A DNA stretch of 64,000 nucleotides. It comes from Dysidea avara. Taxonomy: Eukaryota > Porifera > Demospongiae > Dictyoceratida > Dysideidae. The notes under the pieces are model-generated. The model had not been told where the DNA came from, ran no database searches, and saw nothing but the letters and a program-made list of their open reading frames with translations. This document shows, in pieces, positions 1 through 64,000 of this stretch. Numbering within the stretch: position 1 is the stretch's first letter; every line of letters begins with the position of its first letter. Location of the stretch: NCBI RefSeq assembly GCF_963678975.1, contig NC_089276.1, positions 30,868,472 through 30,932,471 of the forward strand, written 5' to 3'. A program made the position numbers and the translations under genes.

Positions 1-2
1 TG

Positions 3-686
3 CAAAGTAAAACTATAAAAGAGGTAACACATGCTAAGTATCTAGGTGTAACTATCGACAAAAACTTATCCTGGTCAGAGCACATTAAACAAATTACTAA
101 AAAGGCCAATAACACCAAATGCTTCTTGCAACGTAACTTGAGCAAGTGCCCTCTCCAAGTCAAAAGTAACTGCTACAAAGCCCTGATTAAACCTATCTTA
201 GAATATGCAGCCACAGTCTGGTCACCCCACACGCGAAGAGACATCGATGCCATAGAAAATGTCCAAAGACGAGCAGCACGGTTTGCATTTAACAACTACT
301 CTAGATATTCCAGCATCACTGAAATGTTATCTAACCTTAATTGGCCTACCTTAGCCAGATGCAGGAATGAACAGAAGGCTACAATGTTATTTAAAATTAT
401 ATCTCACCAAATCGATATTAATGCTGATGATTTCCTTTTTTCTAATCCTAACCTACATCACACCAGAGGCCATGATAAGAGATTTTTAACCCCAATGACT
501 AGAATTGACTGTTATAAATTTTCTTTTTTTCCCTCTGCAATCAATATTTGGAATTCCTTACCCCAACACGTGATTGATTTAACAGAGATTGACCAATTCA
601 AGCACATGCAGTCTAGCTGGACTAGTAACTGTTTAATAATTTATCAATGTGTATATATGGTCTTGTGTATAGTAAATATTGTATAA
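3..686 (+). CDS. LINE ORF2 C-terminus (post-RT region), partial
   Basis: The reading frame is open from base 3 to the stop at 684-686. It reads through AKYLGVTIDKNLSW, the usual segment just after the RT domain. It then contains KALIKPILEYAATVWSPH, NVQRRAARFAFNNY and INIWNSLPQHV, all hallmark C-terminal motifs of CR1/Jockey-group LINE ORF2. The catalytic RT motifs lie upstream, outside the window. No stop or frameshift is visible, so this copy may be fairly young. It aligns by eye, motif for motif, with the C-terminus of the ORF2 at 17235-20138 but is clearly diverged from it. Confidence 0.85.
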   Translation, partial: QSKTIKEVTHAKYLGVTIDKNLSWSEHIKQITKKANNTKCFLQRNLSKCPLQVKSNCYKALIKPILEYAATVWSPHTRRDIDAIENVQRRAARFAFNNYSRYSSITEMLSNLNWPTLARCRNEQKATMLFKIISHQIDINADDFLFSNPNLHHTRGHDKRFLTPMTRIDCYKFSFFPSAINIWNSLPQHVIDLTEIDQFKHMQSSWTSNCLIIYQCVYMVLCIVNIV

Positions 687-738
687 TTATATAAGTTTGT
701 TTTCCTTTTGTAATTGACAGTAGCAATTGTACCCTTTT

Positions 739-770
739 TTGTGCACCATACTCTTTTGAGGTCTGCACAA
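739..770 (+). other. LINE 3' stem-loop
   Basis: TTGTGCA (739-745) pairs with TGCACAA (764-770) around an 18-nt loop, just upstream of the (TAA)n tail. In stringent LINEs such as eel UnaL2 a 3' stem-loop is bound by the reverse transcriptase. A similar hairpin in the other LINE family here supports that role, which is inferred. Confidence 0.5.
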
Positions 771-774
771 CAAT

Positions 775-799
775 CAATAATAATAATAATAATAATAAT
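775..799 (+). repeat. (TAA)n LINE tail
   Basis: Eight or so ATA/TAA trinucleotides end the LINE copy. Identical tails end the LINEs at 20222-20244 and 23318-23356. Confidence 0.85.
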
Positions 800-1664
800 C
801 TAAGTGTCCTGTTAATTGTAAGTAGCGTGATTCTCATGTATCTTTTAATTGATACTGGTATTATAAAATAGTTTCCCAACTGAGCCATTTTTCCTCTGGT
901 CATGTCCTGGCCATTTTATTATTTGTTGCAGGGTTCTGAGGTTACTGGAACCTGGTTAGACAAGTGTTTTCAGGTAATTAAAATGGGTGTTTAACAATTA
1001 AACTATAAAGATTTTTTTCCTGTGAGAATACCTTTGGACTAGGGCTGAAACAGATGGCAAATTCCGGATAACCTGAAATAATTATACCGGGTTACATCAT
1101 CACTTGCTATTGTATACTATTTTGTCATGAACATGTTTGTTTTGCTATATATAGTGCTTTAGAAGAGAAACAAACATAACATTCATATATTTTACATTGA
1201 AACCATGTATTAACTAGAAACTATCCTCTTCAAATTACTATCAGATAGTAAATTGTTATCTGATAATATGGATATGTGTTTCAGCCTATCCACGGTCATT
1301 GTAACTGTTTTAAACTTCAAAATTTAAGTGCTTAAAGTTGCTCTGGCCTGCTCTCAATATTGTATCAAGCACATACAGCCTATATGTCTGAACAGATGTT
1401 GACAACTTTGAAGATAGTAAATTGTGAATGTTAACTTGCTACCAGATTTAATTTCAGACTACACAATTTCAAAAATTCCTTGTGGGAGCATGCATATGCA
1501 GCAGGTAGTTTGGAAGCCATTTTGTGGAGCCATATTATTATAATAGTGATTGTATTTTCTAACCTTATGAGGAAGGTCAGGTTAAATATCATACTGTATT
1601 ACACTCTTCCTTGAGAGTTGATGTCGCTTACCACTGCACCAAGTGATTTTAGTATCTAAGGCTA
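800..1664. other. Intergenic, one weak exon candidate
   Basis: No gene is recognised. A 42-nt open segment at 932-973 sits between a good acceptor (TTATTTGTTGCAG) and a donor (CAG then GTAATT). It would encode GSEVTGTWLDKCFQ in phase 0, but no partner exon could be joined to it, so it is only a low-confidence candidate. Confidence 0.3.
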
Positions 1665-1669
1665 TTTTG

Positions 1670-1920
1670 TACTACTATGTTTATTAACCTAGTCAACATT
1701 GCCAAAAGGGCTGCAAATAACCAGTTCAAATACTTTTGACTAAATTTTAGTTGAAATGCTTCTGTAATTGAATTCTGCATGGTGAACTTTGAGACATTGT
1801 AAAAGCTAAAATAGCTACAGCTTCTGGGGGGACACGTGTGCCCCCCAGACCCCCTGCTGCCAGAGATTCTATTCTCTGGTCATCCCCAGCCCTCCACATC
1901 AACTACTTCCTCCGCCACTG
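1670..1920 (-). repeat. Interspersed repeat with CAGTGGCGGA end
   Basis: The end at 1911-1920 reads TCCGCCACTG. The interior matches, on the opposite strand, the copy at 8651-8885: both share the 'TTTTGGCAATGTTGACTA' block and the 'TTCAAAGTTCACCA' block. A partial copy lies at 14293-14366. The CAGTGG terminus resembles hAT-type ends, but I could not define a target-site duplication. Confidence 0.55.
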
Positions 1921-2144
1921 CTCTGTAATGATGTGCAATAGAGCTGAAATACTGTATCTATGTACTTGTGATTATCACAATACAGTGTGTATTTGTACAA
2001 AAATTAACCATGGGTAAACAGATTAAATGTGTGTTGTGCCATCTTTTCTCTAATACACACAAGGAAACAGAAAATCACCCATTGCATTTACACAAAACTG
2101 AACCTTCAAAATTATTCTGATTGTATAACCAAAATATCAGAGTA

Positions 2145-2312
2145 CAGTGAAACCTGTGTATTAAGGACACCTTGGACTGACCAAAAGTGTCCTGATTATA
2201 TCAAGGTGTCCTGATTTTCCAGGTCAGTAAGGGATACTTTGGGACCATTGCCAAGTGTCCAGATTATGCAGGTGTCCTCATTTTCAAGTGTCCTGATTAA
2301 CAGGTTCCACTG
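2145..2312. mobile_element. pogo/Tigger-like MITE with TA duplication
   Basis: The ends are CAGTGAAACCTGT on the left and ACAGGTTCCACTG on the right, flanked by TA on both sides (2143-2144, 2313-2314). Inside, 'GTGTCCTGATTA'-type repeats form an imperfect palindrome. TA duplication and CAGTGNAACC ends are typical of pogo/Tigger-group elements. It is 168 bp and has no coding capacity. Related copies lie at 14918, 38676 and 60646. Confidence 0.7.
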
Positions 2313-2319
2313 TACTTCA

Positions 2320-4090
2320 AATTGCTATTGCTAGAGTGTAGTACACTTGATCCAGATAGGATTTTATAACATGTATCGCACATCACTAGAGTCTCGACAT
2401 TTGGTTAGTGTTCCAGCACAAAACTGTCCACAGTTAGAAAATGTGTATATGTTACCATGGTTATTTGTTGTTGTATAGCATGATGATGATAATCTGTCAT
2501 CCTCTACAAAGTTACATACTACACCATAAAACTACCAGTAGTATAGATTCAAGTGTGTCTTCTGTAGTACTGATCCTGTTGTATATGTTACACTGTCAGT
2601 TGCTGAAATTGTGTTGAATATCCCCTACAGGTGTATGTAACTTAGTGTATGCATTGTTTTTACCAGCTAGGGATCTTTAATGACAGTTTAATGTGTTCAC
2701 TGTTCTACATATGTGCTTAGTTTTCAATAATAATTCTGTACAACAGGAGATCACATGAATCTGTAAGTTTTTAACTCATCAAACCTTGGTAAGCACATCT
2801 TATGATTTTCATCAACATGCATGTAATATAACGTTAAAACTGTGGATTATGGATCGATGAACTTTTTCTTCTGTGGAATTTCTTACACAGTGTCTGCTTT
2901 TGTATCATAAGCAGTGTAATATAACAAGCTAAACATTTAGTGTGGTATATATACAGCCAAGCGTCAATAGGTATTCTGTGGTGCTTAGGGGATTTTAATC
3001 AGACAAAACCTCACACCACTGTAATAATATGTGGCATTAGTAGCGTGTGTTCACCACAACCCTGTAGGCCTGTTAAATCATGTTGACAGGAAAGCTGTCC
3101 ATCCTAATGGTAATCATGTGGTACTTTTTCTAGGAATTCCCCTTGTATTTAGTACTATATGTAAACAATCCCCAGGTCCTTATCCTATTGATGTGAGTAG
3201 CAGAAGCTGTACTAGTTAATCAGTGATGTTATCGCATCAAAGCTATGTAATGCATATGGTGACACACTGTGCAATTCATACACTTTACCAAAACACTGGT
3301 ATTCCAAGGGCAGGAATTGCTGTAACAAAACGTATCCTTTAGTGTGTTATTTGTGTTATCAAATATACTTGGTATGTTTCTTTTTTTTTCCCGTACACAT
3401 TCATGTTAAACTTTCATAAAAATGTGTGCGCTTGTGATTTGAAAGCTTGCACAAATAACACTTTTAAATTTTCAATTTGTAAAAGTGGCAGAAGGTAGAT
3501 ATTGCAAATCAATAATAGCTTCACTGTTATATTTTGCTTCTGGCTGACTGGTGCCATTGGTCTGTACAAATAATACATGCATCATGGACTTACTTTTTCT
3601 AGTTTTTGTTTAATTGTATAATGTTTATACTATGATGCAGTAGCTGGATGTACAAACATATTGTGTTAGCTACTACAAAGAGACCAATAAGTAACAACAA
3701 TACAAACAAACCTGTGTAGTCAGGTCAATACAAATTGTCAACTTCTGTGGCGATCTTAAGCCAACCAAATCCTGATAAGTGTTTTTTTAACACCATACAA
3801 GATCACATTCACCATACCAACACTCCTACATCTGATACCCCAAATGTTCTGGAGCCAGTGAGTCTACATTATAAACACACCAACACTTAGGTGTACTGCT
3901 ATTCAAAGTTCCCTGTCAATGGAACAATCATGACAACTATAAACACAGTGAACTAACTTCTTAACTTTCTTAAACATGACCTACTATATATCTAATTGTT
4001 TTTGTTGATGTCAACACTTTTACTACCTTGATTCAACCTATGTTGATATTGTCTGGTGGCATCCAGCAACAACTCCTTAAATGTCCTTTA
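2320..4090. other. Non-coding, nothing recognised
   Basis: This AT-rich stretch has no persuasive ORF, splice pair, RNA gene or repeat that I can match elsewhere in the window. A possible exon-like interval with an acceptor at 2610 and a donor near 2640 could not be connected to anything. Confidence 0.4.
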
Positions 4091-4095
4091 CTCTA

Positions 4096-4220
4096 CTGTA
4101 AAAAAAATTTAGAAGTATATGAATTTCATATTAAAGGGATGAGTCCTGTGGCAACTTGAGTTTGAGAGTCATGAAGAGTCATATTCCTTCAGTATGAAAT
4201 TCATTATTTCAAATTTACAG
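4096..4220. mobile_element. Small TIR element ending in CTGTAAA
   Basis: The arms pair ATATGAATTTCATA near the left end with AGTATGAAATTCAT near the right. The outer ends are CTGTAAAA on the left and AAATTTACAG on the right, with TA just before the left end. The same end sequence (CACTGTAAATT) bounds the large nested element at 15857-23502, and the 'GAGTC..CCTGTGG' core recurs in the small palindrome at 15879-15950. Confidence 0.6.
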
Positions 4221-4539
4221 TGTGATGCATCAGATAATCTTCTGATGCCAGATGTGTACCTTCTATAAGGGAATTGTCATATGCTGAGTGAGCACTTATC
4301 GCTTCTCAAATTAGCTACCATTTCTGTACTAACTACAGGAGGAAGAGAGGTGATAGCAATGATTGTAGTGTACCAAATGTTACTTAATGTTGATGCATCA
4401 TTTTCTTCTCTCCAACTGCCTATACACATCTACTAGAGGTCACAATTTCAAATTAACTAAAGAACATTTTCACAAAAACCAATTGAAAAATGTAAGGTCT
4501 TAGCTACACATTTTCAACCACTACTGGAACAATTTAGCT

Positions 4540-5390
4540 AGCTAGCACGTATGGCAACTAAGGAACATGCCCTGGAGATTAGGAACAGTCTCTCCACACA
4601 ATGCAACTTCAAAGAACTGTTGATTTGAATAGCGAACCTGGAGCCTCTTCATGGTTGTTAGCCCTGCCACTACAAGATCAAGGTTTCCATTTAACTAATT
4701 AAACAGGAGTTCTGGGATGTACTCCACCTACATTATGGTTGGAATTTACTGAATACTCCTAGTCACTGTGTTTGTGATGCCAATTTTTCTACTGATCATG
4801 CTGACTTAACATTCAGACGTCATAATGATTTGCATGACATCACAGCTGAGTTACTGTCCAAGGTTTGTAATGATGTTGCCATCGAGCCACCTCTTCAATC
4901 TCTCAGTGGAGAAGTTATTACTCCTCAGTCTGCCAACCGACAAGATGATGCCAGAGATGATATTCACGCTCGTGAATTTGGGGATGGCAGCAAAGTGCCT
5001 TTTTGACATAAGGGTGTTTCATCCAAATCATATTCACATAGCTATCACAATGCTTCTATTCCATCTGTATATATATATATATATAGACGTCATGAGCAAC
5101 AGAGGAAGAGACCGTGTCCGTGAGGTAGAGTTGGCATCTTTTACTCCTTTGGTTTCAGTTTTCAACAACCGGGGGTATGGGCAAGGAAGCGGTCACTTTT
5201 TATTACCATTTAGCTGAATTGCTTTCCAAATGTAACACCATGACCTACAGCAGCACTTTTACATGGCTTCGTTGCTTGTTGTCTTTCTCTTTTAAGATCT
5301 GCATCCGGGGAAGCCGTTCCACCTCTTACAGACCATCTTATACTTCCCCGGAACTGGGCCTTGTAAGTGGTCCTAGGGACTTTTAATTGT
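4540..5390 (+). pseudogene. Decayed retroelement-type protein pseudogene
   Basis: Across frameshifts and stops I can read in order: ASSWLLALPLQDQGFHL, HNDLHDITAELLSKVCN, QSLSGEVITPQSANRQD, FDIRVFHPN, RRHEQQRK, VREVELASFTPLV, GMGKEAVTFY and CIRGSRS. This matches, from memory, a protein family very common in sponge and coral genomes and usually found with retroelements. It has no agreed name that I know. A second decayed copy, sharing F-D-V-x-V-F-x-P-N and SFTPLVFST, lies at 62085-62350. The frame shifts at least three times and a TA microsatellite interrupts it near 5069-5085, so it is not functional. Confidence 0.65.
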
Positions 5391-5399
5391 CCCCATTAT

Positions 5400-6121
5400 T
5401 GTTGTATCAGTTGTGTCCAGCACACGGGCCTTTTGTGCTGGGTGGTAGGCGAAAAAAATTAGCTAGCTAGCTACCAGATTATATTGTAAATGCTGTTTCA
5501 TTATCAAGCTTTTAGATGAACATTGGATTGATTATCATTATTTTTATAATGATTAACTTGTATATATTCATGTGAACAGGATTCACAGGTTGTGCCTTTT
5601 TCCTGTCGGATTATTAATTAATTCTAAATATTGTTCGATATAGTCTGATAGCTAACCTGTTTACAGAATGACTACTTTGATGCTAATTGAATTGGTCCAT
5701 TCTGCAGCAACACCCCCATAACAATAGGCTGATCGTGCTTTATAAATTATTGAATTAAAGAGTCCCTGGCTTGCGATTGTCCGCCAATTGTCCAAAAATC
5801 TAGTAAGTTGCAACTGCCATCATGTAATGAATTGTCACGGCTGCAACGCATTTATAATACATTGGTTCATTTAGCTCGAGATTTAGCTACACAGATCTGG
5901 GTAGCTCTTTACAAAGCTAAACAGGTAGTTGTGGGTAAGATTCTTGTTTGCACGTGAGCTGCACGAGATATATTATTTCTATGGGAAATACCTCCTGTAT
6001 ACATTGAACTGCTTGACGTATTGTTATCGTCCGAATTTTGGACCAGTGTTTTACTGCGGCCAGCTAATCAAGTTAAATTTTTACTGATTAAAGTTGTTAG
6101 CTGTATATATCATCACTATAC
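5400..6121 (+). promoter_or_regulatory. Region upstream of coiled-coil gene
   Basis: This is non-coding sequence between the pseudogene and the first exon at 6122. The promoter and 5' UTR of the downstream gene should lie here, but I see no clear TATA box or initiator. An E-box-like CACGTG occurs near 5951. Confidence 0.3.
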
Positions 6122-6427
6122 ATGGCCGATCAAAGTGATCTTTCTTCATCTGCAGTCGTTTCGCCAGCGGATGAATCCTCTGATGCCCACCTTGTCAAGA
6201 GTACTGAGGAAAAACCCTCCATGACATCTAAACAAGGGGAACTTTTGAATGTTGTTGTAGGGAACCTTGGCATAGGAAAACAATCAACTGTAGAATATTT
6301 TCTGGGTGAAATTGAAGATATCAAAAATAGACTTGGAAACTTAGAACAGAAGGCAACAGGTGCAAACAAAGTAGAAGTGGGAGAAACAAAAGAAAAGGTT
6401 CAGGGTTTGTGCAAGAAATTAACTGAG
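6122..6427 (+). CDS. Coiled-coil gene, exon 1
   Basis: This exon encodes 102 residues from the ATG to GAG, followed by the donor GTAGGT. It ends in phase 0. It is Ser/Asp-rich at the start and turns into a heptad-like Leu/Glu/Lys region (EIEDIKNRLGNLEQKATG). If unspliced the frame would stop at 6454, so a spliced end is preferred because the next exon continues in phase. Confidence 0.7.
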
Positions 6428-9400
6428 GTAGGTAGCATGCAAAGTTTGTATTGAGGTGTGTATAGTAGTTCTTCTGCCAGAGTAAATAGCTTACAATTGA
6501 TATGCAGTGTATAGCTAGTTAGAACTGCATGAGTAGCAAGAATGTTATGCATGCAACTTGGCCTATATATTTTATGAATTCTAGACCCAATTACATCTTG
6601 AGACAAAGACAAGGAGATAGCTCATTATAGTAATTTTATATGAGTGTAGATGAACCTGGCAGTGAGAATAGGTGATAATTAGTCTGGAGGCACCCAACCC
6701 TTTGCATATGCAGAGAGGGTATGGTCACTAGCATTACATAGTTGTACATGTGATTAATACAGTTGTGTCAATAATGGTAGTACATCAGACAAGCATAATA
6801 CATAGCTGCATAGCTAAGACTCTTTCCATAACAAGCATTACCAGATTGCTATCCAAATAGGGATCTACAAGAAGGCTCCTGTATATCTATTGAGTCAGAA
6901 TCTTGTTACTGAAACTATTGAATTCCCCAGACCCAGTAGTGACTTGATTCCCAACAGCATGCAGTTTATATAGGCATGTACCAAAGGAACCACAACAGCT
7001 GGGATCCAGAGTGAATTTCCTTCACATTTAATGTAAACCTAAAATACATCAACTTCTGGCATAATTATAATAAAGAAGCTTGTAGAGAGTTGCTAAGTTT
7101 TTGCTCCAGCTGCACCGATTTGTTCGCTATAAAGTTTCTCAGAGTGTTTTGACACACATTTTTTTCACTCATGCATAAATAAGTATTTCAGATTAACAAG
7201 TACCATTACAAAGAGCATGCAACTCTTGGCAATTAGGATTATACCAAATGAAGCTTAATAGCTACACAATAAATTCCAACATTTGGGAAATACAGGAACA
7301 CAATCATTTGCATGCTAGTCAGTTCCTATATGGAACATTCTGATGATTCTAATGAGTTCATTATAAGTTCATTCTAGTACGTTCATGTCATAAGTTTACC
7401 ATGAAATATTTGGATTATATCGTATTTTCCACTAGATTCTTTTAGCCTGTTGTTGAGTGATTCTAGCAAGCCATAATGAACACTTATGGCATAAACTATT
7501 GCTTGTCAAAAGGATTTCACAGTTAGAGGTTAAATATACGGGAAGAATAAATCCTGCATGCATTTTTAGAATGTACTTTGCTTAGCTAGGCCTGACTGGT
7601 CATGTACAGTGAAAACTTTAACTGCCCAGAATTAATCTAGCTCTTCACAAAGATTTTATTTAAGAGATTCTGTATGTGTACAAAATTTCAGCAGCATATA
7701 TAGCCAGTCCAAGGGTGCGATGATTCGTTTTAGCAAAACTGTCCCAAAATCTACATAACTAGTTGAAAAATCAGCAGCATGCAGTAATTTAATCAGTGAA
7801 ACGTTTCAAGTATATTTACAGTGCATAGCTTTCGTCTTAATCATCTGTCATTGCAGCTGACCATTTTTGAGCCAAACTTCTTATAGCTATATACTGTATT
7901 CCAGCTACCAACATAAAGAATTGCTATTAGGAACATCCTATTTAGTAGCATAAGCACTGCTGTAGCTAATCATATCACATTTTCGCAAACTCTTTGCATT
8001 ATTATAGTAATTCAGCAATATTATGAAAATCACTAAAATTCAGTAATTAGCTACCAACAATGTGAATTAATTACCACATAATTATTATAGTAACATACTA
8101 CTAGAGTTAAATGCTATAATTCCTTTTTATGTGAAGGGGTGGGTACAGGTATGTTGTGCTCTGGTCACATGATCTTTTCATGATCCAAAGCATGCATCTA
8201 TGAAGCAACAAGGTTCTTGATCAGTTTGTAAGGACAGAAGAAGACTATATAGTGTGTAATTATGTAGGTTGAAGTAGCAGCATGCTTTGTATATCCATAG
8301 ATTTAGGATTAACACATGATCTTGTAATCATATTGATCCCAGGTTTGCCTCTACTGAAGCAGCATGTGGTTTACATCCATCAAGGGTGCAAGGAAAGCAT
8401 TACTTTACTTGACATTATTTTGCGTGGAGGGAATATTTTAGGCTAATTTCTTGGCACTGGATATTTGTGGCTGTATCTATGTAAGGTTTATAGCAGATCA
8501 GCATAATAATGTACAAAAAATTTGGACTTATGTAGATAATGCTGTAAGTAACCTAGCTGTACATTGGAATAGTCAATTTGTGGTATTGATTTTTATAGAG
8601 GTATAACTTACAAAAATCTTTATTTAGTATAAGCATGTCATTGGTACAGACAGTGGCGGAAGACGTAGCTGATCATGATGTGAGGGGGCTGACAAGTGTA
8701 TAGAATTTCTGGCTGTAGCCATTTTAGTTCAAAGTTCACCAAGATTAATTTATAGGCACATACACTGTACAATTTGAACTAGTCTTGTATTAGTCGAAAG
8801 TATTTAAAATAGCTGCAGGCTATCGCAGTTAGCAAAACACTTTTGGCAATGTTGACTACAGAGTTAATAAGCATACAGCATTTATAAATAAGCAGTATAA
8901 AACAACCTTTAGACACCTGAAACACTTGCTATAGTGGTAAGTTACCAAGTATCAAGTAAGAGGTCAGTGACTCAATTTCAGGTGATAAATTTTACTTTTT
9001 CGTCTTTTAGTAACACAGTTGTATAAAGTACTTTCATTTGACTGTTACATGAGCATCCTATTAGAGTATATCAGTTTTTCATGGATTTCAACCCCACTCC
9101 AAGAAGGATAATTTTGGCAAGATATCATTCCTAGGGAGGGGGGAGGCTAAGTCCCCTATCCCCCACCACCTATGGGTACAGATGGTTTAAAACTAATCTA
9201 AAAATTTCATTTTTGTAGTGCAAATTACAGCCACAAAAGTGCTTTAGCTTTTTGTATCTATGACTGGATTTGACAAAACTAGGCTTACACACACAGAGTT
9301 TAATCAACTGTACCTTGACCACTTAGTATGTTATTGGCCTAAATTTTTCACACAATTGTTCCATAGCGTTATAAAATAGAACGTCAAAATTGCAAACTGA

Positions 9401-12400
9401 TGGAAATCTCTTACATGGTCCTTCAAAATCATAAATCTGGATGTGTGTGGAAGCTTGGTTTTGTCAAATCCATGACCAACTTAGATGTGTGGTCATGTAA
9501 GCTTAGGATGAAGTACTATGAACCTGATTTTTAGAACCTAACTTGTTGAAGTGATATTGTATACAAATTTGTCATCATAATAGTTGCAGGAGCAAGAAGC
9601 AACCACCTGGACAGCACAAAATGCAGAAAGGTAAGATGCTTGATTGTGTACAATACGAATATTTTGTTATATTTCAGTTTTCAAAACTTGAACAAAAAAG
9701 TTATTGAATTGCAAAAGAAGATTGATGAAAAGAGTGCAGAAATTGAACAGATGCGCAAGAATTATGATAAGCAACTACAAGAGTATGCTACTGTAGCTTA
9801 ATTTCTGAGCACAAATAGCTGCAGTTAGATTGTATTACATGGGATAGTGAATGATAATTTCCTGGTTTGGAACTTTTGAATTTACCGAAGTTTCTACAGA
9901 TGCACCATCTACTAGAATTAGCAACATTAACTCCATGGTTTACAAAACCCTTAATAGCCAGTTAATGTTTAACGCTCATCTATATTACTTTGTTAGTCTC
10001 TGTACTTGACAGTCTTTGCCAGTCGCCTTACTTTCTGTTAAAAGAGGAGAGGGTGAAGTTGGTGGGTGTACAGCTGCATGGGAAACATATATAGTATAGT
10101 TAGAAATGCTTTGTCCAAAGTAATAATTCTGCTGCACTATTTATATGCTTGGGTATGAAGGAAAAATTGAGGTGAGCAAAGTTTCTCACCGAAAGTTTCC
10201 TAATGGTAAGTACCTTTCCACCCATGCAGTGCTGTAGCTATGCAGTCCATGTTGTGAGATAGAGGTGATGTCTACATATCCACTATGTGCATGCTGCTGT
10301 TATCATACTGGCAGTAAGATGTATCCTAAGTCACATTTTTGTTCACAGCACATGGAGTCAGGCTGAGCATTTTTTATGCATGTGTTATCCTTATTAATAC
10401 ACTAGCTCATTAGTTCATCATCCTGCATGATTACTTGAGTATAACATAACTTCCTAATGTGTCATCTTTTACCCATTCCAGCAACAAAATCATGTTTGGG
10501 AAGCTGGTAAAGCCTATTTTTTTATAAAACAACTGAAAAGCATGATATCATCTCCAACAGCTACCACAGAATTATGGTTTGAATGTTTAGGATATGCAGC
10601 CTTCAAAAGACCTCACGTAGAATTCAAAGTATTATAAGAGGCATACTAGCATTTATTATTTCAGATGAGCTGTTTTTTTAGATGTATGCATGGGCTTGAC
10701 AAGTGCATAGCAAATGCGTGTACACTGAAAACATGCAAGATACGTATGTAAACTTATGCATGTATCCAAATTGTCAGTAAAATTTCCTAACCTTGCAGAA
10801 AATGTGGTGAAATAGAGAAGTTGAATAAAGAGCTGAATGAGAGAAAGAATGAAGTTCAATGGATGGACGAGAAAATCAAAAAATCAGAACAAGCAGAGAT
10901 TAAGTAAGCAGCACAGTTATGTAGATGGTTGTCCTTTGTACTATTGTTGCATGAACTATCTTTTTCAGCATGCACTTACTACACACTGCTATATACCCTG
11001 TACCAATAAGCACTAATTAATATAAATCCTGTTTGTTCAGCTCCATGATGATCACTTTGATTTCTTTTCTGTAATTGTGTATGTACATAATCATGTATGT
11101 GTGTATGTGTTTTGTATGTTAACTATTATGTAATAGTTGTAGCATGGGTATGAGGGCTTTGCCTGATATGTATGCCCGACTGCCCAAGGGCATACATATC
11201 AGGCAAAGCCCAAATGCCCCATGTTACAGCTAATGTGTAACATTTATCAGGCTGATAGCCTGTACAGGGCGATCTATCACCCAAGCCAATATGAGTGTAG
11301 CCACTGGATGTATTATATGTGACCGGATTTGCAAAAAGGTACCTTTTCCACACACAAAATTTGGCCCATTTTTGAACTTTGAAGCATTATAACTTTTTTA
11401 TCATGACATATAATTGCCTGAAATGTTTCATGAGTGCAGCTACAGTATCTGGCTGTAGTTTGAAACCAACAGCAAGTTAATCAGTGCAAGGACTCAAGTG
11501 TTACATCATTTTGTTTGCTGGTATGTAAAATGTGTGGAAAAGGTACCTTTTTGCAAATCTGGTCACATATATGCATACCTAAAATTTTTGATTATGGGTC
11601 AGTAGCTAGTAATGTTCAGTTACGATGAATGGACATATCCTAGAGATATCATGGAGAATTTCGGTTACACAAGTTTAATGTTTTAATGAATGCTATTGAA
11701 TCGTTTATGGAATAATGAAGGAGTTTACTAAAGGCCTAGATAGGTAAGCTTGCTTGTAGAGTGGTTACTCTCTGCAGAGTGGTAGCTTCATGATGGGGGC
11801 ATGTCCATATTCAAAAACGTGCGGAAACGATCGGTGAATAAGCTACAGCACCTAGTTCTCACCTTATCCCAACATTTTTCAAGTCTTAGAATGGCAAGGA
11901 TAGCAAAATGCACTCCATCTGAGCTGTTTTCATGGCAAAATCCATGTCGTACATCCTAATATCATGAGTATTAATCGATCCCCACAATCGATTTCGGCAT
12001 CATTGTCTATATAATCACTGCCCAGTTTGTAGCCTGGGTGGCTCCTTTGATCTGAGATGTGAAGGTGTTACATAATTAATAGTTATACCATGGCCACAAG
12101 GGATTTTCCTGATATATGTGCCCAAGCCCGAGGGCCACAGGCGCAAGGGCGCTGGAATATATATCAGGCAAATCCCGAGTGGCCATGGTATAAGTAATAC
12201 ATACCACTCTGGTATGCTCACCTAATAGGTGAAGGAAGACAAACCTGCATTCATCACATTACTTTTATACAGAGGTTTGCAAACATTGATTGTGGGCATG
12301 AAAAAGAAATGATTGTGAGTTTCACTGGTTGTAGTGATACCATTTTAAACCAAATAACCGCTTTGTAGATGAATAAAGTAACCTAAGGTGCTAAAAGAAC

Positions 12401-14176
12401 ACTTAGACATATAGGTTGGGAATGTTTGAGGCATCTTTTCATGCAGTTGAAATGTTCTGTGTAGAAAAACAATCCCTACATTGCTGAGACGATTGTTAGT
12501 GATACCTAGTAACTGAACTATGCAATGCTGACTAACTCAATTCTTTTTGCTTCACAACAATGCCCCTAACTAAAGCAAAATGTTAAACTCTAGACAGGGC
12601 CGCCCACGGGGGGGGCAACAGGGGCATTTTGCCCCGGGCCCCAGCCTGAAAGGGGCCCCAGGAGGCCTCATGAAGGGCCACCTGAATACCTGTTTAAAAG
12701 ATCGATATACTCTAATAGAGCAGTCACAGTATTCTTCAGAGGAGCAGTGTAGCAAGCTTATAGACAAGGAGATATGGTTGGTGCTGGGTAGTTATTGTCA
12801 TTGCCAGCAGGTTGTGACCTTTTTTTTTTTTTTTTGGTCTTGACCTTACAACTTGGGTGAAGGGCCCCACTTTAACTCTTTGCCCTGGGCCCCTTAATTT
12901 CTCTGGGCGGCCCTGACTCTAGATATTGGGGAGCTATAGTATGTTCATGTTGAGCTGAATCCTGAAAAACAGCTAAAAATTAAAAGTGGATTTTTTCTCA
13001 ATAGAGTTAACATTTCAGCCAACCAGATGATAATTGGTAACAGCAAAGGAGTCAACAACAGACATGTACGGTTTGGCTCCATTAAAAGTTCGGGAAAGGG
13101 CCGTAATGGACGCTGTACTTATATTATAAGGCTACCCCATAGGAAATGTATTGTGAAAATTTTGATTGGCCATAAATATTATGTCAAACATTTGAACAAA
13201 ATGATTTTGAAATATTTGTAGCAGATCAAGCAGTACTACAAATGAGCCAAATTTCAAGATTGTGTGTAATTGCATCCATGAGTTATTAAATGTTTTTGAG
13301 GATTCGGCTCAACGTGAACATACTATAGATATTTCCCTGACCACAGGGCAATATCTAGATATCGTCCTGTGGTCAGGGCAATATGTGATATATAACCCTG
13401 TGGTTTCCTTTGATCTGAGGTGTCAAAGTAGTATATTAACATATACCACATTGTTGATGCAGAAATAAGGATGAAATAAACAGACGAGACACTCTCATAC
13501 AAAAGCAACTAGATTTAATTGATAAAAAGTGTGAAGAAATGGAATCAATGAAAAATGAATTAGAGCAAAAGAATGAGGAAATTGAGAGAATGAAAATGTA
13601 CAGGTATGGTCATGCTGTATACTTTTTAGTTATCAGTTTTCAATTAATGATATTAAATATACTGTTTCAGTGCATTCATAGAAGGGAAATTTGAAGCAGG
13701 AAGTCAGGCTCTTATGCACACTAATGATAAATTATTTGGCATTGTTGAAAAAACATCTGATGTAAGTTAGTTTGCTGTTACTGTGAAGACCAATATAAAT
13801 TGGTGATTTTAAACAGTGCCACAGGTTGCTGCCTCACGAAACTTCTGAAAGAAGAGACACCATGCTCAGTTTAGATAATGCCGAACCTCATTCTGACACA
13901 TAGCAAAATATGTTACATTTTTAAACTCATGATATAATTATGCACTGATGATGGTAAACTTTGGAAATTTGGTATATTGTTTAAGGCACATGCTTCTGCT
14001 TCACATGACCGCATGACCCACTACCATGAGTCTTGAGGGGAGTGTATTATTCCAGTTCATCTACAGTGAAATTCATTGCCTATGGCGGCGAATCAGTGGA
14101 TGGGAAAAATTTATGAATATACATTCTAAAACCAATCACTAATGTTTTTCAGGTTGATATCTTTTATAAATATTAG
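6122..14176 (+). CDS. Coiled-coil protein gene, 6-7 exons
   Basis: Exons are 6122-6427, 9590-9630, 9678-9782, 10799-10903, 13463-13603 and 13671-13761; a possible terminal exon is 14153-14176 (VDIFYKY, stop). Every junction has AG/GT and all phases agree (0,2,2,2,2,0). The six exons sum to 789 nt, or 263 codons. The start is the ATG at 6122 (MADQSDLSSSAVV). The N-terminus is polar; residues ~60-102 (IEDIKNRLGNLEQKA) begin a coiled coil that continues through NKKVIELQKKIDEKSAEIEQ, EIEKLNKELNERKNEV and MKNELEQKNEEIERMKM. There is no signal peptide and no catalytic motif. The protein is probably structural or scaffold-like; I do not recognise the family. The 3' end is uncertain. Confidence 0.65.
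8651..8885 (+). repeat. CAGTGGCGGA-ended interspersed repeat
   Basis: It starts CAGTGGCGGAAGACG and matches the reverse complement of 1670-1920 in several blocks, including TTTTGGCAATGTTGACTA. Confidence 0.55.
9260..9478. mobile_element. TIR element, ATGACTGGATTTGACAAAAC ends
   Basis: The left end ATGACTGGATTTGACAAAAC pairs with the right end GTTTTGTCAAATCCATGACC. It resembles a diverged member of the family at 11318-11567 and 37256-37485. Confidence 0.5.
9678..9782 (+). CDS. Coiled-coil gene, exon 3 (105 nt)
   Basis: The acceptor is TATATTTCAG and the donor GTATGC. The exon is 105 nt, i.e. 35 residues or five heptads, and is split in phase 2 on both sides. It encodes FQNLNKKVIELQKKIDEK and IEQMRKNYDKQLQ. 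Exon 2 (9590-9630, EQEATTWTAQNAE) feeds it in phase. Confidence 0.7.
10799..10903 (+). CDS. Coiled-coil gene, exon 4 (105 nt)
   Basis: The acceptor is CCTTGCAG and the donor GTAAGC. The length (105 nt) and phase (2/2) are identical to exon 3, consistent with exon duplication in a coiled-coil rod. It encodes CGEIEKLNKELNERKNEVQW and DEKIKKSEQAEI. Confidence 0.7.
11130..11290. repeat. Hairpin repeat with GCCTGATAT core
   Basis: GCTTTGCCTGATATGTATGC pairs with GCATACATATCAGGCAAAGC around a short loop. The same 'GCCTGATAT...ATATCAGGC' hairpin, usually next to a CTCACCTAATAGGTG palindrome, recurs at 12030-12240, 55985-56150 and in part at 30180-30240 and 57785-57890. This is an interspersed family with no coding capacity. 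Confidence 0.55.
11318..11567. mobile_element. MITE with TGTGACCGGATTTGC ends
   Basis: TGTGACCGGATTTGCAAAAA at the left is matched by TTTTTGCAAATCTGGTCACA at the right, within TATA-type flanks. It is 250 bp with no ORF. A second copy lies at 37256-37485. Confidence 0.7.
12015..12300. repeat. GCCTGATAT / CACCTAATAGGTG repeat
   Basis: It contains the CCTTTGATCTGAG block also seen at 13405 and 45130, a hairpin between TACCATGGCCAC and GTGGCCATGGTA, the palindrome TCACCTAATAGGTGA near 12220, and the 'AACATTGATTGTGGG' block shared with 56165. Confidence 0.5.
12458..12594 (+). repeat. Interspersed repeat, copy A
   Basis: It is nearly identical over about 130 bp to 44851-44980, sharing GTAGAAAAACAATCCCTACA and TCTTTTTGCTTCACAACAAT. 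It is interrupted on its right side by the hAT-type insertion at 12595. Confidence 0.6.
12595..12915. mobile_element. Non-autonomous hAT-type element, 8-bp TSD
   Basis: The element starts CAGGGCCGCCCA and ends TGGGCGGCCCTG, flanked by a perfect 8-bp duplication ACTCTAGA (12587-12594 and 12916-12923). An 8-bp TSD and CAGGG ends are hallmarks of hAT transposons. The interior has GGGGCCCC-rich subterminal repeats, a T-tract near 12820-12836 and the motif ACTCTAATAGAGCAGTCAC. It is 321 bp with no transposase. Confidence 0.85.
13320..13440. repeat. Palindromic repeat (CCCTGACCACAGG)
   Basis: CCCTGACCACAGG pairs with CCTGTGGTCAGGG. The following CCTTTGATCTGAGGTGTCAA block is shared with 45035-45165. 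It ends about 20 bp before exon 5 of the coiled-coil gene. Confidence 0.6.
13463..13603 (+). CDS. Coiled-coil gene, exon 5
   Basis: The exon is 141 nt, with acceptor TTGATGCAG and donor GTATGG, phase 2/2. It encodes a Glu/Lys-rich coil including LIQKQLDLIDKKCEEMES and ELEQKNEEIERMKMY. It begins about 20 bp after the repeat at 13320-13440. Confidence 0.7.
13671..13761 (+). CDS. Coiled-coil gene, exon 6
   Basis: The acceptor is ACTGTTTCAG and the donor GTAAGT. The exon is 91 nt, entering in phase 2 and leaving in phase 0. It encodes AFIEGKFEAGSQALMHTNDK and LFGIVEKTSD. It could end with the small exon at 14153-14176, or join much further downstream; 58336 also accepts phase 0. Confidence 0.65.
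14153..14176 (+). CDS. Possible last exon of coiled-coil gene
   Basis: After the pyrimidine-rich acceptor AATGTTTTTCAG, the phase-0 frame reads VDIFYKY and then TAG. It fits exon 6, which leaves in phase 0. A small last exon is easy to find by chance, and no AATAAA follows closely (an ATTAAA occurs near 14879). Confidence 0.35.
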   Translation, partial: VDIFYKY

Positions 14177-14917
14177 ATTATTGTTTTGGTTTCATGCAAA
14201 TGTGTTTGAAAAAATGTTTAATCATATAGTGAGAATTGGACCACTTACCTTTTTAAGTTGCGAATTTTGTATCTTTCCTTTGTATAAGTGTCAGAGAATC
14301 TCTACTGCCAGAGAATCCATACTCTGGTCAGCCCCCACACATCAACAACTTCCTCCACCAATGCTGATGAGGTGAGCACTTTCATGATAGGCCACAACTA
14401 GGATTCAATAGTTCTTTTCAGATAGTGAAGCCTTACATGACAATTGTAGTTGACAGGATATATTGCTGCAGCATAGCAACAGCTTGTAATCCCATTAGCT
14501 GAAGCCTGATAGTGTGGTATAGTGATTTCCCTATACCACATTATGACATGTAGGTGCTTTTCCTTGGAAAACCCATGTGTGTTCCAGGAATAACCATTAT
14601 CCATATAAGCTGTTCATGAATACTATAATGCAGTGTTTAATTCTGACTTATCATTTGCCTTATAATTACTTCATTTAGTGTATATACACAATTTAACGCA
14701 TTCAGATATAGAGAGCATGTGTATAGCTATAAATTTGTGTATGCATATAAACAAATCATGGTTTCTAGTGGCCAGATTAGCTTCTGTAACAACAAGCTCT
14801 GTTACTGTGTTTTCTAACTACCAGTCCACCCTTCTTACAGTGCAATCAAATTTGCAGCATTTTGTGTCTTACAACCATTAAATATAAGGTAAAGAAACCA
14901 GATTGCAAATGTATATA

Positions 14918-15759
14918 CAATGAAGCCTCATTAATATGGCCAGCTGTGGGACTAAAAAATTTGGCCTGAATAACAAGGTGGCCTTATTAATGAGGTCATA
15001 AAGTAATGCTTAACTATATTTGGGACCTACTAGAGGTGGCCAATATAATGAGGTGGTCTTATTAAAGAGGTGGCCGCTAAGTGAGGTTTCACTGCAGCGT
15101 TGAAACCGGGTCACTACTGCTGACCCGGATGACCCACTGACCCGGATAGCAATCCGGGTCAGACCCGGATTGACCCGGATTAAATTAAGCCGGGGCGCGC
15201 GATAAGAGCTATGTTTCTGGTACTCTCGAGCAAGCGAGACTACGTTTCGAGCGTTCGATTCGTGTTGAGTAAACAAGTAGTTATGTGATAACTAAGCCGG
15301 TAAGTTTATAATTTAAAATCAGTCAGTGGGTTTGTTTCCACGTAGCTTCTGTGAGTTTACAGACAGCAATTGGGTGTGGCTTCGTACATACTTAGTATTG
15401 CAATTTCCCAATATATTAAAATGGGTGTGGCTCACAAAAGTACTTATCCTGCTGCAAGACTAGACCTAGACTATATACAACTCATACATTAATCGATTAG
15501 TGGGCGTGGCTTCACGTAAGCTTGCAGACAGAAACGGACACAGTTTCATGCTACAGACTGCACTTAATAAATGGGCATGGCTGAGCGTATGTTTGCAACG
15601 CGATAAGTGGGCGTGGCTCACGAAAGAGCTACGCGACTAGCGTTTATAGGTTCCACGTCGTCAAACGATCAATTTCGTTTCTCACGTGATCCAATCCGGG
15701 TCAGACCCGGAGAAAATGTGACCCGGTTGACCCGACCCGGTTTCAACGCTGTTTCACTG
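14918..15759. mobile_element. pogo/Tigger-like MITE interrupted by hAT
   Basis: The left end CAATGAAGCCTCATTAATAT and the right end GAGGTTTCACTG are flanked by TA (14916-14917, 15760-15761). The interior carries GAGGTGGCC/GGCCACCT-type repeats. Without the insertion at 15095-15751 and its duplication it is about 177 bp, matching its relative at 2145-2312. Confidence 0.7.
15095..15751. mobile_element. Non-autonomous hAT element (CCGGGTC family), copy 1
   Basis: The ends are CAGCGTTGAAACCGGGTC and GACCCGGTTTCAACGCTG, with a perfect 8-bp TSD TTTCACTG (15087-15094 and 15752-15759). CAGYGTTG ends with 8-bp duplications indicate a hAT element. The subterminal regions contain many GACCCGG units. 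It is 657 bp; copy 2 at 25882-26395 is 514 bp. Confidence 0.88.
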
Positions 15760-15878
15760 TACAATCAATGGACTGGACCACTGTTTCAAGCAAACATTTG
15801 GGCAACTGGTTGTATAGTTATTGCTCCACCAAATGTAGAATATGCAGTTTGACCTACACTGTAAATTCCAAAATATGA

Positions 15879-15950
15879 ATATCATACAAAATTACCACAA
15901 GAGTCATACAAAATGGCAAATTTGTATGACTCCTGTGGTATGACATTCAT
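15879..15950. repeat. Small palindrome in left arm
   Basis: ATACCACAG/GTGGTAT-type arms flank a loop (ACCACAAGAGTCATACAAA against TTTGTATGACTCCTGTGGT). It is absent from the right arm of the outer element, so it is probably an insertion, and it resembles the core of 4096-4220. Confidence 0.5.
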
Positions 15951-16435
15951 ATAGAGCAGTTAGCTCAGGTATTTCCGACCACCATGTACTTTCGGACGCA
16001 ATATTTCCTAGAGGAGCAACAAGACTCGATAAATTATTACACTATTATGAAGACCTATGACTATAACCTCCATATATAAGATATAAAAGGGTTCGGTTAT
16101 ATCGTGTGGCTGCAGTGACCTTGGAAAGTCACTGTCCAAAAACGTCGATGCTCGGACAACCCTGACATGTACGCTCGGACCCCACCCTCTACATAGTCTT
16201 GCGTGGCCAGACCACTTTTTTCCGTATATTGGGTGGGGAAAAAAGGGTCTGGTGCAACTCCAATAGCTTTTTACTTCTGAGCCGTCCCCACATTCCGGGG
16301 ACGCTAATTGAATAACATTGGTCACAAAGGAGGTGCCATGCATGACGTCAGTAAGTTAACTAGAGAGCTAATTGTGATAATGTTTCTCAAGAACAGTACA
16401 AAGCAATTAACACTCTATCTGAAATCAACAACTGT

Positions 16436-17251
16436 GTGTACTACTGCAATATTAATGATTGTCTAACTCGTCTCAAAAGTATCATTAATGATTGGATGAT
16501 CCACCAGGCTGGGCTACCCCAACCAGATCTAACTGTCTCAACCTTATCAGCAGATCTTGAGCAACTGGCTTCAACACACTGCAAAATCGAAAAGGCTGTG
16601 TCCGATTTGTCTAATAAAATAGAAACCTTGCAGTTGCAGGAGACAAAGCTGGTTGACCAAATCCAAACAACTTCAAATGCCCTTGATAGACATACAGCCA
16701 ATCCTACTCAACAAGTGCCTGATCGCAAATCCAATGTTGTTTTGTATGGTATCGATGAATGCTCTTCAAGAACATCTAGACACGAAAGACAACAGAATGA
16801 TGTTAAAGCCGTTTTAGAGACCCTTAGTAGTATAAAGGTTCAGATAAACCCTGATCACATAATCGACTGCTTTCGTCTTGGGAAATTCAAACAGAATCAA
16901 TCTAGGCCACGGCCCATCTTAACTAAACTCCAACGTACCATGGACGTAAATACAATTTTAGCAAACAAAAGTTCCTTACCTTCCCCATTGATTATCAAAC
17001 CTGATATGTCACCACAAGAAAGAGCAATAGAGTCAGTTTTACTAAAGGAAAGGTGGTCCCTAATCAAGGCTGGTCATAACCGTAAACAAATCAAACTTAG
17101 CAACAATCGTATTTTTGTCAACAACCAACTTCATGGAGAGGTTATTAATGCAGTTTTTAAATACTCTTCATCTACAGCTTCGAATTCGTCAGCTCAACCA
17201 ATGGACATAACACACACGAAACAACCGCGCTCACATGAGCAGTCTTCCTGA
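16436..17251 (+). CDS. LINE ORF1 protein, N-terminally incomplete
   Basis: The frame is open from 16364; the first ATG in frame is at about 16496 (MIHQAGLPQPD). Residues 30-80 of the open frame form a coiled coil (DLEQLASTHCKIEKAV, LSNKIETLQLQETKLVDQI), as in ORF1 trimers. An RRM-like part follows: SNVVLYGIDECSS, IDCFRLGKF, RPRPILTKL and LIIKPDMSPQER. This is the usual layout of an ORF1 RNA-binding chaperone in CR1/L2/Jockey LINEs. The stop overlaps the ORF2 start by 17 nt (17235-17251), suggesting translational coupling. No internal stop is present. Confidence 0.8.
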   Translation: MYYCNINDCLTRLKSIINDWMIHQAGLPQPDLTVSTLSADLEQLASTHCKIEKAVSDLSNKIETLQLQETKLVDQIQTTSNALDRHTANPTQQVPDRKSNVVLYGIDECSSRTSRHERQQNDVKAVLETLSSIKVQINPDHIIDCFRLGKFKQNQSRPRPILTKLQRTMDVNTILANKSSLPSPLIIKPDMSPQERAIESVLLKERWSLIKAGHNRKQIKLSNNRIFVNNQLHGEVINAVFKYSSSTASNSSAQPMDITHTKQPRSHEQSS

Positions 17252-20138
17252 TGACTGCTCAGCTACAAGTAGTTACAATGCTTTAAATTTCCAAAATCCC
17301 AATCATACTAAACTAAAAATCTTGAGTCTAAATTGTTGTAGTTTACGCAGTTCCGGAAAAAGAGCTCATTTCCAAGCCTTAATTGATGAACACAACCCTC
17401 ACATTATTTGTGGCTGTGAATCACATCTTGATAGTTCTTATTACAACGCTGAAATTTTTCCTCCTACATATACTGTATTAAGAAAGGATCGAGTAGAGGG
17501 TGCTGGAGGTGTATTCTTATGCATTAAGGAAGGCCTAGATGTATCTGAAGAACCTGATTTGGATGTAAATGCTGAAATCATTTGGGCAAAAGTGACTCCT
17601 TCTAAAAGGGCCCCCATTTATGTTTGCTCATTTTATCGTCCACCAGACCTATCCATTGACCCCATACTGCAATTGGGATTATCTTTGAACACTCTTACAT
17701 GTAGGTTTACTGAACTACCTAATATAATAGTAATGGGTGATTTCAACCTTCCAGGTATTAATTGGTTAGATGGAAGTGGTCAGGTTATCTCTAATCCTAG
17801 CTATGGAGTAGAACTAAATAATGTATTTCTTGATCAAATTAATGATATTGGCCTTAATCAATTTGTCAATACTCCGACTAGAAACAACAACATACTTGAT
17901 CTTGTACTTTCTACCTCATCTACCATATTGGACTTAACTACTGCACCAGGAATGTCGGATCATGAGGCCGTTGTCTTCCATCATAATATAGATAACACAA
18001 ATATTAATACTAAATCTGAACACAAAGTTGCTTTATACCACCGAGCTAATCTTGAGAATATTAAAAGAGACCTACTTGAATTTCAAACTTATTTTCTTGG
18101 GAATGATCCTTACTGTAAAACTGTCGAACAAAACTGGACTGATCTAAAAGGTGTAATCAATGACAGTGTTGCAAAGCACGTGCCATACAAAACTATACGT
18201 TCCAACTCCAAATTACCATGGATAAACAGAGAAATAAAGAGGGATATGAAGAGACGCAAACAATTATACAACATAGCTAAAAGAACCAAATCTAGTAATG
18301 ACTGGAATGCCTATCGCAAGATTAAAAACTCTATAAATAGCAAGATTAAAGTAGCACACAATAATTATTTTAATAGAATGTTTGACAACTCATTTAATGG
18401 AAATCGTAGACAATTTTGGAAGTATATTAGAGCAAAACGTAAGGACTACCATAATATCTCCACCCTAATTGTAGATGGTGAATCTATCTCAGATACAAAG
18501 AGTAAAGCCAATGCATTAAACAACTATTTTGAGTCAGTCTTCACTAAAGAAAACTTATCTAATATCCCTTCCATGAATGGTTGCAACAACCCTGTGAATG
18601 CTCTGCCTACTATGCCAAGTATTACATTTTCAGTGGCTGGTATCCAACATCAATTATCCCTATTAGATACCAACAAAGCAAGTGGGCCAGACAACATTCA
18701 TCCATATATCTTGAAGAATTGTGCAAACGAAATATCTCCTATACTGCAAGTTATATTCACTCAATCACTAGACACAGGTATACTACCTTCCGATTGGCTC
18801 ATGGCCAATGTATGTCCAGTTTTTAAGAAAGGAAACCGTACTAGTACCGCAAACTACCGACCAATATCATTGACTTCTGTATGCTCCAAAACTATGGAAC
18901 ATATTATATATCATTCCGTAATGAATCATTTAAACTCTAATAGCATTCTCATTGATACCCAGCATGGCTTTAGATCCCAGCACTCTTGTGTTACCCAACT
19001 TATTTCACTGATAGAAGACTTGTCACATGCTCTAGACCAACAGAAACAAACCGATGTCATTCTCCTTGACTTTGCTAAAGCGTTTGATAGTGTCCCACAT
19101 CAAAGACTATTAGTTAAATTAAGACACTATGGTATCAACGATCACATCTGTCAGTGGGTCAATACTTGGCTGACCAGAAGGTCACAGCTAGTAGCTTTGG
19201 ACGGTACTTTTTCTGACTCGATAGCTGTTCACTCAGGAGTCCCTCAAGGGACGGTCCTCGGCCCTTTGATGTTTCTTCTATACATTAATGACATAACAGA
19301 ACATGTAAATTCGCCACTACGGTTATTTGCTGATGACTGTTTACTTTACAGAATTATCACCACCAAGGAGGATGCCATTCAACTTCAGCATGATCTTGAT
19401 CAACTACACGAATGGGCAACTAAGTGGCAATTAAGATTCAATGTAACCAAATGTACTATTATGCGGTTTACCAGATCATTATCACCAATCATTTTCAACT
19501 ACAAGCTAAACAATCACAACTTGGGTACGTCAAACCAACACTCCTACCTTGGTGTTATATTGGACAACAAACTATCATGGTCTCCACATATTAGTAATAT
19601 AGCTGCTAAGGCCAATAGAACATTAAACTTTTTGAAACGCAATCTGAGTTGCTGCTCATCTAACATCAAAGCAACAGCCTACCTTACGATAGTACGACCG
19701 TCAATGGAATACGCTGCAGTCATCTGGGACCCATACCACCATAACAATATTCAACAGCTAGAGAAAGTACAGCGTAGGGCAGCTAGATGGGTCCTAAATG
19801 ATTTCAATCGATTCAGCTCAGTCACAGCTATGTTACAGCATCTTTCTTGGCCAAGCCTTCAGCTGAGACGTAAAATATCCAGATTACAAGCACTTTTTAA
19901 AATTATACATCAAGATTATTCACTGTCAATTCCTCTTCATTTTATTTCAATGACAAGATCCACCAGACTATATCACCCACATCGTTTTATTCTACCAAAT
20001 TCATCTACCCATTCATACCAACAGAGCTTTTTCTCCAGATCAATTAAGGATTGGAACAACTTACCATCTTCCATCATTGAGAGCAACAATATTGACTCTT
20101 TTTCAGCGGAACTGCAAACATTGTATGGAACTCTATAA
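17235..20138 (+). CDS. LINE ORF2: APE endonuclease + reverse transcriptase
   Basis: This is an uninterrupted 967-residue ORF2. An APE-like endonuclease occupies residues ~28-255: LSLNCCSLRSSG (Asn), CESHLD (Glu), SFYRPPD, MGDFNLPGINWL (Asp/Asn) and SDHEAVVF (His), so the catalytic set is present. The reverse transcriptase lies at ~480-790: PVFKKGNRTSTANYRPISL, QHGFRSQHSC, VILLDFAKAFDSVPHQ (first catalytic Asp), SGVPQGTVLGPLMFLLYIND, RLFADDCLLY (FADD near residue 697) and YLGVILDNKLSW. The C-terminus holds VQRRAARWVLNDFNRFSS and KDWNNLPSSI. It nicks target DNA and primes reverse transcription of its own RNA. No frameshift or stop is visible, so it may have been active recently, as the near-identical truncated copy at 22118 implies. 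Confidence 0.92.
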   Translation: MSSLPDDCSATSSYNALNFQNPNHTKLKILSLNCCSLRSSGKRAHFQALIDEHNPHIICGCESHLDSSYYNAEIFPPTYTVLRKDRVEGAGGVFLCIKEGLDVSEEPDLDVNAEIIWAKVTPSKRAPIYVCSFYRPPDLSIDPILQLGLSLNTLTCRFTELPNIIVMGDFNLPGINWLDGSGQVISNPSYGVELNNVFLDQINDIGLNQFVNTPTRNNNILDLVLSTSSTILDLTTAPGMSDHEAVVFHHNIDNTNINTKSEHKVALYHRANLENIKRDLLEFQTYFLGNDPYCKTVEQNWTDLKGVINDSVAKHVPYKTIRSNSKLPWINREIKRDMKRRKQLYNIAKRTKSSNDWNAYRKIKNSINSKIKVAHNNYFNRMFDNSFNGNRRQFWKYIRAKRKDYHNISTLIVDGESISDTKSKANALNNYFESVFTKENLSNIPSMNGCNNPVNALPTMPSITFSVAGIQHQLSLLDTNKASGPDNIHPYILKNCANEISPILQVIFTQSLDTGILPSDWLMANVCPVFKKGNRTSTANYRPISLTSVCSKTMEHIIYHSVMNHLNSNSILIDTQHGFRSQHSCVTQLISLIEDLSHALDQQKQTDVILLDFAKAFDSVPHQRLLVKLRHYGINDHICQWVNTWLTRRSQLVALDGTFSDSIAVHSGVPQGTVLGPLMFLLYINDITEHVNSPLRLFADDCLLYRIITTKEDAIQLQHDLDQLHEWATKWQLRFNVTKCTIMRFTRSLSPIIFNYKLNNHNLGTSNQHSYLGVILDNKLSWSPHISNIAAKANRTLNFLKRNLSCCSSNIKATAYLTIVRPSMEYAAVIWDPYHHNNIQQLEKVQRRAARWVLNDFNRFSSVTAMLQHLSWPSLQLRRKISRLQALFKIIHQDYSLSIPLHFISMTRSTRLYHPHRFILPNSSTHSYQQSFFSRSIKDWNNLPSSIIESNNIDSFSAELQTLYGTL

Positions 20139-20191
20139 CTGTAATCTTTGTAACTACGTAGCTAAATTCATTTTATGATTGCTTTTTTTTC

Positions 20192-20221
20192 CTGAGCATA
20201 TCAGTAGTGCTGTCTGCTCAG
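20192..20221 (+). other. LINE 3' stem-loop
   Basis: CTGAGCA (20192-20198) pairs with TGCTCAG (20215-20221), directly before the TAA tail. The stem is preserved in the truncated copy near 23285-23315 although the loop differs at two bases (CAGTAG vs CAGCTG), consistent with selection for the structure. Confidence 0.6.
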
Positions 20222-20244
20222 TAACAATAATAATAATAATAATA

Positions 20245-20367
20245 GATCTGTTTATCCTTTAAACGAATCTTAATTTGCTCCGATGTCTCTTTTATAGCGT
20301 CTTGAAAGTTAATCCTCATCGTGTAACAAGACTCACAACTGGAGCAGGAGTGTAGGAATACTTCATA
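20245..20367 (-). other. Loop of outer fold-back with short open segment
   Basis: This 123-bp piece is what remains of the interior of the outer element. On the minus strand one frame stays open and reads HSCSSCESCYTMRINFQ then DAIKETSEQIKIRLKDKQI, with a Cys-rich start and an amphipathic end. It could be a fragment of a captured exon or of a lost transposon gene; I cannot tell. Confidence 0.3.
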
Positions 20368-20530
20368 GTTTTACTGACGTCATGGCACCTCCTTTGTGAC
20401 CAATGTTATTCAATTAGCGTCCCCGGAATGTGGGGATGGCTCAGAAGTAAACAGCTATTGGAGTTGCACCAGACCCTTTTTTCCCCACCCAATATACGGA
20501 AAAAAGCGGTCTGGCCACGCGAGACTACCC

Positions 20531-22034
20531 TCTACACCCTTCCCATGCAACTTCAAAAGCTATTGTGTGGTAGTGATTGATAGAGCTAACCTTGAGCTAC
20601 CCCATGATATAAGCAGATTAGATTTTTATTAACTGGTATTGTAGATAGCCGGTTTTTCCCAGAGGTGGTAACTTGATCAAACGTCGGACGCAAAAAATCA
20701 TTTTATTTTCGGACTTTTCATTATTTTATGACTTTCAGTAAAGCACACTAGCTTAAAAGATTTTAAATGCAGCAATTTAAACACAGGTATAGGGTGTTTT
20801 TCGTCAATTCTAGGTGGAAGAAGACAAGCTACATATAGCTGTATTATAGTACGTCTATACAAATCAGCTAAATAAGGCCATTTCTCTACTCATTTGACAT
20901 TTTTGATATTATTTAAGTCAATTTCAAGTAGTGGAGGTCAGCAGTAAACTGCAACAGTGTGTGAAGCCTCACTACCGCGTATATGACTGTTCTATTAGAG
21001 TAGTTTTTATTTTGAGCGAATTTCGCTGGTTTAAATTTTACAGGTTTTCGTGTTTGCATGACCCAACATCTATGACTTGTTCCAGAACAGATTCTAGAAA
21101 AATACAGGAGCTTACAACACGAAAGTTAACAAGTGAAATTCACTCAACCAATAAACTACTCTAATAGAACAGTCATATATGCGGTAGCGAGGTTTTGCAC
21201 ACTGTTGCAGCTTATTGCTGACCTCCACTATCTGAAATTGATTTTAATAATATCAAAATGTAAAATGAGTAAGAGGAATGGCCTTATTTAGCTAATTTGT
21301 ATAGAAGTACTATACTACAGCTTTATGTAGCTTGGCTTCTTCCACCTAGAATTGACGAAAAACACGCTATACCTGTGTTTAAATTGCTGCATTTAAAACC
21401 TTTTAAGCTAATGCTTTACTGAAAGTCATAAAATATCAAAATTCAGTATCACAAATAAATGAAAAGTCCGAAAATAAAATGATTTTTTGCGTCCGACGTT
21501 TGATCAAGTTACCACCTCTGGGAAAAACCGGCTATCTACAATACCAGTTTATAAAAATCTAATCTGCTTATATCATAGTCTGGCGTAGCCGACCCGCGCG
21601 CGTAGCGCGAGGGTCTGGTGACAGCCACATTCAGTACCTGTGCAGATGGAATGCAATTAAATTTGAAAATACGCGCGAAACACGTGGACAATTTCCGGTA
21701 ACAGAGCGCGACAGCTACTGTACTTGCACTTGAATGACGTCTATTTCCTTACATTTGTGCTGGTTATGGAAAAGACATAAGAAGCTCGCCATAATCAGTG
21801 GACAAATCGGGAATAACGTCATAGAATGTTGTTAATTGGTCACTAAGCGATCTGATTGGACGCACCAGTTTTTCGTAAGGCTGGCACAGGTACTGAATGC
21901 GGCTGTCACCAGACTCTCGCGCTACGCGCGCGGGTCGGCTATGCCAGACTACTTATATCATGGGGTAGCTCAAGGTTAGCTCTATCAATCACTACCACAC
22001 AATAGCTTTTGAAGTTACATGGGAAGGGTGTATA
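20531..22034. mobile_element. Fold-back element inserted in right arm
   Basis: The outer ends CCCTCTACACCCTTCCCATG and CATGGGAAGGGTGTATAGGG are inverted copies. The arms run from 20531 to ~21004 and from ~21155 to 22034, matching almost base for base (for example GGTTTTTCCCAGAGGTGGTA against TACCACCTCTGGGAAAAACC). The inner arm ends carry TGACTGTTCTATTAGAGTAG and its complement, a motif shared with the satellite-bearing elements at 33800, 47362 and 53520. The loop (21005-21154) has no recognisable gene. Confidence 0.75.
21576..21951. mobile_element. MITE with 9-bp TSD (MULE-like)
   Basis: It is inserted in the right arm of the fold-back. A perfect 9-bp duplication CTTATATCA (21567-21575 and 21952-21960) flanks inverted ends TAGTCTGGCGTAGCC and GGCTATGCCAGACTA. 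The TIRs extend about 65 bp through GACCCGCGCGCGTAGCGCGA and CAGTACCTGTG. A 9-bp TSD with long TIRs is typical of Mutator-like elements. It is GC-richer than its surroundings, is 376 bp long and has no ORF. Confidence 0.75.
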
Positions 22035-22117
22035 GGGTGGGGTCCGAGCGTACATGTCGTTGTCCGAGCATCGACGTTTTTGGACAGTGGATTTCCGAGG
22101 TCACTGCAGCCACACAA

Positions 22118-23201
22118 TGCTCTAGACCAACAGAAACAAACCGATGTCATTCTCCTTGACTTTGCTAAAGCGTTTGATAGTGTCCCACATCAAAGACTAT
22201 TAGTTAAATTAAGACACTATGGTATCAACGATCACATCTGTCAGTGGGTCAATACTTGGCTGACCAGAAGGTCACAGCAAGTAGCTTTGGACAGTACTTT
22301 TTCTGACTCGATAGCTGTTCACTCAGGAGTCCCTCAAGGGACGGTTCTCGGCCCTTTGATGTTTCTTCTATACATTAATGATATAACAGAACATGTAAAT
22401 TCGCCGCTACGGTTATTTGCTGATGACTGTTTACTTTACAGAATTATCACCACCAAGGAGGATGCCATTCAACTTCAGCATGATCTTGATCAACTACACG
22501 AATGGGCAACTAAGTGGCAATTAAGATTCAATGTAACCAAATGTACTATTATGCGGTTTACCAGATCATTATCACCAATCATTTTCAACTACAAGCTAAA
22601 CAATCACAACTTGGGTACATCAAACCAACACTCCTACCTTGGTGTTATATTGGATAACAAACTATCATGGTCTCCACATATTAGTAATATAGCTGCTAAG
22701 GCCAATAGAACATTAAACTTCTTGAAACGCAATCTGAGTTGCTGCTCGTCTAACATCAAAGCAACAGCCTACCTTACGATAGTACGACCGTCAATGGAAT
22801 ACGCTGCAGTCATCTGGGACCCATACCACCATAACAATATTCAACAGCTAGAGAAAGTACAGCGTAGGGCAGCTAGATGGGTCCTAAATGATTTCAATCG
22901 ATTCAGTTCAGTCACAGCTATGTTACAGCATCTTTCTTGGCCAAGCCTTCAGCTGAGACGTAAAATATCCAGATTACAAGCACTTTTTAAAATTATACAT
23001 CAAGATTATTCACTGTCAATTCCTCCTCATTTTATTTCAATGACAAGATCCACCAGACTATATCACCCACATCGTTTTATTCTACCAAATTCATCTACCT
23101 ACTCATACCAACAGAGCTTTTTCTCCAGATCAATTAAGGATTGGAACAACTTACCATCTTCCATCATTGAGAGCAACAATATTGACTCTTTTTCAGCGTA
23201 A
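22118..23201 (+). pseudogene. Truncated LINE ORF2 (RT part and C-terminus)
   Basis: The copy starts inside the RT domain, just before VILLDFAKAFDSVPHQ, and lacks the endonuclease. It retains SGVPQGTVLGPL and FADDCLLY. Compared with 17235-20138 it has Leu to Gln (RRSQQVALD), Leu to Pro (IPPHF) and His to Tyr changes, and a Glu codon turned into TAA that removes the last nine residues. Confidence 0.88.
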
Positions 23202-23318
23202 CTGCAAACATTGTATGGAACCCAATAACTGTAATCTTTGTAACTACGTAGCTAAATTCATTTTATGATTGCTTTTTTTTTTTCCTGAGCATATCAGCTG
23301 TGCTGTCTGCTCAGTAAC

Positions 23319-23356
<38 letters not shown>
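22118..23356 (+). mobile_element. 5'-truncated LINE copy
   Basis: From TGCTCTAGACCAACAG onward it is nearly identical to 19029-20244, including UTR, stem-loop and a longer (TAA)n tail (23318-23356). It is inserted in the outer element's right arm: the arm reads CTGCAGCCACACA before it and ATATAACCGAATCC after it, matching a continuous stretch near 16085-16115 on the left. Confidence 0.9.
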
Positions 23357-23358
<2 letters not shown>

Positions 23359-23504
23359 TAACCGAATCCTAGTTATATTTTATATATGGAGGTTATAGTC
23401 ATAGGTTGATCGAGTCTTGTTGCTCCTCTAGGAAATATTGCGTCCGAAAGTACATGGTGGTCGGAAATACCTGAGCTGCTCTATATTTCCAAATTTACAG
23501 TGTA

Positions 23505-24002
23505 CTGCCCAAGGGTATCACGCAATGACCAGCTTAGGTATTTGTTGAGCAGCTGCAGGTAGCAATATCTGCTACTCTATGGTCACCCTTACAAAAAGAA
23601 ATAGTAAATAGCTACAGGGGTAGCTACATCATGCACTGTGATTATATTAAATTCATTCGTTTGAAGTCAATTTTTCTGCTCCAGCGTGTGGTGCTGACTG
23701 GTGACTAAAGATTCTTCCGCTTAACTTGTCACAGTCAAAGAAAGAGGTGGGGTCTATTCCAACCTAATATCATACGAACATTTAGAAGGATGTTCTAAAC
23801 TACAAAACCCCGTGATTTTGGAATATTGTTCTAAAGTTATGGGGCGGGAATAATGGAAGGATGTTCTATATTTTCTGGAGTAGTATACTACATCATAATA
23901 TACTGACAGCACGTTGTTTTACTGTAAAGCGCGAAAGCACGCGGGAGATACTCGAGGACGAGGAGGTGGTTTCCTAATCGTCTCGTCTTAGTAGAGGGGA
24001 AG
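23505..24002 (+). promoter_or_regulatory. Region upstream of zinc-ribbon gene
   Basis: No gene is seen. The last ~80 bp before the ATG at 24003 are GC-richer than the surroundings (GCGCGAAAGCACGCGGGAG near 23930), as expected for a promoter and 5' UTR in an AT-rich genome. Confidence 0.35.
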
Positions 24003-27000
24003 ATGGCAGATTATTCTATGATGGAAGGTATGTACTTAACTAAAAGGGTATTTTACTCGGGATATTTAAACAGTGTGGTGATCTGTCTATGTCACGTGAG
24101 AAAAAATCAACTCTAGTAAACTAACCACTAGCATCTAAATTAATGTGATTAATAGGAGATAGGAAGTACATGATTTAGTTGTCTAGGTCCATTACATCAT
24201 CTTGTAGTACAGTGTGTTAAGCCAAACCCTGCTTTGGTGGTCGCATGTGACTGAGAACTTATTCAGTCTGTATGTGTCTCAGTTATTTCAATAATGATGG
24301 TTTCTCTCTCGGGTGTGCCGTCACTACAGTGTAGCTCAAGCATGTAATGCACCTGTCAATGTCATGCTCCACCTACCTCCATTGCTGCATTGCATTTTCG
24401 AGCCATAAACATTATTCTTTGAAATGCTTTTTTGTGTAGCAAGGTCTAATATTTGTTGCACAGAGGCCTTCGTCAGTGGTAAATCATTATGGATAAAGAG
24501 CAACAGGCTCATTACATTTTTTAAACAGAGAAACGCTGATAGTGACCATAAATCCAGAGCCAAGCTAAACTAAATTGATTAGCACTTTCATATAATTTTT
24601 TTTTCATTTATGTATTTTCACCCATTGCCATGCCCACATGGGTGTTTTAACACCACTGTACATGTGTGGTTGCATGTGACCAAGGACTTTTTCCTCTTGT
24701 CTACATTTTTCTCATTGTTTCACAGATGGCTAATAATTATGCACTTATCAATGTCATGCCCCACCTACACCCAGGTGGGGATTAGTAGGGGATCTGTTTC
24801 CTTAACTCGTCCCCAGGGTAGAGACATATGCAACACGAATAGCCATACTTTACCATATTGTCAATGATTCCTGGGTTACTAGTAGGCGATTTGCAACTCG
24901 GAAGTTGTCCCTATGTGGTGGGGAATTTGTCATCTAGCAATTACAAATCCCCACCTCTGTCCAACCTGGTATTTTCACCTCATGGCATTATTGTACAAGG
25001 GGTAATCACAACCAATAATCCTGTAGAACCATTTGCAACTGGGATCAAGATTTTTGATCAATGACAATATATTATCTTGATTGCTTGATTTCATCTATAA
25101 AGGTGTCCTGATTGCATGACAATTTGACACATAAGCTTTGTAAATTTGTGCTTCATTTGCAAGTTTGTTTGCTAAGGTGGTTGATTGTCTGATTTTGGAT
25201 GCTTTGATTGATCCCTTCATTCAGTGTAAATTAGCATCTTGATTGCTTGATTCAACTTTTATCCCAGTCTCAAATGGTTCTGCAGGATCATATTTGTAGT
25301 ATAACTACCCCTTATAGCAAGTACGGTGTTACCCCTCTCATAGAACTGTCATTGTAAAGGGAACTGTGCATTTAACTTTCATATAATAGAGAATTTCTTA
25401 TGTCCGTATAGAGCTTTATATTTATACATACATTATGACATCACTGTACACAGTCAGCATTGCTAGGCATAGGTGTGACATATTTAGCTGATCGTGCTAT
25501 GATGGCTTGAGGTGTAGTAAGTAGTTAAATTATTTATAAACCATAGTGCTCTAAGATAGCTAGTAGTAGTGTTGAGCGCTATACTAAAAGTTAAAAGATA
25601 GTATGGTTCTGTGGGATGGTATTGCAGTACAATTTCAGTGTTGAGTAATTATATATGTGCTGACCACAATGCATGACATTACAAGTTTTTTTTATATATG
25701 TATTGGAAGCTATTGGGTCTCCATCCAAAGTATTTCTAAACAAAATTATATGTTCTATTTTAAAATCATGATCGACTGTACACTACCTCACCTTATTCAT
25801 CTATTAAAGTGGTGTTTTCGTGTTGAGCGCTTCCAAATGGAAAACGAACAGCACAAGGTTGTACAATAGGCATTAATGCACCAACGTTGAAACCGGGTCA
25901 CTACTGCTGACCCGGATGACCCACTGACCCGGATTTGACCTGGATGTGACCCGGATTGACCAGGATTAATTAAAGCCGAGGCGTGCGATAAGAGCTATGT
26001 TTCGGCTAGTCTCAAGCGAGTGAGACTACGTTTTGAGCGTTTGTTTCGTGTTGAGTAAATATTGCAACTTCAGCCTAGCTATAGGTTGAAGACAAAAAAA
26101 AAAAAAAAAAGGTCATCACCTACTGACAATAGCCATAGATACCCTCAGTTTTGTACTACATACTGCATTTACTAATAAATGGGCGTAGCTGAGCGTATGT
26201 TGGTAACGCAATAAGTGGGTGTGGCTCACGAAAGAGCTACGCGATAGCGTTTATAAGTTTCCACGTCGTCAAACGAACAATTTCGTTTCTCATGTGATCC
26301 AATCCGGGTCAGACCCGGATAATTTGTAAACCGGGTCGGATCCGGATGGCCTGGAGAAATTGTGACTTGGATGACCCGACCCGGTTGCAACACTGTAATG
26401 CACAGCTTGTATAATCTGAAATCACAAAGACAGGTGCGTGTGGTACTTTCAATGTTTATATAGGACTCGGTTTTGATGGTATTTATTACCAAAATGCATC
26501 AGTAGTGGTACTTGGTAGTCGAGTTCGATTATAGTATTGTGGTATAGTAGTAGGCAAGTATAAAATAGGCATTTTAGTACAAGTGTAAGGAATATTCAAT
26601 ATGAGTAGGGTTTAAAGTAATAAAAGTGCTGAAAGAATAGAGATTACCTGTATCTATCACCAAAAGTCATGTTAGCACACTCATAATTCCTAGAGTCTCG
26701 GCAACTTATAGCATGGCTTCTGGTGGTCAGTAATCTCCCTTCTTTCAACAGTTTTTATAATTTTGATCCCTATACACATGGAATTTTTTTGTTACACTTG
26801 TTTGTGTTTTTTTTACCAGAACAGATTGTTGTAATTCATTGAATTGTTACTTTATGAGTAATCAATTACTGTACATTGAAAAAATAGCTCTTTTTAAACT
26901 GCTTATTACACATGTGTCTTCTTAGCTGTTTTATAGTTAGTCCATCATGATATGTTGTGCAAATTCTCTAAAGAAAGCCTCAAGGCTATTCATTATTTTT

Positions 27001-27987
27001 GTTCACGTACAAAGGGGACACACCTCTGCTTGATTGGAGAAGAAACTTAAATTCTAGTTAGTTAACAAAGCTATCTGTGTTGTTTTTCTGTGGTTAAACG
27101 TCTGTTTCAGCAGTTAGGAAATCTCCTATTTAGCAATTTTATTAAAGGATTGGACCACACCCTCTTTCAACATGACCAAATTAGCAACTGTACTGGTATA
27201 GTGTAGCTTAAGTCTAATATTACAACATATATCATCCCAAATCAGCTCACTTTTTGCTCTGCATACTTTTGTTGAACAGTCAGCTTTGAAAGTTCTTACA
27301 TGTACAGCTGTTGCTTTGCATAGGGATAATGATTTCTAACCTTCAAAGTTTGTTTATAAGTGTTGGTTAGCTTTCTTATAGGGAAATACAGTAAAAGCTT
27401 TGGAGGTTGGCTGCGGGTATTGACGATGGAGCTGGTCTTCCAGCCATCCTGCCTGTCAATCTTAGAGTGATTAGTTTGAATTTAAATTTGATGATTTTTC
27501 ACAAATGATGACCTGTATTTGTTTTATGGTTTGTTTTATATGAACAAAAAATATTGTACAAATGTACCCCTAAAAGAGAGTCAGATCTCTGATTGCTAAG
27601 ACAAACAGCTATATTTAACTCTGATGAGCAATCAGCATCACATTTTTTGAAGTTCTAATGTATGTCACCTATTAATGAGATGCCTGTCAGTCCGAAACTC
27701 AAAAGTATGCAACTTTTATTTAGTATTTTACTCAAATTCATAATATTTCTATGTAAAAATCTATGCATATATTGCGTACCATGCATTTTTCTACCAATTA
27801 TATCTTTTTTCCAGAGGTAGTTTCTACTTGCCCTACCAAAAAGTGCCAGCATTGTGGACAGCAATGTGCAATTGCCTTCAGGTCCTGCCCCAGTTGCAAT
27901 GACAAGTTTCCAGATTTCCTGAAACGCCAGGCAAATGGACCTGTTAGGCAGTATCCATCAAGTCTTGTTACTATAATGCAGAAAAAG
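24003..27987 (+). CDS. Zinc-ribbon protein, 2 exons (may continue)
   Basis: Exon 1 (24003-24027) encodes MADYSMME plus one base, then the donor GTATGT. Exon 2 (27815-27987) follows the acceptor TTTTTTCCAG and completes a Glu codon. The joined start is MADYSMMEEVVSTCPTKKC. The body has two Cys knuckles, C-Q-H-C-G and C-P-S-C, spaced QQCAIAFRS, like the UPF0547 (C16orf87-type) zinc ribbon. Reading through exon 2 gives a stop two codons later (QKKV), so it could end here at ~66 residues. Alternatively the donor at 27988 (GTTTGA) leaves in phase 0 and fits the exon at 39058, giving IMQKK then ANQLNKLGYDIF, which reads naturally. I favour the longer gene. Confidence 0.5.
24028..27814 (+). other. 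Intron-like stretch with decayed repeats
   Basis: It contains the hAT copy at 25882-26395. The part 24200-25100 holds longer open segments (for example VGDLQLGSCPYVVGNLSSS) and a repeated 'CAATGTCATGC(T/C)CCACCTAC' block at ~24357 and ~24750, probably an old repeat. Nothing else is recognised. Confidence 0.35.
25882..26395. mobile_element. Non-autonomous hAT element (CCGGGTC family), copy 2
   Basis: The ends CAACGTTGAAACCGGGTC and GACCCGGTTGCAACACTG have a perfect 8-bp TSD TAATGCAC (25874-25881 and 26396-26403). It shares long blocks with 15095-15751, including GATAAGAGCTATGTTTC and TGGGYGTRGCT repeats. An A-tract lies at about 26093-26110. Confidence 0.85.
27815..27987 (+). CDS. Zinc-ribbon exon
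   Basis: The exon is 173 nt and encodes CPTKKCQHCGQQCAIAFRSC then PSCNDKFPDFLKRQANGP and VRQYPSSLVTIMQKK. The CxxC...CxxC pattern with Ile-Ala between the knuckles and a following Phe should bind one zinc ion. The acceptor is strong (TATCTTTTTTCCAG); the donor GTTTGA is weaker. Confidence 0.65.
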
Positions 27988-28089
27988 GTTTGATATTTAT
28001 TTACATTGCTTTGTTATTGTGCACTATATACATACTTATATTATACAGTATGGCAGTACTGTTTATTAAGGCTCATGAAGTTTTGGGCT

Positions 28090-28400
28090 TTCTCACAAGA
28101 ATTTTTTGACTAGAAGCCAGCCTCACTGTACCTTCATGATGTTTTGGCAGGTAGAATCAAGCTCTAAAATGTCTTCAGAACTCCCATAATTGCTTCTGCT
28201 AAGTTGATACGAAACTAATTTTTTTAAATTTATAAGACAAATTTAACTACCTAATTTCTTCTGACAAGCATAACTCGATCAATAACGGCTAGGTCTGTGG
28301 GCTTGAATTTTTCACTGTAAGACGTTGCTCCAGCTGGACAGTTGCCTTTGGCACATCACTCTATGTACACTCCATGCATCATGGGTCCTCTCCTTATGCC
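28090..28400 (+). repeat. Diverged interspersed repeat, copy A
   Basis: It shares the order CCAGCCTCA, ACCTTCATGATG, GGTAGAATCAAGC, TCTGACAAGCATAACT and TTTTTCACTGTAAGA with 30330-30660 (copy B). No coding function is seen. Confidence 0.5.
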
Positions 28401-28785
28401 TTTTTGTCCCATTTCTTTTCACCAATTGTGAGAATGGCAGCATCCTTGAATTTCCCACACAAAGGGGTGTATACAGTGTGTACATAGTTACATATGTATA
28501 ATTATACATATGTACTGTACGACATGCATACATACGTACCTACATACATAGATACATACATATACAAATGATACCTCACCTAATAGGTTGAAAGATGCTA
28601 TAACTTCAGCTCTTTTATAGCCTAACATGCTGATGTTACACCAATTGCTTTTTTGCACTGTGGGGTGGTAATAAACACAGTGACCACAACTCTACCCCAC
28701 ATGCACCTTATCAACATGATTACATACCTTACCAGAGCAATTCCATCTGAGCCTGAAGATTAGGAATGTTATATTACGTACATTG

Positions 28786-28885
28786 GGAATCATAGAAATA
28801 AAAAGTAAAGAAACAGGGAAGGTCACCTACCTGCAGATATGCTAATGGATATTTACGAGTCTATGGATGGTTTCCGATTTCAAGT
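28786..28885. repeat. Half of the palindromic element seen at 60191
   Basis: GGGAATCATAGAAATAAAAA, GGTCACCTACCTGCAGATAT and TGGATATTTA match the left arm of the hairpin at 60191-60372; the right arm is missing. Confidence 0.5.
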
Positions 28886-29150
28886 TTATTCTCACCCTTA
28901 CAGTCAATTTTGGAAACTATATATGTATATATATTAATACAACATCAATATCGTGTCCTGTACAAAAACTCCAATAGCAGCTTGTGGTATATTTTTGATA
29001 TACTACAGCAAACTAGCCAATAGAATCAGTATATCACTTGTACATTTGATATACGCATTTGATCGGCTAAAACTTTTTGATAGTGTTTAGTTGTTTTACC
29101 AGTTAGGCATATCCGACTTGACAACTAGTGGTACCATAGTAACCAATACA

Positions 29151-29299
29151 TGTCACCTAGCAACAACATTGTTGCCTAGCAACCTTTGCTAGGCAACCAC
29201 TAATAATTCTAAAATGATTTTTACAGCATAGCAATGGTTGCTAAGCAACCACTCAAAGGCATATTCCTAGGTCAGGTTTAAATTTAGTTGCCTAGCAAC
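29151..29299. promoter_or_regulatory. Cluster of X-box (RFX-site) motifs
   Basis: Five matches or near matches to the RFX X-box (GTNRCC, spacer, RGYAAC) lie within 150 bp: GTCACCTAGCAAC (29152-29164), GTTGCCTAGCAAC (29171-29183), TTTGCTAGGCAAC (29185-29197), GTTGCTAAGCAAC (29237-29249) and GTTGCCTAGCAAC (29287-29299). Two are perfect palindromic boxes. A possible first exon lies ~500 bp downstream at 29811. Such clusters can also come from a repeat, so a regulatory role is an inference. Confidence 0.5.
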
Positions 29300-29810
29300 A
29301 GTTGCTATTGATTGTTGGGCCAATTTTCAAGAAGATTGCAGGCTGCAACCTCCTTCAGCGTGCTAATCACAAGGAATTACTTACCAGTACTAATAATGGT
29401 GTAAAAACATGAGAAATTGCTGTTACTGCTTCCAATTGGGAGAAGAGATGTTGTATTAACATAATTATACTACAGATATCATGGTATTCGAAATATATAC
29501 CAAAAGATATACATATTTAGGAAAGGGTGCTATAGTGCGAGGCAAACATATACATATATGTATATTTAGACTCTATTTAGGCTGTTTTGGGTGGGTAATA
29601 AATCTCATATACTCCACCTTATCTTCTAATATACTCCACACCTTCAGGCACAATATAACATATACTCAAAATCTAGGTTTATCCAATCGCTATGCATTGT
29701 TCACGTGCAGTGATTTAACGAGCACTATTATTTTGTCACTTGAGGACGCATAGTTGCCATAGCGCTAGTTTTATCACACCGCTTTTGCTGAGCCTACAGC
29801 AGAAACAGCC

Positions 29811-29819
29811 ATGTATGAG
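29811..29819 (+). CDS. Possible alternative first exon (MYE)
   Basis: ATGTATGAG is followed by a consensus donor GTAAGT and leaves in phase 0, the phase accepted by the exon at 39058. Upstream are a CCAAT-like box (~29677) and a CACGTG E-box (~29702). Nine coding bases are too few for confidence. Confidence 0.2.
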
Positions 29820-30179
29820 GTAAGTAATCTGAGTGTAATGTGAAATAGAGTCTAAAGCAGTTACCGTATAACTATTATATATATATATATATATGTATAC
29901 CACTAAAAACTTAGGTTAGTTAGCATAGATTTTAAAGTATTAGTTGGTTTTGTTTATGCACTAATCATGGAGAATCGAGTGATGTTGTATACTGGGCATG
30001 CAGCTGATGACAGTAGCACCACAGCCCATGTAAAGTCCTGTTTAGTAGAGATATATGTAATATTCCAGAGTACTCTGAGATACATAGTAAAATGTAACTG
30101 CAATGTACAGCCTGGCACCCACAATAAATATTAGAAACTTGGCCTTTATATATAAAAGTAACAGCTGCCACATAATATC

Positions 30180-30245
30180 TTTTCACCTATTAGGTGAGTG
30201 GTGCATAACATGTACTCATGCTTTGCCTGATATACACGCACTTGT
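30180..30245. repeat. Fragment of CACCTATTAGGTG / GCCTGATAT family
   Basis: CACCTATTAGGTGAGTGGTG is followed by GCTTTGCCTGATATACACGC, the same pairing as at 12015-12300 and 55985-56150. Confidence 0.5.
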
Positions 30246-30329
30246 CTCCATTATATATTTATTAAATAATAGTACAGTAGTAACTGTATATTATGGATCA
30301 TTTGTTTGAGACTTTCTCGTGCGAAATAT

Positions 30330-30660
30330 CGACTATAGACCAGCCTCAAAATACCTTTGTGATGCCTTTGCAGTATTGCTTGGGTAGAATCAAGCCAAAA
30401 ACCCTTCCATTGAGTTGCTACAGAATTTTGAAGTTATTTGACAATTTTCTAATGAGTGACTAACTTACTAACTAGCTGACTAACTGCCTGATGCCTTCAG
30501 ACAAGTGTAATTTGATAACTGCCAAGGTTACAGGCTTGCTTTTTTCACTGTTAGATGTCACTCCACCTCAACAGGTGCCTATAAATATTCCATTCCAAAG
30601 CACTTACAATGCATGCATCAAGGAGGCAGCTAGCTTTGACCTCCTTTGTGAGGTAAATTG
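30330..30660 (+). repeat. Diverged interspersed repeat, copy B
   Basis: It corresponds block by block to 28090-28400. A short tandem GACTAACT stretch near 30470 is specific to this copy. Confidence 0.5.
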
Positions 30661-30939
30661 TGCCCCATAAAGTTTTAAAATTAACAAGTCGATGTTGAGC
30701 TACTTCTAAAACCAGGCGCCCATGCAGTTAATGCTAACCTCTGCAATTGCTAAGTATAATTAGTAGCAGATTTCCTCTTGTTTTGTTGCATTAAGCTTGC
30801 AGCATGATTTTGTTTTTAATGTGTAATTAAAATTATTTTGTAATTCATGAATTATTTTGTATTTCATAACTTACCATTATTTTGTTGCTAAGTAGGTGCA
30901 ACTTGCTTTTAAAAACAAATAACGCTTAGAACTATCTTA

Positions 30940-31674
30940 TTACAGGTTTTTGCAATTGAATTCGGCGACTTTGCAATTGAATTCGTCCCGTTTGCAATTG
31001 AGTTCATCGCTGTTACAATTGAATTCGTCCCGTTTGCAATTGAATTCGTCGGTTTGCAATTGAATTCGTCCCGTTTGCAATTGAATTCATCGCTTTTGCA
31101 ATTGAATTCGTCGCTTTTGCAGTTAAATTCGTCCGTAACAAGAATGGCAGCTGGAGCAAACACGAAAACATGATGTAGCAGCTGCTACAAGAACTTGTTC
31201 AAGTACAACAGTAGTAAACAACTCTTTATAAGGCAATAATTCTTCCTCTACAGCCTATCCAGCAACATTCCAAACTCTACTACGCCATTCGCGATAGGTG
31301 TGGTCACTCGCGAGCAAGTTAATTAACTTGTCAGACAGCTATCAACTTCGCGTACTACCAGCTTCAATTACCTTCTAGTGTCTCAAGTGTAACTCTCCAA
31401 GGCATAAATAGTTCATCTCTTAATGAACGGGTTGGTTTCTTGAAGCCGTTTTGTTTATGACGAATTGTAATGCAAACGCGACGAATTCTATTGCAAAACC
31501 GACTAATTCAACTGCAAAACCGACGAATTCAATTGCAAAACCGACGAATTCAATTGCAAACGGGACGAATTCAATTGCAATACCGACGAATTCAATTGCA
31601 AACGGGACGAATTCAATTGCAAACGGGACGAATTCAATCGCAAAGGCGACGAATTCAATTGCAAAAACCTGTAA
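30940..31674. mobile_element. Fold-back element with 21-bp tandem-repeat arms
   Basis: The outer ends TTACAGGTTTTTGCAATTG and CAATTGCAAAAACCTGTAA are exact inverted copies. Each arm consists of about nine tandem units of ~21 bp with the core GCAATTGAATTCGTC (left, 30955-31135) or GACGAATTCAATTGC (right, 31480-31670). The loop (31140-31460) has no clear ORF. The stop-free Asn-Ser-Ile-Ala peptide frames are by-products of the 21-bp period. Confidence 0.75.
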
Positions 31675-31679
31675 CTGCT

Positions 31680-32550
31680 TTTTACTGTAGTTCATCTATT
31701 ATGTTAATTAATATTTGTTTAAGCACTACTATTATGTGCTAGAACACAGAGATATAATGATGACATGTTCTAAGGACAGGATACACATGAAACCACCCAG
31801 ATTTACGATGCGGTAAAAATAAAGTTTATCATCATCTTTTCTTAACCTCCATCTTCATGTATACAAAGGCACTGATGAACCTTAAATTACACAATCGAAC
31901 ATGGTAGCCAAGTACATTCTGAAAGTGCTAGCTCAATTACATTGTACAAGACATTTTGTAAGTTTGTAAAAGGAATTATGACAGACATGAAACCTAAATA
32001 TCCAAGCTTAGATATGATGGATAATATTACTCAAGCATGTGCCAAGGGCAAAGTAAACAAGTAAGAATTTTTTAATGGGCAAAGGATAATGAATGCTCTT
32101 CTACTTTGGCAAGTGTACTGTATTCTCCATGCAGTACTGTATCTGCCTCATACAGAACACTTTGGCAAATACAGTACAGTCATACAGAACAGTTATGTAA
32201 GGAATGTTACAAAACCAACCCCAGTTGAACCAGCATGATTGATCACGTACACGACATTTTAAATCACTAAAACTAGCTAAGTCAATCCTACCAGTTTGTT
32301 CTATAACCAAAAACACATTATACAAGCACTACTGATGTTATGATATCCGAAAATTGAAGTGATCTGGATACTCAAGATGAGTGCTCTTTTGAGGAAAACA
32401 ATAAGGCAGACCAAGAAGTACAATATGACACCATTAGCACCACCTGCTTGTGTGTACAAAAATACAGCACTTGGGGAGTGTCTCAAGACTAATGCAGTAC
32501 TTGGCTTTGCCTCATGCTGTATTAGTCTCTCAACATGTCCCCTCGTGTTC
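31680..32550. other. Non-coding, nothing recognised
   Basis: I find no exon, RNA gene or matched repeat here. A near-repeat, CAGTACTGTATCTGCCTCATA (32132) against GCAGTACTTGGCTTTGCCTC (32494), is too short to interpret. Confidence 0.35.
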
Positions 32551-32551
32551 T

Positions 32552-32699
<148 letters not shown>

Positions 32700-33799
32700 C
32701 AGTGCTTTAACTATAACACACGTAGTAATATGAATACCTACGTTTATGTGTTGTCATAGCATTTTCAAAATGAAATGTACACAGTACAAATACCTGTAAC
32801 TTTATCTTGGAACAAGGGTGCTGGTGGAACCAGTATACTTGGATATGGATATTATATATCACTGTCACTACTTGCAATTGAGAGATTTTCAAACACTTAA
32901 AAAAACTTTATTGAGAATTTAGACTATGAGGGATTTCGCACAAGAGGACTAGCTACTGGATCAAGACACACGGTAGTGTGTCGTGCGGCCCAAGAAGCCG
33001 GCGCGTAACACCCGTGAGTATATTGACAGGAAGAAAGAAAACGCAATTTTCGCACCTCCGTAGCTCTGTGCTTCCTTGCTGAAACAAGACGATTTTTGCT
33101 GTGGACATGCCCCCCAACTGCAGCACTCTACATTCCAAATTTGAGCGAAATCGCTTCGCGCGTTCCCGAGATATGCGACTTCAAAAATTGGCTGAGTTTC
33201 TTCGTTTTTTTTTTCTTCTTCTTCTTCTTCTTATTTTTCTTTTTCTTGTCGCACACTTACAAAAACTGCTATAAAACTCGAACGCGTTATCCGATTGCCT
33301 TGAAATTTGGCACACAGAAGGGGGGTATAAAGGCGCATCTCGGTACCAACTTTGGCTGGAATACCATAAACAGACAAAGAGTTATGAGCGATTATGCACG
33401 AAAAATAACACCAATATGTTGTCACGCCTACAGGGTAAACCGCGTATGGGAAGAAGCTGAAAATCGGTGGGTGAATAGGTTAACTATTGAACCTCAAACC
33501 TTTTGTGGTTTGAAAGAAATCGAGCTAAAAACCAGGAAGATACAGCGAAAAAATCAACAGTGTGTAACAATTACGCAATCGAGATTAGCTAATTTTTAAT
33601 ATTTTTATTTTATTATTATTATTATTATTATGCTTGCCACGCCTACCAGGTAAACCGCTTGGGGTAATGCTTTCAAAATCGCTGTACAGATGGAGTTATC
33701 ATCTTAGAAAGGCTCTTCAATGGTGTAGAAGAATCAGACTTAAATCCACGGAGTTATAACACGAAATCCAACTTGGTGTAGCAAGTGCGAGATCGAGAT

Positions 33800-36700
33800 A
33801 CTCTAATAGAGCAGTCATCCTAATAGAGCAGTCACCCTGAACAGAATTAAAGAGATCAGTTAGAAATAAGTAACCTGTATAGAGATCAGCTACAAACAAA
33901 TCACCCTGTAGAGAGTTCAGCTACAAACAATTCACCCTGTTAAAACATCAGTTAGAAGAAGATTTCTTGTAGAGAGTTCAGATACAAACAAATCACCCTG
34001 TTGAAAGATCAGCTAGAAGATGTCACCTTGTAGATAGTTCAGTTACAAAGAAACCACCATGTAGAGAATTCAGCTACAAACTAGTGACCCTGTAGATACA
34101 TCAGCTAGAAGAAGTTACCTTGTAGAGAGTTCAGCTACAAAGAAACCATTCTGTAAAGAGCTCAGCTGCAAACAAATCACCTATACAAAATTCAGCTACA
34201 AACAAATCACCCTGTAGAGAGATCAGCTAGAAGAAGTTACCTTGTAGATAGTTCAGCTACAAACAAATCATCCTGTAGAGAGATCAGCTAGAAGAAGTTA
34301 CCTTGTAGATAGTTCAGCTACAAACAATTCACCCTGTACAGAGCTCAGTTAAAAGAGGTTTCCTTGTAAAAAGTTCAGCTACAAACAAATCACCCTGTAG
34401 AGAGATAAGTAAGAAGAAGTTACCTTGTAGATCGTTCTGCTACAAACAATTCACCCTGTAAAGAGATCAGCTAGAAGAAGTTACCTTGTAGAGAGTTCAG
34501 CTACAAAGAAACCATCATGTAGAGAATTCAGCCGCAAACAAATCATGTATAGAGAGTTCAGCTACAAACAAATCTCCCTGTAGAGAGATCAGCTAGAAGA
34601 AGTTTCCTTGTAGAGAGTTCTGCTACAAACAAATCACCCTGTAGAAAGATCAGCTAGAAGAAATCACCTCGTAGAGAGTTCAGCTTCAAAGAAACAATCA
34701 TGTGAGAGTTCAGGTACAAACAAATTGTCCTGTAGAGAGATCAGCTAGAAGAAGTTACCTTGTAGAGAGTTCAGCTACAAAGAAACCATCATGTAGATAG
34801 TTCAGGTACAAACAAATCACCCTGTAGAAAGATCAGCTATAGAAGAAATCACCTTGTAGAGAGTTCAGCTACAAAGAATCTATCGTGTAGAGAGTTTAAC
34901 TACAAACAAATCACCCTGTAGAAAGATCAGCTATAGAAGAAATCACCTTGAAGAGAGTTCAGCTACAAAGAAACCATCATGTAGAGAGTTCAGCTACAAA
35001 CAAATCGGCCTGTAGAGAGATCAGCTAGAAGAAATTACCTTGTAGAGAGTTCAGCTACAAAGAAACAATCATGTAGAGAGTTCAGCTGCAAACAAATCAC
35101 CTGTAGAGAGTTCAGCTAGAAACAAGTCACCCTGTAGAGAGATCAGCTAGAAACAAGTCACCTTGTAGAGAGTTCAGCTAGAAGAAGTAACATTGTAGAG
35201 CTACAAAGAAGCTACCATGTAGAGTTCAGCTGCAAACAAATCACCCTGTAGAGAACTCAGCTACAAACAAATCGCCCTGTAGAAAGATTAGCTAGAAGAA
35301 GTTACTTTATAGGGAGTTCAGCTATGAACAGATCACCCTGTAGAGAGTTCAGCTACAAACAAATCACCCTGTAGAGAGTTAAGTTACAAAGAAACCACCA
35401 TGTAGAGAGTTCAGCTGCAAAAAAAATCAATCACTCTGTAGAGAGTTCAGCTAGAAGAAGTCACCTTGTAGAGAGTTAAGCTGCAAATAAATCACCCTGT
35501 AGAGAATTCAGCTACAAACAAATCACCCTGTAGAAAGATCAGCTAGAAGAAGTTACCTTGTAGAGAGTTCAGCTACAAAGAAACCACCATGTAGAGAGTT
35601 CAGCTGCAAACAAATCACCTGTAGAGAATTCAGCTAGAAACAAGTCACCCTGTAGAGAGATCAGCTAGAAACAAGTCACCCTGTAGAGAGTTCAGCTAGA
35701 AGAAGTCACATTGTAGAGAGTTCAGCTACAAAGAAACTACCACGTAGAAAATCCAGCTGCAAACAAATCATCCTGTAGAGAGTTCAGCTAGAAGAAGTCA
35801 CCTTTTAGAGAGTTCAGCTACAAAGCAACCACCATGTAAAGAGTTCAGCTGCAAAAAACTCAATCACCTTGTAGAAAGATCGGCTAGAAGAAGTTACCTT
35901 GTAGAGAGTTCAGCTACAAAGAAACCACCATGTAGAGAGTTCAGCTGCAAACAAATCACCTGTAGAGAGTTCAGCTAGAAACAAGTCACCCTGTAGAGAG
36001 TTCAGCTAGAAGAAGTCACATTGTAGAGAGTTCAGCTACAATGAAACTCCCATGTAGAGAGTTCAGCTGCAAACAAATCACCCTGTAGAGAACTCAGCTA
36101 CAAACAAATATGCAGTGAAAAAGATCAGCTAGAAGAAGTTACCTTGTAGAGAGTTCAGCTACAACGAAACCACCATGTAGAGAGTTCAGCTACAAACAAA
36201 TCACCTGTAGAGAGTTCAGCTAGAAACAAGTCACCCTGTAGAGAGATCAGCTAGAAACAAGTCACCTTGTAGAGAGTTCAGCTAGAAGAAGTCACATTGT
36301 AGAGAGTTCAGCTACAAAGAAACCACCATTTAGAGAGTTCAGCTGCAAACAAATCACCCAGTAGAAAGTTCAGCTATGAACAGATCACCCTGTTGAGAGT
36401 TCAGTTAGAAACAAGGAATCCTGTAGAGAAATCACCTAGAAGTATCGCCTTGTAGAGTTCAGCTACAAACAAATCACCTGTAGAGAGTTCAGCTACAAAC
36501 AATGTAGAGAGATCAGCTAGAAGAAGTTACCTTGTAGGGATTTCAGCTACAAACAAATCACCCTGTAGAGAGTTCAGCTACAAAGAAACTATTCTGTAAA
36601 GAACTCAGCTGCAAACAAATCACTTGTACAGAATTCAGCTACAAACAAATCGCCCTGTAGAGAGATCAGCTAGAAGAAATTACCTTGTAGATAGTTCAGC

Positions 36701-37245
36701 TACAAACAAATCACCCTGTAGAAAGATCAGTTAGAAGAAGTTACCTTGGAGAAAGTTCAGCTACAAAGAAACCATTTTGTAAAGAGCTCAGCTGCAAACA
36801 AATCACCTGTACAGAATTCAACTACGAACAAATCACCCTGTAGAGATCAGCTATAAGAAGTTACCTTGTAGATAGTTCAGCTACAAACAAATCTCCCTGT
36901 AGAGAGATCAGCTAGAAGAAATTACCATGTAGAGAGTTCAGCTGCAAAGAAATCACCCTGTAGAAAATTCTGCCAGAAACAAATTGCCCTGTAGAAAGAT
37001 CAGTTAGAAGAAGTTACCTTTTAGAGAGTTCAGCTACAAAGAAACCATTCTGTAAAGAGCTCAGCTGCAAACAAATCACCTATACAAAATTCAGCTACAA
37101 ACACATCACCTGTAGAGAGATCAGCTAGAAGAAGTTACCTTGTAGATCATTCAGCTACAAACAATTCACCCTGTAGAGAGAGCAATTAGAAGAAGTCACC
37201 TTGTAGAGTGTTCAGTTACAAAGAAACCACCATGGAGATTTCTGT
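33800..37245 (+). repeat. ~31-bp satellite array, block 1
   Basis: The monomer is AGTTCAGCTACAAACAAATC plus ACCCTGTAGAG, ~31 bp. It alternates with the variants AGATCAGCTAGAAGAAGTTA and CAAAGAAACCACCATGTAGAG. About 110 units run head to tail with higher-order alternation. The array starts right after ACTCTAATAGAGCAGTCA. Confidence 0.9.
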
Positions 37246-37255
37246 AATCAATATA

Positions 37256-37485
37256 TGTGACCGGATTTGCGAAAAGGGGTCTTCCACACACATTCAATTC
37301 CGTAAATGTTGGAGACCATAACTCAGTGTTCAAGTAACATAATTATTAACCTGAACATTTCACCATGTATTCAGCTATAGTGGTGCTCACCACTGCCCAA
37401 ATATCAAGGCAATAGCTCTTTCCAATCTGAAGTTATCAATTGTCAAAGTTGGCAAATTGGACCCCTTTTCGCAAATCCGGTCACA
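37256..37485. mobile_element. MITE with TGTGACCGGATTTGC ends, copy 2
   Basis: The left end TGTGACCGGATTTGCGAAAA pairs with the right end TTTTCGCAAATCCGGTCACA. It is 230 bp, related to 11318-11567, and sits between the array and the tail of the satellite-bearing element. Confidence 0.7.
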
Positions 37486-37653
37486 TATGTATTATACAGT
37501 ATATATAATTTGTACATTTACTGATAAAATATTTAAAGTACATCTACTTCATCTTTTCTTCTTCCTGTAGTAAAGAAAAAAACATAGGTTAAAAAAGTCC
37601 CAAAGCTGGCCATAGGCCGGCTTTGGGGTATACAAATACAAAAAGAAATGAAA

Positions 37654-37973
37654 TCTAATCCAAAACAGCCAAGCTGTAAAAAAAGTGTGCGGCCCTCAGA
37701 AAGGCTATGGTGAAAAAAGATGTGAAATCCAAGGTGGCGGCCAAGAAATGGCTGTGATGGTAGGTTAGTGGTAAAAATTTTAATAACGACAATTCAGGTG
37801 AATTTTTGTGAAGCGGCACAAAAATTCACCTGAATTGTCATTATTAAAATTTTTACCACTAACCTACCATCACAGCCATTTCTTGGCCGCCACCTTGGAT
37901 TTCACATCTTTTTTCACCATAGCCTTTCTGAGGGCCGCACACTTTTTTTACAGCTTGGCTGTTTTGGATTAGA
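37654..37973. repeat. 320-bp hairpin (element centre), copy 1
   Basis: TCTAATCCAAAACAGCCAAG pairs with CTTGGCTGTTTTGGATTAGA, and the arms match for ~155 bp (for example AAGGTGGCGGCCAAGAAATG with CATTTCTTGGCCGCCACCTT). Copies lie at 45838-46163, 50585-50906 and, decayed, at 62850-63105. Confidence 0.85.
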
Positions 37974-38252
37974 TAGATTTTACTTTAAGAAACTTCTTTT
38001 TAAAAAAATCAATTTGTGTGATCTCTGCCAAGTAAATGTTTACAGTAAGAGGCAACTACCCTAAGGTTGCAACCAATTGCAATGGCTAAAAGTGTGGTAC
38101 AATTTAGTGTGAATGGATTCATCAGAGAACTGATAACTACTAAGAGCAGAGCAAGGAAAGAGAATGTCTTAGCCATCTATACCTTTAGTGGATGAAGTTG
38201 TATTAGCAAGTAAGAGCTAGTAGTATCAGCAAGAACTCTAGTAATAGCTATA

Positions 38253-38333
38253 ATGGCAGCAAGTAGTGATTATAGTAGTGGCAGCAGGTATAATGACTGT
38301 GACACCGACAGTGGAGTGGTAAACTTTGGTACG
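38253..38333 (+). CDS. First exon candidate of CXXC gene
   Basis: ATG to ACG, 27 codons, Ser/Asp/Gly-rich (SSDYSSGSRYNDCDTDSG), followed by the consensus donor GTGAGT, phase 0. The frame is also open upstream to 38214, so it might instead be an internal exon. There is no signal peptide. Confidence 0.45.
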
Positions 38334-41300
38334 GTGAGTATGTGCATTTATGCTTTATGCTTCAGGTATACCTAGCTGTATCAGTAATCACGCCAGCATG
38401 TTTGGCGGGTGCATATATAGAGGAGGGTGGTATTGTGGTGGACTGGAAGCGGACCATTATGCTTCACCTGGACCTTGTATGTTCGGACCATTTGTGCATT
38501 GGCAGTACAGCTATTTCACAATAATGCTAGATACATATAGTATCTGACCCTCTCATTAGATTCTGTATTTCTGTTTTCAATGCATACATCCAATTTTATA
38601 ATGCAGCAAATGCCTATTTCATCATTTTCATTTACCTCCTAATCACAAATAAGTCATGGATGGGATAGGACTATACAGTGGAACCAGTCTTAGCGGCCAC
38701 CTGTATAAATATACCACCTCTCTATAAAGGCCACTCTTGAATATCAGTACTGAGACATTTATACATTAATTAATCCAACTGTATAAGCAACCACTTGCTT
38801 ATTAATTATATAAGGCCACGAAATTTTGGCCCAAAGATAACCATCATAAATAGGTTCCACTGTTCCTCTCTAAATAGTGAGTAGTTGATTTGTAGATTAA
38901 ACATGAATGATTGGATACAGATGTATTGCATGTGGACAAGGTGGTAGTGTGCTGTCAAGTGTTTACAAACAAAGTAACTGTATGTTATATGTAGGTCACA
39001 AAGAGTGTTAAATGTATGGTTTGATATGTATTTTTACTGTGTGTGCTTGTCTTTCAGGCCAACCAGCTCAATAAGCTGGGATATGATATCTTTATCCTCG
39101 GGCACAAAAGAAATGCTGTCAACCCATCTCATATTAATTTTACGACACCTGGTATAGCTAAAGAATTTGTTAAAGATTACCCTAAACTTTTTGAGGGGTG
39201 GAAACATATTGCTCATCAAAATCACGAGGTGTGAGTTGTTATTGTGTATTGACTACTTATCATACAACTAATTTATATAAGGACACATTGCATTTTTGTA
39301 TTTGCAATTTAGCACTGTATATTCCATACCTATTGGCAAGCCAAGGCACGTACCATATGCATATTCACTTGATCAAAAACCACTAGCTTAGAATCAAAAC
39401 TTGATTAGGCTACCATTTGGGGGTGGCAACTATTTGGGGACAATATTTATACCATAAGTAGCTCTTAGGTGTGTCAACCATTAAAAAATAAAGACTTTTG
39501 TTGTAAAAAACAATTTTAAAAAACTAGCTTGCTGCAATGTGTGCTTAAAGGAATGGCTGATAAAAGTATGATTGAAGTATAGCATACGTACTATATGTAC
39601 ATGTCGTACCTCCTCTGTCTAATAATACTGCAATGTTGCATTCAATTAGACCACATTGCAGATGTGGTTTATTATATGAATACAAAACAACAGTTCTTTT
39701 CAACATGTGCATAAACAGTATACTTTCATATGTACCGCTCACATTTTATTTCCCTTAGGACAAAACAGTAATCATCAAGGTATGTATATCTGTAGTAGTG
39801 TTAAAAAACATTTCAAGGTTAGTGATCGTAAAATATTACGTAAAATAAGCCATGGTCATTGATTGGCTATGCACAATATTTACATCGTTACAGTAGGATT
39901 GTCAACGGCAGGAGAGAATGAAAGTATGATGTTACCATTAGCGACGTGTGTTATTTAATAATTCATTCAGTAGGGTTGACACAAACAGCTATACAGGGTC
40001 AAGGTAAGATGTTACCATTAGCAATGTGTGTTATTTAATGATTCATTCAGCAGGGTTGACACAAACAGCTACACAGGGTCAAGGTAAGATGTTACCATTA
40101 GCGATGTGTGTTATTTAATAATTCATTCAGTAGGGTTGACACAGACAGCTACACAGAGTCAAGGTAAGATGTTACCATCAGCAACGTGTGTTATTTAATA
40201 ATTCATTCAGTAGGGTTGACACAGACAACACAGAGTCAAGGTAAGATGTTACCATCAGCAACGTATGTTATTTAATAATTCATTCAGTAGGGTTGACACA
40301 GACAGCTACACAGAGTCAAGGTAAGATGTTACCATCAGCAACGTGTGTTATTTAATAATTCATTCAGTAGGGTTGACACAGACAACTACAGAGGGTCAAA
40401 GTAAGATGTTACCATCAGCAACGTATGTTATTTAATAATTCATTCAGTAGGGTTGACACAGACAGCTACACAGAGTCAAGGTAAGATGTTACCATTAGCA
40501 ACATGTGTTATTTAATAATTCATTCAGTAGGGTTGACACAGACAGCTACACAGAGTCAAGGTAAGATGTTACCATTAGCAACATGTGTTATTTAATAATT
40601 CATTCAGTAGGGTTGACACAGACAACTACAGAGGGTCAAGGTAAGATGTTACCATCAGCAACGTGTGTTATTTAATAATTCATTCAGTAGGGTTGACACA
40701 GACAGCTACACAGAGTCAAGGTAAGATGTTACCATTAGCAACATGTGTTATTTAATAATTCATTCAGTAGGGTTGACACAGACAACTACAGAGGGTCAAG
40801 GTAAGATGTTACCATCAGCAACGTGTGTTATTTAATAATTCATTCAGTAGGGTTGACACAGACAGCTACACAGAGTCAAGGTAAGATGTTACCATTAGCA
40901 ACATGTGTTATTTAATAATTCATTCAGTAGGGTTGACACAGACAGCTACACAGAGTCAAGGTAAGATGTTACCATTAGCAACATGTGTTATTTAATAATT
41001 CATTCAGTAGGGTTGACACAGACAACTACAGAGGGTCAAGGTAAGATGTTACCATCAGCAACGTGTGTTATTTAATAATTCATTCAGTAGGGTTGACACA
41101 GACAGCTACACAGAGTCAAGGTAAGATGTTACCATTAGCAACGTGTGTTATTTAATAATTCATTCAGTAGGGTTGACACAGACAGCTACACAGAGTCAAG
41201 GTAAGATGTTACTATTGGCAGCGTGTGTTATTTAATAATTCATTCAGTATGGTTGACACAGACAGCTACAGAGGGTCAAGGTAAGATGTTACCATCAGCA

Positions 41301-42330
41301 ACGTGTGTTATTTAATAATTCGTTCAGTAGGGTTGACACAGACAACTACAGAGGGTCAACGTAAGATGTTACCATCAGCAACGTGTGTTATTTAATAATT
41401 CATTCAGTAGGGTTGACACAGACAGCTACACAGAGTCAAGGTAAGATGTTACCATTAGCAACGTGTGTTATTTAATAATTCATTCAGTAGGGTTGACACA
41501 GACAGCTACACAGAGTCAAGGTAAGATGTTACTATTGGCAGCGTGTGTTATTTAATAATTCATTCAGTATGGTTGACACAGACAGCTACAGAGGGTCAAG
41601 GTAAGATGTTACCATCAGCAACGTGTGTTATTTAATAATTCGTTCAGTAGGGTTGACACAGACAACTACAGAGGGTCAAGGTAAGATGTTACCATCAGCA
41701 ACGTGTGTTATTTAATAATTCGTTCAGTAGGGTTGACACAGACAGCTAGACAGAGTCAAGGTAAGATGTTACCATCAGCAACGTATGTTATTTAATAATT
41801 CATTCAGTAGGGTTGACACAGACAGCTACACAGGGTCAAGGTAAGATGTTACCATCAGCAACGTGTGTTATTTAATAATTCGTTCAGTAGGGTTGACACA
41901 ACAGCTACACAGAGTCAAGGTAAGATGTTACCATTAGCAACATGTGTTATTTAATAATTCATTCAGTAGGGTTGACACAGACAGCTACACAGAGTCAAGG
42001 TAAGATGTTACCATCAGCAACGTGTGTTATTTAATAATTCATTCAGTAGGGTTGACACAGACAGCTACACAGAGTCAAGGTAAGATGTTACTATTGGCAG
42101 CGTGTGTTATTTAATAGTTCATTCAGTATGGTTGACACAGACACAGAATCAAGGTAAGATGTATTTGATATTCATTGAATTATTGTAATCAATCATATTA
42201 TGTAGCAAGAAGAAAACGCTGCAGGGAGTGTGATGGCTGCAGGGCCACAAAATGTGGTAACTGCAAATACTGTTTGCACCCTTCATTGAAAAGGGCTTGT
42301 ATGATGAGGAAATGTATAAATTTGAACTAG
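38253..42330 (+). CDS. CXXC zinc-finger protein gene with internal microexon-like array
   Basis: Exons seen are 38253-38333 (MAASSDYSSGSRYNDCDT..., donor GTGAGT, phase 0), 39058-39228 (ANQLNKLGYDIFILGHKRN..., donor GTGTGA, phase 0), 39759-39779 (DKTVIIK, donor GTATGT) and 42206-42330 (CXXC finger and stop). Between the last two lies an 80-bp tandem array in which every unit has splice-like borders. The CXXC exon must be entered in phase 1, or in phase 2 from an inner acceptor; a phase-0 entry gives a different peptide. So at least one array unit, or the alternative donor GTGAGT at 39231, is needed to set the frame. CXXC fingers bind unmethylated CpG DNA in the nucleus (KDM2, CFP1, TET and MLL families). 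The 38253 exon may be an alternative start, with 24003-27987 providing another N-terminus. Confidence 0.6.
38676..38862. mobile_element. pogo/Tigger-like MITE in intron
   Basis: CAGTGGAACCAGTCTTAGCG at the left and ATAGGTTCCACTG at the right, with TA on the left side (38674-38675) and TT on the right. The interior has CGGCCACCT / AAGGCCACT units. It is 187 bp, a relative of 2145-2312. Confidence 0.65.
39058..39228 (+). CDS. Conserved-looking exon of CXXC gene
   Basis: The exon is 171 nt after the acceptor TGTCTTTCAG. It encodes ANQLNKLGYDIFILGHKRNA, VNPSHINFTTPGIAKEFV and KDYPKLFEGWKHIAHQNHE, a compact alpha/beta-like segment with aromatic residues that reads as real protein. It leaves in phase 0 by GTGTGA, or in phase 2 by the stronger GTGAGT two bases later. 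I do not recognise the domain. Confidence 0.65.
39759..39779 (+). CDS. 21-nt microexon candidate
   Basis: GACAAAACAGTAATCATCAAG lies between the acceptor TTTCCCTTAG and the donor GTATGT. In phase 0 it reads DKTVIIK. Its end (CAAG before GT) resembles the unit segment of the nearby 80-bp array, so it may be its ancestor. Confidence 0.45.
39892..42154 (+). repeat. 80-bp tandem array; each unit carries a microexon-like segment
   Basis: Twenty-eight units have GTAAGATG donors at 40004, 40084, 40164, 40241, 40321 and then every 80 bp to 41841, 41920, 42000, 42080 and 42154; a diverged first unit has a GTATGATG donor at 39922. Each unit is a 47-nt intron-like part (GTAAGATGTTACC...AATTCATTCAG) plus a 33-nt segment starting TAGGGTTGACACAGAC and ending GTCAAG. 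Segment lengths are 33, 30 or 27 nt in all but one unit (32 nt). In phase 1 each reads GLTQTATQSQ or a close variant, with no stops; phase 2 is also open; phase 0 starts with TAG. Confidence 0.9.
42206..42330 (+). CDS. CXXC zinc-finger last exon
   Basis: After the acceptor ATTATGTAG, the frame entered in phase 1 reads RRKRCRECDGCRATKCGNCK and YCLHPSLKRACMMRKCINLN, then TAG. The eight cysteines follow C-x2-C-x2-C-x4-C-x2-C-x2-C...C-x4-C, the CXXC finger that coordinates two zinc ions; a basic RRKR precedes it. The usual Asp before the second CG is Lys here, and the linker before the last two Cys is short. The finger stands at the extreme C-terminus. A phase-0 reading is also open (QEENAAGSVMAAG) but ends at a TGA and has no domain. 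Confidence 0.75.
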
Positions 42331-42390
42331 TGTACCTGTACATGTAATAATCACTGTTTTAGTTAAGATTGGTTTCCTTTTTTTTACTTT

Positions 42391-42396
42391 AATAAA
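42391..42396 (+). terminator. Polyadenylation signal AATAAA
   Basis: AATAAA lies 61 bp after the stop of the CXXC exon, which supports that exon as the end of the transcript. Confidence 0.6.
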
Positions 42397-42724
42397 ATAT
42401 CCATACTGTACATGTGATGGTTATGTGACAAAATGGTCTATTATTATATAACTCTTCCCCTATTATATATATTATATATAAAAGACAGTTCCATTGTTCC
42501 TTAATGAACTGTGGCACTGGCTGGTACATATACTACAAACAGAATACAGGTATTGTACGTAGGTCAGAGAATGTTACTATAGTTGGGATCCTGAGCTGCT
42601 GACCTCTTAACTCTTAAGCACATCAAAAAATGGATAGTGTCAGTGTTGGATCACATCCATGGAGATGCCAGGTTGTTGTACAACATACCACCCATGCCTA
42701 CAATTAGCTAGATGCATTATAATA

Positions 42725-43260
42725 TTCATTTGGATTATAGGTAGAATAAAACCTCATTTACATATTGATAACACCATGCACGCATACTCCATTATAGTGA
42801 CAATGTCGAGTAGGTCCCAAACAGCCCTAGTTCATGACCTCATTAATAAGACCACCTCATTATAGTAACCATGTTGAGCAGGTCCGGATCCCATACACAG
42901 CTAAAGTGTATTTCATGACCTCATTATAGTGACCATATCCAGTAGGTCTCATACACAGCTAAGGTGTACTTCTCAACCTAAAAAATAAGACCACCTCATT
43001 ATAGCGACCATGTCAAGTAGGTCCCAAACATAGCTAAGGTGTACTTCATTACCTCATTAATAAGACCACCTCATTATAGTGACCACATCCCATACACAGC
43101 TAAGGTGTACTTTATGACCTCATTACACTGACCATGTCAAGTAGGTCCCAAACAAGCTAAGGTGTACTTCATGGCCTCAATAATAAGACTACCTCATTGT
43201 AGTGACCATGTCAAGTAAGTAGGTCCCAAACGTAGCTAAGGTCTACTTTGTGGCTACACA
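42725..43260. repeat. Degenerate ~80-bp tandem repeats
   Basis: About six units share CCTCATTATAGTGACCATGT, AGTAGGTCCCAAAC, AGCTAAGGTGTACTTCATGA and CCTCATTAATAAGACCA. The CCTCATTA/GACCACCT blocks resemble the interior of the pogo-like elements, so this may be an amplified arm of one. Confidence 0.6.
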
Positions 43261-43969
43261 CTAGTCTCTGCTTAGTAACGTTACTAATTTTGAACAAGGG
43301 TGATGATAACTGTACATGTCCTATTCAATATTGTTCAGGGGCATGCATGAAGTTAATGTAGTAAACATGTCTTAAATAGAAGCAGAATTTATATAGGGAC
43401 ATGATTTACATACAGTAAACAAACCTTGGTCAGATACAAATGAGAAATTATTTATATTAGCACAAAGAAAACAATGAAGTTAATGGAAACCTTAACACTA
43501 CTGTTACACTACTGCTATCAAATAAACACAACAATGATGAATCGACTGTCAATAAATCAATTGCAGTTCAAATCAACACTATAAAATCAAAGCACTGTGT
43601 CAAAGTGTCTTCTATGACTCTATCTCTGTGGGTCTTTGGCTCACACAAGATGTATGTGGTAGAAACTATAACAGCAGTGGTTGTGGTTAAATAAACCCCA
43701 ATACTTACAGCTGCTGAACTGCAAGGATACAAGTCAAAGGCTTTTGAGTGAGACTCTACATTTGAAGTGAGTTCTTTGTTCCTAATGCACTTTAATTAAG
43801 GGGGTAGGCCGGCATAAAGAGACAAAAGCATTGGCAGAAGACTGTTGCACAGGTGGCAGTTCAGTGCTAATGTATTGATATATGGTGTAATTTTGGTGCG
43901 TCATGATTTGGTTTCGATTAATTTTTGTTTTACTTTGTAATTATTAATGACAATCACTGATCACTATTA
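43261..43969. other. Non-coding, nothing recognised
   Basis: This lies downstream (on the minus strand) of the acidic exon and may include its 3' UTR. No clear polyadenylation signal was found close to the stop on that strand. Confidence 0.35.
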
Positions 43970-44251
43970 CTAGCTGTCATCGCTTGCACTACTGTTGTAA
44001 GAGTCAATGTCCACTCCAAAAGTTCCTAAATCTTCGTCTTCGGAATACTCATCCTCTTCATTGTCACCATCATCATTGTCACCATCATCATTGTCACCAT
44101 CATCATTGTTATCATCAGCAGAATGTGTATCACTATTGAACACTTCTGTAGCTGAAGTTACATAATCTGTAGCCTGGGTCAAACTTTTAAATAGAAATGC
44201 TTTTTTTCCTTTTAAAAAGTCCAGGGCAACAGATTGGGATGAATACCACAT
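43970..44251 (-). CDS. Acidic C-terminal exon candidate
   Basis: The open frame starts directly after an AG (CATACATAG on the minus strand), so it may be a last exon entered at that acceptor; ATG is its first codon either way. It reads MWYSSQSVALDFLKGKKAF, SLTQATDYVTSATEVFNS, then three DDGDN repeats (a 15-bp tandem GATGATGGTGACAAT), EEDEYSEDEDLGTFG, and ends ASDDS. Asp/Glu-rich tails like this are common in nuclear proteins. I do not recognise the family, and upstream exons on the minus strand were not found. Confidence 0.4.
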   Translation of the reverse strand: MWYSSQSVALDFLKGKKAFLFKSLTQATDYVTSATEVFNSDTHSADDNNDDGDNDDGDNDDGDNEEDEYSEDEDLGTFGVDIDSYNSSASDDS

Positions 44252-44342
44252 CTATGTATGGCAAGGCCATAAAGAAATATATTATAATAGTATAATAGAA
44301 ATATATTATAATAGTAGAAATATATTATAATAGTATAGTATA

Positions 44343-44388
44343 AAGTAACTTGCATACTAATATATTATAATAGTATGCAAGTTACTTT
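44343..44388. repeat. Perfect AT-rich hairpin
   Basis: AAGTAACTTGCATACTA pairs with TAGTATGCAAGTTACTT around ATATATTATAA. It is preceded by tandem TATAATAGTATAATAGAAA units from ~44275. Confidence 0.7.
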
Positions 44389-44850
44389 TACAAAGTAACT
44401 TGCCCAACACTGACAATATGTGTGATGAAACATATCGATATATTGTGTATTGCAATATATTGCTGTGTTACAATATATTGTGTAATATTGCTGAGTTGTA
44501 ATGGGCTGTGGCCTTGTGGATAATTAGCCTATTCAGCTGCCACCCTCATGGGCATCAAAGCCACCAGAATATAATTGTTGATGTTTTAGAAGCCACATAT
44601 CCTTAAAAAACAGTACTGGTTGTAGTACTGTCTACTTAATTGTAACACCTATTTAATAACTGTTCGCCATTATAAGCAGCTTTTGACTGGTGGGTGTACA
44701 CCACATGACACTAATGCTATCTGCTGTACACAAGTATAGCACTTTAACATCACTAATCCAAGTATTGCAATACAGCAATATTATATAGCACTATTTTTTT
44801 AAGGCAATATGCAATATGGTATTTACCCATATTGTTGCATCCCTAGTACT

Positions 44851-45170
44851 CTGTAGAAAAACAATCCCTACATTACAAAAATGATTATTTAGTGATGCTT
44901 AGTAACTGAACTATGCATGCTGACTCACTCAATTCTTTTTGCTTCACAACAATGCCCCAAACTAAACCAACATATTTAACTCAAACCCACAAATCAATGC
45001 TCTGTAGCTGCCTCAGCATCAAAGGCAGTTGTGGTCAGGGCTATATCATGATATTGCCCTAACCATAGGGTGATATCTAGATATCGCCCTGTGGTCAGGG
45101 AAATATGTGATATATAACCCTGTGGTTTCCTTTGATCTGAGGTGTCAAAGTGGTATATCTGTCAATATAC
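44851..45170 (+). repeat. Interspersed repeat, copy B plus CCCTGACCACAGG palindrome
   Basis: 44851-44980 matches 12458-12594. 45035-45165 matches 13320-13440, including CCTTTGATCTGAGGTGTCAA. The two blocks lie in the same order at both loci, so they may be parts of one element. Confidence 0.6.
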
Positions 45171-45837
45171 CCTGTACAAGCACACTGTGTTAAGTTTCTC
45201 TTTGATTAAATCAATACCTGTACTGGTGATAGAGGACTGTTGATTAGCGTTAATTGGTGCTGATAAGGTCAAGTCTTTATTCTTTGAACAGAGTCAGGTG
45301 TAATTTAACACAGTGTGTTCCATGGAAGTATTTCAGTTAGATACTCTCCTCCACTACTACATATATTATGAACTCTTGCAGCAACTATATTGAAAATAAA
45401 CTACAGGTACTTACATTCACAGCCATAGCATCCGTTTGCATTAGTCTAATGTTGGAATTTGGCTTAAAATGTTCACCATGAATTAGCATACCAACCAAGG
45501 TATAGTTTTAAGCTCTATAGTCGCTTACGCATATGGATATGAAATTGAACAAATGACTTTATGTTTACCACATCTTAAACAACGCATGTGACACACATAC
45601 CATACGATTGGGGATACAGAAAAGAAACAAAGATTTTCTAAGCCTCCATAGGTAGGCAAATAAGATGGTGTATAGTTTTAATCAATTTGAATAATCTTTC
45701 TCTGAGTAATGGCTCAATAAACATTCGATGGGGTAGCATTCACAGAATAAAAACTTTCATATTATTTGTAGTATGCATAGTTTTACAATTTATTTCATTT
45801 ATCTCATAATGCATACTTGTGTGAACAAGTATATATA
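45171..45837. other. Non-coding, nothing recognised
   Basis: No persuasive exon or matched repeat is visible. Confidence 0.35.
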
Positions 45838-46315
45838 TCTAATCCAAAACAGCCAAGCTGTAAAAAAAGGGTGCGGCCCTCAAAAAGGCTATGGTGAAAA
45901 AAGATGTGAAATCCAAGGTGGCGGCCAAGAAATGGCTGTGATGGTAGGTTAATGGTAAAAATTTTAATAACGACAATTCAGGTGAATTTTGTGCCGCTTG
46001 GTCTTGGCAAAAAATTCACCTAAATTGCCGTTATTAAAATTTTTACCATTAACCTACCATCACAGCCATTTCTTGGCCGCCACCTTGGATTTCACATCTA
46101 TTTTCACCATAGCCTTTTAGAGGGCCGCACCCTTTTTTTACAGCTTGGCTGTTTTGGATTAGATTTCACTTCTTTTTGTATTTGTATACCCCAAAGCCGG
46201 CGATAGGCCGGCTTTGGGACTTTTTTAACCTGTCTTTTTTTCTTTACTACAGGAAGAAGAAAAGATGAAGCAGATGTACTTTAAATATTTATCAGTAAAT
46301 GTACAAATAATACAT
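45838..46315 (-). mobile_element. Hairpin plus tail of satellite-bearing element, inverted remnant
   Basis: The hairpin (45838-46163) has TCTAATCC/GGATTAGA ends as at 37654. It is followed by the reverse complement of the tail at 37490-37653, including CCAAAGCCGG, TAGGCCGGCTTTGG and CTACAGGAAGAAGAAAAGAT. Head and array are missing. Confidence 0.75.
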
Positions 46316-46569
46316 TATGTGAGTGGTTCAAGTAAAATCAAAGAATTATTGCCGTATTTTAAAACTTATTTTTTAAAATACAATTATATAATTTAGTCCG
46401 TGAGGAATGTCGTATCAACATAATAACTAATTTTGATAAATCTTGTGCATGGTGAAGTCATAATGATGATGTCATATTGATGACATCATAATGCTATATT
46501 TTAATCTGCATTTTTTTCAGATTTGTTCAAAAGAAATAAAATTTGGATTTTACTTGAACCTCTCACATA

Positions 46570-47365
46570 TCAAGACACACGGTAGTGTGTCGTGTGGCCC
46601 AAGAAGCCGGCGCACCACACCGTGAGTATATTGACAGGAAGAACGAAAACGTCATTTTCACACCTTTGTATCTCGGTGATCACTTATCTGATTGGAACCA
46701 AATTTGCTACACAGCTGCCCGCCAGCCAAGGGAGTCTACATTCCAAATTTGAAGGAAATCGCTCCAGCCATTTCCGAGATACGAGCTGCCAAAGTTTCGT
46801 TTTTTTTTTCTTCGTTTTTTTTTCTTCTTCGTCTTTTCGCACACTTGCAAAAATTGCTATAACAAGCAAACGCGTACTCCGAACGCCTTGAAATTTGGCA
46901 CACAGAAAGGGAGTCCAAAGGCGAATCCTAGCATCAAATTTAGTACAAATCCGATGAATGGTTCAGGAGTTATTACCGATTATTCGCGTAAAACAAGATC
47001 GATTTGTTGTCACGCCTACAGGGTAAACAACTTCATGGAATGAGTTGAAAATTGCTATGTAGATGGAGTAACCATCGTAGGAGTGCCTTTTGGTGGTTTG
47101 AAAGGAATCGAGATAAAGACCACGGAGATATGACACAAAACCCAACCTGTGTCACAATTACGCGATCGATTTTTATGAATAAAAAAGTATTAGTTTTCAC
47201 GCCTACTAGGCAAACCGCTTAGAGCAATGAGCTGAAAATCGGTGTATAGCTGGAATAATCTTCATAGAAAGTCCTTGCAGTAGTACAGAAGAATCGGATT
47301 ACAAACCACTGAGTTATGATTCGAAAGCCAACTCCGTGTAGCAAATGCGAGATCGAGATACTCTA
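46570..47365 (+). repeat. Element head, copy 2
   Basis: It shares with 32961-33800 the blocks GTGGCCCAAGAAGCCGGCGC, GTGAGTATATTGACAGGAAG, TTGAAATTTGGCACACAGAA, GTCACGCCTACAGGGTAAAC and GAGATCGAGATACTCTAATA. A CTT-rich tract lies at 46800-46835. Inverted copy at 53515-54337; decayed copies at 61170-61640 and 61895-62760. Confidence 0.8.
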
Positions 47366-50300
47366 ATAGAACAGTCACCCTAATAGAGCATTCGGCTAAT
47401 TTATTTACTCCATTATAGAATTCTATTGCATCACAAGTTATTCTGTAGGGAGTTCAGCTGCAAACAGTTAATCTTATAGACAGTTCAGCAAGAAGACAGT
47501 CACCATGTGGAGAGTTAAGCAAATATACCACTATAGAGATTCAGAACATTACAAGTCACACTGAAGAAAGTTCAGCTATAAACAAGTCATGCACTGTGTA
47601 GAGAATTCAGCTACAATTAAGTCACTCTCTAGAGAATTCAGTTACACAGAATTCAGCTACACACAAGTCACTGTGGAGAGAGTTCAGCTACAAACAAATT
47701 ACCCTTTAGAGTGATCAGCTACAAACAAAACACTTTGCAGGGTGTTCAACCACAACAAATCAATTACCTTTAGTGCGATCAGCAATGAACAAATCAACAC
47801 AAATCTACCTGTAGAGAGATCAGCTAGAAACAAATCACCCTGAAGAGAGTTCAGCTACAAAAAATCACCCTGTAGAGACATCAGCTAGAAACTAGACACA
47901 ATGTAAGGAGTTCAGCTACAAGCAATCACCCTGTAGAGAGTTCAGCTAAAACAAATCAACCTGCAGAGAGATCAGCTACAAACAAATCACCTTATAGAGA
48001 GTTCAGCTACAAACAGATTACCTGTAGAGATATCGGCTACAAACAAATCAACCTGCAGAGAGATCAGCTATATACACACAAATCAACTTGTAGAGAGATC
48101 AGCTACAAACAAATCACCCTGTAGAGAGATCAGCTACAAACTAGACACAAAGTAAGGAGTTCAGCTACAAGCAAATTACCCTGTAGAGAGTTCATCTACA
48201 AACAAATCAACCTGTAGAGCAATCAGCTAGAAACAAATCACCCTGAAGAGAGGTCAGCTACAAAAAATCACCCTGTAGAGAGATCAGCTAGAAACAAATC
48301 ACCCAGAAGAGAGGTCAGCTACAAAAAAATCACCCAGTAGAGAGATCAGCTACAAACAAATTGCCCTGTAGAGAGATCGGCTACAAACAAATCAGCCTGT
48401 AGAGAGTTCAGCTAAAACAAATCAACCTGCAGAGAGATCAGCTACAAACAAATTACCCTGTAGAGAGATCGGCTACAAACAAATCAGCCTGTAGAGAGTT
48501 CAGCTAAAACAAATCAACCTGCAGAGAGATCAATTACAAACAAATCACCTTATAGAGAGTTCAGCTACAAACAAATTACCCTATAGAGAGATCGGCTACA
48601 AACAAATCAACCTGCAGAGAGATCAGCTACACACAAATCAACTTGTAGAGAGATCAATTACAAACAAATCACCCTGTAGAGAGATCAGCTAGAAACTACA
48701 CACAATGTAAGGAGTTCAGCTACAAATAAATCACCTTATAGAGAGTTCAGCTACAAACAAATCACTCTGTAGAGAGATCAGCTAGAAACTGGACACAATG
48801 TAAGGAGTTCAGTAACAAGCAAATCACCCTTTAGTGAGTTCAGCTACAAACAAATCAACCTGCAGTGAGATCACCTACAAAAAAGCACCTTGTACAGAGT
48901 TCAGCTACAAACAAATTACCCTATAGAGAGATCGGCTACAAACAAATCAACCTGTAGAAAGATCAGCTACACACAAATCAACTTGTAGAGAGATCAGCTA
49001 CAAACAAATCACCCTGTAGAGAGATCAGCTAGAAACTAGACACAATGCAAGGAGTTCAGCTACAAGCAAATCACCCTTTAGTGAGTTCAGCTACAAACAG
49101 ATCAACCTGCAGTAAGATCACCTACAAAAGAGCACCTTGTACAGAGTTCAGCTACAAACAAATTACCCTGTATAGAGATCGGCTACAAACAAATCAACCA
49201 GTAGAAAGATCAGCTACACACAAATCAACTTGTAGAGAGATCAGCTACAAACAAATCACCCTGTAGAGAGATCAGCTAGAAACTAGTCACAATGTAAGGA
49301 GTTCAGCTACAAGTAAATCAACCTGCAGAGAGATCAGCTACAAATAAATCACTTTATAGACAGTTCAGCTACAAACAAATTACCTTGTAGAGAGATCGGC
49401 TGCAAATTAATCAACCTGCAGAGAGATCAGCTACACACAAATCAACTTGTAGAGAGATCAGCTACAAACAAATCACCCTGTAGAGAGATCAGCTAGAAAC
49501 TAGATACAATGCAAGGAGTTCAGCTACAAGCAAAATCACCCTTTAGTGAGTTCAGCTACAAACAAATCAACCTGCAGTGAGATCACCCACAAAAACGCAC
49601 TTGTACAGAGTTCAGTTACAAACAAATCACCCTGTAGAGAGATCAGGTAGAAGAATTCACCTTGTAGAGAGTTCATTTACAAAGAAACCATCATATAGAG
49701 AGTTCAGCTACAAAGAAATTACCCCGTAGAGAGTTCAGCTAGAAGAAGTCACCTTGTAAAGAGTTTAGCTACAAAGAAACCATCATGTACAGAGTTCAGC
49801 TACAAAGAAACCACCTGTACAGAATTCAACTACAAACAAATCACCCTGTATAGAGATCAGCTAGAAGAAGTTACCTTGTAGATAGTTCAGCTACAACAAT
49901 TCACCCTGTAGAAAGATCATGCTAGAAGAAGTCACCTTGTAGAGTGTTCAGTTACAAAGAAACCATCATGTAGAGAGTTCAGCTGCAAACAAATCACTCT
50001 GTAGAGAGTTCAGCTACTAAGAAACCGCCATGTAGAGAGTTCAGCCTCATACAAACACCTAGTAGAGAATTCAACTACAACAAATCACCCTGTAGAGAAG
50101 AAGTTACCTTGTAGAGAGTTCAGCTACAAAGAAACCACCATGTAGAGAGTTTAGCTGCAAACAATTCACCTGTAGAGAGTTCAGCTAGAAACAACACCCC
50201 GTAGAGAGATCAACTGGACGAAGTCACCTTGTAGAGAGTTCAGCTACAAAGAAACCATCATGTAGAGAATTCAGCTGCAAACGAATCACCCTGCAGAGAG

Positions 50301-50395
50301 TTCAGCTACAAAGAAACCATCCTGTATATAGTTCAGCTACATTTCAAGTCACCCAGTAGAGAGATCAGCTGCAAAAAAAATCCTGTGGGGAATAA
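47365..50395 (+). repeat. ~31-bp satellite array, block 2
   Basis: About 95 monomers of the AGATCAGCTACAAACAAATC type. A longer higher-order unit with AAACTAGACACAATG(T/C)AAGGAG recurs roughly every 290-310 bp between 47880 and 49510. Confidence 0.9.
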
Positions 50396-50584
50396 TGAGC
50401 ATGTAATAAATATATGTATATAATTTGTATAATTACTAATAAAATCAAAAATAATTGAAGTACTAAAATTCTTCTTTAAGTTCTTTTCTTCTTCCTGTGG
50501 TAAAGAAAAAACACATGGGTTTAAAAAGCCCCAAAGCCAGCCATAGGCCGGCTTTGCAGTATACAAATACAAAAAGAAGTGATA

Positions 50585-50906
50585 TCTAATCAAAAACAGC
50601 CAATCTGTAAAAAAAGGTGCGGCCCCCATAAAGGCCATGGTGAAAAAAGATGTGAAATCCAAGGTGGCGGCCAAGAAATGGCTGTGATGGTAGGTTAATG
50701 GTTACATTTTAATAACGACAATTCAGGTGAATTTTGTGCCGCTTGGTCTTGGCACCAAATTCACCTGAATTGTTGTTATTAAAATGTAACCATTAACCTA
50801 CCATCACAGCCATTTCTTGGCCGCCACCTTGGATTTCACATCTTTTTTCACCATGGCCTTTATGGGGGCCGCACCTTTTTTTACAGCTTGGCTGTTTTTG
50901 ATTAGA
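50585..50906. repeat. Hairpin at the centre of the giant palindrome
   Basis: TCTAATCAAAAACAGCC and GGCTGTTTTTGATTAGA bound ~155-bp matching arms around a loop with GTGCCGCTTGGTCTTGGCA. Confidence 0.85.
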
Positions 50907-50929
50907 TATTTATTACAGAACTCTTCATG

Positions 50930-53515
50930 GTGGTTTCTTTGTAACTGAACACTCTACAAAGTGACTTCTTCTTGCTGCTCTCTCTACAGGGTGAATTGTT
51001 TGTAGCTGAACAATCTACAAGGTAACTTCTTCTAGCTGATCTCTCTACAGGGTGATTTGTTTGTAGCTGAACAATCTACAAGGTAACTTCTTCTAGCTGA
51101 TCTCTCTACAGGGTGATTTGTTTGTAGCTGAATTCTGTGCAGGTGATTTGTTTGCAGCTGAGCTCTTTACAGAATGGTTTCTTTGTAGCTGAACTCTCTA
51201 CAGGTAACTTCTTCTAACTGATCTTTCTACAGGGCAATTTGTTTGTGGCTGAATTTTCTACAGGGTAATTTCTTTGCAGCTGAACTCTCTACATGATGGT
51301 TTCTTTGTAACTGAACTCTCTGCAAGGTAATTTCTTCTAGCTGATCTCTCTACAGGGAGATTTGTTTGTAGCTGAACTCTCTACAGGTGATTTGTTTGCA
51401 GTTGAACTCTCTACATGATGGTTTCTTTGTAGCTGAACTCTCCACAAGGTAACTTCTTCTAGCTGATCTTTCTACAGGGTGATTTGTTTGTAGCTGAATT
51501 CTCTACAAGGAAACTTTTTCTAGCTGATTTCTCTACAGGGAGATTTGTTTGTAGCTGAACTCTATACAGGTGATTTGTTTACAGCTGAACTCTCTACATG
51601 ATGGTTCTTTGTAGCTGAACTATCTACAAGGTGACTTCTTCTAGCTGACCTTTCTACAGGGAGATTTGTTTGTAGCTGCACTCTCTACAGGTGATTTGTT
51701 TGCAGCTGAACTCTCTACATGATGGTTTCTTTATAGCTGAACTCTCTACAAGGTGACTTCTTCTAGCTGATCTCTCTACAGTGAGATTTGTTTGTAGCTG
51801 AACTCTCTACAGGTGATTTGTTTGCAGCTGAACTCTCTACATGATGGTTTCTTTTGTAGCTGAACTCTCTACAAGGTAACTTCTTCTAGCTGATCTCTCT
51901 ACAGGGAGATTTGTTTGTAGCTGACCTCTCTACAGGGTGATTTTTTTTTTGTAGCTGAACTTTCTACATACAAAGTGACTTGTTCTAGCTGGTCTCTCTA
52001 AAGGATGACTTGTTTCTAGCTGATCTCTCTGCAGGGTGACTTGTTTCTAGCTGAACTCTACTGGGTGATCTGTTCATAGCTGAACTCTCTACAGGATGAT
52101 TTGTTTACAGCTGAACTATCTACATGGTGGTTTCTTTGCAGCTGAATTCTCTACATGGTGACTTCTTTTAGCTGAACTCTCTGCAGGGTGATTCGTTTGC
52201 AGCTGAACTTTTTACATGATGATTTGTTCATAGCTGAACACTCTACAAGGTAACCTCTTTTAGCTGATCTCTTTACAGGATAATTTGTTTCTAGCTGAAC
52301 TCTCTACAGGGTGATTTGTTGGTAGCTAAACTCTCTACAATTCGATTTGTTTGCAGCTGAACTCTCTACATGGTGGTTTCTTTGTAGCTGAACTCTCTAC
52401 AAGGTAGCTTCTTCTAGCTGATCTCTCTACAGGATGACTTGTTTCTAGCTGAACTCTCTACAGGGTGATCCTTTCATAGCTGAACTCACTACAGGGTGAT
52501 TTATTTGCAGCTGAACTCTCTAAATGATGGTTTGTTTGTAGCTGAACTCTCTACAAGGTAACTTCTTCTAGTTGATTTCTCTACAGGGTGACTTGTTTCT
52601 AGCTGATCTCTCTACAGGGTGATTTGTTTGTAGCTGAACTCTGTACAGTATGATTTGTTTGCAGCTGAACTTTCTACATGGTTGTTTCTTTGTAGCTGAA
52701 CTCTCTACAAAGTAACTTCTTCTAGTTGATCTCCCTACAGGATGACTTGTTTCTAGCTGAACTCTCGACAGGATGATCTGTTTATAGCTGAATTCTCTAC
52801 ATGGTAGTTTCTTTGTAGCTAAACTCTTTACAAGGTGACTTCTTCTAGCTGATCTCTCTACAGGGTGATTTGTTTGTAGCTGAACTTTCTGCAGGGTGAT
52901 TTGAACTCTCTACAAGGTGATGTTTTCTAGTTGATCTCTCTACTCAGTCAGGATGACTTGTTTTTAGCTGAACTCTCTACAGTGTGATCTGTTAAGTTTC
53001 TACCTGATCTCTCTATAGAGTTATATCTTGTTTGTATAGCTGAACTCTTTTACATGGTGGTTTTTTGATTGGTTGCTGAACTCTCTCTCCACGGTAACTT
53101 GTTTGTACTACAGAGTGACTTGTTTGTAGCTGAACTCTCTACAGAGTGACTTACTTGTTGCTGAACATTGCATAAAGTAACTTGTTTGTAGCTGATCTAG
53201 ATGAACTCTCTACTAGGTAGCTTTTTTGTAGCTGAACCCTTTATGCAGTGACTTGTTTGTAGCTGACTTCTCTACAGAGTGACTTGTTGTCTCTACAAGG
53301 TGACTTGTTTATAGCTGAATTCTCTTCAGTGTGACTTATAATGTTCTGAATCTCTACAGCAACATATTTGTAGCTGAACTCTCTACAGGATGACTTGCTT
53401 GTAGCTGAATTGTCTATAAGATTAACTGTTTGTAGCTGAACTCCCTACAGAATAACTTGCAATTCCATATAATTCTATAATGGAGTAAGTTATAAATGTA
53501 GCTGAATGCTTTATT
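50930..53515 (-). repeat. ~31-bp satellite array, block 3 (inverted)
   Basis: The monomers read CTCTACAGGGTGATTTGTTT GTAGCTGAA, the reverse complement of blocks 1 and 2; about 83 units. Together with block 2 this makes a multi-kilobase inverted repeat. Confidence 0.9.
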
Positions 53516-54336
53516 AGGGTGACTGTTCTATTAGAGTATCTCGATCTCGCATATGCTACACGTAGTTGGCTTTGGAATCATAACTCAGTGGTTTGTAATC
53601 CGATTCTTCTGTACTACTGCAAGGACTTACTATGATAATTATTCCAGCTACACACCGATTTTCAGCTCACTGTTCTAAGCGGTTTGCCTGGTAGGCGTGA
53701 AAACTAATAAATTTTTTATTCATAAAAGTCGATCGCGTAATTGTGACATAGGTTGGGTTTTGTGTCATATCTCGATGGCCTTTAACTGGATTCCTTTCAA
53801 ACCACAAAAAGGCACCCCTACGATAGTTACTCCATCTACATATCAATTTTCAGCTCATTCCTTCATGCGGTTTACCCTGTGGGCGTGACAGACCTTCAAC
53901 CTCATTTTATGCAAATAATCGGTCATAACTCCGTTAATGTTCATCGAATTCATACCAAACTTGGTACTAAGATTCGCCTTAATGAGCCCTTTAAGTGTAC
54001 CAAATTTTAGCCTGATCCAAGTATGCATTCGTGTTTTATTGTGGATTTTGCAAAGTGTGCGAAAAGAAGAAGTACTGTAGAAGAAGAAAAAAATGAAGAA
54101 AAAAAACCATAACTTTGGCCGCTCGTATCTCGGAAATGGCCAGAGCGATTTTCTTCACATTTGGTATGTGGACTCCCCTACCTAGCCAGCACTTCTGTAG
54201 CAACTTTGGTTTCAATAGGATAAGGAATCACGGAGCTACAAAGGTGTGAAAATTGCGTTTACTTTCTTCCTGTAAATATACTCACGGTGTGGCGCGCCGG
54301 CTTCTTGGGCCGCACGACACACTACCGTATGTCTTG

Positions 54337-54571
<235 letters not shown>

Positions 54572-54585
54572 GAGAGAGCTATTTG

Positions 54586-55220
54586 TAGAGCAGCATTGCA
54601 TCATTTGTGAGAAAAGCATGAAATTTGTTTTTCCAATGGCATGCATTTTTTGATATAGCGCCATCACAGACTTGAACTTTGGTGTCTTTTGCAAACCATT
54701 TATATACCAAAAATTTGTCATTTCTGTCTTTAGCTCCCCAAGATATTATTAAAATATCATCCAAATTAAAGATGTTAACCCAAGAAACAACTTGACTTTT
54801 GTTTAAAGTCAATAACTTATTCTATTCCAAAGTTATGATCATTTTTATTAGTCATGAAATTCTTCGAATTTATCCTCCCTTGGGGTGTAAATCACCAATG
54901 ATTTATAGAATTTCATGGCTAATACAAATGATCATAATTAGTTTTAGGAATGAAAGTACCTATTGACTCCAAATAAAAACCAAGTTGTTTCTTTTAACAA
55001 CAAGACCTTTAGTTTGAAACCATGTTTAATGGTATAAAACAATACCTCGGGAATATTAACACAAAATGTTGGTAAATTTTCAATGTAAAAATGTCTGTAA
55101 AGGTCACTAAAGGTCAAATATGCAATGGCACTTATATACAAAAATATATGTCATTGGGAATACAGATGCTTTTCTCACAAAGTGCACAAAATGACCATAT
55201 TTATGCACTGTGCTGCTCTA
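54586..55220. mobile_element. Fold-back element, TAGAGCAGCA ends
   Basis: TAGAGCAGCATTGCAT at the left is matched by ATGCACTGTGCTGCTCTA at the right. Inner blocks also pair, for example TTGTGAGAAAAGCAT with ATGCTTTTCTCACAA and AACAACTTG with CAAGTTGTT. The centre is near 54890. It is 635 bp with no ORF. Confidence 0.7.
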
Positions 55221-55559
55221 CTATATTGAGCTGCTTAAAGTTTTACAATGTAGGTTGGGGTCTAGGTGTCCTCTCGAAGGAAAAGCATTGTATAGTTCAG
55301 CACTTGGCAAGATGGTTTAATGTTCAGTTAATTATACTTTTAATACTTACAGTACCTTATAATTAGTGTCCTAGCTTACATAAAATTTGATCTCTTAACG
55401 AGGTTTACGTATATATGTACATGGCTAGAAATGATACCACTAAAGCCAGTGAAAGCTTGTTTAAAAAGCACTGTGAATAAGTTGTATAGAGTACAAATGA
55501 CATTTCACAAGTATCATATGTGGTCTACACTTTCAAACCCATGATCATTATTTACTTTT

Positions 55560-55775
55560 AAAATGAAGTAGGGATCCAAGCGATAAAAAGGTAGTGAAAC
55601 AAGAGATGAATGATGGCATTACAACATACATAGCTAGTTTCCCTACATTGGCATGTCATAGCAGTTATTTTGTTCAATACCAAAATAGGGATTTCCACAG
55701 AGCTATGTTGTAATATCATCATTCATCTTGTTTTACTATACTTTTTATCACTTGGATCAATACTTCATTTAAAAA
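55560..55775. mobile_element. Palindromic element
   Basis: ATGAAGTAGGGATCCAAGCG, GAGATGAATGATGGCATTAC and AACAT on the left pair imperfectly with ATGTTGTAATATCATCATTC and CACTTGGATCAATACTTCAT on the right. No coding capacity. Confidence 0.6.
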
Positions 55776-55984
55776 ACACAGATTTATCTGGTTTGACACT
55801 GCAAAATATGCTCTGAGTACAATTCTATGGTGCTACCACTGCTATCACTTTTATCAAATGGTATGGTAGTACCATTTAAGTAGAGATTTCCCTAAATTCT
55901 GCCTTTAAAAATCATCCTAGAGACATCTTACACAATGAAAATCACCTTTAAGGAACAGTACTAGTCCATATTATATAGTTATAC

Positions 55985-56150
55985 AACGGCCATGAGTGCT
56001 CTGCCTGATATAAACGCACGAGCCTGAGGGCCGTTAGGCCCGAAGGCAAGTGCGTTTATACAGGCAGAGCACGAGTGCACGTTGTATAACTGTTATGTAC
56101 CACTCACCTAATAGGTGGGGAGAGTCTCACAAGACAGCTGTAACACTTAT
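55985..56150. repeat. GCCTGATAT hairpin with CACCTAATAGGTG
   Basis: ACAACGGCCATGAGTGCTCT, GCCTGATATAAACGCAC and GTGCGTTTATACAGGC form a hairpin, then GTGCACGTTGTATAAC closes it. CTCACCTAATAGGTGG follows at ~56105. Same family as 12015-12300. Confidence 0.6.
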
Positions 56151-56805
56151 AAAGGCCAGGTTTCTAACATCGATTGTGGGTAACCAAGCCGGACGTTGCG
56201 ATGACGTTCCCCCTGCAGTACTGCAGCCACCTGAGATATTGAAAGCTAGTACGCTATGGGTTATATCACTAACCTGCATTCGCTGTTCGACTCTCATCAT
56301 GTAGTGCTCAGCATGCCAGCGTGATCACTCAATCGCCATATAGACTAAGCGCCAGACTAATCGCCATAGTGATTCTCTCGAGCAAAAAAAAGTAGCTAAA
56401 TAGACGTTTTAAGTAAACAAAACCTAACTACTAAACGATGCTAGTCTAATTCTTACTATTCACACTGGCTAAACTTGAATCAGGTGGCATGACAAAACTG
56501 GTTACCACAATCGAACGTAAAGGTTAGTATTATTTAGAATATATTTGTTTTATTGAGTCATTGTCGAAGTGGGCTACAGTTTAATCTGGGCTAAGATGGC
56601 ACCAGACTAGTAAGGTGTATAAGTACGTTTATATATATATGTAGACTAGAGTTGTGGCCACCCGTGTTGGATTTTTCGATCGCTATTGGCTGCTTGTAAA
56701 CATTATACGTATTGGTGACGTTATGGCCCACAATCGACCTTTACATGTCAGGCTATAAAAGAATTCGAGTGATCTGTGAAGTGTTTTTCCACCTATTAGG
56801 TGAGG
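56100..56805. mobile_element. TIR element bounded by CTCACCTAATAGGTGG
   Basis: The left inverted repeat is CTCACCTAATAGGTGG ... ATCGATTGTGGG (56105-56178). The right is GCCCACAATCGACC ... CCACCTATTAGGTGAG (56728-56805). The interior has a possible small exon (ATG at 56489, MTKLVTTIERK, donor GTTAGT, phase 1) that I could not link to the gene downstream. Confidence 0.5.
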
Positions 56806-56839
56806 TGTCGTAGTGGTCTTCGCCACCGGCACTTGTGCT

Positions 56840-57010
56840 ATGCTGCACAAAACTGCAGCCAGTGCAATATCTGTATATTGCACTGCGGTTGGTGCATTAT
56901 AACTTATAATGCACTCGTTGTGGTCTAAAAAACCGCAACCAGTGCGTTATAAGTTATAATGCACTTGCTGCGGTCTGCAGCAGTGCAATATACAAATTAT
57001 GGCACTGGCG
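56840..57010. repeat. Cluster of short palindromes
   Basis: GTGCAATATCTGTATATTGC, GTGCATTATAACTTATAATG and GTGCGTTATAAGTTATAATG form repeated dyads separated by GCAACCAGTGC / GCGGTTGGTGC, within a larger inverted pair CCACCGGCAC / GCACTGGCGG. It may be a subterminal region of the neighbouring element. Confidence 0.6.
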
Positions 57011-58335
57011 GTGCCTTTGAACTGCCCACGCAGAGTGGTACGTAATACTATAATACAACATTAAATATAACAAAACACTTACAGAGTTTTAAAAAATTGC
57101 CAAACTCGAATTTTAGTCTCACTGCCTCACTGCATGACCACAATTGCAAGGCTAGAGGCCAAATGAAGTAGCACACGGCCACTATTTTATGCCACAATAG
57201 CAAACTCACCAATGGGATGTACCTTTTGGGGTTTTGATGAGTGTAGGCCTCTGCGCCTTGCCTTTTCTTTTATCTTCAATCAGGCTGCTTATCTTCTTCT
57301 TCATCCAACAAAACCATATTGAGGTATTAATGTTGTCTAACCTAACCCTGTCTTCATACCTTTTTTCAGTCATGAGTTAAGATCGATTAAACGATAAGTG
57401 CCTGTAATTTATTGTTACTGTATAAATCGAGTTTATTCCTGTTCCAACTGTCTAGTCCATTACAAAAGGCTGAGTAACTTTGGCTGTCCACTCCTTTGCT
57501 ACTATAGATAACAAAGAAGCAATAAAATGCAACTCAAGGAATGTGACAAAATGGACGGGTTTTTACTCAGCAGGTCACATACATATGCTTTTTGTGGCTT
57601 TAATGCTATGTACAACTTTGATACACTAAGTCACTTCTGTAAAAGTACATATACTTATTGTTACTGATAGGGTGGTTTTTGGTATTTTGGTGGGCACTGT
57701 TCATAATTAGGGCAATCCCTTATTAAACAGTACTACATACCGTACTGTTTGATACCTGTGTATAAAACTAATGGGGTGGACATACTGTCTTTTCACCTAG
57801 TAAGTGAGCACACCCAAGTATGTATATTATTAATTACATGGCTATCAGGCAAATCCCTCGTACCCATGGCATAACTATTACAAGTACATGTGTAGCTAGG
57901 GATAGTGATACTAGGATTTTTGATTTGATTTGATATTCAATATTTTCTTGCAAAGTATTGATACAATACAGTTACAATCTGCTGAAATGAAGGTATCTCA
58001 GTATACAACACAAGTCATGTTACTAGTCATAAGCACGAGAGTACTTTAGATACGTAGCTTAACAATCTAAAAATACAATGTTATGTTCAAAATGGAATAC
58101 ACTTACCATTTTGAAATTTTACTAACTGATTGTGTGAAGTACCTGTACCCTTTTGGTGTTGAGTAATGAGTATTCATATTAACTTTGAACTGTATTGTAT
58201 CATTACTTTAGGAATCATTTCACCCATCCTAATGTGTAGCTACACTTTTTGTTGATTATTTGGATTTTATTAATTCATGTGATCAAACATTAGAAATTGT
58301 GCTGCTTAATAAATCATATACTGTTGGTATTCTAG
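57011..58335. other. Non-coding, repeat fragment only
   Basis: A fragment of the CACCTAGTAAGTGAG / TATCAGGCAAATCCC repeat family is at 57785-57890. I found no exon that would precede the one at 58336. Confidence 0.35.
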
Positions 58336-61300
58336 AGAGAGGATACAAAAGCAGTACTTGATGAGCTGATGAAGAAAAACAAAGAAGTGTAAGACTCAAT
58401 TGTACATACGTACATGTACAGTGTTCATATCAAGAATAGAAATGATATTTCACCACCTACCAAACATGATTAATATCTCTATCTGTTCTGCACATATGTA
58501 TATCTTGTCGGTTGTGTAACTGGCTATGCAAATTTATATAAGTAACTGGTTGGAAAACTGTGTGTTCAGATGCCTAGCCTATAGATCTCAGCTACCCAGT
58601 TGTGTTTTGTCATTAACAGAAGAAAGAGTGACAACTTTTAAAAACAAAAACCACAAATTTGTATGTATATGTAACCTTACTTATCTCCCTTAGTTTTTAA
58701 ACCAGGCGTGCGTCCACTTTCACTGTGAAAAATGAGGGATATAAGATGGTATTTCCAGTGGCTTATTGAATACAAAAAAGCTTGGTATAACCTGTAGTAT
58801 ACTAACAATCTCATGTAAGGCTTTAGTTAATGTGTTAAACATACTGAAACCACATATGTGATGGTATAGTGTGGGCATTATATTAGATATAAGCTATTTT
58901 AGGTAATGTGGTAAACAAACTGAAACCATATATGCAATAGTATAGTGTGGATTATACTAAAATATAAGATGAGTATAACACAGGATTTATATTAAGGCTT
59001 ATTTGTATTCAATAAGCCACTGGAAATACCATATTATATCCCACTTTTTTCACAGTGTTTGTTGAAATGGTTTTCATAAAAGTGTTTGTGTGTATGTGTG
59101 CGTACATATATATGTGTCCTTACATACCCGCATGAGGAAAACCATTAAGATATGGTAAAAGCAGCCAGCATGTACAAAATGCTACATGAAGTCTGTATTA
59201 AACTTTCACACACGTACACTTGCACTGAGGCGGTTTCTTTTTGGTGGTCTGAAATACGGGTGTGGCAACTCCCCTCAGACTTGCAAATTGCCTTCCCTTT
59301 GGGTGTACAGGCATTAACAATAACAAATGAAAAACAACTGTACAGGCCTCGTAGACTACCAGGAATGGCCTATCCCTTTGAGTTGTAAGGGGTGTGTTCC
59401 CTACATACACGAATGAAACTGAAGAGCAGCTTTGAGGCTTTGTTGAGAGAATCTGTGAGAAAAACAACAGAGTCAAGCTATAAACAGTGTAGACGATACT
59501 TCTGTATGTAATATGTTGTTGAAAGTGGTTTGCTTAATGTGGCACTGAACTGATCAAGTCAATTTGTTTTAACCCATGCACTTAATGAGCTGTTTTAGGG
59601 TGGTCCAAAACTTCACTAGTGTACAATGCCTAAAAGGCTGTTATGATAGCCTATGAGGCATACAAAGTTTTGTGAAATATCACGCCTTTATTTTATGCCT
59701 GTACAACTCTAGCCAATTTTTTTAAATAACAGGGCCAATGAACAACCTCGCACACTAAGCCACTTCGGTTCCAACCATTTCTCAAAAATTTGTATGCTTT
59801 CCTTATTACTGATAACATATGGAAAGTAGAGAAAACACACACCTGTGGACTGCAACATTGGCTATCAATGCCAAGCCTGAATTACAAAAATTAAGTATAC
59901 CAGTATAGAGTAACGCTTACCCAATGCCTATGCCAAATTTTGATGGTCTGTGGTGCATAATTTTGAAGTTATTTAGCAAGAAAGGAGATTGTGTGGCTAG
60001 TCAGGGTGTGCTCCGTATCCGTATAACAGTAATCATGTGATGGCAGCTTGTGCTGTTCACCAGTGAATTAACCAGAGTTAATGTTTTCAAAGCATGAATA
60101 CGTATAACATTAGTTGTATCAACAATAGTAGCTGGGCAGTCTGATAGAGTTTGTTCTGTTAGTCTGTATTCTGAGAGGCTTCGCTGTGAATAGGGATCAT
60201 AGAAAAAGTAGGGAAACAAGGGTGGTCACCTACACCTGAAGATATACTAGTGGACATTTAATCCCTAATTCAGTCATGGGTATAGGCTGAAGTAGGGATT
60301 AACAATATGTCTGCCACTATATCTGCAGGTGTAGGCGACCTCCCTTGTTTCCCTACTTTTACTATGATCCCTAATCGATTTTGAACTTAAAAATTCGTAT
60401 TCCTCATACTTGTTACTATATAAATTTTACATAGTTTGTATTGTTTATGTATTAGGGAACAAGACTTAAGAGTACAGGTTGCTACCAGAGATGCACTAAT
60501 TAAACAAATGCAGGAAGATTTAAAGGAACAGATGAATGCTAAAGATGAACTACTTAAACAAATGCAGGAGGATCACAGGGCAGAAGTTGAAAAGTAAAGT
60601 TACCAATACGTACCTCTGGCCAGATGCAAAGTCTGAATATTTGTGTAGTGAAACCTCATTAGTAGGGCCACCTATGTGACCCTCAATAAGTGGCCATATT
60701 GGTGAGGTGGCCCTATTACTGGAAAACTCATTAATGTGGCCATTAAACAAAGTGGGTTTATTATCAATATTTTCAACAAATCAACACCTGTAATAGCAAT
60801 TTATGGTTGGCATAAATACACTATGAGTTTTATTACAGTGAAAGGTAGGAATATACATTCCAGCATCATAATGGCTGGTCAAGGAATGAAATAGATTGCC
60901 AGAATTATAGGCACAACTTTTGGCAACTAAATTAGGTACTTAGGAGCAGCAACTTTGCAGTGATACCTTGGCTTACTACTCAGCTGGCCCCTTTATTGAG
61001 GGAATATTGAGTTGTTTTTTTTACCAGTTTGGTCCTGCAACATGAGGTGGAATTATTGAAAATTAAATCAATGGAACAGTATGGAAGTTGGACTTTCTGG
61101 ACCTGGCCATTATCCTTATTAATGAGGTGGCTACCAAATGAGTTTACACTGTATACATAATGTATGCATGCACATCAGGAGTCAGGACACACAATAGTGA
61201 GTCATGCGGCCAAGTACAGCTAGTGTGGACGTGCGACATACAAGTGTGTATTTTACAGGAACCAAGAAAATGCTATTTTCACGTATTTGTAGCTCAATAA

Positions 61301-63855
61301 TGCCAGTTTCACTGTGGAAACTCCCTCAGGGTAGGGCACCTGCTATTCCAAATTTGAGCTGAATCCGCCTAGCCACCACTGAGATATGCGCCTTCAAAGT
61401 TTGTCTTAAGTTCTTCACATTTTTCTTCTTAATCTTCTTACGTAAATATTCTTTTCTCACACTTTAGAAAAATTGCAATAACTCATGCGATAACTTGAAA
61501 ATTGGTCTGTACATGAAGCTACCATTGTAGTGCAAACCTTTTGAAAGTACTGAGAGTATTAGCTAAAGAGTTATAAAGCAACACCAAACACGTGAAGAAA
61601 AGCGCAATCAAGATACCCTAATAGAACAGTCACTGATAATCAAAAAAGTGTGCAAAAAGTCAAAACAATTCTCCAAGATTCGAATCAGGGGCCTTCACAC
61701 CTCTATATCCAAGCCCTTTACTACTCTGCCACTGCTGTCAGTTGCTCTCCTCACTCAATTTGTACCTTATAATAAATGAAAGTCCTGGTTTACTACACTA
61801 GAATGATAATATATCTAGAGCATTCTATATGCATTGTATTGAAGTGTTCAGAATAAAAATGTGTGTTCTATTAGAATACTACAAAAATTTTGAAAATAGC
61901 CTGTCGTGTGGCCTAGTACAGCCAGTGTGGGCAGGCGACATACTCATTTTACAGAACCAGAAAACACTGTTTTCACGTATCCGTTCAAGTTGCAGCCTAG
62001 ACTTACAGGTGGGCCTTCAATATGCAATGGCTAATTATGGGGAGGAGCTTGTGTAGACGTTTTCTGCTTCAGGATACAGGGGAGGTAAACAGCAGAAGGC
62101 TTTTTTGATGTGCAAGTATTTAATCCGAATGCACCTTCATATTGTGGTACAAGTATCACTTTCTCGACATTTTGAACGTGAAACAACAGAACTGAGTATG
62201 AACAACGTATTAGGGAAATTGAGATGGATTCCTTTACCCCACTTGTATTTTCAACATTAAGGGGTGATATGGGTCATGCTGCTGCTGCTGTATTTTACAG
62301 AAGACTTGCTTGCTTTCCTTGTCTCTCTTCAGAAGAATTTGTCATATAGTTCGGTGGTTACGCTCTGCTATTATGTGTTTGAGAGGAGCTAGATCACATC
62401 AGGGCTGTCCACTTTCACTAGGAGCACTTGACCTTTGCACTAGCTGAGGGTCAGATGTCTCCAGCTCATTGAGTGAAATTTGATCGTAGTATTTGTCTAG
62501 CACTTTTAACATCTTTAAGTGTTAGGGGTGGTGGCAAGAGGTGCTGGTAACCCCAAGAATAATTTTAAAAATTTGTATATTCGTAGCTCCACAGTGCTTG
62601 AATGGTATAATTGACCATTTCTGCTGTCAAGCTTCCCCAGGGTAGGTCATCTCCTTCTCCTAATTTTAGTCAAATCTGCCCAGCTCTCATTGGAATATAT
62701 AGATCCTTCAGAATTTGTCTTATTTTAGTTCTTCTTATTGCCATGCAGTCTTCAATGATTCCTGTAATAAAGCGAAAAAAAGTTTAAAGGAATTATCAAG
62801 GCCAACCATAGGCTGGCTTTGGAGCTTATAATTACAAAAAGAAGTGATATCCACACAAAAAAATCCAAGCTGTAAAAAAAAGGTGTGGCCTTAAAATGCC
62901 TGGCTGAAAAAAAGTTGTGAAATGAAAGGTGGCAGCCAATAAATGGCTACAATGATGTTAATGATAAGTTTAACAATGGCTGTGTGCACTGTTAGAATTT
63001 ATTAGCATTAACATCATTGCAGCTATTTGTTGGCCGCCACCTGATTTCACAAATTTTTTCACCCACGATTTTTTCACAGCTTGGCTATTTTTGTGCAGAC
63101 AGCTAATAATTACAGTTCTTACAGCACGTACTGCTCAAATGGAACGTTGTCTCACAGAGTGAAAGCAAACTAATTAAAGGGCATGGCATCCAGTTTGCTA
63201 GTGAGTATGCATCCCTTTTCATTTGGGATGAATACTCACTGCGAACTGGGTACCACGCCCTTTAATTAGCAATATTTTTAATTGCTTGCACTAGGAATTA
63301 ACAATCTTTGTTTCATTGCGTAGACCATCAGAAACATAAGATATGAGTGTTTGTTTATGTTACATCAAAGAAATAGTGTGCGGTTGATCTTTCTCTGTTA
63401 TTTCATCTACGTCTTTGTCTTTTGCTTTGAAAGTTGAAAAGCACAACCAGCAATGGATTATAATTACATTTTTCATCATTATAATTATTTTTTATTAAGT
63501 GTGTAATTTGTTTCCTATAGTAGTTGTACAAGTCATTTTCTCTGCTGTTGCTGCTTTGTAGGGCTGTAACTCCAAAACTTCTCAGCATATTAAACTGGCT
63601 ATGGGACTTCACCAAAGCATATACTTGACTATTCAGAATAAAGATTCATCGTTATGTTGGCTGTATTTTTACAGATCCAGTCACAAGCGCATATGTTTAC
63701 ATGTGTATGTATGTGTGTATTTACGTATGTATGTATGTATGTATGTATGTATGTATGTATGTATGTATGTATGTATGTATGTATGTATGTATGTATGTAT
63801 GTATGTATGTATGTATGTATGTATGTATGTATGTATGTGTGTGTGTGTGTGTGTA

Positions 63856-63890
<35 letters not shown>

Positions 63891-64000
63891 ATGTATGTAT
63901 GTATGTGTGTATGTATATGTTTATGTAATATGTAAAACATACATTTACATTATTAGGAGTAATGCTAACACAGAAAAACTGAAAGAAGAGCTTACTTGGA
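58336..64000 (+). CDS. Second coiled-coil gene, partial (3 exons, runs off window)
   Basis: Exons are 58336-58388 (phase 0 in, 2 out), 60456-60593 (2/2) and 63957-64000 (2 in, incomplete). Acceptors and donors are TTGGTATTCTAG/GTAAGA, TTTATGTATTAG/GTAAAG and TTACATTATTAG. The joined peptide reads REDTKAVLDELMKKNKEV, EQDLRVQVATRDALIKQMQE, DLKEQMNAKDELLKQMQEDH, RAEVEKSNANTEKLKEELTW. It is a continuous coiled coil with an internal repeat, ALIKQMQEDLKEQ and LLKQMQEDHRAE. No start was found. The phase and style match the gene at 6122, so one giant gene with 24003-42330 inside an intron is possible, but separate genes seem more likely. Confidence 0.6.
58721..59057. mobile_element. Fold-back MITE, CACTGTGAAAAA ends
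   Basis: The left end CACTGTGAAAAATGAGGGAT and the right end ATCCCACTTTTTTCACAGTG continue into ~56-bp arms (GGTATTTCCAGTGGCTTATT with AATAAGCCACTGGAAATACC). The loop holds a ~75-bp tandem duplication (ACTGAAACCACATATGTGAT and ACTGAAACCATATATGCAAT). It lies in the intron after 58388. Confidence 0.75.
60191..60372. mobile_element. Palindromic element
   Basis: TAGGGATCATAGAAAAAGTA with TACTTTTACTATGATCCCTA, and GGGAAACAAGGG with CCCTTGTTTCCC, form long arms; CACCTACACCTG and CAGGTGTAGGCG close the inner stem. It ends about 85 bp before the exon at 60456. A half copy lies at 28786. Confidence 0.75.
60456..60593 (+). CDS. Coiled-coil exon (138 nt)
   Basis: It encodes 45 full codons with an internal duplication of about 15-16 residues (KQMQED twice). 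It is Gln/Glu/Lys-rich with no Pro or Gly, so it should be helical throughout. Confidence 0.65.
60646..61151. mobile_element. Large pogo/Tigger-like element
   Basis: The left end TAGTGAAACCTCATTAGTAG and the right end TACCAAATGAGTTTACACTG are followed by TA at 61152-61153. GAGGTGGCC, AGTGGCCATA and CCTGGCCATTA units are spread through it. At ~506 bp it is larger than its relatives but still has no transposase. Confidence 0.55.
61170..61640 (+). repeat. Decayed head of satellite-bearing element
   Basis: GTCAGGACACACAATAGTGA, GTCATGCGGCC, CTATTTTCACGTATTTGTAG, GAGATATGCGCCTTCAAAGT and ATACCCTAATAGAACAGTCA align in order with the head at 46570-47365. Confidence 0.65.
61895..62760 (+). repeat. 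Second decayed head, interrupted
   Basis: 61901-61985 (CTGTCGTGTGGCCTAGTACA, CACTGTTTTCACGTATCCGT) and 62575-62760 (TATATTCGTAGCTCCACAGT, CCTTCAGAATTTGTCTTATT) are the two halves. The pseudogene at 62085-62350 sits between them. Confidence 0.55.
62085..62350 (+). pseudogene. Second decayed retroelement-type protein pseudogene
   Basis: It reads FFDVQVFNPNAPSYCGTS, YEQRIREIEMDSFTPLVFST and FYRRLACFPC across frameshifts and stops. These match the equivalent motifs of 4540-5390 (FDIRVFHPN, VREVELASFTPLV). Family and function are unknown to me beyond its association with retroelements. Confidence 0.6.
62761..63110 (+). repeat. Decayed tail and hairpin of satellite-bearing element
   Basis: GGCCAACCATAGGCTGGCTT and ACAAAAAGAAGTGATATCC match the tail. 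AATCCAAGCTGTAAAAAAAA pairs with TTTTTTCACAGCTTGG, and GGTGGCAGCCAATAAATGGC with GCTATTTGTTGGCCGCCACC. The ~31-bp array is absent here. Confidence 0.65.
63170..63270. repeat. Palindromic hairpin
   Basis: CTAATTAAAGGGCATGGCAT pairs with GTACCACGCCCTTTAATTAG, and CTAGTGAGTATGCATCCC with GGGATGAATACTCACTG. It is a 101-bp near-perfect fold-back. Confidence 0.75.
63705..63928. repeat. (GTAT)n / (GT)n microsatellite
   Basis: A pure GTAT run spans about 63725-63838, followed by GTGTGT blocks and another GTAT run. It ends about 30 bp before the acceptor of the exon at 63957. Open frames through it are artefacts. Confidence 0.95.

Follow-up and report, generated by a model that had tools for sequence, protein, structure and literature searches.

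Tandem exon–intron arrays upstream of CXXC zinc-finger exons in Dysidea avara: candidate coding micro-exons of a dispersed gene family

The array and its flanking exons in the window

The window, a 64,000-nucleotide stretch of Dysidea avara DNA, belongs to contig C5 in a genome of 550.8 Mb and 108 contigs. As shown in Table 1, a putative domain exon, a candidate 21-nt exon, an array of 80-bp units and a terminal CXXC zinc-finger exon follow one another on its plus strand.

Table 1. Features at the array locus (positions in the window) and repeats encoded by the unit families; C2 and C13 are contigs bearing copies of the locus
Feature	Position	Strand	Remarks
Upstream exon, uncharacterised domain of ~55 aa	39058..39228	+	ANQLNKLGYDIFILGHKRN...
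Candidate 21-nt exon, uncertain	39759..39779	+	QNSNHQ if phase 1 to phase 1
Diverged first exon at array edge	39894..39923	+	30 nt, GLSTAGENE, donor GTATGATG; same in C2 and C13
Array, 28 exon+intron units of 80 bp	39924..42153	+	introns 47 nt
Array exons, first to last	39971-40003 to 42127-42153	+	V-GLTQTATQSQ, phase 1 in and out
Unit 25, sole array unit with an exon not a multiple of three	41888..41919	+	32 nt
Terminal CXXC zinc-finger exon	42206..42330	+	A-RRKRCRECDGCRATKCGNCKYCLHPSLKRACMMRKCINLN-stop, entered in phase 1
Encoded repeat, family A			V-GLTQTATQSQ
Encoded repeat, family B			V-VNGSQQGT
Encoded repeat, family C			A-ATLTSANSS
Encoded repeat, family D			V-GQNIAGQDAMATT
Encoded repeat, family F			T-TSVNGLATGG
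Encoded repeat, family G			A-SDGVANSNTTVPVMPPHVS

Searching the window with TRF revealed 27.8 copies of an 80-bp tandem repeat (94% matches, 39924–42143). Parsed unit by unit, the array gave 28 segments, namely 25 of 33 nt and one each of 30 nt (unit 4), 32 nt (unit 25) and 27 nt (unit 28), bounded by acceptor TTC[A/G]TTCAG and donor GTA[A/T]GATG, and all 27 intervening parts were 47 nt. When the diverged edge exon was included, an alignment-based parse of the window copy gave 29 exons and 28 introns, with GT at 28/28 intron starts and AG at 28/28 intron ends, and no in-phase stop was present across the units in the phase-1 frame. These parses bore out a first-pass annotation that had described 28 units, each with a GT..AG intron-like part of 47 nt and a short segment whose length is a multiple of three in all but one unit (27/28), read in a stop-free phase-1 frame that fits the CXXC exon. 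The acceptor is not always the TTCATTCAG given there and reads TTC[A/G]TTCAG. Arrays of a 31-bp minisatellite were also seen in the window, where minisatellites are common.

The CXXC exon matched Pfam zf-CXXC (PF02008) with an E-value of 3.4e-5 and 24.2 bits, just below the curated cut-off of 26.5, and its top solved structures were the CXXC fingers of TET3, KDM2B and TET1, with weak E-values of 0.003–0.02. Short CXXC domains of the TET/CXXC4-5-like type are defined by their cysteine pattern and by a short loop from which KFGG is absent. Alignment to 5exh_C revealed the short-CXXC cysteine pattern in the exon, and it is plausible that the product acts as a DNA-binding finger. No dioxygenase domain was found in the scanned stretches.

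Copies of the window locus were found on contigs C2 (43825389–43828648), C13 and C14, and copies of this group (A) are thus present on four contigs. An open frame near 38250–38335 (MAASSDYSSGS...) was considered as a first exon and dropped, the frame there differing between the window and the C2 and C13 copies. The upstream domain exon had no useful match in Pfam (a single weak HTH_34, E 0.097), and an alignment of domain exons searched against PDB gave just two weak MarR matches (E 0.17 and 0.18). Compared with the C2 and C13 copies, the domain exon of the window was one A short; a phase-1 exit was possible in those two copies and impossible in the window, where, by our reading, the exon would lead in phase 0 into the 21-nt candidate or the array and run into a stop. 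Unless an A was dropped in assembly, the frame of the window copy thus appears to be interrupted ahead of the array, which counts against the earlier interpretation for this copy. In the A group the phase-1 donor GAG/GTGTGA overlapped a better-looking GTGAGT two bases on, which leads to phase 0 and a stop; we infer that GAG/GTGTGA is used for the phase-1 exit. The 21-nt candidate exon did not differ between the window, C2 and C14 and was one base shorter in C13, where it would break the frame if used, so that its status as a fixed exon is doubtful; skipping it leaves the array frame equally workable.

Besides the diverged first exon, the arrays comprised 28 units in the window, 28 in C2 and 15 in C13, numbers that fit the in-frame change of array length proposed earlier. 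Introns of these three copies were constant in length. Acceptor AG was lost in five C2 units and two C13 units, and one C13 unit contained a stop. In C14 the domain-exon region was without match and the CXXC exon broke off after a few codons; eight of its 11 full units, from which a last partial unit of 17 nt was set apart, were multiples of three, against 73/74 across the remaining A copies (p 0.006). Judged from these lesions, C14 is clearly a dead copy.

We lean towards the view that the units are exons but that the window copy is a pseudogene, in which the array survives as a relic; several other copies may share this state. The missing A and the 32-nt unit 25 speak for this in the window, as do the shortened 21-nt exon and the stop-containing unit in C13, the dead C14 copy and an internal TGA in the CXXC exon of a further locus, L051. 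Set against these lesions, the window units all keep GT and AG without an in-phase stop, and the missing base falls in a run of A that may have been misassembled. Decay of this kind concerns single copies and is compatible with a micro-exon origin of the arrays; among the family members, the window copy is probably one in decay.

Arrays beside CXXC exons across the genome

At least 29 matches to the CXXC exon were found in the genome, and a genome-wide zf-CXXC search gave at least 150 scored matches (150 of 193 candidates scored). The fixed cysteine pattern was present in 26 of the 29 listed loci, being absent from L048, L051 and L052, and all 26 CXXC exons with the pattern offered a phase-1 acceptor; 18 of them offered an acceptor in another phase too. 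Pieces of ~3.1 kb around the 29 listed matches were surveyed with a repeat finder, and an exon+intron array was detected within 1.5 kb upstream of the CXXC exon in 20 of the 29. L047 had an upstream repeat of 27 bp that lacked introns, and no array was detected within 1.5 kb in eight loci (L046, L049, L063, L064, L067, L068, L069 and L070). The phase-1 acceptor of L047 sits within its repeat, which was found at its own locus only (nine places, up to 3 mismatches); L047 may be a retrocopy, and its upstream acceptor looks retained.

The 20 arrays were sorted into eight unit families, A–H, with a related diverged form of C (Cp). Their nine consensus units measured 76–132 bp, with introns of 46–57 nt and exons of 33, 27, 30, 30, 42, 75, 33, 60 and 30 nt, all open in phase 1. 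In the B array on C3 (copy at 32605827–32610113), for example, all 23 full units were 27 or 30 nt and open, and full introns were 51–55 nt. Apart from C–Cp, six of 35 unit pairs were more similar than shuffled sequences at p ≤0.01, more than by chance, four of them over whole units (A–D, A–H, C–D and C–H) and two over exons only (A–E and B–Cp); shared ancestry or shared composition of the families is therefore possible and their independent origin unproved. Comparison with the 19 other arrays lent good support to the earlier proposal of units that act as frame-neutral exon cassettes and lead into the CXXC exon.

A relaxed search (E up to 10) that used the domain exon of group B as query gave 26 matches in the genome, of which 15 lay 0.5–11.2 kb 5′ of a listed CXXC exon on the same strand (chance expectation ~0.0003 per match); six of these 15 matches were individually weak (E 0.04–0.19). 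Inspected by eye, the domain exon exited in phase 1 wherever it was read, namely in groups B, F and H and in the C2 and C13 copies of A; in group D the phase-1 exit was followed only up to the edge of the piece.

Dispersal on this scale might also reflect a mobile element, with the CXXC protein as a transposon's accessory DNA-binding protein and the arrays spread along with it. Six B-type CXXC exons on six contigs, identities of 97–99% over about 1,670 bases between four B copies and L053 and of 99% over 681 bases for L056, the four contigs bearing A copies and the at least 150 scored zf-CXXC matches would all suit such an element. We nevertheless regard it as rather unlikely, as no transposase domain was found in the scanned window frames (gaps of the scan: 33643–37959 in all frames, 37960–42169 on the minus strand and 42170–54000 in one minus frame) and the apparent right end at 44293 proved to be no element end; it was rejected because C2, C13 and C14 share sequence beyond this point. 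The stretches of the B copies that were compared lie short of the ends of those copies. Pfam matches to BrxL, HNF-1A, FYRN and Extensin in read-through frames were likewise rejected, none being backed by a single passing stretch, and those to DUF7121, YadA_head and HC2 were weak, far under their own cut-offs.

Constraint on exon and intron parts of the units

Counts were pooled over 20 arrays, with C14 left out, and units of <70% identity were dropped (10/288 exons and 12/278 introns); splice sites of the units were placed by eye and not blind to frame. After filtering, 276 of 278 exon units were multiples of three and four contained a stop, and introns began with GT in 262/266 and ended with AG in 257/266 cases. 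Distinct indels were multiples of three in 5/7 cases in exons versus 3/37 in introns (p 0.00095); unfiltered, the contrast was 12/25 versus 10/59 (p 0.006). The introns of C5, C2 and C13 being constant in length, this contrast rests on the non-A groups. Among distinct substitutions in the 20 arrays, the ratio of non-synonymous to synonymous changes was 0.67 times the expected value, with an excess of synonymous changes (p 0.016), and stop-creating substitutions were not significantly depleted (4 versus 5.8 expected, p 0.31).

Exon length and phase were weighed against all possible splice pairs. Taking every loose acceptor–donor pair in the nine consensus units, 39 of 82 were multiples of three and 33 of these were also open in phase 1; with strict donors, which missed group G, 15 of 25 were multiples of three, all 15 also open in phase 1. 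Most of the chosen consensus exons were open in a second phase too. As frame-neutral pairs arise easily in these units, exon length and phase are supportive and not decisive, and the indel pattern is the stronger test. The two marks of tandem exon duplication, splice-site sequences within the unit and a frame-neutral length, were both found, with boundaries placed by hand. Exons of A or B units joined without introns had no match in the whole genome (0 each, up to 3 mismatches), and joined units of A–D and F–H were absent from the extracted family loci; with the A and B searches empty, no spliced retrocopy is known.

These data bear on the simplest alternative, an intronic minisatellite with splice-like motifs arising by chance, all of whose units would be removed inside one large intron. 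Minisatellites such as the 31-bp arrays are common in the window, frame-neutral splice pairs are easily found (39 of 82 possible pairs) and no transcript is known, all of which such a repeat would accommodate. It is nonetheless very improbable in our judgement: exon+intron arrays recur upstream of 20 of the 29 listed CXXC exons, indels mostly preserve the frame in exon parts and seldom do so in introns, and frame-breaking units appear in C14, which is without the domain and CXXC exons.

A model for the arrays and comparison with known systems

The observed anatomy of the units, the finding of arrays from eight unit families at 20 loci and the frame-respecting indels make it very likely that the array is a series of coding micro-exons that arose by tandem duplication, in a gene belonging to a CXXC family dispersed in the genome. 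The gene plan would comprise putative exon(s) further upstream, a conserved domain exon ending in phase 1, n micro-exons of phase 1/phase 1, each followed by a short intron (46–57 nt in the consensus units), and a terminal CXXC exon entered in phase 1. Transcription and splicing of the units, and a function as a linker, are deduced from the genomic sequence; in the spliced protein, a TET-like CXXC finger would then be preceded by a linker of n repeats, each 9–25 residues long and often rich in Thr, Ser, Gln, Asn or Gly. Unequal exchange would alter the unit number n, and skipping of any number of units would leave the frame intact. Because nearly every unit is frame-neutral, gain, loss or skipping of units would change the length of the linker and not its frame. 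A linker of same-phase micro-exons would make an 80-bp unit, which is not a multiple of three, tolerable in any number, and would lead one to expect exon indels mostly in frame, intron indels not so, and splice-site sequences mostly kept. Taken as a whole, the interpretation in the first-pass annotation is partly supported.

More tentatively, one intron position in this gene family may repeatedly give birth to new micro-exon minisatellites, with paralogues amplifying different phase-1-1 units; the linker would then be fast-evolving and length-switchable, and splicing might sample array length within a cell. If so, exon arrays would be a general frame-safe route to evolving protein length. The repeat unit is apparently a whole exon plus its intron; units of 80 bp, although not a multiple of three, could then be gained or lost without harm to the frame. 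Eight families at the same gene position, together with decayed copies, offer a natural test of the birth, homogenisation and loss of arrays, and the same arrays offer a test of splicing across dozens of near-identical adjacent exons.

A literature search at title level, with most subscription papers outside its reach, returned no account of arrays of this kind next to CXXC exons. Nor did it yield a description of different arrays recurring at one position of a gene family, of so compact an exon+intron unit or of an association with CXXC fingers. TET-type CXXC domains (TET3, 5exh; TET1, 6asd) share the cysteine pattern and, ahead of the final two cysteines, the short loop; in contrast to them, the match here is weak (E 0.003 to TET3) and the finger is C-terminal.

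Tandemly repeated exons as such are already known, judging from the accessible parts of the sources, from Schistosoma mansoni and from micro-exon genes (MEGs). Davis et al. (1988) described tandemly repeated exons with 81-base repeats in S. mansoni (cited in PMC10526429, PMC3723592 and PMC4015677), and by its title the repeated exons encode a repeat there too; compared by title alone, the sponge arrays differ in forming eight families at the same position before a CXXC finger. In schistosome MEGs, as described in the available text of PMC4015677 and PMC10526429, much of the coding sequence consists of tiny exons, skipping yields variants, the products are secreted and introns reach 5 kb, whereas here exon and intron together form one unit of 76–132 bp (consensus) and the product would end in a zinc finger. 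The Rlec lectins of Macrobrachium, according to the accessible part of PMC7536079, contain coding repeats of 33 and 30 bp in numbers that vary across the gene family. Those repeats lie within the second exon, whereas every unit here has its own intron; among the family members, L047 comes closer to the Rlec form, in that its 27-bp repeats are not separated by introns.

zf-CXXC sequences in the genome and a member with no introns between domain, repeats and CXXC

zf-CXXC sequences formed a large expansion in this genome (G000): at least 150 matches were scored genome-wide, many of them at dispersed places with equal scores. In one member, on contig C9 (locus L047), the conserved upstream domain, 27-bp repeats coding for Thr/Ser and the CXXC followed one another with no introns separating them, and apparent frame switches were seen in this stretch. 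A genome search allowing up to 3 mismatches found matches of its repeat unit confined to the L047 locus.

CXXC exons were also clustered on contig C12 (loci L046, L049, L063, L064, L067 and L069), where arrays were absent within 1.5 kb; this cluster is possibly an array-free form of the CXXC family.

The window copy and its sister copies

In the upstream domain exon, a run of A comprised three A in the window and four in the sister copies on contigs C2 and C13, as seen when the window was compared with loci L037 and L039. Judged from sequence, the shorter run of the window copy would be either a frameshift or an assembly error.

5′ of this exon, the C2 and C13 copies carried a ~390-bp insertion, akin in inverted orientation to another stretch of the window. 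Two window stretches lacked a counterpart at the corresponding place in C2 and C13.

Repeats and neighbouring open frames

The window also contained 31-bp arrays, detected by a repeat finder, and open frames which we take to be LINE-like; the latter region included a second, partial copy of its 3′ part. In the B gene (another unit family, same CXXC family), a stretch 5′ of the domain exon had inverted ends (32 bp at 91%) and may represent something like a small DNA transposon. At locus L040, the frame that came after a CXXC open frame contained the motif DGNCLFRALS, which presumably resembles that of OTU proteases.

Coordinates of the features described
Feature	Location	Orientation
Member with no introns between domain, repeats and CXXC	L047 997-1620 (C9:36219498-36220118)	
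CXXC exon cluster	C12:6.5-8.1 Mb	
Domain exon with A run	window 39058-39228	
Insertion point of ~390 bp (C2, C13)	window 38765	
Stretch akin to the insertion	window 12935-13328	inverted
Stretches without counterpart	window 32961-37972, 30951-31688	
31-bp arrays	window 33851-37238, 47602-50379, 50921-53459	both
LINE-like open frames	window 16364-20138, 21969-23201	
Transposon-like stretch, B gene	L078 281-1375	
CXXC and DGNCLFRALS frames	L040 4854-6229	
Further CXXC-like frame	L041 8298-8579	minus strand
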